A stretch of DNA of 64,000 nucleotides from Natronorubrum aibiense (GTDB taxonomy: Archaea > Halobacteriota > Halobacteria > Halobacteriales > Natrialbaceae). Both the position numbers and the translations under genes were made by a program. The notes under the pieces were generated by a model. That model was given only the letters and a program-made list of their open reading frames with translations. It did no database searches and had not been told where the DNA came from. Shown here piece by piece: positions 1 to 64,000 of this stretch. Where the stretch lies: assembly GCF_009392895.1 (NCBI RefSeq), contig NZ_CP045488.1, forward strand, positions 1,674,001 through 1,738,000, read 5' to 3'. Numbering within the stretch: position 1 is the stretch's first letter; each line of letters opens with the position of its first letter.

Positions 1-1750
1 TTCCGACGTGTGAGTAGAGTCGAACGCCGTCGTCCTCCCTGCGGACGACCAGCGACGTCTTCGTGTGGGTCTTGTAGCCCACCGTGCCGTAGGCGACGTG
101 GATGCCCTCCTCCTCGAGTTTCTTCGCCCACTCGAGGTTGTTCTTCTCGTCGAAGCGAGCTTTGAGTTCGACCATGACGGCGACCTGTTTCCCGTTCCGG
201 GCGGCCTCGATCAGGCTCTCGATGATCTGGGAATCGCTCGCCGTACGGTAGATCGTTGCCTTGATCGCCAACACGTCGGGATCGTTCGCCGCCGTCTCGA
301 GAAAGCGTTGGACGGTCCCTTCGAAGGCGTGATAGGGGTGGTGGACGAGGACGTCCCGCTCGCGAACGCTGTCGAAGATGTTCGTCCCATCCTCGTGCGC
401 GCCGAGTCGCGGGTGAGGCTGCGGCGTCCACTCGGGCACCTGTAGCGCCGGCCGATCCAGCGCCGTCAGTTCGATGAAGTCCCGATAATCGAGCGGGCCG
501 TCGAGCTCGAACACTTCCCGATCGTCGAGGTCGAGTTCCCGCGTGAGCACGTCGCGGATCGCGTCCGGTGCGTCGCGTTCGATCTCGAGCCGGACGACGG
601 TCCCAAAGCGGCGTTCCTCAAGCACCTCCTCGATCAGCTCGATTAGGTCTTCGGCGACGTCTTCGTCGCGTCGCACCTCGGCGTTTCGCGTCACCCGGAA
701 CAGCGCCGTCTCGACGAGTTCGACGTCCGGAAACAGTAACTCGAGGTTCGATCGGACGATGTCCTCAAGCAGGACGTACCGCGTCTCGTCGCCGATCTGA
801 ATGAACCGGCGCTGATTGCGGGGGATCTTCACCCGCGAAAAGGTGACTTCGGCGTCGGGGTGTTCTCGGGTCAGGACCGCAAGCGAGAGGCTCTGATTCG
901 AAATAAACGGGAACGGGTGGGCCGGGTCGAACGTCAGCGGGGTCAGCGTCGGCAAGATCGAACTCTCGAACTGCGTCCGCAGTTGCGCTTGTTCGGCTTT
1001 CGAGAGGTCGTCGTAGTCGACGACCTGAATTCCGGCGTCCGAAAGCGCGGGCCGGATCTCGTCTCGATAACACCGACTCTGTCGGTCGAACAGCGGCCGG
1101 GCTTCCTCGAGGGCGGCTTCCCACTGCTCGGCCGGCGTTCGTCCATCGGGCGTCTCCTCGGTGATCCCCGCGGCGATCTGCTGTTTCAGTCCTCCGATGC
1201 GCTTGCGGACGAACTCATCCATGTTCGTCGTGAGGATGGCCAAAAACTTCACTCGCTCTAACAGCGGGTTCGTGTCGTCGATGGCCTCGTGGAGGACGCG
1301 CCGTTGAAATGCGAGTTCGCTGAGTTCACGATTGAGATAGTAGCGCGACTCGGTGAGGTCGACCGCCGACACGTCGGCGTCTGAGTCCGTTTCTGCCGCC
1401 TCTCGGTCGGAAATCGCCGGTATTTCGGCTGTCTCTCGATCGTCGTCCGATTCCGTCTCGACCGTCCCTCGGTCGGTCTCCGTTTCGTCTCCGTCCTCGA
1501 GCGTTCCGAATCCGGCTGCACTCGAGCGAAACCGCAACTCCTCGTTGACTGTCGCCCATGACTCCCGCTCGTCCGACTCGAGCGATGACGTCGCCTCGTT
1601 CTCGTCGGCTGGTATTTCGCCGCCGTCATCGCTCGTCGATCCGTTGTCGAGCGGTCGCTCATCGTGGTCGTTTGTCGTCTCACTCCCTGCCTCTGTCGTC
1701 GTCTCGCTTCCCTCCCCCGTCTGCTCGTCGTCGGATACTGACTCGCACAT
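1..1750 (-). CDS. ppk1: Polyphosphate kinase PPK1, N-terminal 583 codons (runs off left edge)
   Basis: PPK1 transfers the ATP gamma-phosphate to and from long-chain polyphosphate. The conceptual minus-strand translation starts at ATG 1750 with about 120 acidic residues of low complexity. It then enters the PPK1 N domain (YYLNRELSELAFQRR, followed by TTNMDEF), the middle domain (PFPFISNQSLSLAV) and the start of the catalytic C1 domain (IKATIYRTASDSQI, VELKARFDEKNNLEWA, YGTVGYKTHTKTSL). The C-terminal part, with the phosphorylated histidine region, lies beyond the window. The gene follows an ApaH-like phosphatase and the pst cluster in the same direction, which fits phosphate storage. The acidic extension is not part of the bacterial enzyme. 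The identity is seen directly; co-regulation with pst is inferred. Confidence 0.95.
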   Translation of the reverse strand, partial: MCESVSDDEQTGEGSETTTEAGSETTNDHDERPLDNGSTSDDGGEIPADENEATSSLESDERESWATVNEELRFRSSAAGFGTLEDGDETETDRGTVETESDDDRETAEIPAISDREAAETDSDADVSAVDLTESRYYLNRELSELAFQRRVLHEAIDDTNPLLERVKFLAILTTNMDEFVRKRIGGLKQQIAAGITEETPDGRTPAEQWEAALEEARPLFDRQSRCYRDEIRPALSDAGIQVVDYDDLSKAEQAQLRTQFESSILPTLTPLTFDPAHPFPFISNQSLSLAVLTREHPDAEVTFSRVKIPRNQRRFIQIGDETRYVLLEDIVRSNLELLFPDVELVETALFRVTRNAEVRRDEDVAEDLIELIEEVLEERRFGTVVRLEIERDAPDAIRDVLTRELDLDDREVFELDGPLDYRDFIELTALDRPALQVPEWTPQPHPRLGAHEDGTNIFDSVRERDVLVHHPYHAFEGTVQRFLETAANDPDVLAIKATIYRTASDSQIIESLIEAARNGKQVAVMVELKARFDEKNNLEWAKKLEEEGIHVAYGTVGYKTHTKTSLVVRREDDGVRLYSHVG

Positions 1751-1764
1751 TCGTCTCTCCTCGC

Positions 1765-2454
1765 TCACGCGTCGGCGTCGACGATCTTGTCGTCCGAACG
1801 ATCCTTGTGACCGTCCGTCGAGACGCGCACGAATCGGTCTTTGCGGACGTCGTAAGCCGTCAGACTGCCGCCGTAAACACAACCCGTATCCAGTCCCACC
1901 GCCCACTCGCGCTCGAGGGGGTCTTCGAGCACGGTGTGGCCGAAAAAGATCCGTGGCGGTCCCTGATACTCGTCGAACCAGAACGGGCCGTCGTAGCCGT
2001 CACCGTCGGGTGCCCGCATCGAGATGACGTCTGCATCTGAGTGTGCGGCCAACGGCCGATTCGGGTCGACGCCGCCGTGGACGACGAGGCCGCCCTCCCA
2101 GGCGATCGCGGTCGGCAGCGACTCGAGATACGCGTGGGCGCGGTCATCGAGCGACTCGAGCGTGGCGCGCCCGTCGATGACCTTCTGTTCGTTGTTCCCG
2201 CGGACGGACAGCAGCTGTGGGGTGGTTCGAACTCGCTCGAGAACGCCGTCGCTCGCTGGCCCTTTTCTGATCAGATCGCCGACAAAAATGCCGAGGTCGT
2301 TCGGTCCGAGGTCGAGCGTCGATAGCAACTCCTCGAGGGTCTCGAGACAGCCGTGGACGTCACCGATGACGTAGACATCGTCGTAGGCGTCGAGCTCGAG
2401 GTACCGAGTGTCGAACGAGAGTCCGTCGTTGAACGAAGAACTAGCTGTGGTCAC
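1765..2454 (-). CDS. Calcineurin-like metallophosphoesterase (ApaH / PPP protein phosphatase type)
   Basis: This 229-aa protein carries the ordered metal-binding signature of PPP-family phosphatases and diadenosine tetraphosphatases: GDVHG near residue 32, GDLIRKGP near 60, GNNE near 86 and a later HGGVDP near 125. The length suits a single-domain enzyme. The start is GTG 2454; an A/T-rich stretch with TATAAA-like sequence (minus strand) lies about 50 bp upstream. It stops 15 bp before ppk1 in the same direction, so the two could be co-transcribed. Protein phosphoserine/threonine and dinucleoside polyphosphates are both possible substrates, and the sequence cannot decide between them. Confidence 0.85.
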   Translation of the reverse strand: MTTASSSFNDGLSFDTRYLELDAYDDVYVIGDVHGCLETLEELLSTLDLGPNDLGIFVGDLIRKGPASDGVLERVRTTPQLLSVRGNNEQKVIDGRATLESLDDRAHAYLESLPTAIAWEGGLVVHGGVDPNRPLAAHSDADVISMRAPDGDGYDGPFWFDEYQGPPRIFFGHTVLEDPLEREWAVGLDTGCVYGGSLTAYDVRKDRFVRVSTDGHKDRSDDKIVDADA

Positions 2455-2691
2455 GGGTTACTCAGCGGTGCTTCGAAGGGGCTCGGATAAGCCGTTTATA
2501 TGTGTCCTGTAGTCTGATATATAGGGCTCAGTACCGGTCGACAGTCGTCGGGGGCGACACACCGCTACGGACAGCGGCGAGCGTATCGATACGGATACAC
2601 GGAAAACGCAGACAACACGTCTCGAGGGTGGTTAGACGGTCGACGATCGATGGCGGATCGCTGGGGACTCGAGACGCGGACGGCCGCAGTG

Positions 2692-4404
2692 TCAGCTGTT
2701 TCGCTGGTACTTGTTCCGAAGCACGATCGCGCTCGCGTTCATCATCAACATGACGATCAGCAGCGTCAACACGCCGGCGGCGAGGACGCCGTACCGGAAG
2801 TCAGTGGAGATGAGTCGCGACCAGGAGTAGATCTGGCGTGGCATCGCGCTGAACAGGCCGAAAAACGAGTTCGGCGGGATCCGAACGACGGCGGCGACGC
2901 CAACCATCAGTAACGGTGCCGTCTCCCCGATCGCGCGACCGAGCGCGAGGATGGTCCCCGTCAGGATGCCCGGCATCGCACGCGGGAGGACGACGCTCCG
3001 GACGGTCTGCCACTTCGTCGCGCCCATCCCGTACGACGCCTGTCGCATCGAATCAGGCACGCCGCGGATCGCCTCTTGTGCGGAGACGATGATGATCGGG
3101 AGGATGAGCAACGCGATGGTAAACCCGCCGACGACGACGATCCCGCTCTGGAGGCCGGCCGTCCGGACGAACAACGCGAGGCCGAGCACACCGTAGACGA
3201 CCGATGGCACGCCGGCGAGGTTGGCGATGTTGATCTCGATGAACTCGACGAACTGTCCGGCTCGTCCTTGATTCGGCGCGTACTCCTCCAGATAGACCGC
3301 CGCGCCGACGCCGATCGGGAACGCCGAAACCGCGACGACGGTGAGCATCATCACCGAGCCGACGAGCGCGGGATAGATCCCGGCATCCGCCGGCGTCGTA
3401 CTGTGCGAACTGTTCAAGAACTGCCAGTCGAGCCAGAGATCAGGGCCGGCGAACCCAAGTGCGTTGACGAGAACGGCTGCGAGGACCGCACCGCCACCGA
3501 TCACGACGGGGAAAGCGAGTCCAGCCGTCCCCTCACCGCGTCGCTGGACGGACTCGACGTACAGGCCAACCGGCGTGCCGACGACGGTCGCCGCAATCAC
3601 GCCCGTCTCCGGGGCAAGTCCGGCGATGGGTGCCGCGACCATACCGAGCCCAGCGGCGACGAGCGTTGCAACGCCTCCGATCGCGCCGGCACGGTCAGAT
3701 TCGCGGACGCGCCGAACGTACATAGCGGCGACCGCGGCGATCGGCAGCGTAAACGATGCCAAAAGCGACAACGCTGCCGTCGGCAGGACCGGTAGCGAGA
3801 CGATCAGGCCCCGAAGGCTCGGCACCAACGTGGGGACCGACATCGTCAGGTCGAACAGCTCCTGTCCTAACAGCGGCGTTTTGACCGTATAATCGACGCT
3901 GAAGCCGGGAATTCCGATCAGGGCAAACCACGGCACGAGGACGACGACCGCGAGTCGCTCGAGTGCGCTCGCGGTTCGGGTGCGTGCGTGGGCCTCGAGG
4001 ACGGCAGCCGCGACCGCGGCGGCGATGGCGAGTGCGAGCCAGCCGTGCGGTGAGATGACGTGTCTAAAGAGAATGACAACGCCCCCGGTGAGCAACGTCG
4101 TAGCGATCGGCAGGCCAAGCGAGATGTACGCGACGGTTCCCGACGGCCCCGCGTCGCGATAGTAGTAGGCAGCGAGCGCGAGTGCCGGAAGCACGACCGT
4201 CGCTGCGACGGTGGCGAGCCACCCCGAGTCAGCCGTAAACGGCTGGATTGCGTCGTTGGCGACGTAGAGTAAGAACACCAACACGAGGAGCAACGCGAGA
4301 AGCGTCGCGCCGAGACAGCTCAGTTTGAACAGCAGTCCGCGCCGCTGGCTGACCTGTCCGTCAGCACCGAACCAACTCCCGCTGGACTCGTCTGCGGTCG
4401 CCAT
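2692..4404 (-). CDS. pstA: Phosphate ABC transporter permease PstA, long haloarchaeal form
   Basis: This is the inner-membrane permease of the high-affinity phosphate importer. The C-terminal half (from about residue 340) has the ABC permease fold, with the EAA-type loop around QASYGMGATKWQTVRSVVLP and GTILALGRAIGETAPLL. It is preceded by about 300 residues of extra hydrophobic helices that ordinary 280-300-aa PstA lacks. The ATG start overlaps the TAA of a 41-aa ORF that itself overlaps pstC, so translation is probably coupled. It is the last gene of the pstS-pstC-pstA group. The PstA assignment is firm; the role of the N-terminal half is unknown. Confidence 0.93.
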   Translation of the reverse strand: MATADESSGSWFGADGQVSQRRGLLFKLSCLGATLLALLLVLVFLLYVANDAIQPFTADSGWLATVAATVVLPALALAAYYYRDAGPSGTVAYISLGLPIATTLLTGGVVILFRHVISPHGWLALAIAAAVAAAVLEAHARTRTASALERLAVVVLVPWFALIGIPGFSVDYTVKTPLLGQELFDLTMSVPTLVPSLRGLIVSLPVLPTAALSLLASFTLPIAAVAAMYVRRVRESDRAGAIGGVATLVAAGLGMVAAPIAGLAPETGVIAATVVGTPVGLYVESVQRRGEGTAGLAFPVVIGGGAVLAAVLVNALGFAGPDLWLDWQFLNSSHSTTPADAGIYPALVGSVMMLTVVAVSAFPIGVGAAVYLEEYAPNQGRAGQFVEFIEINIANLAGVPSVVYGVLGLALFVRTAGLQSGIVVVGGFTIALLILPIIIVSAQEAIRGVPDSMRQASYGMGATKWQTVRSVVLPRAMPGILTGTILALGRAIGETAPLLMVGVAAVVRIPPNSFFGLFSAMPRQIYSWSRLISTDFRYGVLAAGVLTLLIVMLMMNASAIVLRNKYQRNS

Positions 4405-4529
4405 TATGCTGGCACCTCCGACAGCAGGTATCCGTGGTCGAGACGTCCGTGCGATCGATGGTCGATTCGACTCGCGAGAGTGCGTGGTGGTCGCTCGCTC
4501 GTGGTTGCGTTCGTCGTGTCGTGTCTCAT
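4404..4529 (-). CDS. 41-aa ORF translationally coupled between pstC and pstA
   Basis: The gap between the two permease genes is spanned exactly by an open frame of 42 codons. Its ATG overlaps the pstC stop as ATGA (4526-4529), and its TAA overlaps the pstA ATG as TAATG (4402-4406). The peptide begins MRHDTTNATTSERPPRT and ends GYLLSEVPA. It is hydrophilic, rich in Arg, His and Thr, with no transmembrane segment or cysteine. It could be a small transporter-associated protein, a coupling cistron that carries ribosomes from pstC to pstA, or a leader-like spacer. I recognise no family. The perfect double overlap is seen; expression is inferred. Confidence 0.5.
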   Translation of the reverse strand: MRHDTTNATTSERPPRTLASRIDHRSHGRLDHGYLLSEVPA

Positions 4530-5461
4530 TGGTACTCCTCTCGGTAGCGCATAGCGATTCGATTGCTCAGCAGGTTCATCGCGAAGGTGATGAAAAACAG
4601 CGTCAACCCGATCGCGAACATCGAGTAGAACTCCGGCGTCCCGCCCGTGGCGTCGCTCGTCACGGCGTGGACCATCGCGGCCGTCATCGTCTGGCCGGAG
4701 TTGAACAGATTCGCGAACGGATTGGTGATGTCGAACATCCGTGCTTGCATCCCGCCTGCCATCACGACGATCATGGTCTCACCAATCGCTCGCGACAGCG
4801 CCAGAATGTACGACGAGAAGATCCCCGAAATCGAGGCCGGGATGACGATCCCCGTCGACACTTCGTACTTCGTCGCACCGAGGCCGTAGCCGGCCTGACG
4901 CAACGAATCGGGAACCGCACTCATCGCGTCTTCACTGATCGACGACACCATCGGGATGATCATGATACCGACCATGATCGACGCCGAAAGCAGGTTGAAC
5001 AGGTTCAACTCGAGGCCGGCTGCGCGGAGCCACGGCGTGAGGTAGACGAGCGCGAGATAGCCGTAGACGACCGTCGGGATGCCCGCAAGGATCTCGAGGG
5101 CCGGCTTCAACACCGAGCGCATGCGGTCGCTCGCATATTCGCTCAGATAGACCGCGGCTGCAGTGCCGATCGGGATCGCGACCATCGCCGAGACGACCGT
5201 CACGATGAGCGTCGCGCTGACGAGCGGGAGCACGCCGAACGTGCCCCGACTCGATTCCCACGTCGTGCCGGTGAGAAATCCGAGCGCGTCGACTTGTCTA
5301 AAGAACGTCACTGCATCGGCTGCCAGTGTCACAACGATACCGACTGTGACAAATATAGTCAAGGCCGCACAGCCAAACAGCAGCCAGTGATACAGCCGCT
5401 CTTTTGCGATTCGTCCATCAACTGACCGGGTGAGGTCAGCGTCTACTGAATCAGTACTCAT
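4526..5461 (-). CDS. pstC: Phosphate ABC transporter permease PstC
   Basis: This 311-aa permease subunit pairs with PstA. It has a cytoplasmic N-terminus, a first helix near residues 25-50, and the permease core with the loop SLRQAGYGLGATKYEVSTG followed by ALSRAIGETMIVVMAGG. Length and motif order match PstC. It starts 51 bp after the pstS stop and its TGA overlaps the start of the 41-aa ORF. The cluster lacks pstB, which sits upstream with phoU, so the transporter is encoded by two adjacent transcription units. Confidence 0.95.
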   Translation of the reverse strand: MSTDSVDADLTRSVDGRIAKERLYHWLLFGCAALTIFVTVGIVVTLAADAVTFFRQVDALGFLTGTTWESSRGTFGVLPLVSATLIVTVVSAMVAIPIGTAAAVYLSEYASDRMRSVLKPALEILAGIPTVVYGYLALVYLTPWLRAAGLELNLFNLLSASIMVGIMIIPMVSSISEDAMSAVPDSLRQAGYGLGATKYEVSTGIVIPASISGIFSSYILALSRAIGETMIVVMAGGMQARMFDITNPFANLFNSGQTMTAAMVHAVTSDATGGTPEFYSMFAIGLTLFFITFAMNLLSNRIAMRYREEYQ

Positions 5462-5512
5462 GTGTAGAAATGGGTGATTACGGGCGTCTGGCGGTGATAC
5501 GCTCCCGTGGCG

Positions 5513-6496
5513 TTAGTTGCCCGCCACGTCTTCGAGCGCGCTCAGATTCGCGTCGGCCTCTTCCTGGCTCGACGGAACGTAGCCGATCTCGTCCGCGATC
5601 CACTCGGCACTCGAGTTCTCGAGGTAAAACTTCATGAACTCGTAGACCTCTTCGCGCTGGACGGCTTCCTCGGAGGGGTAGATAAACAGCGGTCGAGCCA
5701 TCGGATAGTCGCCCGCCTGGGCGGCCTGCAGGCTGGGTTCGCCGCATTCGCCGTCCTCGCTCTCTTTGACTTCGAGCGCTTTCACGCGGTCGCTGTTTTC
5801 TTCGTAGTAGGCGTAGCCGAAGTACCCGATCGCGTATGGGTCGTCCTCGAGGCCTTCGACGATGATGTTGTCGTCTTCTGTCGGCTCGTAGTCGGTACGG
5901 TGGTTGCCGCCTTCGCCGACGACGTTCTCGGTGAACCAGTCGAACGTCCCCGAAGTCGTGTCGGGACCGTAGAGCGAAAACTCCTCGTCGGGCCAGTCGG
6001 AGTTGACGTCGGCCCACGTCTCGGCACCACCTTCCTGCCAGATCTGAGACATCTCATCGAAGCTCATGCAGTCAACCCAGTCGTTTTCGGGGCTGACGGC
6101 CATCGTCAGCGCGTCACCCGCAATTTGCATCTCCATCGGCGTGACGTCGTTTTCCGCACAGTGGTCCTGCTCTTCGGACTTAATCTGGCGCGACGCGCCG
6201 TTGATGTCGGAGTCGCCGGGGCAGAAGTGGTTCTCGAAGCCGCCACCACTACCAGTCGAGTCGACCGTGACGTTTACGCCATCGTGTTCCTCCATGAACC
6301 GCTCGGCCATCGCGTCCGAGACCGGGAACACCGTGCTGGATCCCTTGATGACGACCTCGCCGGAAAGTCCGTCTTCCTCGCTTGCTTCGTTCTCGGTACA
6401 CCCTGCGACCGCAAGCGCACCTGCTGCACCGGTCGTCGCGATAAATTTCCGTCGTGATAACGCGTCGATCGACCGTCCGAACTGGTTGTCTGCCAT
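5513..6496 (-). CDS. pstS: Phosphate-binding lipoprotein PstS
   Basis: PstS captures phosphate outside the membrane and delivers it to PstC/PstA. The N-terminus has a twin-arginine motif (SRRKF), a hydrophobic stretch and a lipobox ending AVAGC, so the protein should be Tat-exported and lipid-anchored. Ligand-binding loops typical of PstS follow: GSSTVFPVS near residue 54, STGSGGG near 85, and TTSGTFDWF near 190. ATG 6496 is preferred to the TTG codon one position upstream. It is the first gene of the pstSCA unit. The 230-bp upstream region carries two copies of a shared motif and AT-rich promoter sequence. Confidence 0.96.
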   Translation of the reverse strand: MADNQFGRSIDALSRRKFIATTGAAGALAVAGCTENEASEEDGLSGEVVIKGSSTVFPVSDAMAERFMEEHDGVNVTVDSTGSGGGFENHFCPGDSDINGASRQIKSEEQDHCAENDVTPMEMQIAGDALTMAVSPENDWVDCMSFDEMSQIWQEGGAETWADVNSDWPDEEFSLYGPDTTSGTFDWFTENVVGEGGNHRTDYEPTEDDNIIVEGLEDDPYAIGYFGYAYYEENSDRVKALEVKESEDGECGEPSLQAAQAGDYPMARPLFIYPSEEAVQREEVYEFMKFYLENSSAEWIADEIGYVPSSQEEADANLSALEDVAGN

Positions 6497-6556
6497 CAAC
6501 AGAAGGGTGCCACAGATTATAGAAAAACGATGCTATGACTAATATATATCCGTACG

Positions 6557-6576
6557 TAGCTATATATCTCGATATG
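6557..6576. promoter_or_regulatory. Pho-island motif, copy 1 (upstream of pstS)
   Basis: On the plus strand this reads TAGCTATATATCTCGATATG. It matches copy 2 (6594-6612) and copy 3 (8365-8384) with the shared core TAGyTATrTr followed by TCGATATr. Copies 1 and 2 are direct repeats offset by 37 bp. Copies occur only in the two intergenic regions that drive pst/pho genes, so a phosphate-responsive operator is the natural inference. Confidence 0.5.
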
Positions 6577-6593
6577 GGTCTTCGTCGGATTCA

Positions 6594-6612
6594 TAGCTAT
6601 GTACTCGATATA
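6594..6612. promoter_or_regulatory. Pho-island motif, copy 2 (upstream of pstS)
   Basis: This reads TAGCTATGTACTCGATATA. It is the second direct copy in the pstS promoter region and resembles the pstB/regulator copy more closely than copy 1 does. It lies about 100 bp upstream of the pstS ATG. Confidence 0.5.
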
Positions 6613-6729
6613 CGGCCTTGTGAGCGGGAAAAAGGCCCTTTCAGAACCCGTCCTACATTGGATCCAATATATAGTTTGGTGTAGAAACCGAACAGATGCG
6701 AGTCCGATGGCACCACCACAGAGTCCGTA

Positions 6730-7407
6730 TCAGTAGATCAGTTCGTCGTCATGGTCGACCATGTAGCGCGTCCGCGCCGCGATGTTGACCGCGTGATCGC
6801 CAACGCGCTCGATATCGCGAATCGTCAGCAACATCCGCGAGACGTCCTCGAGGAGCGCGTCGGTGTTCTCTGTGAACTCGGTGCCCGTCTCGATCTCGAG
6901 GAGGTCACGGACGACGAGCTCACTTGCCCCTTCACACAGCGTGTCGATATTGTCGTCTGCCGCCGCAATTTCGTGTGTCGACGTCGCGTCACCGCGTTCG
7001 TAGGCAGCCATCGCGTCTTCGATCATCTCGACCGTTCGGTCGCCGATGTATGCGATGTCGATGTCCGAATAGCGGCGGTATTCGGTCTGACGTGTGTATT
7101 CGCCCAGATTGACCGCGAGATCCCCGATTCGCTCCAAATCCGTGAGGATCTTGAACGAGGACGCGACGAACCGCAAGTCTCCCGCGACGGGCTGTTGGAG
7201 CGCGAACAGCTCGACGCAGGCCTGTTCCAACTCGAGGTAGCGGTCGTTGATCTCCTCGTCGCCCGTGATGACGTCCGCCGCGAGGGCGTCGTCGTTCGTT
7301 TCGAACGCCTCGAGAGCCTGTCGAAGCCGCCGACAGACGAGCGTGCCCATCTCGTAGACGTCGGATCGCAGTTGCTCGAGTTGGTGTTGAAATTCGGTTC
7401 GCGACAT
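6730..7407 (-). CDS. phoU: Phosphate signalling complex protein PhoU
   Basis: This 225-aa all-helical protein has two PhoU repeats. Each contains the characteristic acidic metal-binding signature (ITGDEEINDRYLELE near residue 47, then DLERIGDLAVNLGEY near 92; second repeat IRDIERVGDHAVNIA near 200). PhoU links the Pst transporter to control of phosphate uptake. It begins 5 bp after the pstB stop, so pstB-phoU form an operon separate from pstSCA. Size and repeat order are normal. Confidence 0.95.
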   Translation of the reverse strand: MSRTEFQHQLEQLRSDVYEMGTLVCRRLRQALEAFETNDDALAADVITGDEEINDRYLELEQACVELFALQQPVAGDLRFVASSFKILTDLERIGDLAVNLGEYTRQTEYRRYSDIDIAYIGDRTVEMIEDAMAAYERGDATSTHEIAAADDNIDTLCEGASELVVRDLLEIETGTEFTENTDALLEDVSRMLLTIRDIERVGDHAVNIAARTRYMVDHDDELIY

Positions 7408-7412
7408 GGGAG

Positions 7413-8303
7413 TTACCCGAACTTGCCGGTGATGTAGTCTTCGACGCGGTCGTGTTCGGGGTTCTCGAAGATCTTGTTCGTGTCGTCGAACTCGACGAGT
7501 TCGCCGCCAGTCAGGAAGACGGCTGTCTTGTCGGAGATTCGGGCGGCCTGTTGCATGTTGTGGGTGACGATGACGACCGTATACTCCTTCGAGAGATCCT
7601 CGATCAGGTCCTCGATCTTCGAGGTTGCGACCGGGTCGAGCGCCGACGCTGGTTCGTCCATCAGGATCACTTCTGGGTCGGGCGCGATCGCGCGAGCGAT
7701 GCAGAGTCGCTGCTGTTGTCCGCCCGAGAGGTCAAGTCCGCTCGAGTCGAGTTGGTCTTCGACTTCCTCGAGCAACGCCGCACGCTCGAGTGCCGTGCGA
7801 ACCTTCTCGTCGACGTCGCCGTCGTCTTTCCCCTGCACGCGGAGGCCGTAGGCGACGTTGTCCCGGATCGACTTCGGGAACGGGTTCGGTTTCTGAAAGA
7901 CCATGCCAATCTTCCGGCGCAGGGCGACCGGATCGACGTCGTCGTCGTAGACGTTTTTACCCTGGAAGTAGAGGTCGCCGTCGACGCGTGCGACGTCGAT
8001 AAGGTCGTTCATGCGGTTGATCGACCGCAGGAACGTCGATTTCCCACAGCCAGAGGGCCCGATGAGTGCCGTCACTTGGCCCTCGGGAATCTTCATATCG
8101 ATACTCCGGAGCGCCTGATCGTCGCCGTAGTACACGTCGAGATCCCGGGACTCGAGCGCGACCGATTCCGAGTGTGATCGGTCGTCCGACTCCGAGACCA
8201 TCCGCCCATCCGTCTGGGCTCCCGCGTCCGATGAGTCGCTAGAACTGGATTGAGGCGGCTCGTGCTGTGCGTCGGTTCCCATCGAGTCCTGGTAGTATTG
8301 CAT
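7413..8303 (-). CDS. pstB: Phosphate ABC transporter ATP-binding protein PstB
   Basis: This is the cytoplasmic ATPase of the phosphate importer. Motifs appear in order: Walker [10 protein letters not shown] (near residue 83), Q-loop [12 protein letters not shown], signature LSGGQQQRL, Walker [13 protein letters not shown] and the switch His in [11 protein letters not shown]. About 50 Ser/Asp-rich residues precede the ABC domain and look disordered. ATG 8303 is chosen over TTG 8306; a downstream ATG (MGTDAQ) is another option. A TATAT stretch lies about 34 bp upstream. It is first in a two-gene operon with phoU and divergent from the AbrB-PhoU gene. Confidence 0.96.
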
Positions 8304-8364
8304 CAACTAAATACTCCACTATGTCTGCTATATAGGCCTATGTTTGTATATTGTTGTTGGTGTA

Positions 8365-8384
8365 TAGTTATGTGTCGATATGTG
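8365..8384. promoter_or_regulatory. Pho-island motif, copy 3 (pstB / regulator intergenic region)
   Basis: This reads TAGTTATGTGTCGATATGTG. It matches the two pstS-upstream copies over about 18 positions. It lies in the 185-bp divergent promoter between pstB and the AbrB-PhoU gene, the likely binding site of the shared regulator. Confidence 0.5.
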
Positions 8385-8437
8385 CAGTAAACCATGCTCT
8401 ATAGGCAATTAGAGGAGAAATACGCGGACATAGGGCA

Positions 8438-8464
8438 CTCTATATATGTTCGGGTAGATTTATG
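8438..8464 (+). promoter_or_regulatory. Promoter elements of the AbrB-PhoU gene
   Basis: CTCTATATATG (8438-8448) and GATTTATG (8457-8464) lie 41 and 25 bp before the ATG. The second has the spacing expected for a leaderless haloarchaeal transcript; the first would give a short leader. Confidence 0.4.
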
Positions 8465-8488
8465 ACCTCCCCATAGAAAGCGAGCCAT

Positions 8489-9484
8489 ATGGAGACACGC
8501 AAGGTCCAGGTGACAGGTGGATCGACGTATACAGTGTCGCTTCCGAAGACGTGGGCACTCGACAACGACGTCAGCAGTGGCACGACCGTCGAAATATACT
8601 CCGAAGACGACATGTTGTTCGTCACACCACAGCAAGACACGACCCACCAGAAAGGTCACCTCGATGTCTCCACACTCGAGGGCGAGCAGTTGACGCGTGC
8701 CGTTTTGACGATGTACGTCAGCGGATTCGACATCATCGAGCTCGAGTCCAGTGAGATCTCGACGGCACAGCGACGGTCGATTCGCAGTGCGATTCAAGGG
8801 CTGATCGGCGTCGAAGTCGTCGAGGAAGGAACCGATAGCGTCGTCATCCAGGACTTGCTCGACTCTTCGGAGCTGTCGATCGTCAACGCCGTGACCCGAA
8901 TGCGGCTGATTGCGACCTCGATGCTCGAGGACGCCGTCCGTGCGCTCGTTGAGAACGACAACGAGATCGCCGCCGACGTGATCGACCGCGACGACGACGT
9001 CGACCGGCTCTGGCTGGTCGTCTCGCGGATCTTCCGTGCGACACTGCGATCCCCCCGTGCCGCGGAAGCCCTCGGTGTCTCCCGCGAGGACTGTTTCGAC
9101 TACCACTCGAGCGCCCGCCAACTCGAGCGCGTCGCCGACCACGCCGTCAAGATCAGCCAACTCGCGCGCAAACTCGGCGACGTCCCCGAAGGCGTCGCCG
9201 ACGCACTGCTCGAACTCAACGCCGACGCGTCTGCAATCCTCGAAAAATCGCTCGATGCGCTGTTCGCCGACGACAGTGACGAGGCGGCACAGCTTGGGCA
9301 CGACGCCCTCGAGTCCGTCCTCGATATCGACGAACACACCCGGACCATCGACGACATGCTCCGCGAACTCGACTCCGTACAGGCCCAATCGCTCGGTCTG
9401 ATCCTCGATTCGCTCTCCCGAAGCGCCGACTACGGCGGCAACATCGCCGAGACGGCACTGCAGAAGGCCGCACCACGACCTTGA
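8489..9484 (+). CDS. AbrB-PhoU fusion, phosphate uptake regulator
   Basis: This 331-aa protein begins with a SpoVT/AbrB-like DNA-binding domain (METRKVQVTGGSTYTVSLP, residues 1-50). A long helical region with PhoU-like repeats follows (SARQLERVADHAVKIS near residue 210). Such fusions are a known haloarchaeal class thought to act as transcriptional regulators of phosphate uptake, with the AbrB part binding DNA. It is divergent from pstB-phoU, and the shared intergenic region holds motif copy 3. The regulator-operator pairing is inferred. Family assignment is strong from the domain order. Confidence 0.88.
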   Translation: METRKVQVTGGSTYTVSLPKTWALDNDVSSGTTVEIYSEDDMLFVTPQQDTTHQKGHLDVSTLEGEQLTRAVLTMYVSGFDIIELESSEISTAQRRSIRSAIQGLIGVEVVEEGTDSVVIQDLLDSSELSIVNAVTRMRLIATSMLEDAVRALVENDNEIAADVIDRDDDVDRLWLVVSRIFRATLRSPRAAEALGVSREDCFDYHSSARQLERVADHAVKISQLARKLGDVPEGVADALLELNADASAILEKSLDALFADDSDEAAQLGHDALESVLDIDEHTRTIDDMLRELDSVQAQSLGLILDSLSRSADYGGNIAETALQKAAPRP

Positions 9485-9490
9485 CCCCCT

Positions 9491-9774
9491 CCCACAACTT
9501 CAGTCCTGTCTCTTACCCACAAATGGAGCCGCTGTAGTGAGAAAACGGATCGGTGAATACAACCACAACTCCCGGTATTCACGGGCCTGATCAGCCTTAA
9601 GGATCGACTTCGACGATATCGAATATCCGCATTCGTCCACCCTCTCCGCTGAGATTGCCACCCGAATCGATCCTCACCTCGAGTTTCCGGTCGCAAATCG
9701 AAGTTGTGAGCGTCTAAAACGCTTGTTTGGAACACCGCGAACATGTGGGTAAGAGACAGGACTAAAGTCGTGGG
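9491..9774. mobile_element. MITE-like element, 284 bp with 31-bp terminal inverted repeats
   Basis: The left arm 9491-9521 and right arm 9744-9774 are reverse complements at 29 of 31 positions; the shared core is AGTCCTGTCTCTTACCCACA. The 222-bp interior has no convincing coding frame. No clear target duplication flanks it. The outer bases of the right arm (GTCGTGGGC with CTCTCTCCT beyond) resemble the reverse complement of the IS200/605-type right end at 51741-51776, so two outward-facing transposon ends are an alternative reading. Confidence 0.6.
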
Positions 9775-9861
9775 CTCTCTCCTGCTTTCTCTGTAGTCCC
9801 GCCCACCGTCGAGTGGTGCTCCGACAAGAGATTTTTGACCGTTCGCCCCCTTTCGACGCCC

Positions 9862-10845
9862 GTGAGTGAGTTCGCGTTCGAACTCGAGTTATGTGCCCAC
9901 CTCGAGGCTCACCGTGAGGGGCTCGTCGCCCGCCAACTCGGAGCGAGCGTCGCCGAGCCCGGCGGGCGGATTCTCGACACCGTCTGTCTCGAGCCCGGGC
10001 CCAACTTCGCAGATCGCCTCGAACTAACGAGTGCGTCGATTCCCGACGCCGCGATCGAATCCAACGTCGGCACTGGCCGGGCACGCTACTGGAAAGACGC
10101 TTTCGACTGTCACCCGGATCACGCCCGTCGAGCCACCGACCGGGCCTGCGAGATCGGCTTTTTCGAACGCGACCGACGAAAGGGCCGCGAGTACGTCCGG
10201 CAGGTCGCGCGCTATCCGGACTGGTACGATCGCCTCGTCGGCATCGAGAACAAACCCGACCTCGGGCGACCCGGCGACCTCGAGGCCCAGCTACGAACTG
10301 ACGTCAGCCTCGCGCTGGTCGACGAGATCGTCCTCGCGACCGAGAGCTACGTCACGCGGGCGCACCTCCACCGCATTCCCGACGAAGTCGGCGTCTGGCG
10401 CGTGCATCGCGACGCCACGGCGGACGACGACCTCGAGATCGATATCGTTCGTGAGCCGACGCCGCTGCCCGTCGACGAGTCGGGTATCGAACCCCTCGAG
10501 TACCAGCCGGGACGGACCGATATCGCCGTCGTCTCCCCCGAGGCGAAAGCCCAGCGACGGCGACGGATCGCCGAACGTGCCTACGGCAAGGGGTGGCGAA
10601 CCTACGGGTTCCCCGACTGTGGGGCTTGTCGGGCCGCCGACTCGATCGGCTCGACACTACCCTACTGCGAGCGATACGACCGCGTCGTCGACGCCAGCAC
10701 GGAATGTGGGCCGTCGTGTCCGGGCTACGAGCCCGGGGAAGTCCTGAAAGTCGATCTCGAGGACGAACGTGACCGACGAACACCGTGGGTGGCCGATCCG
10801 GCAGGCAAACGCCGCCAGCAGTCGGGATTGGATCAGTTCGGCTGA
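9862..10845 (+). CDS. DUF5787-like haloarchaeal protein of unknown function
   Basis: This soluble acidic 327-aa protein starts at GTG 9862 (VSEFAFELELCAHLEAHREG); a TTG nine codons earlier is less likely. Near the C-terminus (residues 250-295) is a cysteine cluster, GFPDCGACRAADS then PYCERY then ECGPSC. It could bind a metal or an Fe-S cluster. The first 200 residues, with ARYWKDAFDC, GREYVRQVARYPDWYD and IVLATESYVTRAH, suggest a nuclease-like or ATP-independent enzyme fold, but I cannot name it. I recall this family as DUF5787 with moderate certainty. It sits between two small mobile elements, so it borders the accessory patch. Confidence 0.7.
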   Translation: MSEFAFELELCAHLEAHREGLVARQLGASVAEPGGRILDTVCLEPGPNFADRLELTSASIPDAAIESNVGTGRARYWKDAFDCHPDHARRATDRACEIGFFERDRRKGREYVRQVARYPDWYDRLVGIENKPDLGRPGDLEAQLRTDVSLALVDEIVLATESYVTRAHLHRIPDEVGVWRVHRDATADDDLEIDIVREPTPLPVDESGIEPLEYQPGRTDIAVVSPEAKAQRRRRIAERAYGKGWRTYGFPDCGACRAADSIGSTLPYCERYDRVVDASTECGPSCPGYEPGEVLKVDLEDERDRRTPWVADPAGKRRQQSGLDQFG

Positions 10846-10884
10846 GTTCCAGTGGAAAGTGGTCTTATGTCCTTAAGTAAACAA

Positions 10885-10913
10885 CCTCGGGCGCGGTGGC
10901 CCGAGGCTTTTTT
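10885..10913. terminator. Hairpin plus T-run; also an inverted copy of the TnpB right-end hairpin
   Basis: CCTCGGG - GCGGTGG-type loop - CCCGAGG is followed by CTTTTTT, 40 bp after the DUF5787-like gene, so it could terminate that transcript. Its reverse complement closely matches the right end of the downstream TnpB element (12771-12802), including the flanking AAAAGCC and GTTTAC, so it is probably a stray transposon end co-opted or coincident as terminator. Confidence 0.55.
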
Positions 10914-10922
10914 AGAACTATG

Positions 10923-10930
10923 CTTGAAAC
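10923..10930. repeat. 8-bp target site duplication (left copy)
   Basis: CTTGAAAC directly precedes the left terminus of the 179-bp element and is repeated exactly at 11110-11117. Confidence 0.7.
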
Positions 10931-11109
10931 GGCTCTGGTGAATCACTAGACTGCGGCGACTTACCATGAAGAATCGCGTCACTCGAGGCGTCACGCTGGA
11001 ACGATCGTGACTGCATCCTCGAGAATCCGGCGGTAACGAACCAAGTGACCGATCTCAGGAAGGCAGTGAGACACTACATCCCGACGCTGTATGGCGATTC
11101 ACCAAAGCC
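10931..11109. mobile_element. Non-autonomous element (MITE), 179 bp
   Basis: It begins GGCTCTGGTGAATC and ends GATTCACCAAAGCC, a 14-bp terminal inverted repeat with one mismatch. It is bracketed by a perfect 8-bp direct repeat CTTGAAAC. The interior has no transposase frame. Duplications of 8 bp are known for ISH1-like IS5-family elements, so mobilisation in trans by such a transposase is plausible. The intact duplication suggests a fairly recent insertion. Confidence 0.7.
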
Positions 11110-11117
11110 CTTGAAAC
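11110..11117. repeat. 8-bp target site duplication (right copy)
   Basis: CTTGAAAC immediately follows the right terminus of the 179-bp element and is identical to the left copy. Confidence 0.7.
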
Positions 11118-11291
11118 TGAATAGGGCAGTTCGAGCGTGTCATACAATGGTTCTCAACAGCCATTATCCGCTGTCTCTCTCTTGAACAAAACCTACGACT
11201 GGCGAGATTTACAGAATACACATGAATGCGAGCTGTATAATCGCTAGGTAGAGGTGGTGAGACGTATTCTATAATAAAAGCAGGCAGAGTA

Positions 11292-11313
11292 CCCCGGGCC
11301 ACCGTGCCCGGGG
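11292..11313. repeat. Left-end hairpin of the first TnpB element
   Basis: CCCCGGGCC-ACCG-TGCCCGGGG type palindrome lies 85 bp before tnpB. It shares the GGGCCACCG loop with the right-end hairpin at 12775-12796, as expected for subterminal hairpins of an IS200/IS605-superfamily transposon. Confidence 0.6.
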
Positions 11314-11398
11314 GTGAATGCCGTCGACTTAATGAGCAACCCACGTCGCGCTGGTGCGTGGTTTTAACTTGAATTGGTCTGATGAGTTAGATGTAACG

Positions 11399-12754
11399 AT
11401 GGATGAGCTTGTTGAGACGCTACGTTTCCGCCTCCACATAGAGAGTGGGGAGCGCTGGCGTCTCAAACAGGCTCGGTTCGACGCTCGGCCCATCGCTAAT
11501 CACACCTGGGCAATGCGTGAACTCGGATACAGTAAGACCGAGATTGCAAAGCAAGTCATGCCGACCGAGAATGACTTCGTGAAAAATAACGCACAAGCCG
11601 TTGTGTGGAAAGCTTGTGACGCTTACGACGCGTACGAAAGTGCGTTGAAGAAGTGGCGTAACAGCGACAACCGCGACGAGTTACCGAAGCCACAGCCGCC
11701 GTCGACTGATTCATGGGGAGCGTTCCCGCTCGTTATGAACCACGGCGAAGGATACGAACTGCAAGTTCGTGACGACAACCGTGTTGGCTATCGCATCAGT
11801 GCCCAGCCATACAAGGAGAAGGTACGTGGGTTTCTTCGCGGGGCAAAACAGGATCTTGATCGCGTCAAGCATGCGCTAGATTCCGCGAGTGATTTAGAGG
11901 TGGGTCGGGCTGAGGTTGTGTATCGAGAGGGCGTGTACTACCTACACGTCCCGATACGACACCCCATCACAATTGACGCTGCGGAAGACGCAGAGTCAGT
12001 CATCGCCATCGACATCAACGAACGCAACATCACCACCACCGTTCTCGACCGAGAGTCGCGTGAAACGCTCGCGCAACTCGCCATCGATTACGGCCAAGTA
12101 AAGCAAAAGCGCCAGCGATACTACGACATCAAACGTCGCTGCCAGGAACACGGCAAACACAGCGAGGTTCACCGAATCGGGAACCATGTGGTGAACTTTA
12201 CTGAGTGGACGCTACACCGACTCAGCAAAGTCATCGAACACTACGTACAATGGTTCCCGAACCCGGTTGTGGTGTTTGAGTCGCTCGATGGCATTCGCAA
12301 CGACATCGACTACGGTAGCTATATGAACCGCCGATTGCACAAGCTGCCGTTCCAGGAGTTTGAACGGCAAGTCACGTACAAAGTCCACCGTCACGGCGCT
12401 CCGGTCGAGCATGTCGATTCCGAGTATAACTCACAGCGTTGCTCGATGTGTGGCGAGAAAGGCTCTCGGAACGGTGGACGGTTCACGTGCAAAAACGATA
12501 CGTGTGCTCTCAAGCAAGATCACTCGGATCGAAACGCGTCGGTGAATGCTGCGGTACGATGGATTGCGAAAACAGAGACTGGCGATGACAGTCACAGCAG
12601 CGCGGATAACTACCGACCTCGCAAAACCCCGCCTCAAGTGCGGGTGCGCCGGGTCGGGTCGGGACGCCACACCACCACCTCTTGTGGTGGCGTGGACGTA
12701 AACCGTCCAACCTCATCCCACGAGATCGCCTCACAGGGAGTGCTTCACAGCTAA
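11399..12754 (+). CDS. tnpB: TnpB-family RNA-guided nuclease, IS1341-type transposon (copy 1)
   Basis: This 451-aa protein has a helical N-terminal half and a split RuvC nuclease. The catalytic residues look complete: Asp in VIAIDINERN (about 204), Glu in VVVFESLDG (about 294) and Asp in DHSDRNASVNAA (about 377). A zinc ribbon (CSMC then CKNDTC) lies between the last two. TnpB proteins cut DNA guided by an RNA made from the transposon's right end. ATG 11399 is chosen; GTG 11354 in the same frame would add 15 residues. No tnpA is adjacent, so it is a tnpB-only element. The sequence is diverged from the second TnpB at 42031. Confidence 0.85.
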   Translation: MDELVETLRFRLHIESGERWRLKQARFDARPIANHTWAMRELGYSKTEIAKQVMPTENDFVKNNAQAVVWKACDAYDAYESALKKWRNSDNRDELPKPQPPSTDSWGAFPLVMNHGEGYELQVRDDNRVGYRISAQPYKEKVRGFLRGAKQDLDRVKHALDSASDLEVGRAEVVYREGVYYLHVPIRHPITIDAAEDAESVIAIDINERNITTTVLDRESRETLAQLAIDYGQVKQKRQRYYDIKRRCQEHGKHSEVHRIGNHVVNFTEWTLHRLSKVIEHYVQWFPNPVVVFESLDGIRNDIDYGSYMNRRLHKLPFQEFERQVTYKVHRHGAPVEHVDSEYNSQRCSMCGEKGSRNGGRFTCKNDTCALKQDHSDRNASVNAAVRWIAKTETGDDSHSSADNYRPRKTPPQVRVRRVGSGRHTTTSCGGVDVNRPTSSHEIASQGVLHS

Positions 12755-12800
12755 ACTTGAGGGAACTACAAAAGCCGCGGGCCACCGCGCCCGCGGTCGT
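12600..12800 (+). ncRNA. Candidate omega/reRNA region at the 3' end of tnpB copy 1
   Basis: The last part of tnpB and the 45 bp after it are rich in stem-loops: CGCCACACCACCAC paired with GTGGTGGCGTGG (about 12662-12696), a CCCGCC/GCGGGT pair near 12633, and the terminal palindrome at 12775-12796. In studied TnpB systems the guide RNA covers exactly this position. The extent given is approximate and expression is inferred. Confidence 0.4.
12775..12796. repeat. Right-end hairpin of the first TnpB element
   Basis: The perfect palindrome CCGCGGGC-CACC-GCGCCCGCGG lies 20 bp after the tnpB stop, followed by TCGTTTACG. An inverted near-copy exists at 10885-10913. Confidence 0.6.
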
Positions 12801-12966
12801 TTACGACATGCTGCAGTTCGGTAACTACAGCTGCTTATTGACCGCTGGGATTCCTACCAATCAGCGTATCTGTTCGAAGAGTTATAATGAATACAAAGCG
12901 CATAGTCAGCATTCCAGAGTACCGATCAGAGGTGATTTCCAGTGGTCAGTATAGGGGGACTCACTT

Positions 12967-13281
12967 ATGAGTGCAGGCAACGTATCGTATATTATGCCTG
13001 AAGAAGTCCTGTTCAAATCGGAAAGCAATCAGAGTCGAGAAGAGATCGCATCGTACCTTCGGAAAGTCGCGGATAATCTCGACAGCGGAAACGCTATCAG
13101 CCTGAAAGCAGGCTCCGAGTCTGTAACGCTGAATCCCCCTGCCCGACCAACCTTCGAGGTCAAAGCTGAACGCGAAGGCCCGGCTGGCAATATGACTGAA
13201 CGAAGTATCGAGTTCGAACTCGAATGGGACGAGAACGACGGTGAGGAGGGTAGCGGAAGTGGTCAGTTAGAAATCGAGTAG
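12967..13281 (+). CDS. amphi-Trp domain-containing protein
   Basis: This short acidic 104-aa protein has the core MPEEVLFKSESNQSREEIA, then GSESVTLNPP and FEVKAERE, then FELEWDE. These are the landmarks of the haloarchaeal amphi-Trp family, whose function is unknown. ATG 12994 (MPEEVLF) would match the usual family start; ATG 12967 adds nine residues. A Gly/Ser/Glu-rich tail ends the protein. It lies just right of the first TnpB element in AT-richer DNA, so it may belong to the accessory patch. Confidence 0.75.
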   Translation: MSAGNVSYIMPEEVLFKSESNQSREEIASYLRKVADNLDSGNAISLKAGSESVTLNPPARPTFEVKAEREGPAGNMTERSIEFELEWDENDGEEGSGSGQLEIE

Positions 13282-13449
13282 TCACTCCGCAGATCTCTTG
13301 ACCGGCTTATTCATCGTAGGGTTCCCGAAACAAACAGAACCAGTTTGCTGGATCCATCCTCTATATTCAGCAGGTGGCTTTTGACATAGTTCGGACAGAT
13401 CGATAGCCGCTTCGGTAACTGCTTGCCCTGTACTTACCGCGAGTTTCAC
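13282..13449 (-). CDS. Possible 55-aa ORF or gene remnant in AT-rich DNA
   Basis: A GTG-initiated frame (VKLAVSTGQAVTEAAIDLSE at the start, ending NKPVKRSAE) converges exactly on the amphi-Trp gene, with its TGA adjacent to the other gene's TAG. Codons such as AGT, ACA and TAT are unlike the GC3-rich genes nearby. I recognise no family. The frame is open about 12 codons further upstream without a start, so it may be the tail of a decayed gene. Confidence 0.25.
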   Translation of the reverse strand: MKLAVSTGQAVTEAAIDLSELCQKPPAEYRGWIQQTGSVCFGNPTMNKPVKRSAE

Positions 13450-13493
13450 GCCTCTTTCGAAATTACGAAACGGTGGTATCGACTACTGCTACG

Positions 13494-14708
13494 CTACGCC
13501 GTTCCAACGAACTCCGCCACGGACGAGACGAGGATACGAGCGACGTCGACGACCTCGTCGGTGTAGACGAACTCACCAGTTCCGTGGATGTTCTCGCCGT
13601 CGGGGCCGATAATCACTGTCGGGAGGTCGGCCCGGTGGCCGAGGTAGTTGAAGTCGCCGATACTCGAGAAGTAGCCGATCGCGGGGCTCGTGCCGGTGAC
13701 CGACTCGGTACCGGCCTCGAGCGAGCGAACGAGCGGGTGGTCCTCGTCGGTGAGATACGGGCCGCAGTAGACGTCCGACGCGGGTGCGTCGCGGAAGCCG
13801 ATCTCGACCTCGGAGTCGAGTTCGAGGTCGTCGACGACGGTTCTTGCATCCTCGAGGACGTCCTCTGGTCCTTCACCGAGGACGACGTGCCGGTCGACGA
13901 GCAGCCGGCACTCGTCGGGGACCGAGAGCGTCTCACTGCCGCCCTCGATCAACAGCGGACAGACCGAGCCCGCGCCGAGTTTCGGGTGGGAGCCGACGTC
14001 CATCTCCGATAGCGCGGTGGCCACCTTCCCGGCGTCGACGACGGCGTTCGTCCCCGTCTCTGGCTTCGAGCCGTGTGCAGCGCGGCCGTGGACGGTGATC
14101 TCGTAGAGAAATCGGCCGCGAGCACCGAGCAGGAGTGCAGGGTTCTCGAGGTTCGACTGAGCGAGGATGGGGCCGGGTTCGGTGACGATCGCGGCGTCGC
14201 AGTCGTCGGTGAGCCCGTCCCGAAGGAGTTGGTTCGTCCCGAGGCCGTAGGGGCCTTCCTCGTCGACGACCGCAGTGAAGAGCACGTCGCCGCGCAGATC
14301 GACGTCGGCCTCGGCGAGCGCCCGGAACGCGACCATCGCAGCCGCGAGCCCGCCTTTCATATCACAAGCCCCTTGGCCGTAGCACTTCCCGTTCTCGAGT
14401 CGTCCCGAGAGCGGGTCTTCGTCCCAGCCGTCAACCAACTGGACCGTGTCGACGTGGGCGTTCAGCAAGAGCGTCGGGGCGTCGGGATCGCTGCCCTCGA
14501 GGCGGGCGATGACGTTGTTGCCCTCGTAGCCGGTGAGCTCCGGCTCCGAGACCGGGTGGTACTCGGGATCGAGGCCGTTGTCCGCGAGCCACTCGTAGAC
14601 GAAGTCGACGATTTCGTCCTCCTCGAAGTAGGGACTCTCGATTCGGACCAGCTCTTGGAGCAGGTCGATCGTCTCCGTCGGGTCGATCGCGTCGTCGATA
14701 GCTGTCAT
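13494..14708 (-). CDS. M20-family metallopeptidase (ArgE/DapE/ACY1 type)
   Basis: This 404-aa zinc enzyme probably hydrolyses an N-acyl amino acid or small peptide. Visible motifs are the first metal His in LLLNAHVDTV (near residue 82), GACDMKGG with the bridging Asp (near 114), VVDEEGPYGLG with the catalytic Glu pair (near 148), and the final metal His in GPDGENIHGTGEFV (near 378). The dimerisation domain lies in between. It starts 5 bp after the permease stop, so import of an amino acid or peptide and its hydrolysis are likely co-expressed. The exact substrate is not readable from sequence. Confidence 0.88.
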   Translation of the reverse strand: MTAIDDAIDPTETIDLLQELVRIESPYFEEDEIVDFVYEWLADNGLDPEYHPVSEPELTGYEGNNVIARLEGSDPDAPTLLLNAHVDTVQLVDGWDEDPLSGRLENGKCYGQGACDMKGGLAAAMVAFRALAEADVDLRGDVLFTAVVDEEGPYGLGTNQLLRDGLTDDCDAAIVTEPGPILAQSNLENPALLLGARGRFLYEITVHGRAAHGSKPETGTNAVVDAGKVATALSEMDVGSHPKLGAGSVCPLLIEGGSETLSVPDECRLLVDRHVVLGEGPEDVLEDARTVVDDLELDSEVEIGFRDAPASDVYCGPYLTDEDHPLVRSLEAGTESVTGTSPAIGYFSSIGDFNYLGHRADLPTVIIGPDGENIHGTGEFVYTDEVVDVARILVSSVAEFVGTA

Positions 14709-14713
14709 CGTTC

Positions 14714-16159
14714 TCAGTCGTCGGCCGGCTCGTGGCCGTCAGGGGTGGTCGAATCGTCGGTCGACTCGAGGTCGCCGCGGATGTTCGGGTCGTACTCGTC
14801 GGTGGGCACGCCCGGCAGCGTATCGAGGATCGCGTCGACGTCGGTGCCGGACTGCTGGCCGAGATACCAGTAGACGCCGAAGACGGCGAGGCCGATGGCG
14901 AGCCACGGTACGAAGATCGAAAGCGAGCCCTGGTAGGCCTGCGAGAGCAAGACGAGACACCCGCCGAGGCCGATCACGCCCGGCACGAAGAGCAACGCAC
15001 CCGGGTCGAACGCGGCTTTCGACCGCAGCGTCGGCTTCGCGACGAAGACGTACATCGCGGTCAGCGACGCCGCACCGTAGGCGATCAGATAACTAAACGT
15101 CGAGATCGCGATTACCTGATCGAGACCGCTGGTCCAGAAGGTGAGGCCGATCGAGACGGCAAAGAGGGTGAACAGCGACCAGTGGGGCGTCTGCCAGCGC
15201 TCGTTGACTTCGGAAAACCGCGCCGGGAACACCTCGTCCCACCCCCAGCAGTAGGGGAGTTTGATGCCCGCGGCCATCACGGCGTGGACGCTCGAGGCGG
15301 TCGCGAGCAGGCCACCGAACGCGACGACGGCAGTCGCGTTCAACGGCAGAAACGTCTCGGCAGCGGTCGCCAGCGGCCGGTCCGAGTTCGCGAGGACCGT
15401 GTAGTCGCCGACGACGCCGTAGATGACGGCGGCGGTCCACATGTAGAGTGTGACGAGGATCAACGTCCCGCCGATCATCGCCAGCGGTAGGTTCCGCGAG
15501 GGGTTTTTGACCTCCGCACCGATCTCGCCCGCGACGGCGATCCCGATGTAGGCGTAAAACAGCGGCACTGCGGCGGCGAGTGCACCGTCGAATCCACCCG
15601 TGAAGAACGGGGTGTAGTTCGCGGGCTCGATGGTGAACGAGCCCGGTACCACGAGCACCAGGATCGAGACGACCAGTAGGATGAAGATCGCGTTCTGCGA
15701 GACGCTGTACCGGCGGATACCGAGCATGTTCACCAGAAACAGCAGCGCGATCAACCCCGCACCGGCGAGTCGCGGATCGATGCCGGCGTAAAACACTTGC
15801 AGGTAGCTGCCGAATCCGATAGCCAACACGGCGACGGCGGCCATATACCCCAGCCAGAGCGACCACGTCGCGACGAAACCGCCCAACCGGTTCCGAAACG
15901 CTCGAGAGACGTAGGAGTACGTCGAGCCCGCGGCGGGGAAGATCGTCGCGAGCCAGCTGTAGTTGACGGCGATCGACATCGCGATGAGTCCCGAGAGGGC
16001 GATGATGAGGATCACGCTGGGACCGGTGGTCGAACTTGCGGTCCCAAGCGTGACGAACAGTCCGGCACCGAGCGTCCCGGCGACCACGGTCGCGATCGCC
16101 GCGAACGGACCGACGTCCCGCGAGAGACTCCGATCGGATTTCGAGTTACCTGTTGACAT
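14714..16159 (-). CDS. APC-superfamily amino acid permease
   Basis: This 481-aa integral membrane protein has about 12 hydrophobic helices. The first has the APC substrate-binding pattern TVVAGTLGAGLFVTLG. Helix 1a is preceded by SRDVGPFAAIA. The hydrophilic C-terminal tail of about 40 residues is acidic. ATG 16159 (MSTGNSKS) is preferred to the in-frame ATG 16180. It heads an operon with the M20 peptidase, and an HTH-10 regulator gene lies directly upstream in the same orientation. Substrate is probably an amino acid or amine; nothing more specific is supported. Confidence 0.87.
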   Translation of the reverse strand: MSTGNSKSDRSLSRDVGPFAAIATVVAGTLGAGLFVTLGTASSTTGPSVILIIALSGLIAMSIAVNYSWLATIFPAAGSTYSYVSRAFRNRLGGFVATWSLWLGYMAAVAVLAIGFGSYLQVFYAGIDPRLAGAGLIALLFLVNMLGIRRYSVSQNAIFILLVVSILVLVVPGSFTIEPANYTPFFTGGFDGALAAAVPLFYAYIGIAVAGEIGAEVKNPSRNLPLAMIGGTLILVTLYMWTAAVIYGVVGDYTVLANSDRPLATAAETFLPLNATAVVAFGGLLATASSVHAVMAAGIKLPYCWGWDEVFPARFSEVNERWQTPHWSLFTLFAVSIGLTFWTSGLDQVIAISTFSYLIAYGAASLTAMYVFVAKPTLRSKAAFDPGALLFVPGVIGLGGCLVLLSQAYQGSLSIFVPWLAIGLAVFGVYWYLGQQSGTDVDAILDTLPGVPTDEYDPNIRGDLESTDDSTTPDGHEPADD

Positions 16160-16247
16160 ATATCTCCTATCAATGCCCACCTAGGTTATGTCCCCTCCCT
16201 AGATACGCAGGGGGTGGCGGCCAGTCATACGGTCTGCTGTACCGATG

Positions 16248-16286
16248 TCCCGGTGGGCCCGCGACCGTCCTGCGGGCCCACCGGGA
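16248..16286. repeat. Perfect 15-bp inverted repeat between regulator and permease
   Basis: TCCCGGTGGGCCCGC (16248-16262) pairs perfectly with GCGGGCCCACCGGGA (16272-16286) around a 9-nt loop. It lies 25 bp after the HTH-10 gene stop and about 90 bp before the permease start, so it could end the regulator transcript or shape the permease leader. No T-run follows on the minus strand. Confidence 0.5.
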
Positions 16287-16310
16287 ACGACGGACAGGAG
16301 TCCGTATCAA

Positions 16311-17033
16311 TCACTCCGGCGGATCGAGAAGCTTCGCCTCGGCCTTCCGGAGGTGCTCGAGAAACGTCGACTCGGCGATGTCGAGTTCCGCGGCGAGGTC
16401 GGCGGCCGAGACCTCCCGCGGCCAGCGGTAGTAGTGTCGGCTTCGGGCGAGTTCGAACACTTCCCGCTGGCGTTCCGAGAGGCGATCGGTCCGGAACATT
16501 CCGCTCACGACGTCGTTGCGAAGCGCCGTCATCAGTTCCACCGTAATCGACGCCGACTGTTCGTCGCGGATCTCGTCCAGTTTTTGCCGAACGGTGTCCC
16601 GGTCCTCGTGGGTCACGACCGTCCAGTACTCGCGGCCGTCAGTGATGCGGACGGGCTCGTCGGGGATGAACCCGCGGGAGACGAGCGCGTCGTTGATGCT
16701 GTTCGCGAGATCGTACTGGACGATGAGTCCGGTCGTCGCGTTCTCCGTCCGGGGTGTCGCCGCTACCGTCGCTCGATGCTGGTCGACCGACCAGACCGAA
16801 TCGATCAGCGACGACGCCTCGATTGCGTCCACGAGCGTCTCGAGCTCCGCCGTCGACCGCGCGTAGGCGGTAAACCGACCGGTCGCCATGCCGTCAATCT
16901 GGTGGACGCCGTGGCCGAGCAGTCCGCCGGCCGCGTTCGCGGTAACCTCGAGCGTCCAGCAGTCGGGGTGCCAGATGTTGAGTTGTAACCGCGAGCCGAC
17001 GTCGATCCGGTCGGTGGTGTTCGAGTTCGGCAA
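16311..17033 (-). CDS. HTH-10 (bacterio-opsin-activator-like) transcriptional regulator
   Basis: This 240-aa regulator ends in the haloarchaeal HTH-10 domain (LSERQREVFELARSRHYY, then SAADLAAELDIAESTFLEHL, residues 185-235). The N-terminal 150 residues form a sensor-like region. The start must be TTG 17033: an in-frame TAG lies four codons upstream and no ATG or GTG is available. A TTTATT box 33-38 bp upstream supports a leaderless transcript from that TTG. Its position just before the permease/peptidase operon suggests it regulates that operon. Confidence 0.85.
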   Translation of the reverse strand: MPNSNTTDRIDVGSRLQLNIWHPDCWTLEVTANAAGGLLGHGVHQIDGMATGRFTAYARSTAELETLVDAIEASSLIDSVWSVDQHRATVAATPRTENATTGLIVQYDLANSINDALVSRGFIPDEPVRITDGREYWTVVTHEDRDTVRQKLDEIRDEQSASITVELMTALRNDVVSGMFRTDRLSERQREVFELARSRHYYRWPREVSAADLAAELDIAESTFLEHLRKAEAKLLDPPE

Positions 17034-17114
17034 GACGTTCCTGCTCTATGCATGGGGGTCGAATAAACCTGTTCGTCGCCGAGAACTGTCTATTCGGACG
17101 TGTCAGCCCCGAGA

Positions 17115-17939
17115 TCAGAGATCGTACTGCTCGCCGTCGACCGCCAGCGGCTCTTCGAACGCCTCGTCGGCCGGATAGTAGTGGGCGAGATGGACCAATC
17201 GCGTCCGCTCGGCGTTCAGGTCGTCGGCTAACTCGAGGGCGCCCTCTCGCGTCATGTGTTTCGTCCCGAACGTTCGGGGGACGCCGGCCTCGTTCTCGTG
17301 GCGACCGCCCAGCGGATGGTACTCACAGAGATGCGCGGGGACGATCGCATCCGCGAGCAACAGATCGGGATCGGCGAGCACCGCGCGGGAGGGGTCTGAG
17401 ATGTCGTAGCTCGTGTCGCCGGAGAGCGACAGCTTCGCACCTGTCTTGGGATCTTCGACCGCGACGCCGTAACACACGAGCGGCGGGTGGTCGACCGGCA
17501 CCAGCGTTACGTCGAACCCACAGATTCGCACCGGCTCGAGCGGCGTCGTCGGATGGACCTCGAGCATATCGAGGTAGTGATAGTCGTTGCTGACGGTTTC
17601 GGCGACGCTGTTGCCCGTCTTGGGGTCGGTTTCGTCGGCCGCGTAGACGGACAGCGAGTCGAACACCCGAAAGACGTTGCCCAACCCGTCGAGGTGGTCG
17701 AAGTGAATGTGGGTGACGACGGCGGCGTCGGGGAGGGCTACGTCGTCGCGCAGAAACTGCGCGCGAAAGTCCGGGCTGAAGTCGATCAGCAGCGACTCGC
17801 CGGTGCGGTCGTTCTCGACGTGGACCGAAAACCGGGTTCGAGAAACGCCGCGCTCGCGGGCCATCTCGCAGGTGTCACAGTCACAGCCGACGGTCGGCGT
17901 CCCGGTCGTATCGCCCGTCCCGAGCAGCGTTACGCGCAC
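17115..17939 (-). CDS. MBL-fold metallo-hydrolase, PhnP-like
   Basis: This 274-aa metallo-beta-lactamase-fold enzyme has THIHFDHLDGL (residues 81-91), which supplies the dinuclear zinc ligands, and later SGDTSYD and PAHLCEYHP. The N-terminal GCDCDTC (residues 18-24) is the extra cysteine set seen in PhnP-type cyclic phosphodiesterases. Such enzymes open cyclic phosphates, though no phn genes are nearby. Length and motif order are normal for the family. The substrate is not determined. Confidence 0.85.
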   Translation of the reverse strand: MRVTLLGTGDTTGTPTVGCDCDTCEMARERGVSRTRFSVHVENDRTGESLLIDFSPDFRAQFLRDDVALPDAAVVTHIHFDHLDGLGNVFRVFDSLSVYAADETDPKTGNSVAETVSNDYHYLDMLEVHPTTPLEPVRICGFDVTLVPVDHPPLVCYGVAVEDPKTGAKLSLSGDTSYDISDPSRAVLADPDLLLADAIVPAHLCEYHPLGGRHENEAGVPRTFGTKHMTREGALELADDLNAERTRLVHLAHYYPADEAFEEPLAVDGEQYDL

Positions 17940-18070
17940 AGCTCGCGATCACCTCTGCACTCGCCGGACGGTGCGATCGAATCGACGGCGTCCTCGTCTC
18001 GCGATTCATCGCTCATAAGTCTCGATTGGCAGGCAGGGCATATGGATGTTCCCCGCGGCGGCGCGGCCGA

Positions 18071-18454
18071 TTAGCGCACGTCGAAATCGCCGTCGTACTC
18101 GTGGGCTCGCAACAGGTCCGGCTCGACGTCGCGCAAGACCGCCTCGTGGGTCGCCTCGAGCACGACGGGTGGGGCACAGTCCGCCTCCACCGCCTCGAGC
18201 CACCGGCCGAGACAGAGACACCACCGATCACCGGGCTCGAGACCCGGAAATTCGAACTCGGGCTTCGGGGTAATGAGGTCGTTGCCGTTGGCCTTACCGA
18301 ACTCGAGAAACGGCTCGGTCATCACGGCACAGAGCTCGTGGCGACCCCGATCGCCCTCGACGCGACGGCAGCAACCATCTCGGAGAAACCCGGTCGTGGG
18401 GTCCGTGCTGCAGGGCTCGAGTTCCGTTCCGTAGACGTTCCGATCCGTAGGCAT
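18071..18454 (-). CDS. DUF2237 family protein
   Basis: This 127-aa protein has NVYGTELEPCSTDPTTGF, RDGCCRRVEGDRG, CAVMTEPFLEFGKANGNDL and PGDRWCLCLGRW, the conserved blocks of DUF2237. Function is unknown; five or more conserved cysteines suggest metal binding. ATG 18454 is chosen over the upstream GTG because conservation begins right after it. It is the third of a series of independent minus-strand genes. Confidence 0.88.
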   Translation of the reverse strand: MPTDRNVYGTELEPCSTDPTTGFLRDGCCRRVEGDRGRHELCAVMTEPFLEFGKANGNDLITPKPEFEFPGLEPGDRWCLCLGRWLEAVEADCAPPVVLEATHEAVLRDVEPDLLRAHEYDGDFDVR

Positions 18455-18529
18455 TGCCGAAGCGTCGGCTGCTGTGGCCAAAAGCAGTGGGGTACCGGAC
18501 ACGACTCGCCTCGAGTATCGGCCTGCGCC

Positions 18530-19312
18530 TCACTCGAGGCCCGGCGGGCTGACCGGATCGAGATCTCGGCTCGCGAGATACTGCTCGAGAAAGTCGGCCC
18601 GCTCGCCGATCTCGGCCGGGCGGTGGGAGTCAGTCCCGACGGTGACGGCCACGTCGTACTCCCGGAGCACCTCGAGAAACGCCTCGTCGGGGTGGACGAG
18701 CGCCGTCGCTGCTGTTGCGCGTCCGGCGTTGATCTCGGGGATCGTCCGCGAGTCGGCCAACGCTCGAGCGACGCGGTCGTAGTGGTCGATCGTGGCGCGG
18801 CCGCTCAACGGCGGCGTCCGCTCGATCAGATCGATGTGGGCGGCGACATCGAACAGTTCCGACTCGATCATCGTGACGAGCGTCTCGAAGTAGTCGTCGA
18901 CGACTGCATCCAGTCTCGCCTCGCTCAGGCCCGTGAAGTTACTCGGCACCTGCACGTTCAGCCCGTCGACGGCGTGGACGCTGCCGAGCGTATACTCGAA
19001 GCCAGCCTCGGCGAGAAACTCCCGAATCGCGCGCTCGTCGCGCGGGTCGTAATCCATCTCGACGCCGTCGTAAATCTCGAGCGAGACGTCGCTGCGGTCA
19101 CGAAGTTCATCGATCGCCCGCCGCCGGCGCTCGTAGGTCAAATCCAGATTGAAGCCGTAGACGTTCCGGACGGTCGCCGGCCGATCGCGGGCCGTGACCG
19201 TACAGTGATCCGTGAGCCCGATTCCCTCGAGTCCGGTCGAATCGGCGGCCTCCACCATGCCCTCGAGAAACCGCCCGTCGGAGTAGTTCGTGTGCGTATG
19301 GAAATCGTGCAT
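18530..19312 (-). CDS. PHP-domain phosphoesterase
   Basis: This 260-aa enzyme has the PHP metal motifs: DFHTHTNYSDG at the N-terminus, GLTDHC near residue 33, EMDYDP near 90, GSVHAVD near 114 and GTDSHRP near 230. These bind a tri-metal centre that hydrolyses phosphate esters, as in histidinol phosphatase or nucleotide phosphatases. It is short enough to be a stand-alone enzyme. No his operon is nearby, so a histidine role is not supported. Confidence 0.85.
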   Translation of the reverse strand: MHDFHTHTNYSDGRFLEGMVEAADSTGLEGIGLTDHCTVTARDRPATVRNVYGFNLDLTYERRRRAIDELRDRSDVSLEIYDGVEMDYDPRDERAIREFLAEAGFEYTLGSVHAVDGLNVQVPSNFTGLSEARLDAVVDDYFETLVTMIESELFDVAAHIDLIERTPPLSGRATIDHYDRVARALADSRTIPEINAGRATAATALVHPDEAFLEVLREYDVAVTVGTDSHRPAEIGERADFLEQYLASRDLDPVSPPGLE

Positions 19313-19366
19313 ACGACGACGACACCGGGCTGGCAGTTGGGCGTTTCGCCCGGCACTGTGGTCCGG

Positions 19367-20818
19367 TCAGTGGTTGTGGTCGTGGTCGTGCCCGTGATCG
19401 TGTGAGTGGCCGCCGTCGCCGCCGAGGTCGCCGCCGGCGACGAGCGCGTCGTGGTCGCCGCCCATCATGTCCATGTTCTTCAGCGTATCCCGTTCTTCGA
19501 ACTCCTCGACGGCGTCGAGCAGATCCTGCTGGGTCAGTGTGGTCCGGTCTTCGGTCAGTGCCTCGAGGACGGCTTCGCGCAGCACCATCCGGAGGTCACT
19601 GCCAGTTAGCCCTTGCGTGACGTCGGCGATGAGCTGTGGATCGAACTCCTCGATGTCCATCGTCCGGGTGATGACTCCGAGGATGTCCGCCCGCATGTTG
19701 TGGTCGGGTTTGGGGAAGTTGATAATCTCGTCGAAGCGCCGCCAGGCGGCGTCGTCTAACTGGTCGGGGTGGTTCGTCGCGCCGATGAGCAAGACGTCGT
19801 CTTCGATCAGCGAGATGTTGTCGATGCTCTTGAGCAGGGTATTGACGGCGCGTTTGAGCGCGGCGTGTTCGTCGCTGCGACGGGTCTTGGCGACGAAATC
19901 GAATTCGTCGATGAAGAGAATGCATGGCGAGAGCCGTTTTGCGACCTCGAACGTCTTGTCGACGTTTTTGGCCGTCTCGCCGAGATACTGGCTCGTGATC
20001 ATCGAGAGTTTGACCTCGACGAACGGCAGATCCATGTTCTGGGCGAGCGCCTGCGCCGTCGACGTCTTGCCCGTTCCCGGCGGCCCGACGAACAGCAGTT
20101 TCCCGATCTCGCGCAGACCGATGTTCGCGAGGTAGTCGCGGTGTTCGATCGCCTTCGAAATCTTGTCGAGTTCGTTCTCCTGATCGTCGGTGAGCACGAG
20201 ATCCTCGAGCGACATGTCGACTTCCTCGGGCGCGCGGACCTCGACGAGGTCGAGCATCTCTTCGTCCTCTTCCTCGTCGAAGTACTCCTCGAGCAGGCCG
20301 TCGATCCAGACCCGGTCGGCCTGAATCGGGCGGTTTTGCTCTCGGGCTTCCTCGTGGGTGACGTCGAATTTGTCGCCGAACTCCTCGTGGGTCGTGAAGT
20401 GTTTGGCGAGCGTCGGGTTCTCGCGCAGTCGATCGTCGTCGACGCGTTCGACGAACCACTGTTCGGCCAGTCTGTCTTCGACGAGGGTGATCGTTCCCGA
20501 GAACTCGTCGCGGTCGGTAAACATCAGATCCGAGATGGCCTCCCAGGGCTGGGTAACGCCCGTCGCCTCCCGAGCGGTACTGTTCGTGGCTGAGAGCGGC
20601 CGACTGATGCCGGCGTGCTTGCGTCCGTCTCCCCCGTCACCGTCGTCGTCGGCACCACCGGTCCAGTATACCCGACGGACGGACGGCGGGAGATCGTTCT
20701 CATCCAGCGTTCGATCGTCCGAATACACGCTCGTCGTGAGCAGGAACTCTACGACATCGAGCGCCGCATCACTCATTCGGTCAACGTATTCACCACACGG
20801 TCTTAACGTCGTCGTCAT
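19367..20818 (-). CDS. AAA+ ATPase with a His/Asp-rich C-terminal tail
   Basis: This 483-aa protein has one AAA+ module at residues about 210-430: Walker A FVGPPGTGKTSTA, Walker B CILFIDEFDFVAKTRR, sensor LLIGATNHPDQLDDA and an arginine-finger region AAWRRFDE. The N-terminal 200 residues are acidic and unlike Cdc48 or PAN. The last 15 residues (GHSHDHGHDHDHNH) are a probable metal-binding stretch. ATG 20818 is preferred to TTG 20824. Substrate remodelling of an unknown partner is the likely job. Confidence 0.85.
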   Translation of the reverse strand: MTTTLRPCGEYVDRMSDAALDVVEFLLTTSVYSDDRTLDENDLPPSVRRVYWTGGADDDGDGGDGRKHAGISRPLSATNSTAREATGVTQPWEAISDLMFTDRDEFSGTITLVEDRLAEQWFVERVDDDRLRENPTLAKHFTTHEEFGDKFDVTHEEAREQNRPIQADRVWIDGLLEEYFDEEEDEEMLDLVEVRAPEEVDMSLEDLVLTDDQENELDKISKAIEHRDYLANIGLREIGKLLFVGPPGTGKTSTAQALAQNMDLPFVEVKLSMITSQYLGETAKNVDKTFEVAKRLSPCILFIDEFDFVAKTRRSDEHAALKRAVNTLLKSIDNISLIEDDVLLIGATNHPDQLDDAAWRRFDEIINFPKPDHNMRADILGVITRTMDIEEFDPQLIADVTQGLTGSDLRMVLREAVLEALTEDRTTLTQQDLLDAVEEFEERDTLKNMDMMGGDHDALVAGGDLGGDGGHSHDHGHDHDHNH

Positions 20819-20908
20819 GCGCAACGCATGCGGGAGATACGCTTACTCGCACTCGAGTAGCTGTTCTGTGGCACAACGGTTTTCGTCCACCGGTACACAC
20901 GCATGTGT

Positions 20909-21277
20909 ATGAACGTCCTAGTGGGCCTCGTTGGCAGCGACGAATCGATCAAGACGCTTCGGCGCACGATCGATCGCACGCGCGAAGTCGGCGACGATCT
21001 CACCGTCGCTATCGTCGAAAAACCCGAGGCGAAACGCTCACAGGAAGCGATGACCGAGCAGGCGGACAAACTCCTCTCTGAGGCGAACATCGACGCGGAG
21101 ATCACGACGCTCGAGGGCGACCCGGGTAGTGCGCTGGTCGATTACGCCGAGCAAGGCGAGTACGACCAGTTGGTAATCGGCGGCGGCACCTTGAGTCCGA
21201 TGGGCAAGATTCAGCTTGGTCCGATCACCGAGTTCGTCCTGTTGAACGCGCCGACGACGGTCAAACTGGTGCGATAA
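20909..21277 (+). CDS. UspA-family universal stress protein
   Basis: This 122-aa single Usp domain begins MNVLVGLVGSDESIKTLRR and ends with GGTLSPMGKIQLGPITEFV and APTTVKLVR, the nucleotide-loop and last-strand region. The usual G-x2-G-x9-G(S/T) loop is altered, so ATP binding is uncertain. The upstream in-frame ATG 20903 is possible. It is followed after 2 bp by a GNAT gene, so the two form an operon. Confidence 0.82.
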   Translation: MNVLVGLVGSDESIKTLRRTIDRTREVGDDLTVAIVEKPEAKRSQEAMTEQADKLLSEANIDAEITTLEGDPGSALVDYAEQGEYDQLVIGGGTLSPMGKIQLGPITEFVLLNAPTTVKLVR

Positions 21278-21279
21278 CG

Positions 21280-21843
21280 ATGGTTGGAACGCGACCGTAC
21301 CCCGACGAGCCGGCCGGACCGTTTCCCTCGCCGCCGACGACGTTCGAAGACCGGGAGGAGCGGACGATCGAACTCACCGCCGAAGCTGACTTCGAGGACG
21401 CGCTCGACGACGTCGTCGACATGTACGCCCATTTCGACCCGACCGATCGAGCACAGGGGATTCCGCCGACCGGTGAATCGCGCATTCGCAACTGGCTCGA
21501 GACGATCGCCGACGAGAGCGTCAACGTCGTCGCCCGCCACGGCGAAGACGTCGTCGCCCACGCGACGCTCGTCCCCGACACCGACGATCCGTCGTCGATC
21601 GAGGACCGTGGCGACATCGAGTGGGAACTCGCGATTTTCGTCCTGCAGGACTACCAGCGCGCCGGGATCGGGACGAAACTCCTCGAGCACCTGCTGGGCC
21701 ACGCGAGCGATATCGGAATCGAACAGGTGTGGCTGACCGTTGAGCGCTGGAATAATCCAGCGATCGCGCTCTACGAACGCGTCGGGTTCGAGTCGACCGG
21801 CACCGAGAGCTTCGAACAGGAGATGGCGATCCAACTCGAGTGA
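21280..21843 (+). CDS. GNAT-family N-acetyltransferase
   Basis: This 187-aa protein has a GNAT core. The acetyl-CoA pyrophosphate loop is QDYQRAGIGTKLLEHLL (Q/R-x-x-G-x-G/A type, near residue 125), followed by VWLTVERWNNPAIALYERVGF, the classic motif B. About 35 N-terminal residues precede the fold. It shares an operon with the upstream Usp gene. The acceptor is unknown. Confidence 0.85.
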   Translation: MVGTRPYPDEPAGPFPSPPTTFEDREERTIELTAEADFEDALDDVVDMYAHFDPTDRAQGIPPTGESRIRNWLETIADESVNVVARHGEDVVAHATLVPDTDDPSSIEDRGDIEWELAIFVLQDYQRAGIGTKLLEHLLGHASDIGIEQVWLTVERWNNPAIALYERVGFESTGTESFEQEMAIQLE

Positions 21844-21885
21844 GTCACCACTGACGATGGACTCCCGTCCGGGTTCACAGCCCGG

Positions 21886-22347
21886 TCAGACAGACAGCAC
21901 CGGCTGGCTCGCGTACGCGAGAACGTACTCGGCTGCCTTTTCTAGGACTTCCGACGACGCGGTATCGGTGACCGGCTCTCTGGGAAGCACGATGAAGTCG
22001 GCGTCGATCGCGTCGGCAGTGTCGAGGACGACGTTGCCGGGATGACGTGTTTTGCGCGTCTGAGAGAAGCCGTCGTCGACGGCGGTGACGAGCGGCACGT
22101 CCGCCTCGTCTGCGATGACCTGTATCCGATCGAAAAAGCCCTGCGTGTCCGTCGCAACGGCCTCCTCGTCGACGGTACCGGCGTTCATTCCCTGTACGAC
22201 ACCCCGACCGAGTACGAACAGGGCGTGGACCGACGCGTCGTAGCGATCGGCGATCGCAATGGCGTACTCGACGGCGGTCGCGGACTCCTCGCTCCCGTCG
22301 ACCGGCGCGAGAACGGTATCGACGGTAAACGGCTCGCTGTCGTCCAT
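21886..22347 (-). CDS. UspA-family universal stress protein
   Basis: This 153-aa Usp domain starts MDDSEPFTVDTVLAPVDGSE at ATG 22347; an open frame continues upstream but is antisense to the divergent Usp gene and is not credible. It has VDGSEESATAVEYAIAIA at the N-terminus and ends VLAYASQPVLSV. The ATP-loop Gly residues are replaced by PREPVTDTASSEVLEKA. It is divergent from the next usp gene with 127 bp between, and may share its promoter. Confidence 0.83.
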   Translation of the reverse strand: MDDSEPFTVDTVLAPVDGSEESATAVEYAIAIADRYDASVHALFVLGRGVVQGMNAGTVDEEAVATDTQGFFDRIQVIADEADVPLVTAVDDGFSQTRKTRHPGNVVLDTADAIDADFIVLPREPVTDTASSEVLEKAAEYVLAYASQPVLSV

Positions 22348-22474
22348 ACGCGGTGGTGTGTTCCCCGTCGTCAAAAAGCCACCCGACAATCGCTCGTGGT
22401 CGACGCCAGCACTCGCCGTCGACCCCGGAGAAGAGCCGCCGGTGTTTAAGCCGCCTCGGTCGTAATCACCACGC

Positions 22475-22942
22475 ATGTTCGATACGGTTGTGGTCGCCAC
22501 CGACGGCTCCGAGAGCGTCAAACGGGCCATCGACGTCGCACTCGACCTCGCAGGTCGGTTCGATGCCGAGGTGCACGCGCTCTCGGTCGTCGACGCCAGC
22601 GAGGTTGACGCCTCACCCCAACAGCTTCGGGACGAACTGCGAACCGCCCTCGAGACGACCGCCGACGCCGCCCTCGCGACCGTCGAGGAGCGCACGGAGG
22701 AGGGGACCGAGATCACGACCGCCGTCCGAGAGGGCCGACCCGCGGCCGAGATCTGTGAGTACGCCCGCGAAATCGACGCCGACCTGGTCGCGACCGGGAC
22801 CCGCGGCCGCCACGGCGAGAACCGCCTCCTGCTCGGCAGCGTTGCCGAACGCATCGTGCGGACCTCACCCGTCCCCGTGCTCTCCGTTCGACAGCTCGAT
22901 CCGATGGCTGGCGAGGACGACGCGAACGCACCGGCCCAGTAG
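22475..22942 (+). CDS. UspA-family universal stress protein (ATP-binding type)
   Basis: This 155-aa Usp has an intact nucleotide-binding loop, GTRGRHGENRLLLGSVAERIV (G-x2-G-x9-G-S), and the start MFDTVVVATDGSES. It is the third Usp within 2 kb and the only one here with the full ATP motif. A short acidic tail follows VPVLSVRQL. It is divergently transcribed from the neighbouring Usp gene. Confidence 0.88.
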   Translation: MFDTVVVATDGSESVKRAIDVALDLAGRFDAEVHALSVVDASEVDASPQQLRDELRTALETTADAALATVEERTEEGTEITTAVREGRPAAEICEYAREIDADLVATGTRGRHGENRLLLGSVAERIVRTSPVPVLSVRQLDPMAGEDDANAPAQ

Positions 22943-23020
22943 CTGCGAGCCGCTGACTGCCGTCCTGTCTCGCCGCTCGAGAGGGGAAGTCACTTCCCCA
23001 CCCGGCCCGCAGGACGAACC

Positions 23021-24262
23021 ATGTACGACGAACTCATCGACAGTGGTGATCTCCCGCTCGCCCGGAAATCGGTTCTTCCGGGCACCGGCTTTTTTCTGCC
23101 CGACACCCTCGAGGAAGACCTCGAAGACGAGCAGACGGCGGCTGCCCTCGAAGGTGCCGACGTAGCCGTTATCGCCGACTCCGACGCCGACGGCCTCGCC
23201 TGCGTGGCGCTCATTCGAGAGGCCTACGACGACGTCCGGAACGTCCCCGAACCCGACGACGATGATGCCGTCGACAAGCGAACCGATGCGGCGGATGCCG
23301 TCGACGACGCCGAACCCGTCCTCGCTGGCGACGCCGACGACCCACTCGAGGAACCCGAACCGACGCCGCACTCCGTCGCGCTGATCCCCGCAAGCCCACA
23401 CGACGTCGAGGACGCGCTGGCCCGCGTCGCCGAGTACGGCGACGAGGGAATCGATATCTTCGTCTGTGACCTAGCGCCGGACCGCTACGAGTACGTCGAG
23501 GACGAACTCGAGGCAGCCCTCGAGACCGGCGATAGCGTCGAGTGGTACGACCACCATCAGTGGGACGACGACGTCGCCGCGGCGGTTCGCGATGCCGGCG
23601 CGACGCTGGTCGTCGGCGACTCCGACGAGGAGTGTAGCGCGGACGTCGTCTACCGCTCGCTCGAGTACGAGTTCGGACCGATGTACGAAGAACTGGCGAC
23701 CGTTACGCGCGATCACGACCTCTGGCTGCGCGAGGACCCACGAAGCGACGATCTCGCGGACTACGCCTACTGGACCGATCCCGCCGAGTACGTCGAGGTC
23801 GTCCGCGAGTACGGCGTCGACCTGCCCGACTGGGTTCGTGAGTTCCTCGAAGAACGCCGCGTCGAGAAGGAAGCGCTGATCGAGCAGGCGGTCGGTCGTT
23901 CGGAGTTCCGCGACATCGGCGGCTACACGGTCGGAATCACCTACGGCCGCTGTTCGCAAAACGAGGTCGCCGAAGCGATGCGCGAGCAGGGGGCCGACGC
24001 CTCCGTGATCGTCAAACCTGCCGGCTCGGCATCGATTCGGGGAACCGACGAGTTCCAGTTGTGTCACGAGGTCGCGGGCAAGGTCAACGGCGGCGGCCAC
24101 CCGAAGGCCGCGGGCTGTAAACCCGACATCTACGACGATATGCTCGACTATGCGAACCACTGGACGACCCGCGGCGCGGTGACGAAACAGGTCATCCTCG
24201 ATGCGTTCCGCGACGTCGTCGCCGAGGCCGACGCGGTGGACGACGAACAGTCCGACGAGTAA
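23021..24262 (+). CDS. DHH/DHHA1 family phosphoesterase
   Basis: This 413-aa protein has the DHH motifs ADSDADG (near residue 52), FVCDLAP (near 148), WYDHHQW (near 176) and a C-terminal DHHA1 motif GGGHPKAAG (near 362). Such proteins are RecJ-like nucleases or nanoRNA/cyclic-dinucleotide hydrolases. An acidic insertion of about 40 residues lies between the first two motifs. ATG 23021 follows 78 bp of non-coding DNA after the Usp gene. Haloarchaea often carry several such genes, so the exact substrate stays open. Confidence 0.87.
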   Translation: MYDELIDSGDLPLARKSVLPGTGFFLPDTLEEDLEDEQTAAALEGADVAVIADSDADGLACVALIREAYDDVRNVPEPDDDDAVDKRTDAADAVDDAEPVLAGDADDPLEEPEPTPHSVALIPASPHDVEDALARVAEYGDEGIDIFVCDLAPDRYEYVEDELEAALETGDSVEWYDHHQWDDDVAAAVRDAGATLVVGDSDEECSADVVYRSLEYEFGPMYEELATVTRDHDLWLREDPRSDDLADYAYWTDPAEYVEVVREYGVDLPDWVREFLEERRVEKEALIEQAVGRSEFRDIGGYTVGITYGRCSQNEVAEAMREQGADASVIVKPAGSASIRGTDEFQLCHEVAGKVNGGGHPKAAGCKPDIYDDMLDYANHWTTRGAVTKQVILDAFRDVVAEADAVDDEQSDE

Positions 24263-24331
24263 CTGACTCGAGAGCCACCCCAGAACTGAGAACTCCCCTC
24301 GAGCGACTCGAGGGGAGACGCCGACACCGCC

Positions 24332-25030
24332 CTAATCCTGCGAGAGGACATACCGCATCACGAGCTGAAGGACGTGGACGAACACACCAGCGACGGCGAT
24401 GTAGACACCGATGGTCTGGAGGCCGACGGAAGCGTTGCGCCGATCGCGAACCTGCCAGATCTCGTAGCCAAGCCGGAGAATAAAGCCAAGGAAGACGAGG
24501 ACGAAACCGACCAGCAACAGCACCTGCAGGACGAACGTGCCGACGAGAATGGTGCCGATACCGCCGAGGAACGCGTAGTTCGCGAACCGACCCCAGTGTT
24601 CGAACGTCCTCGAGCGCGCGTAGATGTACCCCGAGACGAGCGCCGTCAGCAGTGCGGTGACCACCGCCGTAATGCCAAGCACCGTTAGCTGTGTCTCCGG
24701 TGGTGCGATCGAGATGACGCCGGCTCCGAAGATCCCGAACGCCAGCTGCAAGACGACCATCCCGACGAACGCGATCCCCATATCGCCGTTCGTGACCCCT
24801 CGCTCGGCGAGGAGCTGTCCGGCCATGATCGCCGCCCCGTAGACGAGCACGCCGACGATCGGAAACGCAAAGAGGTAGTCGTTGATCACTGCAAGCGGCG
24901 TCGACGCGAAGACGTACATCAACGCGACGGTGATCGTCATCAGCCCAGTCGCGCCGCCGATCACCTGTACCTCGCGACTCGAGAGGCCGAAGCCACGGCC
25001 TGTCTCGTGTGGGGTTTCGAAAGAACTCAT
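24332..25030 (-). CDS. Multi-pass membrane protein of unknown function
   Basis: This 232-aa protein has about seven hydrophobic segments. A hydrophilic N-terminus (MSSFETPHETGRGFGLSSRE) precedes helix 1. The loop MAGQLLAERGVTNGDMG and the stretch RLGYEIWQVRDRRNASVGLQ are the main cytoplasmic or external loops. No catalytic motif is visible. I do not recognise the family; it looks like a conserved haloarchaeal membrane protein. It is convergent with the DHH gene, 69 bp apart. Confidence 0.7.
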   Translation of the reverse strand: MSSFETPHETGRGFGLSSREVQVIGGATGLMTITVALMYVFASTPLAVINDYLFAFPIVGVLVYGAAIMAGQLLAERGVTNGDMGIAFVGMVVLQLAFGIFGAGVISIAPPETQLTVLGITAVVTALLTALVSGYIYARSRTFEHWGRFANYAFLGGIGTILVGTFVLQVLLLVGFVLVFLGFILRLGYEIWQVRDRRNASVGLQTIGVYIAVAGVFVHVLQLVMRYVLSQD

Positions 25031-25111
25031 TGCTCGAGTGTACGGCGTCCGGTCGCAAAAGTATGATCGTTGTGCCTGATCTGTATCCGTGTCGCCGTTT
25101 TGACCTCCCGC

Positions 25112-25540
25112 TTACGCGTCGGCGGGGTTCCAGCGGTCCGAATACGCCGTTCCACAGGTACACTGCGCGTAGGCGTGAATCACGTCTCCCTCGGCGTAGA
25201 TCCCGCCGACGTCCTCGTTCTGTTCTTCCGCGAAGGCGAAAATGAACTGGACCTCGTGGTCGCCGTCACCCGGCGTTTCGGGACAGGTTCCGCCAGCGAG
25301 GTCCGCATCGACGATCCCCTCGAGGTCCATCGCGGATTTAGCGAACTGCATCGCTTCCATCCCGGTCGCTGCCTGAAACGCGTTCCGGCCGCGCTCGCCG
25401 TCGACGACGATCACGACACCGTCGTCGACCGCCTCGCCGAACTCAGCCAAGCGGTCGTCAGAGACGTACGAGTCGGCCAGAAACAACGCGACGTCGTCCG
25501 GCCGATCTCCGGCCAGAAACTCCTCGAGTGACTCACTCAT
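25112..25540 (-). CDS. Conserved haloarchaeal protein, DUF5807-like
   Basis: This acidic soluble 142-aa protein starts MSESLEEFLAGDRPDDVALF. It has GVVIVVDGERGRNAFQAATG in the middle and HAYAQCTCGTAYSDRW near the end. The Cys-x-Cys and an earlier GGTCPETPGDGDHEV could bind metal. The match to DUF5807 is from memory and moderately sure. It has its own start 81 bp downstream of the membrane-protein start, in the same direction. Confidence 0.68.
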   Translation of the reverse strand: MSESLEEFLAGDRPDDVALFLADSYVSDDRLAEFGEAVDDGVVIVVDGERGRNAFQAATGMEAMQFAKSAMDLEGIVDADLAGGTCPETPGDGDHEVQFIFAFAEEQNEDVGGIYAEGDVIHAYAQCTCGTAYSDRWNPADA

Positions 25541-25565
25541 AGCTCCGAATTACCGCTCGAGGTGG

Positions 25566-25571
25566 AAAAAA
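25566..25571 (-). terminator. T6 run downstream of the DUF7112-like gene
   Basis: On the minus strand, TTTTTT follows the stop codon at 25668 by about 100 nt. Runs of T are typical intrinsic archaeal terminators. Confidence 0.4.
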
Positions 25572-25667
25572 GGCGCTATACTGGTTCCAAACAGCCGCCA
25601 GTTGACGGCGGTCGGCGGTCGAATACCCATCGCTGTCGGTACCGGTGACCTCGAATCCGCGCTCGGA

Positions 25668-26105
25668 TTACTGGTCCTCGAGATCTTTCGCGATGTCGTG
25701 GAGACTGTCGTTTGGTGGCTCGTGGGCGTCGTAGTAGACGGTCTCGCCCGGTGAGCGGAGTCCGTAGAGGAACTCGGGTTCGATAACGTCGACGAGAACC
25801 GAGCCGCCCATCGCCACGTCGTGGTTGTCGACCCAGTCAGTGAGACGATCGGTCGCGCCGGTCGGGTCGCGAGCCTGATCGGGCGTCTCGTAGATGCCGG
25901 GGATCGAGAGATTGTCACCGGTCAACGCTCGTTCGACCCGCGCGAAACACTCGTCGCCGTCGAGGGCGACTCGGACGACCTCGTCGGTCGGGAACGCATC
26001 GCGATCGTCGGCCGGTACCTCGAGACGGACGCCGGTTGCCGTCTCCGTACACGTCGACCGGACCGTCTGCACTGACGGGTGGTCGCTCGAAATTCGGTCT
26101 GCCAT
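25668..26105 (-). CDS. Conserved haloarchaeal protein, DUF7112-like
   Basis: This 145-aa protein starts at ATG 26105 (MADRISSDHPSVQTVRST); the longer frame upstream overlaps rps6e and is not used. It has VPADDRDAFPTDEVVRVALDG and GETVYYDAHEPPNDSL, suggesting a small beta-rich fold (AbrB-like N-terminus is possible). It follows rps6e by 25 bp in the same direction, so the pair may be an operon. The DUF number is from memory. Confidence 0.65.
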   Translation of the reverse strand: MADRISSDHPSVQTVRSTCTETATGVRLEVPADDRDAFPTDEVVRVALDGDECFARVERALTGDNLSIPGIYETPDQARDPTGATDRLTDWVDNHDVAMGGSVLVDVIEPEFLYGLRSPGETVYYDAHEPPNDSLHDIAKDLEDQ

Positions 26106-26130
26106 TGACGAAACGAAAATTCGGCCGGAG

Positions 26131-26532
26131 TTACTCGTCGGCGTCCTCGCCGTCGCCGAGCAGCGTGTCGATCTCGGTGCTGCCGGACTCGACGACCGTG
26201 GCGTTGATCTGTGCGACGGCGTCGGAGATCTCGCTTCCGCGAACCGTAACGCGCTTGCGCTCACCGTCGCGCGACGGCTTGTAGCCCGTCTGGCGCTCCT
26301 TCATCAGCACTTCCTGCAGGTTCGGGCCGGTGACGTCAGGGTTGAGCGGTCGCCCGGCTTCGTCGGAGCCACCGGTGATCTCGAGCGTGTAGCCGTCGAG
26401 GCCGACTGCCCCGCCGTCGACTTCCTCGCCGATCGATTTGCCGATGAACCGGTTTGCGTCCTGTTCTTCTGCCTCGAGCTGGTAGGACGACCCGGAATCG
26501 GGATCGCCGACGACGACAGTGAAACTTGCCAT
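26131..26532 (-). CDS. rps6e: 30S ribosomal protein S6e
   Basis: This 133-aa protein is the archaeal/eukaryotic-type small-subunit protein S6e. It starts [20 protein letters not shown] and has [31 protein letters not shown] and [13 protein letters not shown], all diagnostic. The start is ATG 26532. The acidic C-terminal tail is typical of halophiles. It is divergent from the small gene at 26665. Confidence 0.95.
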
Positions 26533-26664
26533 GTCCGACGGAAGACGGCCGTTGCTCAAAAGAACATCGATACGACCTACACCAGCGCCCCTGATCGGGG
26601 TCGATATCGACCGGTGCAGTGGTCGGCTCGAACAGTCAAGTACGTCCCCCGCCTACGTGCGACC

Positions 26665-26946
26665 GTGTTCATCGACCCAGAGCGACTCGAGACCCGCCTG
26701 CGGGAGGAGTTCGGCGGGACGGACGGACAGGTCCGTGTCGTCGTTCGGCAAGCCGTCGACCTCGCAGACGCCGGCCAGTATCAGGCTGACGTCGGTGCGA
26801 CGTTGACCACCGACGCCGTCGTCGAGGAACTGTCGGATGCCCCCGACGGCTCACCGCCGGAGCGGTGGAACTGGTGGATCGGCTCGCTCGAACTTGCCTA
26901 CGGCGGCTACGGGGAGTTCGAGATCCGGCGCTATCGAAAGGAGTGA
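26665..26946 (+). CDS. Small conserved haloarchaeal protein of unknown function
   Basis: This 93-aa protein starts at GTG 26665 (MFIDPERLETRLREEFGGTD). It reads VVRQAVDLADAGQYQADVG, then SPPERWNWWIGSLELAYGG and ends EIRRYRKE. The tryptophan-rich WNWWIGSLE block is striking for so small a protein. No known domain is recognised. The start choice is supported because the frame upstream runs antisense through rps6e. Confidence 0.6.
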   Translation: MFIDPERLETRLREEFGGTDGQVRVVVRQAVDLADAGQYQADVGATLTTDAVVEELSDAPDGSPPERWNWWIGSLELAYGGYGEFEIRRYRKE

Positions 26947-26968
26947 GACCGAAACAGCTTTTCCAGTG

Positions 26969-26988
26969 CTGACTGATTGGTCAGTCAG
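26969..26988. promoter_or_regulatory. Palindromic operator overlapping the tetR start
   Basis: CTGACTGA-TTGG-TCAGTCAG is a perfect 8-bp inverted repeat with a 4-bp spacer. Its last base is the G of the GTG start codon. TetR regulators usually bind such a site in their own promoter, so autorepression is likely. Confidence 0.75.
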
Positions 26989-27668
26989 TGACCGATCCCG
27001 ACGTCCACGAAGCGATCATGACCGCGACGTACGAAGCGCTCTGTGAGGAGGGATACAGCGATCTCACCGCGCAGGCGATCGCCGACCGGACCGAACGGAG
27101 CAAATCCGCGCTGTTCTATCACTACGGCTCGAGAGAGGCGATCGTCGCCGAGTTCATCGAGTACCTCATCGACGGGTTCGAGTCCCGACTCGCCGCGATC
27201 GAGGATCGATCCGCACTCGAGCGCCTCGCCGCGTTCGTCGACTGGTTTCTCTCCGAGCCAGACGACGACGAGTTGGCGTTCCACACCGCGTTACTCGAAC
27301 TGCGGGCACAAGCCCCCTACAACGACGTCTTCCGCGCGAAGCTGCGCGAAAGCGACGACCGAATCCGACGCGCACTCGAGGAGATCCTCGCGGACGGCCT
27401 CGAGGACGGTGTCTTTCAGGACCACGACCCGCAAGCCGTCGCAGCACTGTTGCTCGCAGCGTTCGACGGCGCACAGATTCATCAGGTCACGCTCGACCGG
27501 TGTGAGTACCTCGAGACGATCCGCGCGGGAACGGTCGAGCACATCCTCGCGGATATTCTCGAGCCGACAGTCGAACTTCCCGAAGCCGTCGATTTCGACG
27601 GATTGCACGACTCACAGCTGTTCGACACGAGTCCCGGCGACGACCGCCCCGGTCCAATCGAACGATAG
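26988..27668 (+). CDS. TetR/AcrR-family transcriptional repressor
   Basis: This 226-aa protein has the TetR HTH at residues 8-50 (IMTATYEALCEEGYSDLTAQ, then IADRTERSKSALFYHYGSRE). The helical ligand-binding domain follows, with VDWFLSEPDDDELAFHTAL. The C-terminal 35 residues are acidic and extend past the fold. The start is GTG 26988, within a palindromic operator. No transporter is adjacent, so target genes other than itself are unknown. Confidence 0.9.
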   Translation: MTDPDVHEAIMTATYEALCEEGYSDLTAQAIADRTERSKSALFYHYGSREAIVAEFIEYLIDGFESRLAAIEDRSALERLAAFVDWFLSEPDDDELAFHTALLELRAQAPYNDVFRAKLRESDDRIRRALEEILADGLEDGVFQDHDPQAVAALLLAAFDGAQIHQVTLDRCEYLETIRAGTVEHILADILEPTVELPEAVDFDGLHDSQLFDTSPGDDRPGPIER

Positions 27669-27814
27669 GTACACTCATGTACGAACGAGTTATTTCACCG
27701 TTGTCACGTCGTCGCCCTCTCGCTGAACCCGTTTCGTTCGACTGTGCCCCAATCCGACCCCGCTCGTGGTCCCCCTAACCGACGGGTCGGTCGTGAACCT
27801 ACTCACTGCTTGAG

Positions 27815-28681
27815 ATGACTGAACACATCTCCACTACGATCCGACGTTTCGCCCGCTCGAGTACCCACACGTCCACGGCTGACCTGCCGTCACCGATCCA
27901 GACCGTTGTCGACGACGCGCTGTCACCGCTCGATCGGTCGCTCCCGGTGGCGTTGTGTACCGTCGCCGGCGAGTGCAGCGCCGTCGCGGACGCTCACGGG
28001 TTGACCGCGGATGCAGCGCGACTCGAGGCCGTCCTCGAACCGGTCCGCGAGGCCGTCAGATTCCTCGAGGGATACGTCAGGCTTCGGCTCGCGGGGTCGA
28101 CGACCGATCGAGATACGGCCGTCCTCGCCAGCGACTATCTTCATGCCCGCGCCTACGCAGCCGTCGCCGACTCACCGATTCCGGACGATCGGCTGGTCGA
28201 CTGCTACCGGCTGCTGACTCGTGGCTCGACGGCGCTCGCCCGCCGGTCGTATTCCGAACTCGAGACGGAGTCGGCGGTTTCGCCGCGCGTCGACGCGGAA
28301 GCGACGAGTGCAGGTGTCGCCGGCGCACTCGGCGTAGCAGCCGTCGGTGGCACGACCGAAACACGCAGGTGCCTGCGGCGGTATAGTTATGCCGTAATGA
28401 GCGCACTCGCCGCCCAGTCGTCGGCTGCGACCGACGATTTCCACCCTCGAGCAACCGCCGTCAACGTGCTGTCCGGCCGGCCGGCGACGCGAACGCGGGT
28501 CGTCGAGGAACGAGCGCCCGTGGAACACGCTGACTCAACCGTCGCAACCGCCCTCGAGCGAGCACGTGATGCCCTCGAGTCGCTCGCCGTTGACGACGCC
28601 GACGGCCGTCCACTCGACGGGGCGTCGTCCCCGCTCGTCCGACTCGAGCGAGCAACGCGGCTCCCGTTCCAAATCGGGTGA
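27815..28681 (+). CDS. Conserved haloarchaeal protein, possibly DUF7114 / degenerate prenyl-synthase-like
   Basis: This 288-aa alpha-helical protein has LASDYLHARAYAAVADSP and RLLTRGSTALARRSY, which resemble helices of polyprenyl synthetases, but the Asp-rich DDxxD substrate motifs are absent. A catalytic role in isoprenoid synthesis is therefore not supported. The start is ATG 27815. It is followed after 9 bp by a small membrane gene, so an operon is likely. The family name is from memory. Confidence 0.6.
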   Translation: MTEHISTTIRRFARSSTHTSTADLPSPIQTVVDDALSPLDRSLPVALCTVAGECSAVADAHGLTADAARLEAVLEPVREAVRFLEGYVRLRLAGSTTDRDTAVLASDYLHARAYAAVADSPIPDDRLVDCYRLLTRGSTALARRSYSELETESAVSPRVDAEATSAGVAGALGVAAVGGTTETRRCLRRYSYAVMSALAAQSSAATDDFHPRATAVNVLSGRPATRTRVVEERAPVEHADSTVATALERARDALESLAVDDADGRPLDGASSPLVRLERATRLPFQIG

Positions 28682-28690
28682 TCGCCACCG

Positions 28691-29032
28691 ATGAGTGCGT
28701 ACTCGCGTCCGATCTGGCCGGCCTACCCCTTGTCGGCGTTCGTCGCCGGCCTCGGCCACTGGTATCTCGGCGAGTGGAAACGCGGCGTAGCCTGGTTCGT
28801 CCTCTATGCGCTCGCGCTCGCGTTTTTGAGCGCGCGGACGCTGTCGGGTGCCCTCGAGATCGGTGAGCCGTTTTTCGTGACGGCACTCCAGTTCGACTCG
28901 GTCAGCTTCACTGACGTCGCGGTGCCGCTCGCCGTCCTGATCGTCTGTCTGCTCGACGTCTACCTAATCGGGCTGACGAAACGAACGGCCGCACGGACGC
29001 CACCGAACGGGTCGCACTCCGACGGCTTCTGA
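28691..29032 (+). CDS. Small membrane protein (TM2-like)
   Basis: This 113-aa protein has three hydrophobic segments (about residues 13-35, 37-55 and 70-95). The motif LGHWYLGEWKRGVAWFVLY resembles the TM2/DUF5683-type pattern, in which a short helix pair surrounds a G-x-G-W-Y/F-L loop. Function is unknown. It starts 9 bp after the upstream gene. Confidence 0.65.
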   Translation: MSAYSRPIWPAYPLSAFVAGLGHWYLGEWKRGVAWFVLYALALAFLSARTLSGALEIGEPFFVTALQFDSVSFTDVAVPLAVLIVCLLDVYLIGLTKRTAARTPPNGSHSDGF

Positions 29033-29065
29033 GGAAAACAGTCGATTCGAGCCGCCGATCGACGC

Positions 29066-30475
29066 TCAGTCGTCGTTCAGCGCTTCGATTCGCTGGACTA
29101 CTTCTTCGGACGTCTCGACTGACGTCTCACCGGAGAGTGCATAGAAGACGACACCGAGCACACACCAGCCGAGAACGATGATCCACTCGTAGGGCCAGAC
29201 GAGCGCAGACTGGCCGCCGGGCAGGTACAGCGTGATGAAAAACGCCGTCAGCACGAACGCGGCGATTCCAACGATGGGGCCGCCGGGAACCTTGTACGGT
29301 CGTTCCATCTCGGGTTCGCGGTAGCGAAGCACCAGGAAGGAGACGACGACGAGGAACCAGGCGACGACGATGCCGAGGCCGCCGGCGTTGACGATCCACG
29401 TGAGCATCTGCTCGCCGAAAAACGGAGCGATCGCGGAGAGGCCACCGACCAGCAGAATCGCGTTGCTCGGCGTGTTGTGTTCCGGATGGACCTTCGCGAG
29501 CGGTTTCGGGATCATTCCCGATTCGGCGAGCGCGAACAGGGCGCGGCTGCCGCCGATGATGAACGCGTTCCAGCTCGTCATGATCCCGGCGATACCCGCG
29601 AGTGCCATCAACTGTCCCGCGGCTGTGCTGCTGAACAGGACTTCCATCGCTTGGGCCGCCGGCAGCGTGCTGTCGACGAGTGCTTCACCCGAGAGTGCAC
29701 GGCTCGAGCCCCAGATAACGGCCATGTAGAAGATCGCTGCCATACCGACTGAGAGTAAGATCAACAGGCCCAGCGTGCGGGCCGGGATGTCGGCTTCCTC
29801 TGCAGACTGGGGAATCACGTCGAACCCGACGAACATGAACGGTGTCATCAACACGACGGCGAAGATGCCGGCTGTTCCGGCGCCGAAGGATGGATCGGGC
29901 GATGGCTGCCCGTTGGTCACCGCGCCGGCGATCAACACGACACCGGCAAACGCGATGACGACGGTCATGATGATCTGGAACTGGGCAGCGATGCGAATGC
30001 CGATGTAGTTCAGGTACGTGATCCCGATCGTTCCCAGCACGCCGACGACGATCCAGGTGGCGTACACTGGTTCTCCGGCGACGTTCCAGAGCGGGATCGC
30101 GTCGAACCCGGGAATAATAAACGCCATCGCAGACGGCAGCGCGACGGCCTCGAAGGCAGCGACCGTCACGTAGCCGAAGACGATCGCCCACGTACAGACG
30201 AACGAACCGACAGGCCCGAGCGCACGAAGACTGTACACGTGCTCGCCCCCGACCAGCGGCATCGACGACGCGAGTTCGCTGTAGATGATCGCGACAATCG
30301 CGACGACGATCCCTCCCGCGACGAACGCAGTGATCGCCCCCAGCGGTCCCCCTTCGTTGATCCAATCTCCAGCGAGAACGATCCACCCCCAGCCGATCAT
30401 CGCACCGAACGCGAGGATCAGCATCTCTTTGCTATTCAGGGCTTTTTCCAGCCCACTTTGAGTTGTATCTGACAT
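29066..30475 (-). CDS. APC-superfamily amino acid permease
   Basis: This 469-aa protein has about 12 helices. It starts MSDTTQSGLEKALNSKEMLI and the first helix carries AFGAMIGWGWIVLAGDW, the APC unwound-helix signature. The cytoplasmic loop EPEMERPYKVPGGP is also typical. It is divergent from the class-III aminotransferase gene across a 455-bp intergenic region. Its likely role is import of the substrate of that pathway (lysine, 5-aminovalerate or GABA), inferred from context only. Confidence 0.87.
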   Translation of the reverse strand: MSDTTQSGLEKALNSKEMLILAFGAMIGWGWIVLAGDWINEGGPLGAITAFVAGGIVVAIVAIIYSELASSMPLVGGEHVYSLRALGPVGSFVCTWAIVFGYVTVAAFEAVALPSAMAFIIPGFDAIPLWNVAGEPVYATWIVVGVLGTIGITYLNYIGIRIAAQFQIIMTVVIAFAGVVLIAGAVTNGQPSPDPSFGAGTAGIFAVVLMTPFMFVGFDVIPQSAEEADIPARTLGLLILLSVGMAAIFYMAVIWGSSRALSGEALVDSTLPAAQAMEVLFSSTAAGQLMALAGIAGIMTSWNAFIIGGSRALFALAESGMIPKPLAKVHPEHNTPSNAILLVGGLSAIAPFFGEQMLTWIVNAGGLGIVVAWFLVVVSFLVLRYREPEMERPYKVPGGPIVGIAAFVLTAFFITLYLPGGQSALVWPYEWIIVLGWCVLGVVFYALSGETSVETSEEVVQRIEALNDD

Positions 30476-30576
30476 TGATTATCCCTTTGAGTTTCGTTAC
30501 CGTATGGGCCATAAATACGACACCTAATGTATCTTTCGTAGATATTGTATATCCAGCAAAATCTGAAGCATATTGT

Positions 30577-30587
30577 GGATTAGATCC
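30577..30587. promoter_or_regulatory. Palindrome GGAT-TAG-ATCC
   Basis: A perfect 4-bp-armed palindrome with a 3-bp centre, of the same form as the longer site at 30825-30839. Candidate operator of a dimeric regulator, possibly the Lrp protein encoded at 33915-34433. Confidence 0.3.
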
Positions 30588-30824
30588 GATTTCTTTCCAC
30601 TCTATTGCGTCAGCCACAGCAATTTCGAAACACTTCTAATATTCACGCCGCACGATCAAATGTTAATTTGAATAATGTCTGTAGTTGACACCGGATTAGA
30701 TATAGATTGGCGAATATATTTGATTCTCAGTCGTGCGAATTGACCGACGACGGTGTGGGGCGTTGTCAGTTCAATACAGTTTCATCGACGACGGTAGCCC
30801 ACCGTCTGTCGTGATCCCACTCTG

Positions 30825-30839
30825 TTGGATTATATCCAA
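30825..30839. promoter_or_regulatory. Palindrome TTGGAT-TAT-ATCCAA
   Basis: A perfect 6-bp-armed palindrome 92 bp before the aminotransferase ATG. It matches the core of the site at 30577. Candidate operator for the divergent promoter. Confidence 0.4.
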
Positions 30840-30930
30840 TATCTGAGTGCGATCTTAGATTATTGCTGTCTAACGCAAACCACGTGAGATTTCGCATCAA
30901 ATATATATGCGGTGCTGGAAATAGTATGGT

Positions 30931-32301
30931 ATGGCTGCAGGCCCGCCAATCGAAGACCTACATTTCGCGATGGAACCATCAGTCGACGAGGTTCCGGGAC
31001 CGAACTCACGAAAACTTCTCGACCGCCAACAGGAGATCGACAGCAGCGCCGTTGCGTATCCCAAACGAATCCCGATCGCACTCGAGGAAGCCCGCGGCGC
31101 GACGGTTCGCGACGTCGACGGCAACACCTTCCTCGACTTTTTCGCCGGGATCGGCGTCTTGAACGTGGGACACTCCAACCCGTACGTCCTCGAGGCGACG
31201 CAGAACCAACTCGAGTCGGTCGCGCACACGGTCGACTTCCCGACCGAGGCACGACTCGACCTCATCGACAAGCTTCGAGAGATCGCCCCCGGCGGGCTGG
31301 CCGGTGCGAGCAACGTCGTCTTCGGTGGGCCAAGTGGGAGTGACGCGATCGAAGGCTCGATCAAACTCGCCAAACACAACACAGGTCGACACGGCCTGCT
31401 CGGTTTCGAAGGGTCCTACCACGGCACGACCGCCGGTGCGCTCAGTCTCACTGCGGGCAAGAAGTACAAGAAGGGCTACGGCCCGTTGCTCGCGGACACC
31501 GTCCACGTCCCGTACCCGACCCGCAACGCGGGCGTCGGGAGTCAGGATGCCTGCGAGCGCTGTCTCGACGCCGTCAAACGGAAGTTCGAGGCCCCCTACG
31601 GCGGTCACGAGACGCCGGCCGGCATCTGGGTCGAACCGATTCAGGGTGAAGGCGGCGTCGTCGTTCCTCCGAAGGGCTTCCTGCAGGGGCTCCGTGATAT
31701 CGCGGACGACAACGACGCGATGTTGATCGTCGACGAGATCCAGACCGGACTGGGCCGAACCGGCGAGTGGTTCGCTACGGACCATTTCGACGTGACGCCG
31801 GACGCGATCACGATGGCGAAAGCACTCGGTGGCAGTGGCCTCCCAATTGGTGCGATGCTCTACCACGAGAAGTTCGACACGTGGGGGCCGGGCGGCCACG
31901 TCGGCACGTTCCGCGGCAACGCGCCCGCGATGGCCGGTGGTCTGCGGGCGATCGAGTACATCGAATCCCACGACCTGCTCGCACACGCGACGGAACTCGG
32001 TGGCTACCTCCGAGACCGAATCGCCGAAGTCGCAGAGACGACCCCAGAGATCGTCGACGTGCGCGGGAAGGGACTGTTCGTCGGCGTCGAGTTCGAAGAT
32101 GCGGACGGCAGTCCGGATGCCGACATCGTCAAGGAGATTCAGCAGCACTGCTACGAAAACGGCGTTCTCGTCTGGAGCGCCGGCCGACATGGGAACGTGT
32201 TGCGGCTCATCCCGCCGCTCGTTCTCACCCACGAACAGGCGGAATTCGGCATGGACGTCCTTTGTGAGGCCGTTCGTGCGACGACGGAGGGTTCACACTA
32301 A
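30931..32301 (+). CDS. Class-III aminotransferase (GABA / 5-aminovalerate / ornithine type)
   Basis: This 456-aa PLP enzyme of the AGAT/GABA-T class carries [20 protein letters not shown] (PLP phosphate region), [27 protein letters not shown], and [13 protein letters not shown] with the PLP-binding Asp. The PLP lysine is in [17 protein letters not shown], about residue 296. Its TAA overlaps the ATG of the glutaryl-CoA-dehydrogenase-like gene by one base (TAATG), so the two are coupled. That pairing suggests 5-aminovalerate transamination in lysine breakdown, but GABA or diaminobutyrate are alternatives. Confidence 0.85.
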
Positions 32302-33464
32302 TGCTTGATTATCTCGACCTCGAGGCAGAGCTTACCGACGAAGAACGACTGATCCGCGATACGGCACGCGAGTTCGTCGACGAACAGGTTCGCCCGGACA
32401 TCGGCGAACACTTCGAAAACGGCACGTTCCCGAAAGAGCTGATCCCCGAGATGGGCGAGATGGGCTTTTACGCGCCGAACCTCGAGGGCTACGGCTCGCC
32501 GAACGTCTCCGAGACGGCCTACGGCCTGCTGATGCAGGAACTCGAGGCCTGTGACTCTGGGCTGCGCTCGATGGCGTCGGTACAGGGCGCGCTCGTGATG
32601 TACCCGATCCACGCCTACGGCAGCGAGGAGCAAAAGGAGGAGTGGCTGCCGAAACTCGGCGCTGGCGAGGCTGTCGGCTGTTTCGGTCTCACCGAACCCG
32701 AGCACGGCTCGAACCCGACGGCGATGGAGACGTACGCCGAACGCGACGCCGACGGCTACGTCCTCAACGGCTCGAAGACGTGGATCACGAACTCCCCCAT
32801 CGCCGACGTTGCGATCGTCTGGGCGCGTGATCGCTCGAGCGAGGACACCCCTGTTCGGGGCTTCCTCGTCGAGACCGACCGCGACGGGGTCTCGACCAAC
32901 AAGATCACCGAGAAGCTGTCGCTTCGCGCCTCGATCACGGGCGAGATCGGCCTGAACGACGTCCACGTCCCCGAGGAGAACGTCCTCCCCGGCGTCTCGG
33001 GCATGAAAGGCCCGCTGTCGTGTCTCACACAGGCACGCTTCGGCATCGCTTGGGGTGCCGTTGGTGCCGCCCGAGACTGCTTCGAGACGGCTCGCCAGTA
33101 CGCCACAGATCGCGAGCAGTTCGGCGGCCCGATCGGGCGCTTCCAGCTCCAACAGGACAAACTCGCGGAGATGGCCACCCAGATCACCCTCGCCCAGTTG
33201 CTCATCCACCGGCTGACGGAACTCAAAGAACGCGGCGAGTTGCGGCCACAGCACGTCTCGATGGCCAAACGCAACAACGTCCGCATGGCTCGCGACCAGT
33301 CTCGCATCGCTCGCGAGATGCTCGGCGGCAACGGCATCACGACCGACTACTCGCCGATGCGCCACCTGGCGAACCTCGAGACGGTCTACACCTACGAGGG
33401 GACCCACGACATCCATACCCTCATCCTCGGTGAGGATCTGACCGGTATCGCCGCCTACGAATAA
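32301..33464 (+). CDS. Acyl-CoA dehydrogenase, glutaryl-CoA dehydrogenase type
   Basis: This 387-aa flavoprotein has the ACAD signatures GCFGLTEPEHGSNPTAMET and GNGITTDYSPMRH. The C-terminal YTYEGTHDIHTLILGED carries the catalytic Glu in the GCDH position, and LRSMASVQGALVMYPIHAYG is typical of GcdH, where an Arg recognises the glutaryl carboxylate. GcdH converts glutaryl-CoA to crotonyl-CoA with CO2 release. It is translationally coupled to the upstream aminotransferase, fitting lysine to 5-aminovalerate to glutarate catabolism. The missing semialdehyde dehydrogenase and CoA transferase are not in this window. Confidence 0.85.
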   Translation: MLDYLDLEAELTDEERLIRDTAREFVDEQVRPDIGEHFENGTFPKELIPEMGEMGFYAPNLEGYGSPNVSETAYGLLMQELEACDSGLRSMASVQGALVMYPIHAYGSEEQKEEWLPKLGAGEAVGCFGLTEPEHGSNPTAMETYAERDADGYVLNGSKTWITNSPIADVAIVWARDRSSEDTPVRGFLVETDRDGVSTNKITEKLSLRASITGEIGLNDVHVPEENVLPGVSGMKGPLSCLTQARFGIAWGAVGAARDCFETARQYATDREQFGGPIGRFQLQQDKLAEMATQITLAQLLIHRLTELKERGELRPQHVSMAKRNNVRMARDQSRIAREMLGGNGITTDYSPMRHLANLETVYTYEGTHDIHTLILGEDLTGIAAYE

Positions 33465-33570
33465 CCCACTCGAACGCCTCGAGACGGTATTACATTCGAG
33501 GCTGCCCGAGACTGCGCCGGGTGGCGATTGCACTGCATCCACTCCGGCGTGACGAGACGGTTATCAAGCG

Positions 33571-33914
33571 GAGTAGGGCGCTAAAACCTCGCGCTTCAGC
33601 GCGGGGATACAGCGCCCGCACGTATTTTTAAGAGGTTCTACGGCGGACTGAATGCTATCCGAGGCGGTCTATCCGCCCTATCCCAATGAGACTGTATCGG
33701 GATTCGCCCTTTCGTCGTGGAAGGCACCCCTTCCATCAGACGAACAGGGTGCAGGAAGCACAAGATAACTCCGAATCCCCGTCTTCTCAACGGTGGATAG
33801 GGGTAACGGTAGCGTGGCACTGCCAGCATTCCCTCGGGGATGTGAAACCGTAAATCTCCCAACTCAGCAAGCTTCGGCTTGTGGGAAGCTCCGCCGTTTA
33901 CGGCGGAGAGGATG
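33571..33914. mobile_element. Decayed IS200/IS605-type element (PATE-like), about 340 bp
   Basis: The left end has nested palindromes at 33576-33617 (GGGCGCT pairing with AGCGCCC, with CTCGCGC-TTCA-GCGCGGG inside), followed by GCCCGCACG as in the second TnpB element's left end. The right end has hairpins at 33869-33880 and 33889-33908 (CTCCGCCG-TTTA-CGGCGGAG), then AGGATG and TCA. Between them there is no transposase frame. Such palindrome-associated small elements derived from IS200/IS605 are known in haloarchaea. The right boundary touches the Lrp stop codon. Confidence 0.7.
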
Positions 33915-34433
33915 TCACTCGCCGTCGGCAGATAGCTGGTGAAAATCGAGCAGCGACTGCTGGCTGTAATCACGCAGCGTGCCGATCCCCGTGTTCGTCT
34001 TGATCGTCGAGATGACGAACTTCGAACTCGTGCGCCGGATTTCGTCGATCGATTCGTAGTCGTCGACGAGGTCTTCGACCATGTCCCGTGAGGTGAGCCG
34101 CCCGATCACGACAAAGTCCGTATCGCCCATCGTAAAGTAGACCTGATTGACGCCCTCGATATCTGCGAGTTGTTCGCCGACCCGCTCGTGGTACCCCTCC
34201 CCGAACTCCGCCCAGATTTCGGAGATGATCGTGATGCCGAGACCGACTTTCTCGAGGTCGAGTTCGTACAGTTCGTTCGTGATGACGCCCTCCTCTTTGA
34301 GACTCTGCAAGCGATAGTGGACCGTCGACTTCGGAATCCCCGTTTGTTCGTGGATGACCTCCGTGTTGTCGGTCTCCTGTTCGGCGATCGCGAAGATGAT
34401 CCTGACGTCGCGCTCGTCCAGTGTCGTACTCAT
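33915..34433 (-). CDS. Lrp/AsnC-family transcriptional regulator
   Basis: This 172-aa protein starts MSTTLDERDVRIIFAIAEQE, with the winged helix ETDNTEVIHEQTGIPKSTVH (residues 21-45) and the RAM ligand-binding domain GVNQVYFTMGDTDFVVIG (residues 95-112). It lies just downstream of, and opposite to, the aminotransferase/GcdH pair, a common arrangement for a pathway regulator. The stop codon is formed at the edge of the adjacent transposon remnant, but the C-terminus (QLSADGE) is of normal length. Confidence 0.9.
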   Translation of the reverse strand: MSTTLDERDVRIIFAIAEQETDNTEVIHEQTGIPKSTVHYRLQSLKEEGVITNELYELDLEKVGLGITIISEIWAEFGEGYHERVGEQLADIEGVNQVYFTMGDTDFVVIGRLTSRDMVEDLVDDYESIDEIRRTSSKFVISTIKTNTGIGTLRDYSQQSLLDFHQLSADGE

Positions 34434-34623
34434 CTATGCGTCTGTTTGACGTAGCCCATCCTACTCCTTTTCGGTGCCGAGCCGTCACCCGATTCGGAGT
34501 GCTCGACATCGCCGACCGAGCGGTGTCGATCCCGGTTCGCCGGGCGCTCGGACGAGCGTGATCGGTCGCCGGCCGACGACCGGAAGCGATGGAGGAAAAC
34601 GGCTCGAGGACGCAGCGTCAGTA

Positions 34624-35898
34624 ATGGACATTCGGTTTCTCGGCGGCGCCGGCGAGGTCGGACGCAGCGCGATCCTCGTCAACGACGCGCTATTGCTCGA
34701 TTTCGGGATGCTGACCGCCAACCCGCCCCAGTTTCCCCTCGAGACGCCCGATCCCGAGGCGGTCGTCGTCTCGCACGGCCATCTCGACCACGTCGGAACG
34801 CTTCCCGCCCTCCTCTCGGGTGATGCGCGACCGTTGATCCACTGGACTCCACCGACGGCCGAACTCGCGCGCACGCTCGCTCGAGACACGCTCAAACTCC
34901 ACGGTGGTTCGTACAACTGTCCGTTTACCGAGACGGATCTCAAGCGCGTCACGCAGGTCTCGGAGACCCACGGCTATCGGGAGTCGTTCGAGGCCGCCGG
35001 CCACGAAATCACGTTCTACAACGCCGGCCACATTCCGGGCAGCGCTCACGTCCTCGTCGACGACGGGGAGACCCGACTGCTCTACACCGGCGACTTCCAC
35101 ATCGACACCGACTCGAGCGACGCACCCGGCCAAACCAACGCAGTAAGCGGGCAGCGCTTGGTCGCGGGGACCACCGCGCGGCCGGACGCCGACATCGTTC
35201 TCTGTGAGAGTACGTACTCCGACGTCGAACACGAAGACAGAGCCATCGTCGAGCAGCGGTTCGTCGAGAGCGTCGAGACGACGCTCTGGGACGGCGGCAC
35301 GGTCGTCGTCCCTGCGTTCGCGATCGGTCGAACGCAGGAGTTGATGCTCGTCTGTGCGGCCCACGACATCCCGTGTTACGTCGACGGGATGGGGACACAG
35401 GTCACCGAGATGTTGCGCCAGTATCCCAGCTACGTCCGCGACGGCGAGGCGTTTCGGCGGGCGATCTCACACGCTCGTTTCGTCACTGGCCGCGACGGCC
35501 AGCGCAAGCGGATCGTCGACCAGACGGCCGCGATCATCACCACCAGCGGGATGCTCTCGGGCGGGCCAGCAATGACCTACATCCCCGAAATCCGCCGGAA
35601 TCCAGTGAACAAAATCACGATGACGGGGTATCAGGTCGAAGGGACCCCCGGTCGCGACCTCCTCGAGACCGGCAGCGCCGAAATCGACGGCCGAGTGATG
35701 CCCGTCAGCGCGCAGGTCGAGCAGTACGATTTCTCAGCCCACGCGGATCGAGACGGCATCCGCGCGTTCCTCGAGTCTTACCGCGACAGTACGGTTCTGA
35801 TCAACCACGGCGACCGCTGTGAGGCGTTCGCCGACGAGTTGCAGGCCGAGGGATTCGACGCGAGTGCACCAGAACTCGGCGAGACCGTCTCCGTGTAA
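34624..35898 (+). CDS. MBL-fold beta-CASP RNase/exonuclease-type protein
   Basis: This 424-aa protein starts MDIRFLGGAGEVGRSAILV at ATG 34624; the open frame extends further upstream without conservation. It has VVSHGHLDHVGTLP (metal site), NAGHIPGSAHVLV, TGDFHIDTD and CESTYSD, then the beta-CASP motifs VPAFAIGRTQELM, ITTSGMLSGGPAM and FSAHADRDGIRAFL. This is the archaeal CPSF/Int9-11-like RNA nuclease group, lacking the N-terminal KH domains of FttA. It probably processes or degrades RNA. The first 120 bp upstream are non-coding. Confidence 0.9.
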   Translation: MDIRFLGGAGEVGRSAILVNDALLLDFGMLTANPPQFPLETPDPEAVVVSHGHLDHVGTLPALLSGDARPLIHWTPPTAELARTLARDTLKLHGGSYNCPFTETDLKRVTQVSETHGYRESFEAAGHEITFYNAGHIPGSAHVLVDDGETRLLYTGDFHIDTDSSDAPGQTNAVSGQRLVAGTTARPDADIVLCESTYSDVEHEDRAIVEQRFVESVETTLWDGGTVVVPAFAIGRTQELMLVCAAHDIPCYVDGMGTQVTEMLRQYPSYVRDGEAFRRAISHARFVTGRDGQRKRIVDQTAAIITTSGMLSGGPAMTYIPEIRRNPVNKITMTGYQVEGTPGRDLLETGSAEIDGRVMPVSAQVEQYDFSAHADRDGIRAFLESYRDSTVLINHGDRCEAFADELQAEGFDASAPELGETVSV

Positions 35899-35949
35899 GC
35901 GGTGCCAGCCTCTCCCGTGAGATGGGACTCGGGAGACGAAACGCGGAGG

Positions 35950-36699
35950 TCAGTCGGTCGCCCCTCGGCGGTCTGCGAGTCGACCACCGACGTACCCGCC
36001 GAGAGCGCCGAGACCGGCACCGACGGTCGCGACGAGTCCTACTGAAAGGAGCATGATCGTTCCGACGACAATCGCGTTTCCGGCCTGCCCGATGGCGAAC
36101 AGTCCGGACAGCAGGCCGACGAACACGAACAAAAGAGTCGAGCAGAGTGGCAGCGTGGGCAACAGCCCTGCGAGCGCTCCGACGCTAACCGTCCGATCGG
36201 ATTCGTTCCGCTCGAGGTAGCCCGCCAGCGCACCGCCGACGGCGGGCGAGACGGGCGAGACGGGGATGAAAGAAAGCACGACGGTAGTCACAGCGCCGAG
36301 AACGGCGAACGTGCCAAACGAGCTGACGGACTCGCCTGTCCGGGCTCGACGGTGAGCGCGGTGTCTCACGACGACGTATCCGATCGCGAACAGAACCAGC
36401 CCGCCGCCGGTCAAGAGCAGCCCCGGACCCACCCACGAGACGACAGCGTCAGCGACCGTTATCGACTCGGCATCGGTGAGTTCGGTCGTGCCGACGGCGA
36501 CCGTGATCGTTCCGTCTTCGATGCCCTCCGCGAGGAGTCCTCGGTCGACCGTAAACGCGAGCACGCTCCCATCGACGATCAGAAACAGCCCGCTCAGCGC
36601 AATGACGACTCCGAAGAGCCAGTCGACGAACTCCGGGAGTGGACGACCGGCAGCTGGGTGTCCGTCCGCGCTTGCACGCTCGGTTGGTGTACTCCCCAT
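35950..36699 (-). CDS. Membrane protein, DUF5518-like C-terminus
   Basis: This 249-aa protein has helices near residues 25-50, 82-108, 125-150 and 170-235. The C-terminal part, FIPVSPVSPAVGGALAGYLE then GALAGLLPTLPL, resembles DUF5518-type haloarchaeal membrane proteins, where glycines pack the helices. An extracellular-type loop with TVAVGTTELTDAESITVA separates the first two helices. Function is unknown. The small zinc-ribbon gene upstream ends 30 bp before its start. Confidence 0.68.
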   Translation of the reverse strand: MGSTPTERASADGHPAAGRPLPEFVDWLFGVVIALSGLFLIVDGSVLAFTVDRGLLAEGIEDGTITVAVGTTELTDAESITVADAVVSWVGPGLLLTGGGLVLFAIGYVVVRHRAHRRARTGESVSSFGTFAVLGAVTTVVLSFIPVSPVSPAVGGALAGYLERNESDRTVSVGALAGLLPTLPLCSTLLFVFVGLLSGLFAIGQAGNAIVVGTIMLLSVGLVATVGAGLGALGGYVGGRLADRRGATD

Positions 36700-36729
36700 A
36701 GCACTGTGTACTGTCGTTGGTCACTGCCG

Positions 36730-36876
36730 TCAAACCACAGCCTCGACCCACTCTGCAGTGACGAACTTGTGGCGACACCCTTCACAGAGCACAAACTCGA
36801 CGACTTGGCCTGTGGACAGATGAACGTGATAGCGTTGGACGGGGTACTCCGTCGCTCCGCAGTTGGTACATGTCAC
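36730..36876 (-). CDS. Small zinc-ribbon protein, 48 aa
   Basis: Translation of the minus strand from GTG 36876 gives MTCTNCGATEYPVQ, then VHLSTGQVVEFVLCEGCRHKF and ends AEWVEAVV. The two CxxC knuckles (residues 3-6 and 31-34) are the only cysteines and form a plausible single zinc site. An in-frame TGA lies three codons upstream, so the GTG is the only start. Haloarchaea have many tiny zinc-finger proteins, some tied to motility or biofilm. It precedes the DUF5518-like gene in the same orientation. Confidence 0.75.
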   Translation of the reverse strand: MTCTNCGATEYPVQRYHVHLSTGQVVEFVLCEGCRHKFVTAEWVEAVV

Positions 36877-37066
36877 GGGTTGTCACTTCCGCCGAATACG
36901 CCAACTACGGCGACAACCGATATAATTCCCACGTGGGTGTAGTTCCCGCCGCCACTGGTCGTCACTGCACAGCCGATCACACGACGACAATGCGATCGCT
37001 GTGCCATCCGGTCGATACGACCGGTATGACAACCTACTCGGTGTGTCAGCACACACCCCCGACTTC

Positions 37067-38281
37067 ATGGGAACTAATGGCAGTGGATACCGACAGGAGT
37101 ACAGCCTCGTCGTCCTCGCGGCGGGGAGTTACACCTGTCTGATGTTCGTCTGGTTCTCGCTGCCGGCGTTCCTCTCGGCGATTATCGCAGATCTCGATCT
37201 CTCGAGTACGCAAGCCGGGATCCTCGCGGGTGCGGTGCCGCTGACGTACATCCCGCTTGCGCTGTTTTCCGGGCTCGCCGTCGACCGAGTCGGCCCCGGT
37301 CGAAGCCTCGCGGTCGGCGTGCTGATCTACGGCATCGCCCAGTTCGTTCGAAGCTCCGCCGCCGGCTTTCCGTCGCTGCTCGCCGCGACGCTCCTTCTCG
37401 GCGTCGGCGCGACCGCTATAACGTTCGGCCTTCCGAAACTGGTCGGCGTGTTGTTCCCGCCCGAGGCGACCGGGCGGCCCTCCGCGATCTATCTCATCGG
37501 GGCCTCGGCTGGCTCTGCGCTCGTGTTCGCAGTCGGACGCCCGGTGCTGGGACCGTGGCTCGGCGGCTGGCGACCGCTGTTTTTCTGGAGTGGTGTCGTC
37601 GCCGTCGGTTACGGCCTCTGTTGGCTGCTCGTTACGTGGCGCGTCGACATCGACGGCCGGATGGCTGACACCGACTCGTTTTCCCTCGAGTCGATCGTCG
37701 ACGACCTGCGGCTGGTGCTCTCCCACCGTGAGCTTCGGTTGGTCGTCGTCATCGGGACGATGTACCTCCTGTTACACCACGGCCTGCAAGGGTGGTTGCC
37801 GACGGTGCTCGAGTCGCGCGGGCTCTCGCCCGGCATCGCCGGGCAGGCCACGAGTCTACTGATCGGCGCCTACGTCGTCGGCGTGTTGGTCGTTCCCGCG
37901 CTGGCCGATCGGTTCACTGCCCGGCGACTCGCCCTGATGGGCTGTGGCAGCGTCGCGTTCCTCGGCGTTGCCGGGATGATCCTGGGCGAGGTCGGAATCG
38001 GCGTCGCCGTCGGGATCGTCTTCGCCGGGTTCGGGATCGGCGGCGTCTCACCGCTCGTCCGGGCGATTCCCCCGGCTCTCGAGGGAATCGGGGCGCGGTT
38101 GACCGGGACAGCGGTCGGCTTCATCTTCGCCGTCGGGGAGATCGGCGGCTTCTTCGGTCCGATGCTGATCGGCGTCTTCCACGACGTGACGGGCTCGTTC
38201 GTTCCCGGGCTGCTCATGCTGTCGGCCGGTGCACTCGTCGTCGTCCTCGCCGGAACCATGCTGCGATACGAGACCCGGTAG
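37067..38281 (+). CDS. MFS transporter
   Basis: This 404-aa protein has about 12 helices. The loop between helices 2 and 3 (GLAVDRVGPGRSLAVG) is the MFS motif A. The second half repeats it more weakly (ADRFTARRLALMG). ATG 37067 (MGTNGSGYRQEYSL) is chosen; the frame is open 22 codons further with no better start. CynX/NimT-like anion or nitrite/cyanate transporters have this layout, but the substrate is not readable. Confidence 0.85.
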   Translation: MGTNGSGYRQEYSLVVLAAGSYTCLMFVWFSLPAFLSAIIADLDLSSTQAGILAGAVPLTYIPLALFSGLAVDRVGPGRSLAVGVLIYGIAQFVRSSAAGFPSLLAATLLLGVGATAITFGLPKLVGVLFPPEATGRPSAIYLIGASAGSALVFAVGRPVLGPWLGGWRPLFFWSGVVAVGYGLCWLLVTWRVDIDGRMADTDSFSLESIVDDLRLVLSHRELRLVVVIGTMYLLLHHGLQGWLPTVLESRGLSPGIAGQATSLLIGAYVVGVLVVPALADRFTARRLALMGCGSVAFLGVAGMILGEVGIGVAVGIVFAGFGIGGVSPLVRAIPPALEGIGARLTGTAVGFIFAVGEIGGFFGPMLIGVFHDVTGSFVPGLLMLSAGALVVVLAGTMLRYETR

Positions 38282-38365
38282 CGTCCTTCGGTCGCCGATC
38301 GTGTCTCGATAGAGGCCGACTATCGGTGCCGACCGCTCGAGCCGACGGTGCTGACTCACCGCGAA

Positions 38366-38375
38366 GTTTTATTGA
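38366..38375 (+). promoter_or_regulatory. TATA box of the aldolase gene
   Basis: GTTTTATTGA lies 27 bp before ATG 38397, the spacing of a leaderless haloarchaeal promoter. Confidence 0.5.
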
Positions 38376-38396
38376 CGTACTACTGGTCCGTCGTCT

Positions 38397-39185
38397 ATGC
38401 CGACCACTCCCCGCAGCAACCGGCTTCAACGAACGATCGAGGGTGACGGCGTCGCCCTCGGCGTCCTCGAAAACACGTACAGTCCGGCGCTCGTCGAGTT
38501 CTACGGCGACCTCGGCCTCGACTTCGTCTGGATCGATCTCGAACATGCCGGGCCGAGTCCATGGAACGGCGACCGACTCGAGGATTTGCTTCGGGCCGCA
38601 GACGTGACCGAGACGGAACTGCTCGTTCGACTGCCCGAGCCCGATCCGGGGATGATCCGCAAGGCGCTTGACGCCGGCGTTCGATCACTGTTCGTCTCGC
38701 GGATCGAGACGGCCGACGAGGTCCGGCAGGCGCTCGAGGCGTCTCGGTTCGAGTACGACGGCGACCCCGGAAGACGCGGCTTCGCAAGTCCCCGTGCGAG
38801 TCGCTGGGGGACAGCCGACGACTACGCCGGCACCGAAGACGACGAGATCGTCCTCGGCGTAACGATCGAGAACCCGACGGCGGTCGACAACATCGACGAC
38901 ATCCTCGCGGTGCCCGAGCTGGGCTTCGTCTTCGCCGGCCCGCTCGATCTCGCGGTGTCGCTCGGCCATCCGGGCGAACCGACCCACGAGAAGGTCGGCG
39001 ACCACGTCGAGCGGATTCGGGACGCGGCGCTCGAGGCCGACGTCCCCCTCGGCGGACTCGGCTTCGGGATGGACGACGTCAACGAGAAGGCCGAATCAGG
39101 CTACCAGATCCTGAATCTAGGGAGCACCACCGGTGCCCTGCAGGGGACGGTACAGTCGTGGCTCGACGAGTACGATGGTAACTAA
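38397..39185 (+). CDS. HpcH/HpaI-family aldolase
   Basis: This 262-aa TIM-barrel enzyme starts MPTTPRSNRLQRTIEGDG. It has WIDLEHAGPSPW with the active-site Glu and His, VRLPEPDPGMIRKALDAGV with the catalytic Arg, and VTIENPTAVDNIDD with the metal Glu. The family makes or breaks 2-keto-3-deoxy acids with pyruvate. FAGPLDLAVSLGHPGEP is the substrate-binding Asp region. No degradation-pathway genes lie beside it, so the substrate is unknown. Confidence 0.87.
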   Translation: MPTTPRSNRLQRTIEGDGVALGVLENTYSPALVEFYGDLGLDFVWIDLEHAGPSPWNGDRLEDLLRAADVTETELLVRLPEPDPGMIRKALDAGVRSLFVSRIETADEVRQALEASRFEYDGDPGRRGFASPRASRWGTADDYAGTEDDEIVLGVTIENPTAVDNIDDILAVPELGFVFAGPLDLAVSLGHPGEPTHEKVGDHVERIRDAALEADVPLGGLGFGMDDVNEKAESGYQILNLGSTTGALQGTVQSWLDEYDGN

Positions 39186-39234
39186 CAGGCCAGAGCAGGC
39201 ACGTGATGTGGCGGCTGGGTAGCTTACCGGGCTC

Positions 39235-39636
39235 TCAGCGGCTCCTACCGTTTTCCGACTCTCGCCTCGCCGGCGGCGTCTTCGAGACAAGTTGTCCCCA
39301 CGTCTCGCGGTTGTTCGCCACCTGCCGGTAGGCCCACTCGCGGACGCGTTCGTACTCCTCGAAGTGGCGACCGAACTCGATGACGTCGCGGACGGTGCTG
39401 TTGGCGGTCGTCTGGCGGAGTGCTTCTTCGATCGATGCCCCACACGAGTAAACCGCGTCGTCGATCACGAGATGCGAACACTGTTCGTAGTGGGTCGGCA
39501 GCCGCTCGCGGAGCTCGGGTTCGGTCGAGAGGTCACTGAAGCCGACGATACGCAGTTCGCCGTGTCGATCGATGTAGTCCGCCCACCACGTACAGAACCC
39601 ACAATCGTCGTCGTAGACGAGCGTTGGCTCGGTCAT
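39235..39636 (-). CDS. DCC (DUF393) thiol-disulfide oxidoreductase-like protein
   Basis: This 133-aa protein has the family motif YDDDCGFCTWWADYI at residues 8-22; D-C-x-x-C is the redox-type pattern that names DCC proteins. A second conserved block is YSCGASIEEALRQT. It is soluble and convergent with the aldolase gene 49 bp away. Actual redox activity has not been shown for this family in archaea as far as I know. Confidence 0.85.
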   Translation of the reverse strand: MTEPTLVYDDDCGFCTWWADYIDRHGELRIVGFSDLSTEPELRERLPTHYEQCSHLVIDDAVYSCGASIEEALRQTTANSTVRDVIEFGRHFEEYERVREWAYRQVANNRETWGQLVSKTPPARRESENGRSR

Positions 39637-39815
39637 ACGCGACGCTGACGGACTCGAGGCACAAACGCCTGTCCGAAGCCCCTCGAGACAGTGATCGGGG
39701 TGGGGCGGCCGACGTGTCGGCTGAGTCCTCGAGCGCTTGGCTCGGTCGCCATCAGGCCGTTGCCGTCGCTGGACCGCTCGTCACGCGATTTCTGCTTCTG
39801 TAACTGAACGCGACC

Positions 39816-39825
39816 CTCTTTATCC
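39816..39825 (+). promoter_or_regulatory. TATA box of the sensor-domain gene
   Basis: CTCTTTATCC lies 28 bp before ATG 39849, consistent with a leaderless transcript. Confidence 0.45.
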
Positions 39826-39848
39826 GCGTGTGATAACAGTCAGTCGAA

Positions 39849-40538
39849 ATGTCATCTGCAGACCGGCCGAACCGCGAGCGTAGCTATTCGGTCGCCGATC
39901 TCGTCGGCGTCGTCGCCGAGCGCCAGACGTACAAAAACCTCTGCTATCTGAGTGTGGCGTTTCCACTCGGAATGGTGTACTCAGTGGTGTTTCTCGTCGG
40001 TTTCGGGTTCGGAACCGTCCTCTTTGTGCTCGGCATCGGCGTTCTGCTGTTGATCGGCACTGTCATCGGCTCTCGACTGCTTGCGGGGTTCGAACGATGG
40101 CTCGCAAACGCGTTGCTTTCAGTCGATCTCGGGACGACCAACGGCGTTCGGTTCTCGTCAGACGGGTTGCTGGCGACGATGAGACGATATTTCGACGCTC
40201 CCTCGACCTGGCGCGGACTGGGCTTTCTCATGGTGAAGTTCTGGTTCGGGTTCGTCGCGATCGTGTTGCTCATCGTGTTCGTCACCGCACTCTCGTTTCT
40301 CACCGTGCCGTTCCGGTATCCACACACGGAAGAACTGTTCAGGATCAACGACGAGCCGATCACCTGGACGATCGACACACTCCCGGAAGCAGCCCTCGCA
40401 GTGGTGCTCGGGGTTGGTCTCGGACTCGCGTTCTTCCACCTTTCGAACGCTTTTGCGTACGTCGCTGGCCGAATCGCGGTTGCCCTGCTCGATGACTCGA
40501 GCGAGTCGGAGGCGACACCGACCGCGCCGATGGACTGA
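39849..40538 (+). CDS. Membrane protein with putative sensor domain
   Basis: This 229-aa protein has four hydrophobic segments arranged in two pairs. It begins ERSYSVADLVGVVAERQTYK. The blocks YLSVAFPLGMVYSVVFLVG and ALSFLTVPFRYPH, plus the C-terminal LSNAFAYVAGRIAVALL, resemble the Sensor (PF13796-like) membrane domain found in bacterial histidine kinases and in stand-alone archaeal proteins. There is no kinase or output domain. Role unknown. Confidence 0.7.
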   Translation: MSSADRPNRERSYSVADLVGVVAERQTYKNLCYLSVAFPLGMVYSVVFLVGFGFGTVLFVLGIGVLLLIGTVIGSRLLAGFERWLANALLSVDLGTTNGVRFSSDGLLATMRRYFDAPSTWRGLGFLMVKFWFGFVAIVLLIVFVTALSFLTVPFRYPHTEELFRINDEPITWTIDTLPEAALAVVLGVGLGLAFFHLSNAFAYVAGRIAVALLDDSSESEATPTAPMD

Positions 40539-40633
40539 GCCGTCCCTCGAGCCGAGGCCACTCGAACGGTGGCGTCCGGCCCGACCGATCCCGCTGCCAG
40601 AACATTCTTGATCGCTGTCCCGAATCAAGATCC

Positions 40634-41881
40634 ATGAGCACCGCGGCAGAGCCGCTGTCGGAACCACAGGTGCTAGCCCACACCAAGCGACGGCTCTTTC
40701 CGGACCGGGTCGACGACGACTCGCCGTCTTACGCGGTCGCCGACACGCAGTTTTCGAAATCGGAGTGGCTTCCCGGCCACCCCGTCGATCCGGCCGTTCG
40801 GGACTGTCTCGCGCCATTCAATCACGTCCAGATCGGCGGCGGCTACCCGGATCTCGTCGGCGTGCGCGCCCTCGAGTCCGACCTGCTGGCCGTCGACCGG
40901 CTCGGCGACGAGCCACCGCTGATCGCCATCGAGGCGAAAGGGGAGACGAGCGGCGGCGTCGACACCCAACTCGGGATCGTGCAGGCCTACGATCGGCTCC
41001 ACGAGGCGAACGCGGCGTATCTCGCCGCACCAGCGGCTGCGATCTCGGAAACCGACCGCACCCTCGCGCGGGAGTTGAACGTCGGCGTCCTCGGCGTCGC
41101 TGCGTCGGGCGAGGTCGACGCCCTCGAGGTACCTCGTGTCGTCGGTAACCGGACCTCGAGCGAGGCGACGGCGCTGCGATTTCAGGCCGGCGCACAGGGC
41201 GTCACCGACGCCTCCTTCGGACTGAATCATCCGAAGAACTATTTGGGCTATCCGCTCGTACAGTACGCAGATGGGGACACCGAAACGTTGCTCTCGGCGT
41301 ACAAGGTCGTCGGCGCGGTCGACGATGCCAGACGCGGCGCTGCCTTTCTCGGGTTGATCGAACCCGGCCCCGTCCCGGCGCTGACGTCGCTCGGCCAGGA
41401 GGTCGTTCGATTCGCGATAGCACAGTACGGCTCCGTCGAGGCGGCACTCGCCGAGTTCGAGAACTGGTACCGATCATCGAAGCGCTTCGTCGACGCCGCG
41501 CCGGCGTGGGGACGGCTGGCGCGGCGAATCCTGTTCGAGTACCCTGCGACGGAGCTGCTCGTCACGGAACTCCAGACGATGCACGACGACTGGCAGCTCG
41601 AGCCCTCGCTCGTCGATCTGGTCGTCCACATGCACGAACTCCATCCGACGTTCACCGTGGAACTCTTCATCCGTGGCGACGAGGCGGTTCGACGACGAGT
41701 CCTGACCGAAGACGGCGACCTTCGGCGCTCGGCGCTCGAGGATGGCACCGTCTATCACTCGCCGACCGTCTTCCAACTGAAGGCGATGTTGTACCACGCT
41801 GGGATTCTGACGGCGCGAGGAGCGGAGCCGCATCGACTCGAGCCGACCGAGGATGTCTGGGCGCTTCGCGAGGTCGTCTGA
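40634..41881 (+). CDS. Stand-alone PD-(D/E)XK-like nuclease-fold protein
   Basis: This 415-aa protein has GGYPDLVGVRAL near residue 70 and PLIAIEAKGETSGGVDTQLG near 97. Together they form the D...E-x-K signature of restriction-type nucleases. The second half (residues 220-330) looks like a winged-helix or helical adaptor (LIEPGPVPALTSLGQEVVRF). No methylase or helicase is adjacent. The TnpB element lies 10-70 bp downstream. It could be a defence or repair nuclease or a degenerate relative. I do not recognise a named family. Confidence 0.7.
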   Translation: MSTAAEPLSEPQVLAHTKRRLFPDRVDDDSPSYAVADTQFSKSEWLPGHPVDPAVRDCLAPFNHVQIGGGYPDLVGVRALESDLLAVDRLGDEPPLIAIEAKGETSGGVDTQLGIVQAYDRLHEANAAYLAAPAAAISETDRTLARELNVGVLGVAASGEVDALEVPRVVGNRTSSEATALRFQAGAQGVTDASFGLNHPKNYLGYPLVQYADGDTETLLSAYKVVGAVDDARRGAAFLGLIEPGPVPALTSLGQEVVRFAIAQYGSVEAALAEFENWYRSSKRFVDAAPAWGRLARRILFEYPATELLVTELQTMHDDWQLEPSLVDLVVHMHELHPTFTVELFIRGDEAVRRRVLTEDGDLRRSALEDGTVYHSPTVFQLKAMLYHAGILTARGAEPHRLEPTEDVWALREVV

Positions 41882-41889
41882 TTTTAGCG

Positions 41890-41975
41890 GAAATTGAGGG
41901 CGGTAAGCCCCCGTCCTCAAGGAGCGAACGGTGCGTAGCGACGTGAGCGAGTAGGGCGGGGATACACCGCCCGCA
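41890..41975. repeat. Left-end palindromes of the second TnpB element
   Basis: CCCCGTCCT (41909-41917 area) pairs with AGGGCGGGG (41953-41961 area), and GGGCGG (41954-41959) with CCGCCC (41967-41972). The trailing GATACACCGCCCGCACG matches the left end of the decayed element at 33605-33621. It lies between the PD-(D/E)XK gene and tnpB. Confidence 0.55.
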
Positions 41976-42030
41976 CGCACAGCCAACACCCAGATATTTA
42001 CAATCCCGCACGAGAAATCGACAACTACGG

Positions 42031-43293
42031 ATGGACTACAGCGCACGGTTCCGACTCCTGCCAACCACGGAGCAGCGAGAACTGTTGGGTTGGCAACGAA
42101 ACACCGTGCGCCAAGTCTACAACCACGCACTCCACCGACTCAACCAACTCCCCGAACAACCCGACAAAACCGTCCGACAACGAGTCTGGCACGTCCGCGA
42201 CGAACTCCCCACGTGGAAGGACAAGTGGCCGGAGTGGAGCAACGTGTACTCCACCGTCCTCCAAGCTGCCGTGGAGCGCATCTACCACAGCATCACCGGC
42301 CTCGCCCAACAACGTGACAACGGCCACAAAATCGGAGAGTTGAACTGGAAGAAACCACGCGAATTTCAGAGCTTCACGTACCGCCAACGCGGCTTCGAAC
42401 TCGACAGAAAGAGTGGTCGCGATGGCCGTGGACGCCTGATCCTCAAGAAAGTGCGTGGCGAGACAATTGAAATCCCGATCCGATTGCACCGAGACCTTCC
42501 AGATGACGCCGAGGTGAAACACGTCTCCGTCAAACAGGAAGCCACCGGTGCGTGGTACGCGTCGTTCAACATCGAACACAAGAACCCCGAGAAACCCGAT
42601 GTTGAGGATATTGACCCTGCGGATGCAGTGGGTCTTGACCTCGGTGTCCTGAACTTCATCCACGACTCGGACGGCCGGTCAATCGACCGTCTTGACCTGT
42701 CCGATGACCGCGAGCGACTGGAGCGCGAGCAACGCTCCCTGTCACGCAAAGAATACGAGTCAAAGAACTGGGAGCGGCAACGCCGGCGTGTTGCGGAAGT
42801 GCATATAGATATGTGGAACAAGAAGCGTGATTTCAAGCACAAGCTCGCGCATTTCTACACTCGTGAGTACGATGCCGTCTTCGTGGAAGACCTCGACGTG
42901 CGCGGGATGCTCGAAAACGGTGGGAACGCGCGAAACAAGGCGGAGGTTGGGTGGCGTGATTTCATCCGAGTTCTCAAGCATCATGGTCGAAAGCACGGGT
43001 GTCACGTGGTGGAGGTGGAACCAGCGGGGACAACGAAGGAGTGCAGTCGGTGTGGCGCGGAGACGGTGAAGCCGTTGTGGGTCAGGGAACACAGTTGTCC
43101 GTCGTGCGGCTTGGAGTTGGATCGGGATTGGAACGCGGCGCTGAACGTCTTTTCTCGAGGATTGGAGGATATAGGAGTGGTTCACTCCGAAGCAACAACG
43201 CCTGTGGAGACTGCGACCGCTGTGGACACCTATAGTGTGTCTGCAAGTCGCGTCGTCGAAGCAGGAAGCCCCTGCCTCAAGGAGGCGGCGTAA
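42031..43293 (+). CDS. tnpB: TnpB-family RNA-guided nuclease, IS1341-type transposon (copy 2)
   Basis: This 420-aa protein starts at ATG 42031 (MDYSARFRLLPTTEQRELL), the canonical OrfB_IS605 N-terminus. The RuvC catalytic set looks intact: Asp203 in VGLDLGVLNF, Glu286 in AVFVEDLDVRG and Asp366 in LDRDWNAALN. The zinc ribbon CSRCG/CPSCG lies between the last two. The last codons run into the right-end palindrome and the stop TAA sits in its loop. No tnpA is present. It is distant in sequence from copy 1 at 11399. Confidence 0.92.
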   Translation: MDYSARFRLLPTTEQRELLGWQRNTVRQVYNHALHRLNQLPEQPDKTVRQRVWHVRDELPTWKDKWPEWSNVYSTVLQAAVERIYHSITGLAQQRDNGHKIGELNWKKPREFQSFTYRQRGFELDRKSGRDGRGRLILKKVRGETIEIPIRLHRDLPDDAEVKHVSVKQEATGAWYASFNIEHKNPEKPDVEDIDPADAVGLDLGVLNFIHDSDGRSIDRLDLSDDRERLEREQRSLSRKEYESKNWERQRRRVAEVHIDMWNKKRDFKHKLAHFYTREYDAVFVEDLDVRGMLENGGNARNKAEVGWRDFIRVLKHHGRKHGCHVVEVEPAGTTKECSRCGAETVKPLWVREHSCPSCGLELDRDWNAALNVFSRGLEDIGVVHSEATTPVETATAVDTYSVSASRVVEAGSPCLKEAA

Positions 43294-43316
43294 GCCGCCG
43301 AGTAGGCAGGGGTAGT
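43200..43316 (+). ncRNA. Candidate omega/reRNA at the right end of tnpB copy 2
   Basis: A two-level stem encloses the tnpB stop: CCCCTGCCT (43269-43277) with AGGCAGGGG (43304-43312), and GGCGGC-GTAA-GCCGCC (43284-43299). This overlap of 3' coding sequence and terminal hairpin is where TnpB guide RNA is produced in characterised systems. The guide would extend to the element edge at about 43316-43319. Boundaries and expression are inferred. Confidence 0.45.
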
Positions 43317-44486
43317 TCACCGTCCGCGAGCCGCCGCAAGTGCGAGTATTCCGAGCGTGGCCGCCGTCGCCGCCGCGCCGAACACCCCACGAACGCCGAA
43401 CAGCGGGACCAGCGGCCCGAACAGCACCGGTGAGAGGAACTGACCCGTATAGCCCGCCGACGCGAGATACGAACTGAACTGGCCCTGTCGACCGGCGGGG
43501 GCGAGCGCTTCGATCCAGGCGAAGGCCGACGGAAAGACCAGCCCCAGCCCCAGCCCGAACGCGACCACCGACGGGACGGCCATCAGCGCCGACCCCGCGA
43601 CGGTCGCACCCGCGAACGCGACGATCCAGAGGCCAAGCGCCGTCGCGACGAGTGCGTGTCGACTCGTCCGTTCGACGAGCCGATCGTAGACCGCCGCCGA
43701 GACGCCGCCGGCAAGCCCGTTCGCGGCGAGATAGAGACTGATCGACAGTGAAGAGGTGATCCCTAGCCCTGCCAGCAGTTGGGGGTAAAAGACGACGATG
43801 CTGTAGAGCAGGACGTTTGCACCGAAGTACAACAGGTAGACCGACAGGAGTCCGGGACGGCGTCGAAAGATGTCGAGAACGCCTCTAACACCGCTTTTCC
43901 CGTCTGTATTCGCGCTAGTCCCCCGAATCCCCGTCTCGGGAACGGTCACGATCGCGAGCAGCCCGAGAGGGAGGGCGATCAGGTAGACGCCGAAGGGGGC
44001 CTGCCACGAGAGGGTGCCGAGCGCGCCGCCGACCAGCGGCCAGATGACCGCGCCGACGCTGTTGGCGCTGCTTCGCAATCCCAGCGCCCGCTCCATCCGT
44101 TGGCCCTCGTAGAGTTCGTAGATGAGCACCGTGATACCGGTGTAGACGAAGGCGACGCCGACGCCTAACACCGCTCTCGAGGCGAGCAGCGGGCCGAACG
44201 AGTCGACGACCAGCCCGGCCCCGCCGCCGGCCGCGTACAACAGGAGGCCAATGATAAAGGGACGACGAGGGCCGACGCGGTCGATGAGCGCCCCCGCGAT
44301 CGGGCTGACGAGAACGATGAGCGCCCCGTGAGTCGTGATGATGAGTCCGGCGTTCGACTCCGAGATCCCAAGGCTCGACTGGATCGCCGGCACGATCGGC
44401 CCGAGGATCGCCCCGGCCATCACTGTCAGCGTTGCCGATGCCAGAATTACCCACAGCGTCGCTCGTCTCTCCGATCCGGTCGTCAT
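43317..44486 (-). CDS. MFS transporter
   Basis: This 389-aa protein has 12 predicted helices, with motif A GALIDRVGPRRPFIIG between helices 2 and 3 and its second-half echo DRLVERTSRHALVA. Starts MTTGSERRATLWVIL at ATG 44486. Its TGA stop coincides with the TCA at the right boundary of the second TnpB element. Multidrug-efflux-type (DHA) or sugar-type transporters both have this shape. Substrate unknown. Confidence 0.85.
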   Translation of the reverse strand: MTTGSERRATLWVILASATLTVMAGAILGPIVPAIQSSLGISESNAGLIITTHGALIVLVSPIAGALIDRVGPRRPFIIGLLLYAAGGGAGLVVDSFGPLLASRAVLGVGVAFVYTGITVLIYELYEGQRMERALGLRSSANSVGAVIWPLVGGALGTLSWQAPFGVYLIALPLGLLAIVTVPETGIRGTSANTDGKSGVRGVLDIFRRRPGLLSVYLLYFGANVLLYSIVVFYPQLLAGLGITSSLSISLYLAANGLAGGVSAAVYDRLVERTSRHALVATALGLWIVAFAGATVAGSALMAVPSVVAFGLGLGLVFPSAFAWIEALAPAGRQGQFSSYLASAGYTGQFLSPVLFGPLVPLFGVRGVFGAAATAATLGILALAAARGR

Positions 44487-44663
44487 CGAGCCCTACTCGC
44501 GAGAGCAGCGCCAACACGGTTGTGGTTTCCGCGTCGCGTGCTCTCGGTGTCGTCAGCACCGAGATCCAAAGACGCGCGACCGATACTATCCCGACACGCG
44601 GCCGTCGTGTGGACTGCAGCGACAGTCAGTGAAGGCGGTATTCGGCCGGGATGCAACCGGGTG
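44487..44663. other. Non-coding gap between MFS gene and ccmD
   Basis: I see no credible gene. It should contain the MFS promoter on the minus strand. Confidence 0.3.
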
Positions 44664-44780
44664 TTATTGTAGATCTCGCAGTTGTCGCTCGAGGCGGTGT
44701 AACTGACGCTGCATGTAGAGGATGTACGCGAACAGCGCGATGAATATCGCACCGTAGCCGGCGAGGAGGAACGGCTCCAT
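44664..44780 (-). CDS. ccmD: CcmD-like small heme-export protein, 38 aa
   Basis: Translation from ATG 44780 gives MEPFLLAGYGAIFIALFAY, a single membrane helix, then the basic ILYMQRQLHRLERQLRDLQ. That is the CcmD pattern: one helix followed by an Arg-rich cytoplasmic tail. CcmD helps release heme-CcmE from the CcmABC complex. It starts 2 bp after the ccmC stop, giving a ccmC-ccmD operon. Confidence 0.8.
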   Translation of the reverse strand: MEPFLLAGYGAIFIALFAYILYMQRQLHRLERQLRDLQ

Positions 44781-44782
44781 CG

Positions 44783-45517
44783 TTACGCCACCTCCTCTTT
44801 CTTGAAGACGACTTTGTCCTCGAGTTCGTGCAGGCGGATACGAATCGCCATCAGGTAGATGTAGAGCAGTGCCAGTGCGAGCAACGAGATGCCGAGTGTC
44901 AGTGGGTCGATGTTCGCACTCACGTCGGGGTTTGCCACGGTCGGTTCGTGAAAGGTCGGCGTCCAGAGACGGCCAGCAGTGTAGGTGATCGGAACGGTGA
45001 TGAACGCGACCGTTCCGTAGACTGCCGCGAATCGTTCGTCGGCCCCGCGTTCGGTCGAGGCGTACACGACGAGATATCCCGCGTAGATGAACCAGACCAT
45101 GAGAAACGTGACGAGTCGAACGTCGCTCCACTCCCACCACGAGTTCCAGACGACGCGTCCCCACAGGCTTCCCGTAACGAGCGTCAGTGTTGCAAACAGG
45201 AATCCGATCTCACCGCCGCTGTGTGCGAGTCGGTTCCAGAACCGGCCCTCGTACTTGAGATAGAGCACACTCCCGACGAACGTCGCAGAGAGCGCGCCGG
45301 CAGTCAGAAATGCGAACGGAATGTGCCAGTAGGCGATGAGGTTAATTCCGTGGTCGATGCCGTACATCGTTCGGGAGGCAAATCCGAATATGAGAGTCAA
45401 CGACGTCAAACCGAGAACAAACGCGCCCCATCGAACGAACCGGCTCCACATGATCCGGTCGAACAGCGCGATGAGTGTGCCAAGTCGTCTCGAGAGTGTG
45501 CGCATATGAGCATGCAT
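44783..45517 (-). CDS. ccmC: Heme exporter/handling protein CcmC (CcsA family)
   Basis: This 244-aa protein has six helices. The tryptophan-rich periplasmic motif GRVVWNSWWEWSDVRL binds heme for CcmE, and conserved His residues flank it (YWHIPFAF, and FHEPTVANPD). The short N-terminal basic arm MHAHMRTLSRR offers a second ATG at 45505. It lies downstream of ccdA and upstream of ccmD in the same orientation, so the three may be one operon. Confidence 0.9.
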   Translation of the reverse strand: MHAHMRTLSRRLGTLIALFDRIMWSRFVRWGAFVLGLTSLTLIFGFASRTMYGIDHGINLIAYWHIPFAFLTAGALSATFVGSVLYLKYEGRFWNRLAHSGGEIGFLFATLTLVTGSLWGRVVWNSWWEWSDVRLVTFLMVWFIYAGYLVVYASTERGADERFAAVYGTVAFITVPITYTAGRLWTPTFHEPTVANPDVSANIDPLTLGISLLALALLYIYLMAIRIRLHELEDKVVFKKEEVA

Positions 45518-45548
45518 TCAACGAGTATGACTTAATTTTTTTCAACAA

Positions 45549-46235
45549 TTACTGGATGAGTGCTGCCAGCAACGCCTTGTCGAGTTCGAACAATAGTCCG
45601 ATGCCTGTCACGACGAGCGCGTACCCGCTCAGCCGTCGTACTAGCGCGGGCCGGTCGAGCGACTGTACGTGGCCGGTCAGCACACTGCCGGCCCGTTTTC
45701 CGCCGTATGCGACGACCAACAGCGGTCCGGAGAAACCGACTCCGTACGTGAAAAGTAGCGTTGCACTCTGTGTTGTCTCGCCGGACGCGCCGACGAACGC
45801 GAGCACGCTCCCGAGTACGGGTCCGACACACGGCAACCAGATGACGCCGAGAAACAGTCCGAGCACGAAGCCACCGACGAGTGGGTGATGAGACGTTTCG
45901 ATGGCGGTCGTAAACCGCGTTACCGATCCGGTAACTCGTGACGCGTACGTCGTGTACGCGGTGTGGAGATCGTCATCGGCCATCACCGCACCGAAGACGA
46001 TGATCATCGCCACGAACGGCAGCCGAAACGAATCGGGCGTCAGCGAGCCGACCAGCGCCGTGGCGATTCCGAGCACGGTAAACGACGCGATACTCCCGGC
46101 GACGATCGCAAGCGGCCGAAACCGGTGTCCGGTGCTTCCCGCGAGTAACGGGGGGATCATCGGGAGACAACACGGTGTGAGTGCAGTGAGTATCCCTGCG
46201 ACGAAAACTGCAACCAGTCCCGGCGTCTCGAGCAT
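45549..46235 (-). CDS. ccdA: CcdA-type cytochrome c biogenesis membrane protein
   Basis: This 228-aa protein has six helices and passes electrons from thioredoxin in the cytoplasm to extracytoplasmic thiol proteins. The two reactive cysteines lie in TALTPCCLPMIPPLLAG and VIWLPCVGPVLGSVLAF, the positions of CcdA/DsbD helices 1 and 4. It lies between ccmC and the diheme cytochrome gene, and its partner is likely the thioredoxin encoded at 47649. Confidence 0.9.
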   Translation of the reverse strand: MLETPGLVAVFVAGILTALTPCCLPMIPPLLAGSTGHRFRPLAIVAGSIASFTVLGIATALVGSLTPDSFRLPFVAMIIVFGAVMADDDLHTAYTTYASRVTGSVTRFTTAIETSHHPLVGGFVLGLFLGVIWLPCVGPVLGSVLAFVGASGETTQSATLLFTYGVGFSGPLLVVAYGGKRAGSVLTGHVQSLDRPALVRRLSGYALVVTGIGLLFELDKALLAALIQ

Positions 46236-46294
46236 TGATGACTCTATATTCCGAGATGGAAATAAAGAACGTGGTGAATCTTCGACGGCTTCGT

Positions 46295-47476
46295 TCAGTC
46301 GTCCGTCTCGTCGAGCGACTCTTCCCGGAGCGGCTGGTCGTACCGATCGACGTCGTCCGGGATGTCGTCCTCGCTAAGCGACTCGGTTCCCGTCGGAATG
46401 CCGGCTAACTCGAGTTTCTTCTGCATCGGGTTCATATCGTATCCGAGGTCTTCCTGCGTCCGTTCGTAGTAGACTCCCTCCTCCGGTGGACCCGTCGTCG
46501 GGAAGTCGTCTTCCTTGCCGACGAACTCGGGGCGGTCGTGGCCGTTCATGAACCCGGCGATGTCTTGGACGTCACGCCAGTCAGTCAGCGTGTGCGGTGC
46601 GCCGTACGGCATGGCCTCGCGGATGAACGCCGACGACGTGTAGATGCGGGACATTCCAGCACCGTCGTTGAACGAGTCAGGGCCCCACAGTGCTGTGGCA
46701 GTGTCCTCGATTCCCTGTCCGTCGTCACCGTGACAGGACGCACAGTTCTCGAGGTAGAGTTCCGCACCCCGGACTGGGTTGATCTCTTCGACTGGAACGC
46801 GCTCGTCACCCTCTGCTTTGTTCAGGTGTGACCAGTACGGCTGACCTTTCGTCGGCACGCCCTCGCTCAGCCACTGCATGTACGCCTCCATGGCTTGCAT
46901 CTCCCTGCTGTCGTACTCGGGTGTACCTTCCTCGGAGTCCTGGGAGTTCATACTCCGGTCGAAACAGCCCATCAACCGCTGGCGACTGTCGCGCATCCGG
47001 TCGCGCCGGCTGGTCCACTCGGGCAGGTCTGCATGGGTTCCGACGAGCGGAATCATGTTGATATCCTGGCCGACCATTCCCTGCGACATGCCGAGCTCGC
47101 TGCCGCCGTGACAGCTCGCACACGACAGTTCGTTGCCGACGTGCTCTGGGAGCTCTTCGGAAGTGTTTTCCATGATCTCGCGCCCGTAGATGACGAGTTC
47201 TCGCTCGTTTTCGTTCTCGGGAAGCGTCGACTCGTTCATCTCCTTGGGGCTGAACTGAATCTCTTCGCCGGCCGTTTCGTTCCGGTACTCGAGGTTATCT
47301 TTCGACTCGCCTTCTCGAAGATCGCCGTCCAACACGTTCCGATCCGGCCATTCTGCCGGTGCTTCTATCGGATCGCTCGTTTCGTCGTCGCTGTCATCGG
47401 GTGCTGTCGGAGCGGAACAACCGGCCAGAACGGCCAGTATGAGTACTCCTGACAGGATGAGTAATTTCCGCTTCAT
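46295..47476 (-). CDS. Diheme c-type cytochrome lipoprotein, TsdA-like
   Basis: This 393-aa exported protein has a lipobox AVLAGC (Cys20). Two heme-binding sites CASCH are at residues 119-123 and 245-249. Between them RLMGCFDRSMNS (Cys171) resembles the TsdA/SoxA heme-ligand region, and the tail has MPYGAPHTLTDWRDVQDIAGFM, as in thiosulfate dehydrogenase (tetrathionate-forming) cytochromes. It sits inside the ccm island, whose likely client it is. Thiosulfate oxidation is inferred from the family; the exact substrate is unproven. Confidence 0.85.
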   Translation of the reverse strand: MKRKLLILSGVLILAVLAGCSAPTAPDDSDDETSDPIEAPAEWPDRNVLDGDLREGESKDNLEYRNETAGEEIQFSPKEMNESTLPENENERELVIYGREIMENTSEELPEHVGNELSCASCHGGSELGMSQGMVGQDINMIPLVGTHADLPEWTSRRDRMRDSRQRLMGCFDRSMNSQDSEEGTPEYDSREMQAMEAYMQWLSEGVPTKGQPYWSHLNKAEGDERVPVEEINPVRGAELYLENCASCHGDDGQGIEDTATALWGPDSFNDGAGMSRIYTSSAFIREAMPYGAPHTLTDWRDVQDIAGFMNGHDRPEFVGKEDDFPTTGPPEEGVYYERTQEDLGYDMNPMQKKLELAGIPTGTESLSEDDIPDDVDRYDQPLREESLDETDD

Positions 47477-47648
47477 GGTCTATCAAACCCGATTTTCGAA
47501 TGCGTTCTACATAATGCACTATATGGCATATATCGCAATGACGGAAACTAATGATTAAAGATTTATGGTCAGTGGAATCTCATAGGAAAATTAGCATCCA
47601 TCGTATGGTCACGTCAAACAAACCGTTACTACTGAACCCACCGAAGCC
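47477..47648. promoter_or_regulatory. Divergent promoter of the cytochrome and thioredoxin-ccmF units
   Basis: The 172-bp AT-rich gap has CATATAGTGCATTATG about 35-45 bp upstream of the cytochrome start (minus strand) and GATTAAAGATTTATGG near 47550 in the plus direction. It therefore appears to drive both arms of the ccm island. Confidence 0.5.
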
Positions 47649-48122
47649 GTGACACCACGAAAAACCCTCACGATCGCACTTCTTATCATGGCCCTCGGGA
47701 TTGGATACTATTCGATGAATACAGCATCCGTACTGAGTGATGAATCACACACATATCATGGAGACACTGCATGGAAAACAGATGTAGACGAAGCGATGGA
47801 AACCGCTGCCGCGGAAGACAAACCGGTCCTCGTCTACTTCTGGACGACGTGGTGTACCTACTGTGAAGACTACAACAAGAACGCCTACGTCGATCCGGAC
47901 GTCAACGACCGGCTCGACGACTTCGTTCTCCTCGCGGTGAATCTCGACGATAGTAGTCCGGAGGCGAAAGATCTCCAGCAACGATACAACGCGAACTACC
48001 CGCCCCAGCACGTCGCGATCACGCCCGACGGAGAACTGTTGGTAGAAATCAATGGATACGCCGAGACGGACTCGTTCATCGCGTATCTCGACGAAGCACA
48101 ATCGGAGTGGGAGAGTCGATGA
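47649..48122 (+). CDS. Membrane-anchored thioredoxin-like protein (CcmG/ResA role)
   Basis: This 157-aa protein starts at GTG 47649. It has one N-terminal helix (residues 6-24) and a thioredoxin fold with the redox site LVYFWTTWCTYCEDYN (CTYC). It should face the outside and reduce apocytochrome c, driven by CcdA. TGA 48120-48122 overlaps the ATG of ccmF (ATGA), so translation is coupled. Confidence 0.87.
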   Translation: MTPRKTLTIALLIMALGIGYYSMNTASVLSDESHTYHGDTAWKTDVDEAMETAAAEDKPVLVYFWTTWCTYCEDYNKNAYVDPDVNDRLDDFVLLAVNLDDSSPEAKDLQQRYNANYPPQHVAITPDGELLVEINGYAETDSFIAYLDEAQSEWESR

Positions 48123-50533
48123 TCGGACCTGCGCTCATCGCCGGTTCGATGCTTACCGGACTCGTTGCGACGGTGCTCCTGTTTCGTGGCTATCTTCGCC
48201 GAGACAACGACTACGTTTCCGTCATCACACCGTTGATCGGTGTCACTGCTGGTTTGCTGGTCGTCGCACTCGGCTATCTCACGTACCAGTTCGTCGTCAC
48301 CGATTACACGAACGCGTACGTTTGGAACAACACGGCGAACTACATTCCACTCCTCTATCGTATCACCGGCGTCTACGCGGGTAACGAAGGCTCCGTTCTA
48401 TTGTGGGCAGCACTGGCCGCCGTCGTCGCCTTCTGGTCGGCTGCCCGCCGCGGAATTGCGTCGTCCGATGCGAAACTCGTGCAGGGACTGACGGTCGGGA
48501 TTGTCACGTACTTCGCGGCCATGTTGTTCTTCGATAGTCCCTTCACCTCCATTACCGAGGAGTTCCCCGAGATGGGCGAAGGGGTCGCGCCGCTCGATGG
48601 GACGGGACTCAATCCGCTTCTGATCGATCCGTACATGGCGATCCATCCTCCGGTGATGTTCATCGCCTACGCCCTTCTGACGATGCCGTTTGCCATCGCC
48701 GTTGCCCATTTCATCTCGACGATTCGTGGTAACGGAGGGCTGTTCAGCGACTGGATCGGAAGCATTACGCGCTGGCTCCGCGTCTCGTGGCTCTTTCTCA
48801 CTGCCGCGATCGTCCTCGGGTCGCTGTGGTCGTATCGAGTCCTCGGCTGGGGTGGGATCTGGGCGTGGGATCCCGTCGAGACTGCCGTGTTGATCCCGTG
48901 GATCTTCCTCACTGCGACGTTACACGCCGTGATGAACTACCGGTCACGATCGACGTACGCAACGCTTGCACCGGCGATGACGGCGACGACATTCGCTCTC
49001 GTCATCTACGCGACGGCGATCGTCAGAAGTGGCGTCTTCCGCAGCGTTCACTCGTTTGCCGACGACGGTATCGGGTTGGCGCTGCTCGTGTTGCTTGCAG
49101 CGACGACGATACTCGGCGTCTGTCTTCCGCTTGGCTACTGGCTCCTGAGAGAGCCAGCCGAGTCAGCCGACGACTCACAGCCATGGCTCACTCGAGCGAA
49201 TCTGTTACACCTCGCCGTCCTCGGTATCGGACTGCTCGGTTTCGTCTCCGTCTGGGGGCTCTCGTTCCCCGTCCTCAACAGCTACATCACGGGGATGGAA
49301 GTCGAAGTGACGGGCAACTACTACAACCTCTGGAGCTATCCAATCGTGCTCGCGATGCTGTTGCTCCTCGGGTTCTACATGGATTACGATGTCGAGGGTC
49401 GCCGCCGTGCACTGCTCTCGCTTGGCGTCTTCACGACGGCAACCGTTCTGGCTGCGCTGGTCGCGCCGACCGACTCGTGGCTGCTCGCAACGAGTGACAC
49501 GAACGATGCGCTATTCTACCAACTCATTGGCAGTGTGAGTGCTCTCTCGCTGCTCCCGCCAGCGGCGTACGTCTGTCTCACGGTCATCAATCGTGCACTC
49601 GAGTACGTTCCCGGCTCGCCGAGTCGCAACTATCAATTCAAACAGGTGGGCGTCGCGATGGTTCACATCGGATTCGTGATCCTCGTGGTTTCCGTCGCGT
49701 TCTCCTATCTGTTTACCGCGCAGTCGTCGGTGATTGTCGCCGATGCCGAACAGGAGGCAGCACTGGACGACTCCGGCGTCCACGACGTCCCAGACTCCGC
49801 TTACGCCGTCGAAGTGTCCGACTATCGTGAGTATCAGCGTCCGGAGGATCCAGACGTTCGAAACGTCGCCTTCTCGGTCGACGAAGTGACTGCTCGAGGT
49901 GATTCGATTCACGAGACGGTACAGCCTGTGTACGGAACGGTAACGGAGGTTAATCAGGGGCCGGAGGCGACGATCGTCCAACTCGACGATTCGCAGATCT
50001 GGCTCGGCGTCGTCGGCGACGGGCAGGCGGACGTTGACGTTTCCGAGGGCGATCGGGTCGTCGGCGTTGGTTACGTGATGTGGGATTACCTTCCGGAGTT
50101 ATCACAAACCGATGCGGTCGTCGTCACCGACCCGGCGGACATCGGTACGATGACGAACCCACCTGCTGCGCTCGATCAGACGCGCGTTCAGGGCAGTGCC
50201 GTCGGACTCACCGTCTACGAGGGTGGTGAACGGCTCGCCAGCGGCGAAGCCGGCCAGGAGCGCTACCTCCAGCAGGACGGAATGGAGGTCAGAAACGTCT
50301 TCGTCGATCGTGGACTGGCCCACGACACGTACGTCATCGCAGCGGTCGACGACGGAACCGCCTCACTGACGATTCGGCAGATTCCACTGATGAATCTCAT
50401 GCGCATTAGTACCGGCGTATTGCTCGCAGGAATGTTGGTTATCATCCTTTTCGATCCGGCCTACGGGCTCGTTCGCGCATGGTCACGTCGAACCGAACAG
50501 CCAACCACCACCGAAACGCCATCCGACGACTAA
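48119..50533 (+). CDS. ccmF: Heme lyase subunit CcmF
   Basis: This 804-aa protein has about 15 helices. The heme-binding WWD-type motif is GWGGIWAWDPVETAVLIPW (near residue 245), and the conserved region YAGNEGSVLLWA also fits. The C-terminal extracytoplasmic domain (residues 540-740) is a beta-rich region as in CcmF. ATG 48119 overlaps the thioredoxin stop. It ligates heme to CxxCH of the cytochrome. Length is above the bacterial 650 aa, mostly from the C-terminal domain. Confidence 0.93.
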   Translation: MIGPALIAGSMLTGLVATVLLFRGYLRRDNDYVSVITPLIGVTAGLLVVALGYLTYQFVVTDYTNAYVWNNTANYIPLLYRITGVYAGNEGSVLLWAALAAVVAFWSAARRGIASSDAKLVQGLTVGIVTYFAAMLFFDSPFTSITEEFPEMGEGVAPLDGTGLNPLLIDPYMAIHPPVMFIAYALLTMPFAIAVAHFISTIRGNGGLFSDWIGSITRWLRVSWLFLTAAIVLGSLWSYRVLGWGGIWAWDPVETAVLIPWIFLTATLHAVMNYRSRSTYATLAPAMTATTFALVIYATAIVRSGVFRSVHSFADDGIGLALLVLLAATTILGVCLPLGYWLLREPAESADDSQPWLTRANLLHLAVLGIGLLGFVSVWGLSFPVLNSYITGMEVEVTGNYYNLWSYPIVLAMLLLLGFYMDYDVEGRRRALLSLGVFTTATVLAALVAPTDSWLLATSDTNDALFYQLIGSVSALSLLPPAAYVCLTVINRALEYVPGSPSRNYQFKQVGVAMVHIGFVILVVSVAFSYLFTAQSSVIVADAEQEAALDDSGVHDVPDSAYAVEVSDYREYQRPEDPDVRNVAFSVDEVTARGDSIHETVQPVYGTVTEVNQGPEATIVQLDDSQIWLGVVGDGQADVDVSEGDRVVGVGYVMWDYLPELSQTDAVVVTDPADIGTMTNPPAALDQTRVQGSAVGLTVYEGGERLASGEAGQERYLQQDGMEVRNVFVDRGLAHDTYVIAAVDDGTASLTIRQIPLMNLMRISTGVLLAGMLVIILFDPAYGLVRAWSRRTEQPTTTETPSDD

Positions 50534-50536
50534 TAC

Positions 50537-51727
50537 ATGTCACACAAACATACATTTGTTACAGTACTCGCATCGCTTGCACTCATCGCACTCGTCTCGA
50601 TCGCGCTGGTTCCCGGCGCTGTCGCCGAGGAGTCGTATTCCGGCACCGTGACCGTCGCAGACGGCTCCGCGGAGGGAGACAACATTACCATTACGCCGCT
50701 CGATGCGGGGTACAACGCAGTCGATGATCCAACCGAGACGACCATCGAGAACGGCTCGTTCAGCTACGAGCGGGCCGACAACGCGTCAGTGTACTTCATC
50801 AAACTCGAGCACGCCGGTGCAGCTCACTACGAACTCGTCACCGACGGTCAGGAGCCGACGATTACCCTGAACGAAACGGCAACCGGAACGCTCGTCGACG
50901 AGGACGGCGATCCAGTCTCGAACGCGACCATCAACGTCACGAGCGAGCACGGGCCGCCGGTCGATCAGCTGACGGTCGATGACGGCTCGTTTACCCTCGA
51001 GCCACTCCAGCCCGATCGAACGTATCCGATTCGTATCGAAGCGAACGGCGCTGTCTACGAGCGGACGCTCTCGACCGGAGATGGATCCGTCGACGCCACG
51101 TACGAGCTTCCGGAGCCGACTGCCGACCGGGACGTGTTACACCTCGGCGGTGGACAGCCCGTGAACCACCTGCTGCGGGTCGGACCCACCCAGAACGGGT
51201 CGGGACTGTTCGTCGTCGAAACCGTCTCGCTCGAGAACAGTGCAGACCGCCCCTACGCCGGTCCTGTCGAGTTTGCGGTGCCGTCGGATGCCGAAGTCGT
51301 CACGGGAATGGTTCAAGAGGAGCGTACTGAAGTCACCGTCGAGAACGGAACGGCAACGGTCGACGCCTCGATCGATGCCGGCGAGAAGGCTGATGTTTCG
51401 GTCTTCTACCGGCTCGAAGACCAAGAACTCGAGAAACCGGTCGGATACGACGTCGAGCAGTTTGCCATCTCGTTTGTCGAGTACGACCTGAGTCAGGTCG
51501 AGTTCTCGGATAACCTCGTCGAAGCGGACGCGCCGATGCCAATGGTGATGAACACCAACGCCCTCGAAGCGGACGAACGGATCGCTGTGAGCATCGATGA
51601 GCGCGGGGCGGTCGCCGGCGACGAACGGGGAGACGACTCGCAGGGCGATGAGCTACCTGTCGGGCTCTTGAGCGCTGCGTTCGTCGGAATCGTGGTCGTA
51701 GGACTGCTCGCGTACCGACGGCTGTAG
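50537..51727 (+). CDS. Secreted, C-terminally anchored protein of the ccm island
   Basis: This 396-aa protein has a signal peptide (TFVTVLASLALIALVSIALV then VPGAVAEE) and a C-terminal anchor PVGLLSAAFVGIVVVGLLA followed by YRRL. The exterior part has repeated beta domains of carboxypeptidase-regulatory type (TGTLVDEDGDPVSNATINV) and a segment GQPVNHLLRVGPTQNG. It lacks Cys, so it is not CcmH. It starts 3 bp after ccmF, which places it where ccmH/I sits in bacteria. A chaperone or scaffold role is inferred only. Confidence 0.7.
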   Translation: MSHKHTFVTVLASLALIALVSIALVPGAVAEESYSGTVTVADGSAEGDNITITPLDAGYNAVDDPTETTIENGSFSYERADNASVYFIKLEHAGAAHYELVTDGQEPTITLNETATGTLVDEDGDPVSNATINVTSEHGPPVDQLTVDDGSFTLEPLQPDRTYPIRIEANGAVYERTLSTGDGSVDATYELPEPTADRDVLHLGGGQPVNHLLRVGPTQNGSGLFVVETVSLENSADRPYAGPVEFAVPSDAEVVTGMVQEERTEVTVENGTATVDASIDAGEKADVSVFYRLEDQELEKPVGYDVEQFAISFVEYDLSQVEFSDNLVEADAPMPMVMNTNALEADERIAVSIDERGAVAGDERGDDSQGDELPVGLLSAAFVGIVVVGLLAYRRL

Positions 51728-51740
51728 TTACAGAATATCG

Positions 51741-51776
51741 AGGAGAAAGCCCACGACTTCAGTCGTGTGGAGGATG
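51741..51776. mobile_element. Solitary IS200/IS605-type right end
   Basis: GGAGAAAGC precedes the hairpin CACGACT-TC-AGTCGTG (51752-51767), then GGAGGATG and TCA. The AGGATG-TCA junction is identical to that of the decayed element at 33909-33917. No left end or transposase is seen. It lies between convergent genes and could also act as a transcription barrier. Confidence 0.55.
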
Positions 51777-52463
51777 TCAACGTTCGACCACGTATTCGAA
51801 CGTCACTAATCCGGTGAGAAACAGCAGTCCATCGTACACGAGCAAAAGTTGAAGCCACTGCCACGTCACATAGCCCTCCGTAAGCACACGCGTGAGTTCG
51901 ACACCGGCGAGCAACACGGGAACGACGAGCGGCACGAGCAAGAGGGGTAACAGGAGTTCGCGAAGCCGAGCCCGGGCGGTCATCGTCGCGATGAGGACGC
52001 CGGTCGACGTGAATCCGAACGCAGCCAGCACGAAGACCACCAGCAGTATCGGAACGACGTCGAGTGGGACCGTAAACTCGAGGAAAATGACGGTACAGAC
52101 GAACGTGATGACCGCAACGGCCGTCGTAAAGACGGTGTTGCTCAGCACTTTTCCGACGTAGATCGCCGATCGGTCGACGGGCAACAGGAGAAGGCCGTCG
52201 AGTCCCGCGTCGGCTGTCTCTGCCGTTGCGCTCTGGCTGACGCCGAAGGTCCCCGCGAAGATGAACGCGATCCAGAGCGCGCCGCTTCCGACGACGCCGA
52301 CGTCCGTGAACGATCGGGCGAAACTGAACGCGAAGATGACGACGACCAGCAACGCGAACACGACCGCCGTGTTGAGTACCTGCTTCGAGCGCAACTCGAT
52401 GAGCAGGTCCTTGCGGATGACCTCGAGCACGACGCGGGTGTACTTGCGGAGGCCGTCGATCAT
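51777..52463 (-). CDS. ccmB: Heme ABC exporter permease CcmB
   Basis: This 228-aa protein has six helices. It starts MIDGLRKYTRVVLEVIRKDL and has ELRSKQVLNTAVVFALLVVV and TAETADAGLDGLLLLPVDRS, the CcmB cytoplasmic coupling region. It acts with CcmA and CcmC to load heme on CcmE. Its ATG overlaps the ccmA stop by 4 bp. The TGA stop lies at the edge of the transposon right-end remnant. Confidence 0.92.
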   Translation of the reverse strand: MIDGLRKYTRVVLEVIRKDLLIELRSKQVLNTAVVFALLVVVIFAFSFARSFTDVGVVGSGALWIAFIFAGTFGVSQSATAETADAGLDGLLLLPVDRSAIYVGKVLSNTVFTTAVAVITFVCTVIFLEFTVPLDVVPILLVVFVLAAFGFTSTGVLIATMTARARLRELLLPLLLVPLVVPVLLAGVELTRVLTEGYVTWQWLQLLLVYDGLLFLTGLVTFEYVVER

Positions 52464-53164
52464 CGTGGTGTAGCCGGGTCTGTTGTGCGCCGGTAGATGG
52501 TCTCGAGTTCGTCCGTCGTCGAATCTTCGATTCGAACGTCACGCGAAACGGTGCCGTCGACGAGCACGAGAGCGCGATCACAGTCGGTAGCGCCCCGTGT
52601 TAAGTCGTGGGTCGCGAGCACGACCGTTCGGTCGTCGAACTGGTCGAGAATCCGTTGCAGATCCGCAGCCGAGCGCTGATCTAGCCCGGCATAGGGTTCG
52701 TCGAGCAACAACACTGTCGGATCGTGTAACACTGCGCGAGCGATGGCGAGTCGCTTTGTCATCCCGTGGGAGAACGTTTCGACGCGCGTCGACGCTTGCG
52801 TCCGGAGATTGACTTGCTCGAGGACTTCCTCGACGCGGTCGGTACTGACGCCTCGGAGGCGCGCGTGGAGACGGAGGTTTTCACGGGCAGTGAGGGTGCC
52901 GTACAGCATCGGTCGGTGGCCCATGACACCGAGATTTCGTCGGACGCGCGTCGCATCGGGTGTTACGTCGTGTCCACCGATCCGAATAGAGCCGTCGCTC
53001 GGGAACGAAAGCGTGGCTAGCATCTGCATCAGCGTCGTTTTGCCGGCGCCGTTCGGACCGAACAGTCCGACGTGTTCGCCTGATTCGACGGTGAAGCTGA
53101 CGTCGCGGACGGCGACCGTCGAACCGAGTCGCTTCGTGACTCCCTCAGCGGTAATCGATGCCAT
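52460..53164 (-). CDS. ccmA: Heme ABC exporter ATPase CcmA
   Basis: This 234-aa ABC protein has Walker A FGPNGAGKTTLMQML (near residue 38), the signature ETFSHGMTKRLAIARA and Walker B VLLLDEPYAGLD. ATG 53164 (MASITAEGVTKRLGSTVAV) is the proper start; a longer frame is antisense noise. It lies 4 bp after the ccmE stop. CcmA uses ATP to release heme-CcmE from CcmC/D. Confidence 0.93.
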   Translation of the reverse strand: MASITAEGVTKRLGSTVAVRDVSFTVESGEHVGLFGPNGAGKTTLMQMLATLSFPSDGSIRIGGHDVTPDATRVRRNLGVMGHRPMLYGTLTARENLRLHARLRGVSTDRVEEVLEQVNLRTQASTRVETFSHGMTKRLAIARAVLHDPTVLLLDEPYAGLDQRSAADLQRILDQFDDRTVVLATHDLTRGATDCDRALVLVDGTVSRDVRIEDSTTDELETIYRRTTDPATPR

Positions 53165-53168
53165 CGGT

Positions 53169-53549
53169 TTAGGCGTGTTCTTCGGGTGGGTCGCCGTCTT
53201 CGTCGTCGTGGGCCCTGACCGAGAGTTCGGTCGCCTGAAGTGTCCCATCCTCGACGGCTCCTTTCGCGACGACGATCCGGTTTTCGGCCATCGTTTCGGG
53301 CATCGTGCCCTCGTAGACAACATCAACCGACGTGTTATTGTCCGAGACGGAGAATCTGATCTCCTCGCCCGTCTGTTCGATGTCAGTCGCTTGGCCCTCG
53401 AGATTAACCCATTCGCCCTCGTACTCGCCGTCGTCAACAGCCGTTGGTGTAACGAACTCTGCGGACGCGTTCATCACCGTCACTCCTAGGGTGCCGAGGA
53501 GCAATAGAATCCCGACGCCGACGAAGAGGAGCTTGTTCCGTCGTTTCAC
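53169..53549 (-). CDS. ccmE: Heme chaperone CcmE
   Basis: This 126-aa protein starts at GTG 53549 (VKRRNKLLFVGVG), with one membrane helix and an OB-fold domain. The fold landmarks VDDGEYEGEWVNLEGQATDI, IRFSVSDNN and VVYEGTMPETMAENR are seen. The heme-binding His should be that of RAHDDEDGDPPEE, aligned with bacterial KHDENYTPPE; the usual Tyr four residues on is missing. It leads the ccmEAB operon, preceded by an AT-rich promoter with TTTATAAAT near 53589. Confidence 0.88.
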   Translation of the reverse strand: MKRRNKLLFVGVGILLLLGTLGVTVMNASAEFVTPTAVDDGEYEGEWVNLEGQATDIEQTGEEIRFSVSDNNTSVDVVYEGTMPETMAENRIVVAKGAVEDGTLQATELSVRAHDDEDGDPPEEHA

Positions 53550-53758
53550 ATCACAGTATCGAGAATAAGAATAGTTGAATCTTTTGTGTTTATAAATGTG
53601 GATCGCGACGATCAGTCCGAGACGGGATCGGGGTCGAACGGTGAAGACGATCACTCGAGCGGAGGAGCGAACGCTGTACGACGAACGGCGACTCGACTAC
53701 CGTTGGTCGCTGCCGTGTCGGATCCGACGGAATCTCGTACGTGCCGCCAAACCCAGCG

Positions 53759-54070
53759 TTACGCCGACGGCCCGGAGTCGGCAACCCCGCGAGCGCTCTC
53801 GAGTCCGACCGTGACCGACTCGAGTGAGATGTCGATGCCGTCGTCGGCCCGTTCGACGACGACGGTATAGCCCGCATACTCGAATGAAAGGGAGGATACG
53901 CCGTTGGTGGGCGTACAGAGCGAGTCGAGTGCTTCGGGATCGACCGCGTCATAGAGCGGCTCGAGTTCGAGTGGATCGGTGTCGGTGACCGTTGCGACAA
54001 GAGAGACGACGGCCATGCTCGGCCGTTGTTCATCTGCAGCCGTCACTGTCATCGAGTGCTGAGCGTCCAT
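53759..54070 (-). CDS. HalOD1 output-domain protein
   Basis: This 103-aa protein starts at ATG 54070 (MDAQHSMTVTAADEQRPS). Its core MAVVSLVATVTDTDPLELEP, then LYDAVDPEALDSL and YAGYTVVVERADDGIDI is the haloarchaeal output domain HalOD1. Such proteins are stand-alone partners of two-component-like signalling. No sensor is adjacent. Confidence 0.83.
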   Translation of the reverse strand: MDAQHSMTVTAADEQRPSMAVVSLVATVTDTDPLELEPLYDAVDPEALDSLCTPTNGVSSLSFEYAGYTVVVERADDGIDISLESVTVGLESARGVADSGPSA

Positions 54071-54295
54071 TACTGAGGTCGTCGACACCAGAAGTAAAGA
54101 AAATACCCCAATATTTCGCCCCGAGTCGGACACAGAAAATCACAGTTCGATTTCGTGTGATATCGTTCGTGCTGGCTCCTGCTATTGGATATTTGTGATA
54201 GAGTACGCCTGCAGCGATGGGGGCTAGTATTGTACGACTCGTTCAGAACGCTATCGATACCCAGCGAGCGACGCTCGCTCGGCTTCGAAGCACCC

Positions 54296-55195
54296 TTACT
54301 CTCGACGCGGGACGTCGTGACGGCCGAAGCCGTACCGCAGTCGGTTCGCCAGCCGGCGCGAGAAGCGACCGTCGTGGGCTCGAGAGCCGAAGCGTTCGCC
54401 GAGTGCGGTGTAGATCAGCGGCAGCGGGACTTCCTGCTTGAGGCCTTCCTGAACGGTCCAGGTCCCCGTCGAGCCGCCTTCGATACGATCCGCGACGTCG
54501 CCCAGATCAGTGCCTTCCTCGCGGAACGCTTCCTCGCAGAGTTCGAGCAGCCACGAACGGATCACCGCGCCGTTGTTCCAGACCGACGCGACCGACTCGA
54601 GATCTAAGTCGTAGCGACCCTCGTGGAGCAGTTCGAACCCTTCGCCGTAGGCCTGCATCAGCGCGTACTCGACGCCGTTGTGGACCATCTTCACGTAGTG
54701 GCCCGAGCCCGCAGGCCCCATGCGCTCGTGGCCATCGGGTCCGGTTGCGACGGCGTCGAAGACGGGGGAGAGTTCGTCGTAGGCCCACTCGGGGCCGCCG
54801 ACCATCAGCGAGAAGCCGAGGTGTGCGCCCGCGGGCCCACCCGAGGTTCCGCAGTCGAGATACGCCGCTGCACAGCTCTCGGCTCGTCGGACGGAATCCT
54901 CGAAGTAGGAGTTGCCGCCGTCGACGACCACGTCGTCCTCGTCGAGGTGGCCCTCGAGTTCCTCGAGCGTCGCGTCGACGGCTGCGCCCGCCGGGACCAT
55001 CAGCCAGATGTGTTTGTCGTCGCCGAGTCGGTCCACGAGGTCGTCGACCGAGTCGGCTGGTTCCGCGCCTGCGTCGGCAGCCGTCGCGACGGCCTCCGGC
55101 TCGAGGTCGAAGGCGACGACGTCGTGGCCTGCCTCGAGAGTGCGGTCGACGACGATCTGTCCCATACGTCCGAGTCCGATTACGCCCAGTTGCAT
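54296..55195 (-). CDS. gnd: 6-phosphogluconate dehydrogenase (short, NAD-dependent type)
   Basis: This 299-aa enzyme has the NAD(P) loop GVIGLGRMGQIV (residues 4-15), VDGGNSYFEDSVRR, CGTSGGPAGAHLGF and GSGHYVKMVHNGVEYALMQ with the catalytic Lys. The short length fits the GndA form used in archaea and some bacteria, oxidising 6-phosphogluconate to ribulose 5-phosphate. ATG 55195 is preferred to the MTPM start. A TTTTATAAC box (minus strand, 55267-55277) lies about 75 bp upstream. Confidence 0.92.
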   Translation of the reverse strand: MQLGVIGLGRMGQIVVDRTLEAGHDVVAFDLEPEAVATAADAGAEPADSVDDLVDRLGDDKHIWLMVPAGAAVDATLEELEGHLDEDDVVVDGGNSYFEDSVRRAESCAAAYLDCGTSGGPAGAHLGFSLMVGGPEWAYDELSPVFDAVATGPDGHERMGPAGSGHYVKMVHNGVEYALMQAYGEGFELLHEGRYDLDLESVASVWNNGAVIRSWLLELCEEAFREEGTDLGDVADRIEGGSTGTWTVQEGLKQEVPLPLIYTALGERFGSRAHDGRFSRRLANRLRYGFGRHDVPRRE

Positions 55196-55266
55196 GGGGG
55201 TCACTCGGCGGGGGTGAGAGGTAGTGGTTGTGATTTGTGCTCCTCGCCAACCACTGGGGTCGAACC

Positions 55267-55277
55267 GTTATAAAAGC
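55267..55277 (-). promoter_or_regulatory. TATA box of gnd
   Basis: On the minus strand the site reads GCTTTTATAAC, about 75 bp before ATG 55195. It implies a leader of about 45-50 nt rather than a leaderless mRNA. Confidence 0.45.
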
Positions 55278-55346
55278 CGGAGCAACCGCTCGAATGGATC
55301 GCCACAGTACCGCACAGCGCAAAACCGAGACGTCCGTGTGTGGGTG

Positions 55347-55784
55347 TCAGTGAAGGGGCTCTTCGAGTCGAGCCCAGCCGATCGCATCGAGGACGACGAT
55401 TCGATCGTTGTAGTGGACGTAGACACCGTTGTACTCACCGCGATCGCCGTCGTAGTACGGCAGCGAGCCGCGGATCGAGTCGACGACCGACCAGGCACCA
55501 TCGTGCTCGATGGTGACGTGTTCCCACTCGTCGTATGCGTCGTTTCGAACGGCGCGGTCGATCGCACGCCGCACGCCGGGGATATCGCTCAGCCGACGGG
55601 AGGTGCTGTCGACGATGGTAGCACCGTCGGGAACGTCGTCGTGCCCAACGATTCGTGCACCGAGATCGGCCTTCGATCGTGACGAGCAGTCGGCCCGGTG
55701 GCCCGAGCGAAGCACGTAGCCGGCGACTGCAGCCGCGCCGACCGCGAGCACCGACAGCGCCATATCTTTTCCCCTGATCATCAT
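55347..55784 (-). CDS. Membrane-anchored haloarchaeal protein of unknown function
   Basis: This 145-aa protein has one N-terminal helix (ALSVLAVGAAAVAGYVL). The soluble part reads RRLSDIPGVRRAIDRAVRND then YNGVYVHYNDRIVVLDAIG. The first codons are close together (MMIRGKDM), so the start may be any of three. No recognised domain. It is downstream of the CopD-like gene in the same direction. Confidence 0.65.
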   Translation of the reverse strand: MMIRGKDMALSVLAVGAAAVAGYVLRSGHRADCSSRSKADLGARIVGHDDVPDGATIVDSTSRRLSDIPGVRRAIDRAVRNDAYDEWEHVTIEHDGAWSVVDSIRGSLPYYDGDRGEYNGVYVHYNDRIVVLDAIGWARLEEPLH

Positions 55785-55871
55785 GGGTGTACGTTACAGT
55801 AACTGACTAAGTATCTTTCGTAAGAATATTGTTTTCTAATATGTTTGCCGAGACGTACGATAGAACGACGC

Positions 55872-56336
55872 TTACAGGAGTCGCGCGACGTTCGTCGTGA
55901 TCATCCCACCGACGACGAGCAACGCGATGGAAACGACTGCGGCGATCCGATACAGTGGCAAGGCATCGCCGGCCGGTTCGCGCAGTTTCTTCCCGTTGAG
56001 TCCCGCCTCGAAGCGCTTCGCGCCGACCTCGACGAGACCGGCCAGAATCGCCCACAGCGCGACCATCGTGAGCACGAGGTGGCCGTTCGTCGACCCGAAG
56101 AGGCTCTCGGTCGTGTACCGCATTCCGGCAAGGTGACCTCCTGAGAGCAATAACACGAGGGCGCTCACGCGCGAAATCATCGTCAGTTTGCCCGAGATGA
56201 CTTCGAGCGGCTTCGTCGTGTTGAACGCGCCGTCGCGCGCGAGTGGCAAGACGACGAGCGCGACGAAACAGACGCTACCGGCCCAGAGCGCGGCGAATAT
56301 GAGGTGAATCGTCTGGGCGAGGAATATATCAACCAT
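55872..56336 (-). CDS. CopD-like / DUF-type four-helix membrane protein
   Basis: This 154-aa protein starts at ATG 56336 (MVDIFLAQTIHLIFAALWAG). Its helices contain AQTIHLIFAALWAGSVCFVA and SALVLLLSGGHLAGMRY, with conserved His residues, a layout like the CopD membrane domain and other small heme or copper proteins. No copper genes are near, so copper transport is not claimed. The frame is open 15 codons further upstream. Confidence 0.7.
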   Translation of the reverse strand: MVDIFLAQTIHLIFAALWAGSVCFVALVVLPLARDGAFNTTKPLEVISGKLTMISRVSALVLLLSGGHLAGMRYTTESLFGSTNGHLVLTMVALWAILAGLVEVGAKRFEAGLNGKKLREPAGDALPLYRIAAVVSIALLVVGGMITTNVARLL

Positions 56337-56409
56337 ACCGAGTTCCATGGAGAGGTGCAGTATCAGCGTTCCGACTCGCATCCGCCTCCGACCGTCTCGG
56401 TCGCCGGAC

Positions 56410-56964
56410 TCACTCGAGCCAGTCCGGCAACCACGTTACCAGCCGCCGTCGGACCAGCGTGTACGCGAGCGAGACGGCGAGACAGACGGCGGCCACTGTC
56501 TGTACCCAGCCGTCGAAGACGACCAGCGCGGGTACCGCCAACGAGACGGCGAGCGCGGCGTCTTCGGGGGCGCCGTCGTAGCGGATCCACCGGCGCGGCC
56601 GGAGCCACCGTCCGCGGACGTGGTCGTAGACGGCCCGGTCGCTCTGGTCGTTCCAGGGGTCCATCTCCGGACCACCGCCCAACGCGTCGCTTGCGGCGTG
56701 AATCCACATCGAGACGGCACACGCCGCGACTGCGACGGTGCCACTCGAGGGAACCGCGATCGCCACGCCGACCGCTGGAACGGCGACCGCGAGCCCGGCG
56801 ACCGGGAAGTGCAGCGTCCGCCGATGGGCTGCGACGAGGTCGAAATCGGGCGCGAGGCCGCCGAGGATCGCCCCGATCGCGAGCGGGGCCGCGAAGTCGG
56901 GGAGGGCGTAGGCGACCGGCGCGACGACGGCGAGTCCGGCGAAGACGTGCGTGGTCGCCATCAT
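56410..56964 (-). CDS. Membrane-bound metal-dependent hydrolase (YdjM-like)
   Basis: This 184-aa protein has four or more helices. Its N-terminus MMATTHVFAGLAVV, followed by AILGGLAPDFDLV and later WIHAASDALGGGPE, gives the conserved His and Asp pattern of the YdjM / LexA-regulated membrane hydrolases (DUF457 group). Function is poorly known. It overlaps no neighbour; ATG 56964 is chosen over GTG 56967. Confidence 0.82.
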   Translation of the reverse strand: MMATTHVFAGLAVVAPVAYALPDFAAPLAIGAILGGLAPDFDLVAAHRRTLHFPVAGLAVAVPAVGVAIAVPSSGTVAVAACAVSMWIHAASDALGGGPEMDPWNDQSDRAVYDHVRGRWLRPRRWIRYDGAPEDAALAVSLAVPALVVFDGWVQTVAAVCLAVSLAYTLVRRRLVTWLPDWLE

Positions 56965-57021
56965 CACTGGACTATCCGACTCGAACGGCTAAAACAGTAC
57001 GCGAACCGGTGGTTCGTGGGA

Positions 57022-57504
57022 CTACTCGAGGTTCTCGCCCTGATAGCTTCCGTCGTAGACGTCCTCGTGGTTGGCTTCGGCGAGGACCAACTGGGCGATC
57101 CGGGCCCCGCGTTCGATCTCAACGTCGTGGTGGACCTGCAACAGCCCCTCGCCGCGGCCCTCGTAGCCGGCGTCCCAGACGGCCGTATTCAGCATACACG
57201 AGTTTCGCATCAGCGACGAGCGCGGGTAGACGAAACCGACATGCCCCTCGGGAATCCGAATCCGCTCGCCGTAGCGGGCGACGTAGGCCCCTTCGGGGAG
57301 ATAGAAGGTATCGGGGTCTTTCTGCTCGAGTTCCTCGAGTGGGCGGGCGATCCGGTCGCCGATCTGTTTGTCGTCGCGACCGATACGACCCGGCTCGAGT
57401 TGCTCGAAGACGACGTCTAACGTGAGGTCGACGCCGTTTGGCTGTACCTGTTCGACAGCCGTCGGCGAAACGTGGTCGGCAACGAACGCACCGGAACGGA
57501 ACAT
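57022..57504 (-). CDS. dCTP deaminase / dUTPase family protein
   Basis: This 160-aa trimeric-fold enzyme starts MFRSGAFVADHVSPTAVEQV. It has VQPNGVDLTLDVVF, VYPRSSLMRNSCMLNTAVWD with the nucleotide-binding Ser-Ser and WDAGYEGRGEG, then IERGARIAQLVLAEA. The motif order is that of archaeal dCTP deaminase and dUTPase, which keep dUTP low. Shared motifs do not tell the two activities apart here, though haloarchaeal members are usually named dUTP diphosphatases. Confidence 0.9.
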   Translation of the reverse strand: MFRSGAFVADHVSPTAVEQVQPNGVDLTLDVVFEQLEPGRIGRDDKQIGDRIARPLEELEQKDPDTFYLPEGAYVARYGERIRIPEGHVGFVYPRSSLMRNSCMLNTAVWDAGYEGRGEGLLQVHHDVEIERGARIAQLVLAEANHEDVYDGSYQGENLE

Positions 57505-57739
57505 ACAGTGACAACGCGCCGGGGCGGAGAAAAGGGTATCCGTTCATGACGGCCCGTTCGGGACGTGTACACGCCACAATCCATCACGCTCGAGTCGACG
57601 AACGGCCGGTTTTCTCGACTCGTCAAACGGATTCGCCGCTTCCCGGACACCTGTCCATGCCGATGGCAACAATCTCACGAAACACGAAGACTTTTCCGAC
57701 GGGGGCCTCGAAACGGCCGTTTCCTGACAGAAACACGCT

Positions 57740-57750
57740 GGATTTATCAG
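57740..57750 (+). promoter_or_regulatory. TATA box of the aconitase gene
   Basis: GGATTTATCAG lies 26-36 bp before ATG 57776, a good leaderless-promoter position. Confidence 0.5.
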
Positions 57751-57775
57751 GACGGACGGCCCACTTCTTAGTGCT

Positions 57776-59746
57776 ATGGGACAGACTCTCACCGAGAAGA
57801 TTCTCGACGATCACCTCGTCGAGGGCGAACTCGAGACCGGCGAGGAGATCGGGATCGAGATCGACCAGGTGCTCACACAGGACACGACCGGGACGATGGT
57901 CTGGCTCCAGTTCGAAGCGATGGGACTGGACGAGGTCCAGACAGAGATCGCCGCTCAGTACTGTGACCACCAGACCTACCAGTTCGACTTCAAAAACACG
58001 GACGACCACCGTTTCCTCCGCTCTGCTGCCGGCACATATGGCGCTCATTTCTCTCGCCCCGGCAACGGCATTTGTCATAACGTCCACCGCGAGAACTTCG
58101 CGGCCCCCGGCAAGACGCTGCTCGGATCGGACAGCCACACCCCAACGCCCGGTGGAATCGGCGAACTCGCCATCGGTTCCGGCGGGATCGACGTCACCGT
58201 CGCGATGGGTGGCGCACCCTACTACATCGAGATGCCCGAAATCGTCAGCGTCCGTCTCGAGGGCGAACTCCCCGAGTGGGCCACCGCGAAAGACGTCATC
58301 CTCGAGTTGCTCCGTCGCCTCTCCGTCAAAGGCGGCGTCGGCAAGATTCTCGAGTACACCGGCCCCGGTGTCGAGACGCTCACCGCCCCCGAGCGGATGA
58401 CGATCACCAACATGGGAACGGAACTCGGCGCAACGACGTCGATCTTCCCAACCGACGAGCAGACCCAGGACTACTTAGAGCGCGTCGGCCGCGGCGAGGA
58501 GTACGTCGAACTCCAGCCCGACGACGACGCCGAGTACGACGACGAGATCGTCGTCGATCTCTCGGATCTCGAGCCGCTTATCGCCCAGCCGTCGATGCCT
58601 GACAAGGTCGTCCCCGTCAGTGAAGTCGAGGGCGAATCCGTCGAGCAGGTCATCGTCGGCTCCTGTACGAACGGTGGCTACGAGGACATCCTCCCCGTTG
58701 CCAAGATGCTCGAGGGCCGCGAGACCTCGATGGAGACCGAAACCATCGTCGCCCCTGGCTCCAAGCAGGCCTCCGAGATGCTCGCCCGTGAGGGCTGGGT
58801 CGCGGAGATGATGGCCGCTGGCGTCAACTTCTCGGAAGCGACGTGTGGCGCCTGTATCGGCATCGGTCACGTCCCAGCCTCCGATTCGGTCTCGCTGCGC
58901 ACCTTCAACCGCAACTTCGAGGGTCGCTCGGGGATCGAAGACGACAACGTCTACCTCTGTTCACCGGAGGTCGCCGCCGCCGCATCGCTCAAAGGCGAGA
59001 TCGTTGACCCACGCAACCTCGCCGACGAACTCGACGACCTCGAGGCACCCGGCGTCGAGCTCCCCGACGAGTACGACGGCTCCAAGACGGACCTCATCAG
59101 TCCCGACGAGGCCGTCGACGACGAGCTCATCAAGGGCCCGAACATCGGCGACGTCCCGCTGAAAGACCAGCTCGGCTCCGAAATCGAAGGCGAAGCGCTG
59201 CTCAAGATGGAGGACAACATCACGACCGACCACATCATCCCGGCGACGCAGGACATCCTGATGTACCGGTCGAACGTCCCCAAACTGAGCGAGTTTACGC
59301 TGAGCCGTGTCGACGACACCTTCGCCGAGCGCGCACTCGAGGCCGACGGCGGCTTCCTCGTCGCCGGCGAGAACTACGGCCAGGGTTCCTCGCGCGAACA
59401 CGCCGCCCTCTGTCCGATGTATCTCGGTATCGAGGGCGTCCTCGCACAGAGCTTCGCACGCATCCACCGTGCGAACCTCTTTAACTTCGGGATCGTCCCA
59501 CTGACGATCGACGAGGAGACCTACGAGTCGATCGATCAGGGCGACGAGATCGAGATCGTCGACGACGTCTACGAGGCCGTCACGAGTGGGCAGGAAGAGT
59601 TCACGGTCCGCGTCGGTGACGAGGAGTACACCGCCACGCTGGACGCCTCCGAGCGCGAGCGCGACATCCTCGCCGCCGGTGGCAAACTCGCCTGGACGAA
59701 AGAACAGGCCGAAGGCGGCAGCGGCGCCGCACCCGCCGACGACTGA
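57776..59746 (+). CDS. acn: Aconitate hydratase
   Basis: This 656-aa enzyme converts citrate and isocitrate in the TCA cycle. The iron-sulfur cluster cysteines are in VGSCTNGG (near residue 301) and ATCGACIGIG (near 362). DSHTPTPGGIGELAIG and the C-terminal swivelling domain GQGSSREHAALCPMYLG with the active-site Ser/Arg are seen. The short AcnA-like length without extra domains is typical of archaeal homologs. A T6 run follows. It has its own promoter. Confidence 0.95.
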   Translation: MGQTLTEKILDDHLVEGELETGEEIGIEIDQVLTQDTTGTMVWLQFEAMGLDEVQTEIAAQYCDHQTYQFDFKNTDDHRFLRSAAGTYGAHFSRPGNGICHNVHRENFAAPGKTLLGSDSHTPTPGGIGELAIGSGGIDVTVAMGGAPYYIEMPEIVSVRLEGELPEWATAKDVILELLRRLSVKGGVGKILEYTGPGVETLTAPERMTITNMGTELGATTSIFPTDEQTQDYLERVGRGEEYVELQPDDDAEYDDEIVVDLSDLEPLIAQPSMPDKVVPVSEVEGESVEQVIVGSCTNGGYEDILPVAKMLEGRETSMETETIVAPGSKQASEMLAREGWVAEMMAAGVNFSEATCGACIGIGHVPASDSVSLRTFNRNFEGRSGIEDDNVYLCSPEVAAAASLKGEIVDPRNLADELDDLEAPGVELPDEYDGSKTDLISPDEAVDDELIKGPNIGDVPLKDQLGSEIEGEALLKMEDNITTDHIIPATQDILMYRSNVPKLSEFTLSRVDDTFAERALEADGGFLVAGENYGQGSSREHAALCPMYLGIEGVLAQSFARIHRANLFNFGIVPLTIDEETYESIDQGDEIEIVDDVYEAVTSGQEEFTVRVGDEEYTATLDASERERDILAAGGKLAWTKEQAEGGSGAAPADD

Positions 59747-59771
59747 TCGACATCCGGCTTCGATCTTCTGC

Positions 59772-59777
59772 TTTTTT
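59772..59777 (+). terminator. T6 run after aconitase gene
   Basis: TGCTTTTTTCG lies 26 bp after the stop codon, a typical archaeal intrinsic terminator. Confidence 0.45.
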
Positions 59778-59921
59778 CGTCGCTCGAGCGACGCCACGTT
59801 CTATCGTTCCCTGCGTGGCGACACCCACAGCGATCCGACGAACCGCTATCCGTCGGTTCCGGGGCAGCAAACCGCACCGACAACGGCAGTGTCATAGGGC
59901 CGCGCCCGATAGCCCACTCGA

Positions 59922-60851
59922 ATGGCAACCGGCGAACGTGACTTCGAAAACGCGGGGTATCGACGGCTGTTCGACACCGACGGGCTGACGTTCGGAGCCG
60001 GCTTTCCGCTGACGGGAACGAACCGATCGACGCCGGACGTCACCGAGGAACTTCGACTCGCAACGCACGCCGAATCGGTCGGCTTCGACGGCCTCTGGGC
60101 CCGCGACGTTCCGACCTACTGGCCGAAGTTCGGCGACGCGGGCCAGACGTTCGACACCTGGCCGTGGCTCTCCCACGTCGCCGCCCACACCGACGACATC
60201 GCACTTGGCACCTCGAGCGTCGTGCTTACGCTTCGTCACCCGCTACACGTCGCGAAATCCGCGGCGACGGTCGACCACCTCTCGGATGGCCGACTCGTTC
60301 TCGGTGTCGCCTCCGGGGACCGGGACCCCGAGTTTCCGGCGTTCGACGTCGACCGCGAAGACCGGGGCCAACTGTTCCGCGAGTCCGTCGAAGCGATGCG
60401 AACCGTCTGGCGCAAGGAGTTCCCGGAACTCGAGGGCCAGTGGGGCCGACTCGAGGGCGACCTCGACGTGGTCCCGAAGCCGACGACGGAGACGATTCCA
60501 CTGTTGCCGACCGGCCACGCCCGCCAATCGCGGGAGTGGATCGCCGACCACGGCGACGGCTGGCTGTTCTATCACCTGCCCGAGCGCACCCTGCAGAACT
60601 ATCTCGTAGACTGGCGCGAGTCGGCCGGCGAGAAACCGTTCGCGATCGCGATCCGCGTCGAGTTGGCCGACGACCCAACGGCGGAGCCAGAGCCACTCCA
60701 CCTCGGCTTTCACGCCGGCGTCGAGTGGTTCCAGGATTACTTCCGGCGGCTCGAGGAATACGGCCTCGATCACGCGATCATCGGCATCCAGAACGACGAC
60801 ACGGAAGCAGCGCTGTCGACGTTCGCCGACGAGATTATCGAGTGGCTCTAA
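59922..60851 (+). CDS. LLM-class flavin/F420-dependent oxidoreductase (TIGR03571-like)
   Basis: This 309-aa TIM-barrel enzyme of the luciferase-like group starts MATGERDFENAGYRRLF. It has LTFGAGFPLTGTNRS, GTSSVVLTLRHPLHVAKSAA and LVLGVASGDRDPEFPAF, the typical FMN/F420-binding strands. The order fits the TIGR03571 subfamily from memory. It could use F420, which haloarchaea make. The substrate is unknown. Confidence 0.83.
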   Translation: MATGERDFENAGYRRLFDTDGLTFGAGFPLTGTNRSTPDVTEELRLATHAESVGFDGLWARDVPTYWPKFGDAGQTFDTWPWLSHVAAHTDDIALGTSSVVLTLRHPLHVAKSAATVDHLSDGRLVLGVASGDRDPEFPAFDVDREDRGQLFRESVEAMRTVWRKEFPELEGQWGRLEGDLDVVPKPTTETIPLLPTGHARQSREWIADHGDGWLFYHLPERTLQNYLVDWRESAGEKPFAIAIRVELADDPTAEPEPLHLGFHAGVEWFQDYFRRLEEYGLDHAIIGIQNDDTEAALSTFADEIIEWL

Positions 60852-60869
60852 CAGCCAGCGTCGGACCGT

Positions 60870-60956
60870 CACTTCTCGAGTCGAATCACCAGTTCCGTTT
60901 CGTTCTCGTTCTTGACGGTCGTGTCCGGATCGATCGAGACGGATATCGGAAGCATC
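60870..60956 (-). CDS. Possible 28-aa ORF or C-terminal gene remnant
   Basis: The minus strand reads MLPISVSIDPDTTVKN then ENETELVIRLEK and stop. This segment has good haloarchaeal protein composition, while the frame upstream (RRWGVPAVP and beyond) turns Arg/Trp-rich and unlike protein. It may be a small gene or the tail of a decayed one. Confidence 0.25.
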
Positions 60957-61174
60957 GGAACCGCTGGAACGCCCCAACGCCGATCTGGCAACGCTCGCGG
61001 GGACTGATCACGGGTCGACCACCGGCGATCGTGAAACGCAGCCGGAGCAGTCCACCGCGGACCAACGTGAAACGCTGGTCGACGACCAGCGCGCGTCGGA
61101 TTCTTCCCAGGGCTAACGCCGTGGCTTCCTTCGTGGATTTCTGTAAACCTCGTTTGGAGGCGAACTACTGGACG

Positions 61175-61579
61175 TCAGTTGTCGTCTCTCTTGGCCCGTT
61201 CGCGCAACCGCCGTTTCTGACGGCGTTCGGTAACGTGGTCGATGCCGTCGGCCAGTTCGTCTCTGACTTCGTCTTCGAACGTGTCGACCTCCTCGAGAAA
61301 CGCGGTCGAAAACTCCTCGACGAGTTCGAACGTCCACTGGTCGCTGACCGCACCGGCGGGCAGGTGGTCGTCCCGAAGTTCGTTCGCCCACTCCTCGTGA
61401 CCGGCCTCGCGAAGCCGGTCTTCGGCGTCGCTCATCCGGTCCATCGCGTGGCCGAGTTCGTGGTGGAACTCGAGTAAGTTGCCGTACGCTCGATAGACGT
61501 ACTCGATACCGAGTTGCATGTCGTGGAGGGCTTCGGCTTCGGCGTCACTCAACTCGAGGTCGTCGGGGTCGGTCGTCAT
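61175..61579 (-). CDS. Helical haloarchaeal protein of unknown function
   Basis: This 134-aa acidic protein is almost wholly helical. It starts MTTDPDDLELSDAEAEALHD and contains LLEFHHELGHAMDRMSDAED and HEEWANELRDDHLPAGAV. The HHELGHAMDR block resembles metal-binding helices (HExxH-like but with one letter changed, HELGH), yet zinc protease activity is not supported by other motifs. No family recognised. It is divergent from the Mrr-like gene. Confidence 0.65.
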   Translation of the reverse strand: MTTDPDDLELSDAEAEALHDMQLGIEYVYRAYGNLLEFHHELGHAMDRMSDAEDRLREAGHEEWANELRDDHLPAGAVSDQWTFELVEEFSTAFLEEVDTFEDEVRDELADGIDHVTERRQKRRLRERAKRDDN

Positions 61580-61706
61580 ACGTCCCGAACCACGAACGGA
61601 GGAAAAGTCGTTTCAGGCGCGGCAATGGGTGCCGATGTTCGGCTGTCGAGACTGTCTCGAGTCGAAACGCTATCAGCGGTCGACTCGGTAGTCGATCGTG
61701 AACGCG

Positions 61707-63065
61707 ATGGCGATACTCGACGACCTCTCGGGCTACGAGTTCGAGGACCTGATGGAAGATGTGTTTCGACACCTCGGCTACGAGAACGTCCGCCAGTCGA
61801 GACGGACGGCCGACGAAGGGCGAGACATCCTGATGGAGGAGGTCGTCGACGGCACCCGGCGGGCGGTCGTGGTCGAGTGCAAACACACGGCCACCGTGAG
61901 TCGCCCGATGATCCAGAAACTCCACTCGGCGGCGACGACCTACGAGTACGACGGCCCGGTCCGGGGGATGGTGGCGACGACCGGCCGATTCACCGACCCT
62001 GCCCGCGAGTACGCCCGCCAGTTGGGTGACGGTGACGGCGGCGTCGAACTCCTCGACGGGCAGGATCTCCGAGCGATCGGCGAGGAGATCGGCATGGACC
62101 TCTACAACGGCCGGATCGAGATCCTCTGTACTGAAACCCTCCAGCCGGTCCACCCCACCGCCGGCCGGGACGCCCCCGTCTTCGAGGCCGTCCGCGAGAT
62201 CGATAATCTCGAGGCCGTGACCATCCCCACGCCGGAGACGACGGTCTCTCTCGAGCCGATGGTGACCGTCCGCGCGAAGACCGATGCCACGTTCGAGACC
62301 TCCGTCGGTGTCATCCACCGAATCGACGAGACGAACGAGTTCGTCATTCACGCCGACCGCGATGCGCCCGCCGTGGCGACTGGTGACGTGCGAAACCTCG
62401 TCGTGACCCGAACGGCACCCCGCGTCGACTTCGAGGACGCGGCGCTCGAGTCGATGTTCGACGGCGTCGAGCGCAAGCGATTCGGCCAGACCGAGACGGC
62501 CTACAAGGAGTGGGCGATCGACCGGCTCCGGCAGGCACACACGACGACGATCCACTACACGGGCGGGAACAACGTTGACTACGAGAAGACCTGCACGCCG
62601 ACGCGCTCGGATATCTCTATCCAGGAGATCGATCCTGTCTACGTCCCACACGTCCGTTCGCTGCTCTCGCTCGGTTCCTACGAGTACGAATACAGCTACT
62701 ACGCCGCCGGCCCCTCGCGGTCGACCACGACCAACGACCTCCAGCGGTGTGTCCACTGTGAGACCGCCGGCCCGAACGAGTCGCACATCTACTGTGCCAA
62801 CTGCGGGAGCATCAACTGCGACGACCACATCGAAACGGAGCGACTCGAGGGTAAGCCGGTCTGTACCGGCTGTGCCGTCACCGAGCGATTCGCGTTCAAG
62901 ACGAAGTACTTCTACGACGAGGCGAACCTTGAGGCGTTCCGCGAGGAGTACGAGGCGATGCCGGTCCACGAGAAGGCGATGGAAAACCCGGCGCTCGCGG
63001 CGGGAGCCGTCCTCGCTGCGCTGTTCGTACTCGTGTTCGTCGCGAGTGTCGTCGGCGTCGTTTGA
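61707..63065 (+). CDS. Membrane-anchored Mrr-like restriction endonuclease with zinc ribbons
   Basis: This 452-aa protein has an N-terminal Mrr-type nuclease domain: EFEDLMEDVFRHLGYENV, then DEGRDILMEE with the catalytic Asp and AVVVECKHTATVSRP with E-x-K (residues 5-135). A zinc-binding tail region follows, with CVHC, CANCGSINC and CTGC (residues 350-395), and one C-terminal helix ALAAGAVLAALFVLVFVAS. ATG 61707 (MAILDDLSGYEFE) is likelier than GTG 61698. No methyltransferase is nearby. Such fusions could act on foreign DNA at the membrane. Confidence 0.82.
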   Translation: MAILDDLSGYEFEDLMEDVFRHLGYENVRQSRRTADEGRDILMEEVVDGTRRAVVVECKHTATVSRPMIQKLHSAATTYEYDGPVRGMVATTGRFTDPAREYARQLGDGDGGVELLDGQDLRAIGEEIGMDLYNGRIEILCTETLQPVHPTAGRDAPVFEAVREIDNLEAVTIPTPETTVSLEPMVTVRAKTDATFETSVGVIHRIDETNEFVIHADRDAPAVATGDVRNLVVTRTAPRVDFEDAALESMFDGVERKRFGQTETAYKEWAIDRLRQAHTTTIHYTGGNNVDYEKTCTPTRSDISIQEIDPVYVPHVRSLLSLGSYEYEYSYYAAGPSRSTTTNDLQRCVHCETAGPNESHIYCANCGSINCDDHIETERLEGKPVCTGCAVTERFAFKTKYFYDEANLEAFREEYEAMPVHEKAMENPALAAGAVLAALFVLVFVASVVGVV

Positions 63066-63087
63066 TCCGACTCGTTGACGGCCGTTC

Positions 63088-64000
63088 TCACGCCGCGTCG
63101 GTTTCGACGGCGGAGCGTGCGGACTCGGACACCTCCGCTCGCCGTTTGAGTTCTCGAAGCATCCGTCGCTCCATGACGAAGTGGGCTGGTTCCCAGAAGA
63201 GGTAGTCGACCGCGGCCTCGAGCCCTGACGACGTGGGCGACCGCATCCGGGCGACGAGCCGCGTCTTCTCCTCTTCGGGCTCCTGGAGGACGAACGCCCA
63301 GGTCCACGTCGGCCCGTCGATGGGTGGCCGGAGAACGATGGCTCGCTGTGTCTCGAGATAGACGACCTCCGGTGCACTCTCCGGCGTCGAAATCGGAGAG
63401 TCCGCCGGAGCCAACCGGACGACGTCTCCCTCCTCGAGCGTCTGATACTCTGGAACGATTCGATCGACGGTGTGGATGTCCGCGCCGAACAGGTTCTCGA
63501 GGAAATCATAGCTGTAGAACCCGCCCCGGTTCTGGCCGATCTGGACGAGCCACTGCCACGCCGCGTCGGGAGCCGCGTCGATCTCGATCGCGTGTGTCAC
63601 CTGATTGGCGGGCTCGTCGACGAACTCGTCGCCCGGCAGTGCGCCGACGGCTTCTCTGGGCGTCGTCCCCCACCGCCGGTGCCATGGTCGCACGCGGGTG
63701 TGATACGCGCCGCCTATCGAGAGGGCAGCAAGGAGCCACGGCCATCGGCGGCGCGGGACACTGACCGGCGTCCGGGCCGCGTTGCCGTCCCCGCTCGCTG
63801 TGCCCGCTGCGTCGTCGGTCGCCGATCGCGGCCGCGTCGTGTCCCGGTCGCGTGCCCGATCCTCGGCATCAGTCCGGATTCGATCGAGGGCGCGCTGCAT
63901 CAGGTAGCCGGCGAACGGGCCGATCACCCGCCAGTACCGCTCGAACTGCCGTCGGGACTCGTCGTCGGTCGTCGCCGTCCGCGCTTCGTAGGTGAGCAGC
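63088..64000 (-). CDS. SRPBCC-type protein, probably a two-domain fusion (runs off right edge)
   Basis: The frame is open from 63088 past the window edge. From the right edge it reads LLTYEARTATTDDESRR and QFERYWRVIGPFAGYLMQRA, the C-terminal look of one SRPBCC protein. A 40-residue linker (RPRSATDDAAGTASGDG) and a hydrophobic segment WPWLLAALSIGGAYH follow, then a second SRPBCC domain (EIDAAPDAAWQWLVQIGQNR, FYSYDFLENLFG). GTG 63927 is only an internal option. SRPBCC domains bind lipids or hydrophobic ligands. Function unknown. Confidence 0.7.
   Translation of the reverse strand, partial: LLTYEARTATTDDESRRQFERYWRVIGPFAGYLMQRALDRIRTDAEDRARDRDTTRPRSATDDAAGTASGDGNAARTPVSVPRRRWPWLLAALSIGGAYHTRVRPWHRRWGTTPREAVGALPGDEFVDEPANQVTHAIEIDAAPDAAWQWLVQIGQNRGGFYSYDFLENLFGADIHTVDRIVPEYQTLEEGDVVRLAPADSPISTPESAPEVVYLETQRAIVLRPPIDGPTWTWAFVLQEPEEEKTRLVARMRSPTSSGLEAAVDYLFWEPAHFVMERRMLRELKRRAEVSESARSAVETDAA

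Follow-up and report, generated by a model that had tools for sequence, protein, structure and literature searches.

The minus-strand gene at positions 46295-47476 of the window, the whole 64-kb stretch of DNA analysed here, encodes a protein that, judged by its sequence, is a genuine relative of thiosulfate dehydrogenase (TsdA), and it lies within an island of cytochrome c maturation (ccm) genes. The feature is genuine and far exceeds anything chance would produce. We favour the reading that this haloarchaeal TsdA is a lipoprotein on the outer face of the membrane that oxidizes thiosulfate, that the neighboring Ccm system serves this one client, and that the 9-kb cassette acts as a unit gained by horizontal transfer; we assign these statements a joint probability of roughly 0.78. 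Family membership by sequence, conserved residues, the linkage to Ccm and the presence or absence of the block are shown directly.

The ORF spans exactly 46295-47476 and yields a 393-residue diheme cytochrome c lipoprotein. The initial annotation had placed two CASCH sites and a Cys within RLMGCFDRSMNS here, giving no strand. These elements are borne out on the minus strand, with the heme sites at residues 119-123 and 245-249 and the Cys at residue 171. A lipobox, LAVLAGC with Cys20, can be read from the N-terminal sequence. Pfam detects Cytochrom_C in two stretches (6.5e-14) and SoxA-TsdA_cyt-c (1.4e-9), both exceeding their curated cut-offs. Phmmer identifies Allochromatium vinosum TsdA (PDB 4v2k/4wq7) as the best solved relative, with an E-value of 2.6e-37 over residues 92-324; the C-terminal tail, from about residue 325 onward, falls outside the match. 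Haloarchaeal orthologs with 52-97% identity to the window protein were found in 25 further genomes.

For the residue test, the window protein and 34 haloarchaeal ORFs (some redundant) were aligned with the A. vinosum enzyme; row L029 was excluded from the tree, and residue conservation refers to the remaining haloarchaeal rows. Identity to A. vinosum TsdA is about 40% over 211 residues. Taking residue roles from published work (PMC4423706, PMC6879331, PMC5146829), Cys171 aligns with Cys96 (Cys123 of the precursor), the distal ligand of heme 1. Arg157, Arg167, and Ser175 correspond to the thiosulfate-binding residues Arg109, Arg119, and Ser127, Gly274 to the thiosulfate-binding Gly221, and Arg277 to Arg224, while Met289 takes the place of heme-2 Met209 (Met255 in Campylobacter jejuni TsdA). 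All of these are kept in the haloarchaeal rows. Arg119 is invariant in TsdA (PMC4423706), and the heme-2 Met is strictly conserved in the family (PMC5146829). With the Cys of RLMGCFDRSMNS falling on the catalytic heme-1 ligand and the thiosulfate-binding residues retained, the TsdA-like character first proposed for this gene is supported. The predicted ligands are His123/Cys171 for heme 1 and His249/Met289 for heme 2. AlphaFold2 run on an eight-row haloarchaeal alignment gave a mean pLDDT of 31.8, so this assignment is taken solely from the alignment to crystal structures.

The haloarchaeal TsdAs form a single clade with support of 100/100, separate from the bacterial proteins, in a tree with long branches and a bacterial sample drawn from plasmids only. 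The haloarchaeal clade is itself a long branch, which would fit a diheme cytochrome that has lost TsdA catalysis and now serves electron transfer only, or acts on another sulfur substrate such as sulfite or an organic thiosulfonate. Our literature search found no assay for a haloarchaeal member, and to our knowledge no biochemistry has been described for this group. However, Cys171, Arg157, Arg167, Ser175, Gly274, and Arg277 are kept across the clade at 52-97% identity, a pattern that selection for the TsdA reaction would produce, and we judge a loss of catalysis to be improbable. The shared Pfam domain and a match to TIGR04484 (1.5e-9) also raise the prospect of a SoxA-like protein belonging to the Sox thiosulfate-oxidizing system. 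At 37.5 bits, this match stays far short of the curated cut-off (110), and SoxY (PF13501) is absent from the strain's own genome (G000), from Natronorubrum thiooxidans (G329) and from G370, a carrier in another genus. Furthermore, the protein has the layout of a two-heme TsdA and keeps the TsdA-only Ser127, which is invariant in TsdA and missing from SoxA (PMC4423706). Membership in SoxA was rejected on the score and the missing SoxY, and we give it almost no credence.

The sole departure among the tested residues is at position 208, where the Lys of A. vinosum is replaced by Ala288; Ala is found in nearly all haloarchaeal rows. The position is Asn in C. jejuni TsdA (PMC5146829) and, in our alignment, is not Lys in several plasmid-borne bacterial relatives. 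Lys208 is a feature of the A. vinosum type and not of the whole family. The Ala predicts a constant His/Met heme 2 resembling that of C. jejuni in place of the A. vinosum Lys/Met switch, and this prediction also suits the main rival to our reading, in which the same enzyme runs in reverse as a tetrathionate reductase, disposing of electrons under anaerobic or microaerobic conditions as C. jejuni TsdA does. TsdA enzymes are bidirectional, and the C. jejuni enzyme, likewise devoid of Lys208, serves as a reductase (PMC5146829). Nevertheless, replacement of that Asn by Lys failed to turn CjTsdA into an oxidase (PMC5146829), and since the position varies among bacterial TsdA relatives, several of which also lack the Lys, this residue cannot decide the direction. 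The closest characterized phenotype, that of N. thiooxidans, is thiosulfate oxidation to tetrathionate, as the title of the 2005 report has it. By analogy with this organism we infer that the window enzyme works as an oxidase, and we consider the reductive direction unlikely.

Overall, the haloarchaeal protein resembles A. vinosum TsdA (PDB 4v2k, 4wq7-4wqe) in its two cytochrome c domains, the His/Cys heme 1, and the His and Met of heme 2. It differs in the lipoprotein anchor, the C-terminal tail, and the Ala for Lys208, as well as in the placement of its gene inside a dedicated ccm cassette and in its expected operation at very high salt. Compared by published description (PMC5146829, PMC6879331), C. 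jejuni TsdA is similar in its Cys and Met ligands, in having no Lys at 208 and in a heme 2 predicted to be His/Met in all states; the haloarchaeal protein differs from it in having Ala in place of Asn254 and in the lifestyle of its host.

Table 1. Features of the ccm-tsdA island (window positions) and a candidate acceptor gene from a related locus.
Feature	Position	Strand	Remarks
ccmD-like small membrane protein, 38 aa	44664..44780	-	Adjoins ccmC; conserved in nearly all related islands
ccmC, heme handling permease	44783..45517	-	Cytochrom_C_asm; TIGR01191 is the best NCBIfam match, below cut-off
ccdA/DsbD_TM-like thiol-reductant transporter	45549..46235	-	Directly downstream of tsdA; profile match and related islands
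tsdA-like diheme cytochrome c lipoprotein	46295..47476	-	Pfam, phmmer, alignment
Thioredoxin-like exported thiol reductase, CxxC	47649..48122	+	Profile matches; divergent from tsdA
ccmF/NrfE-family heme lyase, 808 aa	48107..50533	+	Profile matches
CarboxypepD_reg-like protein	50537..51727	+	Exported, Cys-free, C-terminal membrane anchor
ccmB	51777..52463	-	Profile matches
ccmA ATPase	52460..53164	-	ORF open to 53437; start set by alignment with relatives
ccmE heme chaperone	53169..53549	-	ORF open to 53654; Pfam
Island as gain/loss unit	44581..53595	.	Block common to G370 at another locus; six genus relatives lack it at this site
Halocyanin-domain gene	L089 12017-12715		Candidate electron acceptor

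The components of the island are listed in Table 1. Along the window, ccmD, ccmC, the ccdA-like gene, and tsdA on the minus strand are followed by the thioredoxin-like gene, ccmF, and the CarboxypepD_reg-like gene on the plus strand, and then by ccmB, ccmA, and ccmE on the minus strand; this order is conserved among related islands. CcmA, B, C, E, and F are all encoded, as expected of a System I pathway. Most NCBIfam matches of the ccm genes score below the bacterial cut-offs, and Pfam CcmB and CcmE score above theirs. The Halobacterium noricense ortholog of the small membrane protein is annotated as CcmD family. CcmE retains its heme-binding His (VRAH); the aligned haloarchaeal copies lack the Tyr of the usual HxxxY motif. 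A profile scan of the island genes gave no match to CcmH, the absence of which is reported to be typical of archaea (PMC4429474). The thioredoxin-like protein probably delivers reductant to the CxxCH of the apocytochrome. Neither a tRNA nor sigma-70-type signals were found at the island, the sigma-70 scan being ill-suited to archaea.

The cytochrome had initially been taken for the client of the ccm island, and the genomic distribution agrees with this view. Cytochromes c of the strain's own genome were sought by family profiles, not by exhaustive CxxCH listing, and PF00034 and PF13442 match the tsdA gene alone. A possible second Ccm client in this genome, a MauG peroxidase, was discarded, as the CCP_MauG match is at chance level and contains internal stops. 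A survey of 391 Halobacteria genomes found TsdA in 26, spread over 14 of 86 genera, and CcmE in 40; TsdA is never found without CcmE (26/26 genomes; Fisher p about 9e-31, relatedness not corrected for). The two genes lie less than 8 kb apart for 26 of the 28 tsdA copies. G319 (L026, L036) and G325 (L025, L035) each have two copies of both tsdA and ccmE, apparently through duplicated cassettes.

Fourteen genomes contain CcmE and no TsdA, and in 12 of these a diheme ORF of approximately 435-516 aa sits beside the ccm genes (L063-L072, L074, L076). Three diheme clients were scanned (L063, L076, L046), and all three are CCP/MauG peroxidases. L046 is the peroxidase-type ccm island of G037, which also has a TsdA-type island 165 kb away. 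The TsdA-less ccm locus of G099 (L073) has no diheme ORF in the stretch examined, and that of G346 (L075) features multiheme ORFs instead of a diheme client. The L075 ORFs at 6329-8113 and 10646-11530 contain 8 and 4 CxxCH motifs, respectively; haloarchaea have no multiheme cytochromes as far as known, according to Kletzin 2015 (PMC4429474). The single diheme clients beside ccm loci suggest that haloarchaeal Ccm islands are mostly private lines, the window island being of the TsdA type.

The MauG-type ccm islands (Kletzin cluster 29) share with the window the same ccm gene set and an adjoining diheme client. Unlike the window island, they have a CCP/MauG peroxidase as the client and contain neither TsdA nor the CarboxypepD_reg-like gene. 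The latter is present at 25 of 25 TsdA loci, including the window, vs 0 of 14 TsdA-less ccm loci, nor was it detected at the second ccm locus of G037 (L046). The gene is therefore tied to TsdA and not to Ccm, and its product is a possible TsdA partner.

In G150 (L098), the closest relative in the genus that lacks TsdA, the sequences corresponding to window positions 43316-44535 and 53748-54165 are adjacent, approximately 470 bp apart, and the ccm-tsdA block is missing between them. In five further genus relatives the block is also missing between the same flanking genes. Of the eight genus genomes searched, two carry the cassette, and the remaining six lack it cleanly and as one block at this site. 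G370, from another genus, carries a block matching window 44581-53595 with 92% DNA identity, on a contig different from that of the flanking 6-phosphogluconate dehydrogenase gene. The G+C fraction is 0.56 in the island vs about 0.64 outside, and in H. noricense the island resides on a 369-kb plasmid.

An IS605-type OrfB/TnpB gene (Cas12f1-like_TNB, OrfB_IS605) occupies 42031-43293 on the plus strand beside the island. It is cleanly absent from the same G150 site, where 41884 joins 43316, and it finds no alignment in N. thiooxidans.

The nearest named relative of the present strain is N. thiooxidans HArc-T, in which TsdA is 96% identical and the island fully syntenic. This organism, and not the present strain, is the subject of the report by Sorokin (2005) entitled "Oxidation of thiosulfate to tetrathionate by an haloarchaeon"; the species name is attributed to Sorokin et al. 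(PMC8530250). DoxA is absent from all nine genomes checked, including N. thiooxidans and the strain's own, and a DoxDA thiosulfate:quinone oxidoreductase was rejected as the alternative enzyme. Neither of these two genomes has a second SoxA/TsdA above cut-off. A literature search, conducted without subscription journals, returned no paper linking a gene to the 2005 activity and none joining "Natronorubrum thiooxidans" or "Natrialbaceae" with TsdA. The 96% identical gene in N. thiooxidans makes the cassette a good candidate source of the gene behind the 2005 activity.

In characterized TsdA enzymes, thiosulfate binding displaces the Cys from heme 1, oxidative coupling of Cys and thiosulfate generates a cysteinyl-thiosulfate with transfer of two electrons to hemes 1 and 2, and a second thiosulfate liberates tetrathionate (PMC4423706, PMC9562282). 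With its residues conserved, the haloarchaeal protein, a two-heme enzyme that very probably converts two thiosulfates to tetrathionate and gains electrons, is likely to follow this chemistry as well. For this protein we infer heme attachment, catalysis, and the acceptor as follows. The apoprotein would be exported and anchored as a lipoprotein to the outside of the cell membrane. The CcdA/thioredoxin pair would hold it in the reduced state, and the surrounding Ccm system would add the two c-hemes. At heme 1 (His123/Cys171), thiosulfate would be bound by Arg157, Arg167, and Ser175. Cys171 would then depart from the iron to form the cysteinyl-thiosulfate, from which the second thiosulfate would free tetrathionate. 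A carrier at the outer face, probably a halocyanin, may take up the two electrons from heme 2 (His249/Met289) and feed them into the respiratory chain, so that a heterotroph would gain extra electrons without forming sulfate. In four genomes (L052/L089, L049, L050, L056) a halocyanin gene adjoins the TsdA island on its ccmD side; the 64-kb window itself contains no halocyanin match. We know of no description in bacteria of a path in which a halocyanin replaces a cytochrome as the TsdA acceptor.

Haloarchaeal TsdA homologs beside ccm genes are already known. Cluster 28 of Kletzin 2015 (PMC4429474) comprises "thiosulfate dehydrogenase homologs" from five haloarchaea, diheme proteins of 368-485 aa whose genes show an operon-like arrangement with ccm genes, and the window TsdA almost certainly belongs to the same family. 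That study compared cluster 28 with SoxA by modeling (PMC4429474), and its main text offers no residue test, demonstrated function, or link to the 2005 phenotype. The present analysis adds a test of the individual TsdA residues, a test across the class of co-occurrence and of alternative clients, the empty sites, the CarboxypepD_reg-like neighbor specific to TsdA, and a candidate gene for the 2005 activity.

These results bear on the "haloarchaea paradox" of cytochromes c (PMC4429474). Where species carry TsdA, Ccm seems to be reserved for one diheme client instead of supplying a cytochrome c-based respiratory chain. More tentatively, the cassette might be a portable lithoheterotrophy module, in which TsdA, its private cytochrome c maturation and the CarboxypepD_reg-like protein, in a docking or anchoring role, would add thiosulfate oxidation with a halocyanin acceptor to an otherwise cytochrome c-free archaeon. 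The cassette also offers a specific candidate gene for the thiosulfate-to-tetrathionate activity reported from a haloarchaeon in 2005.
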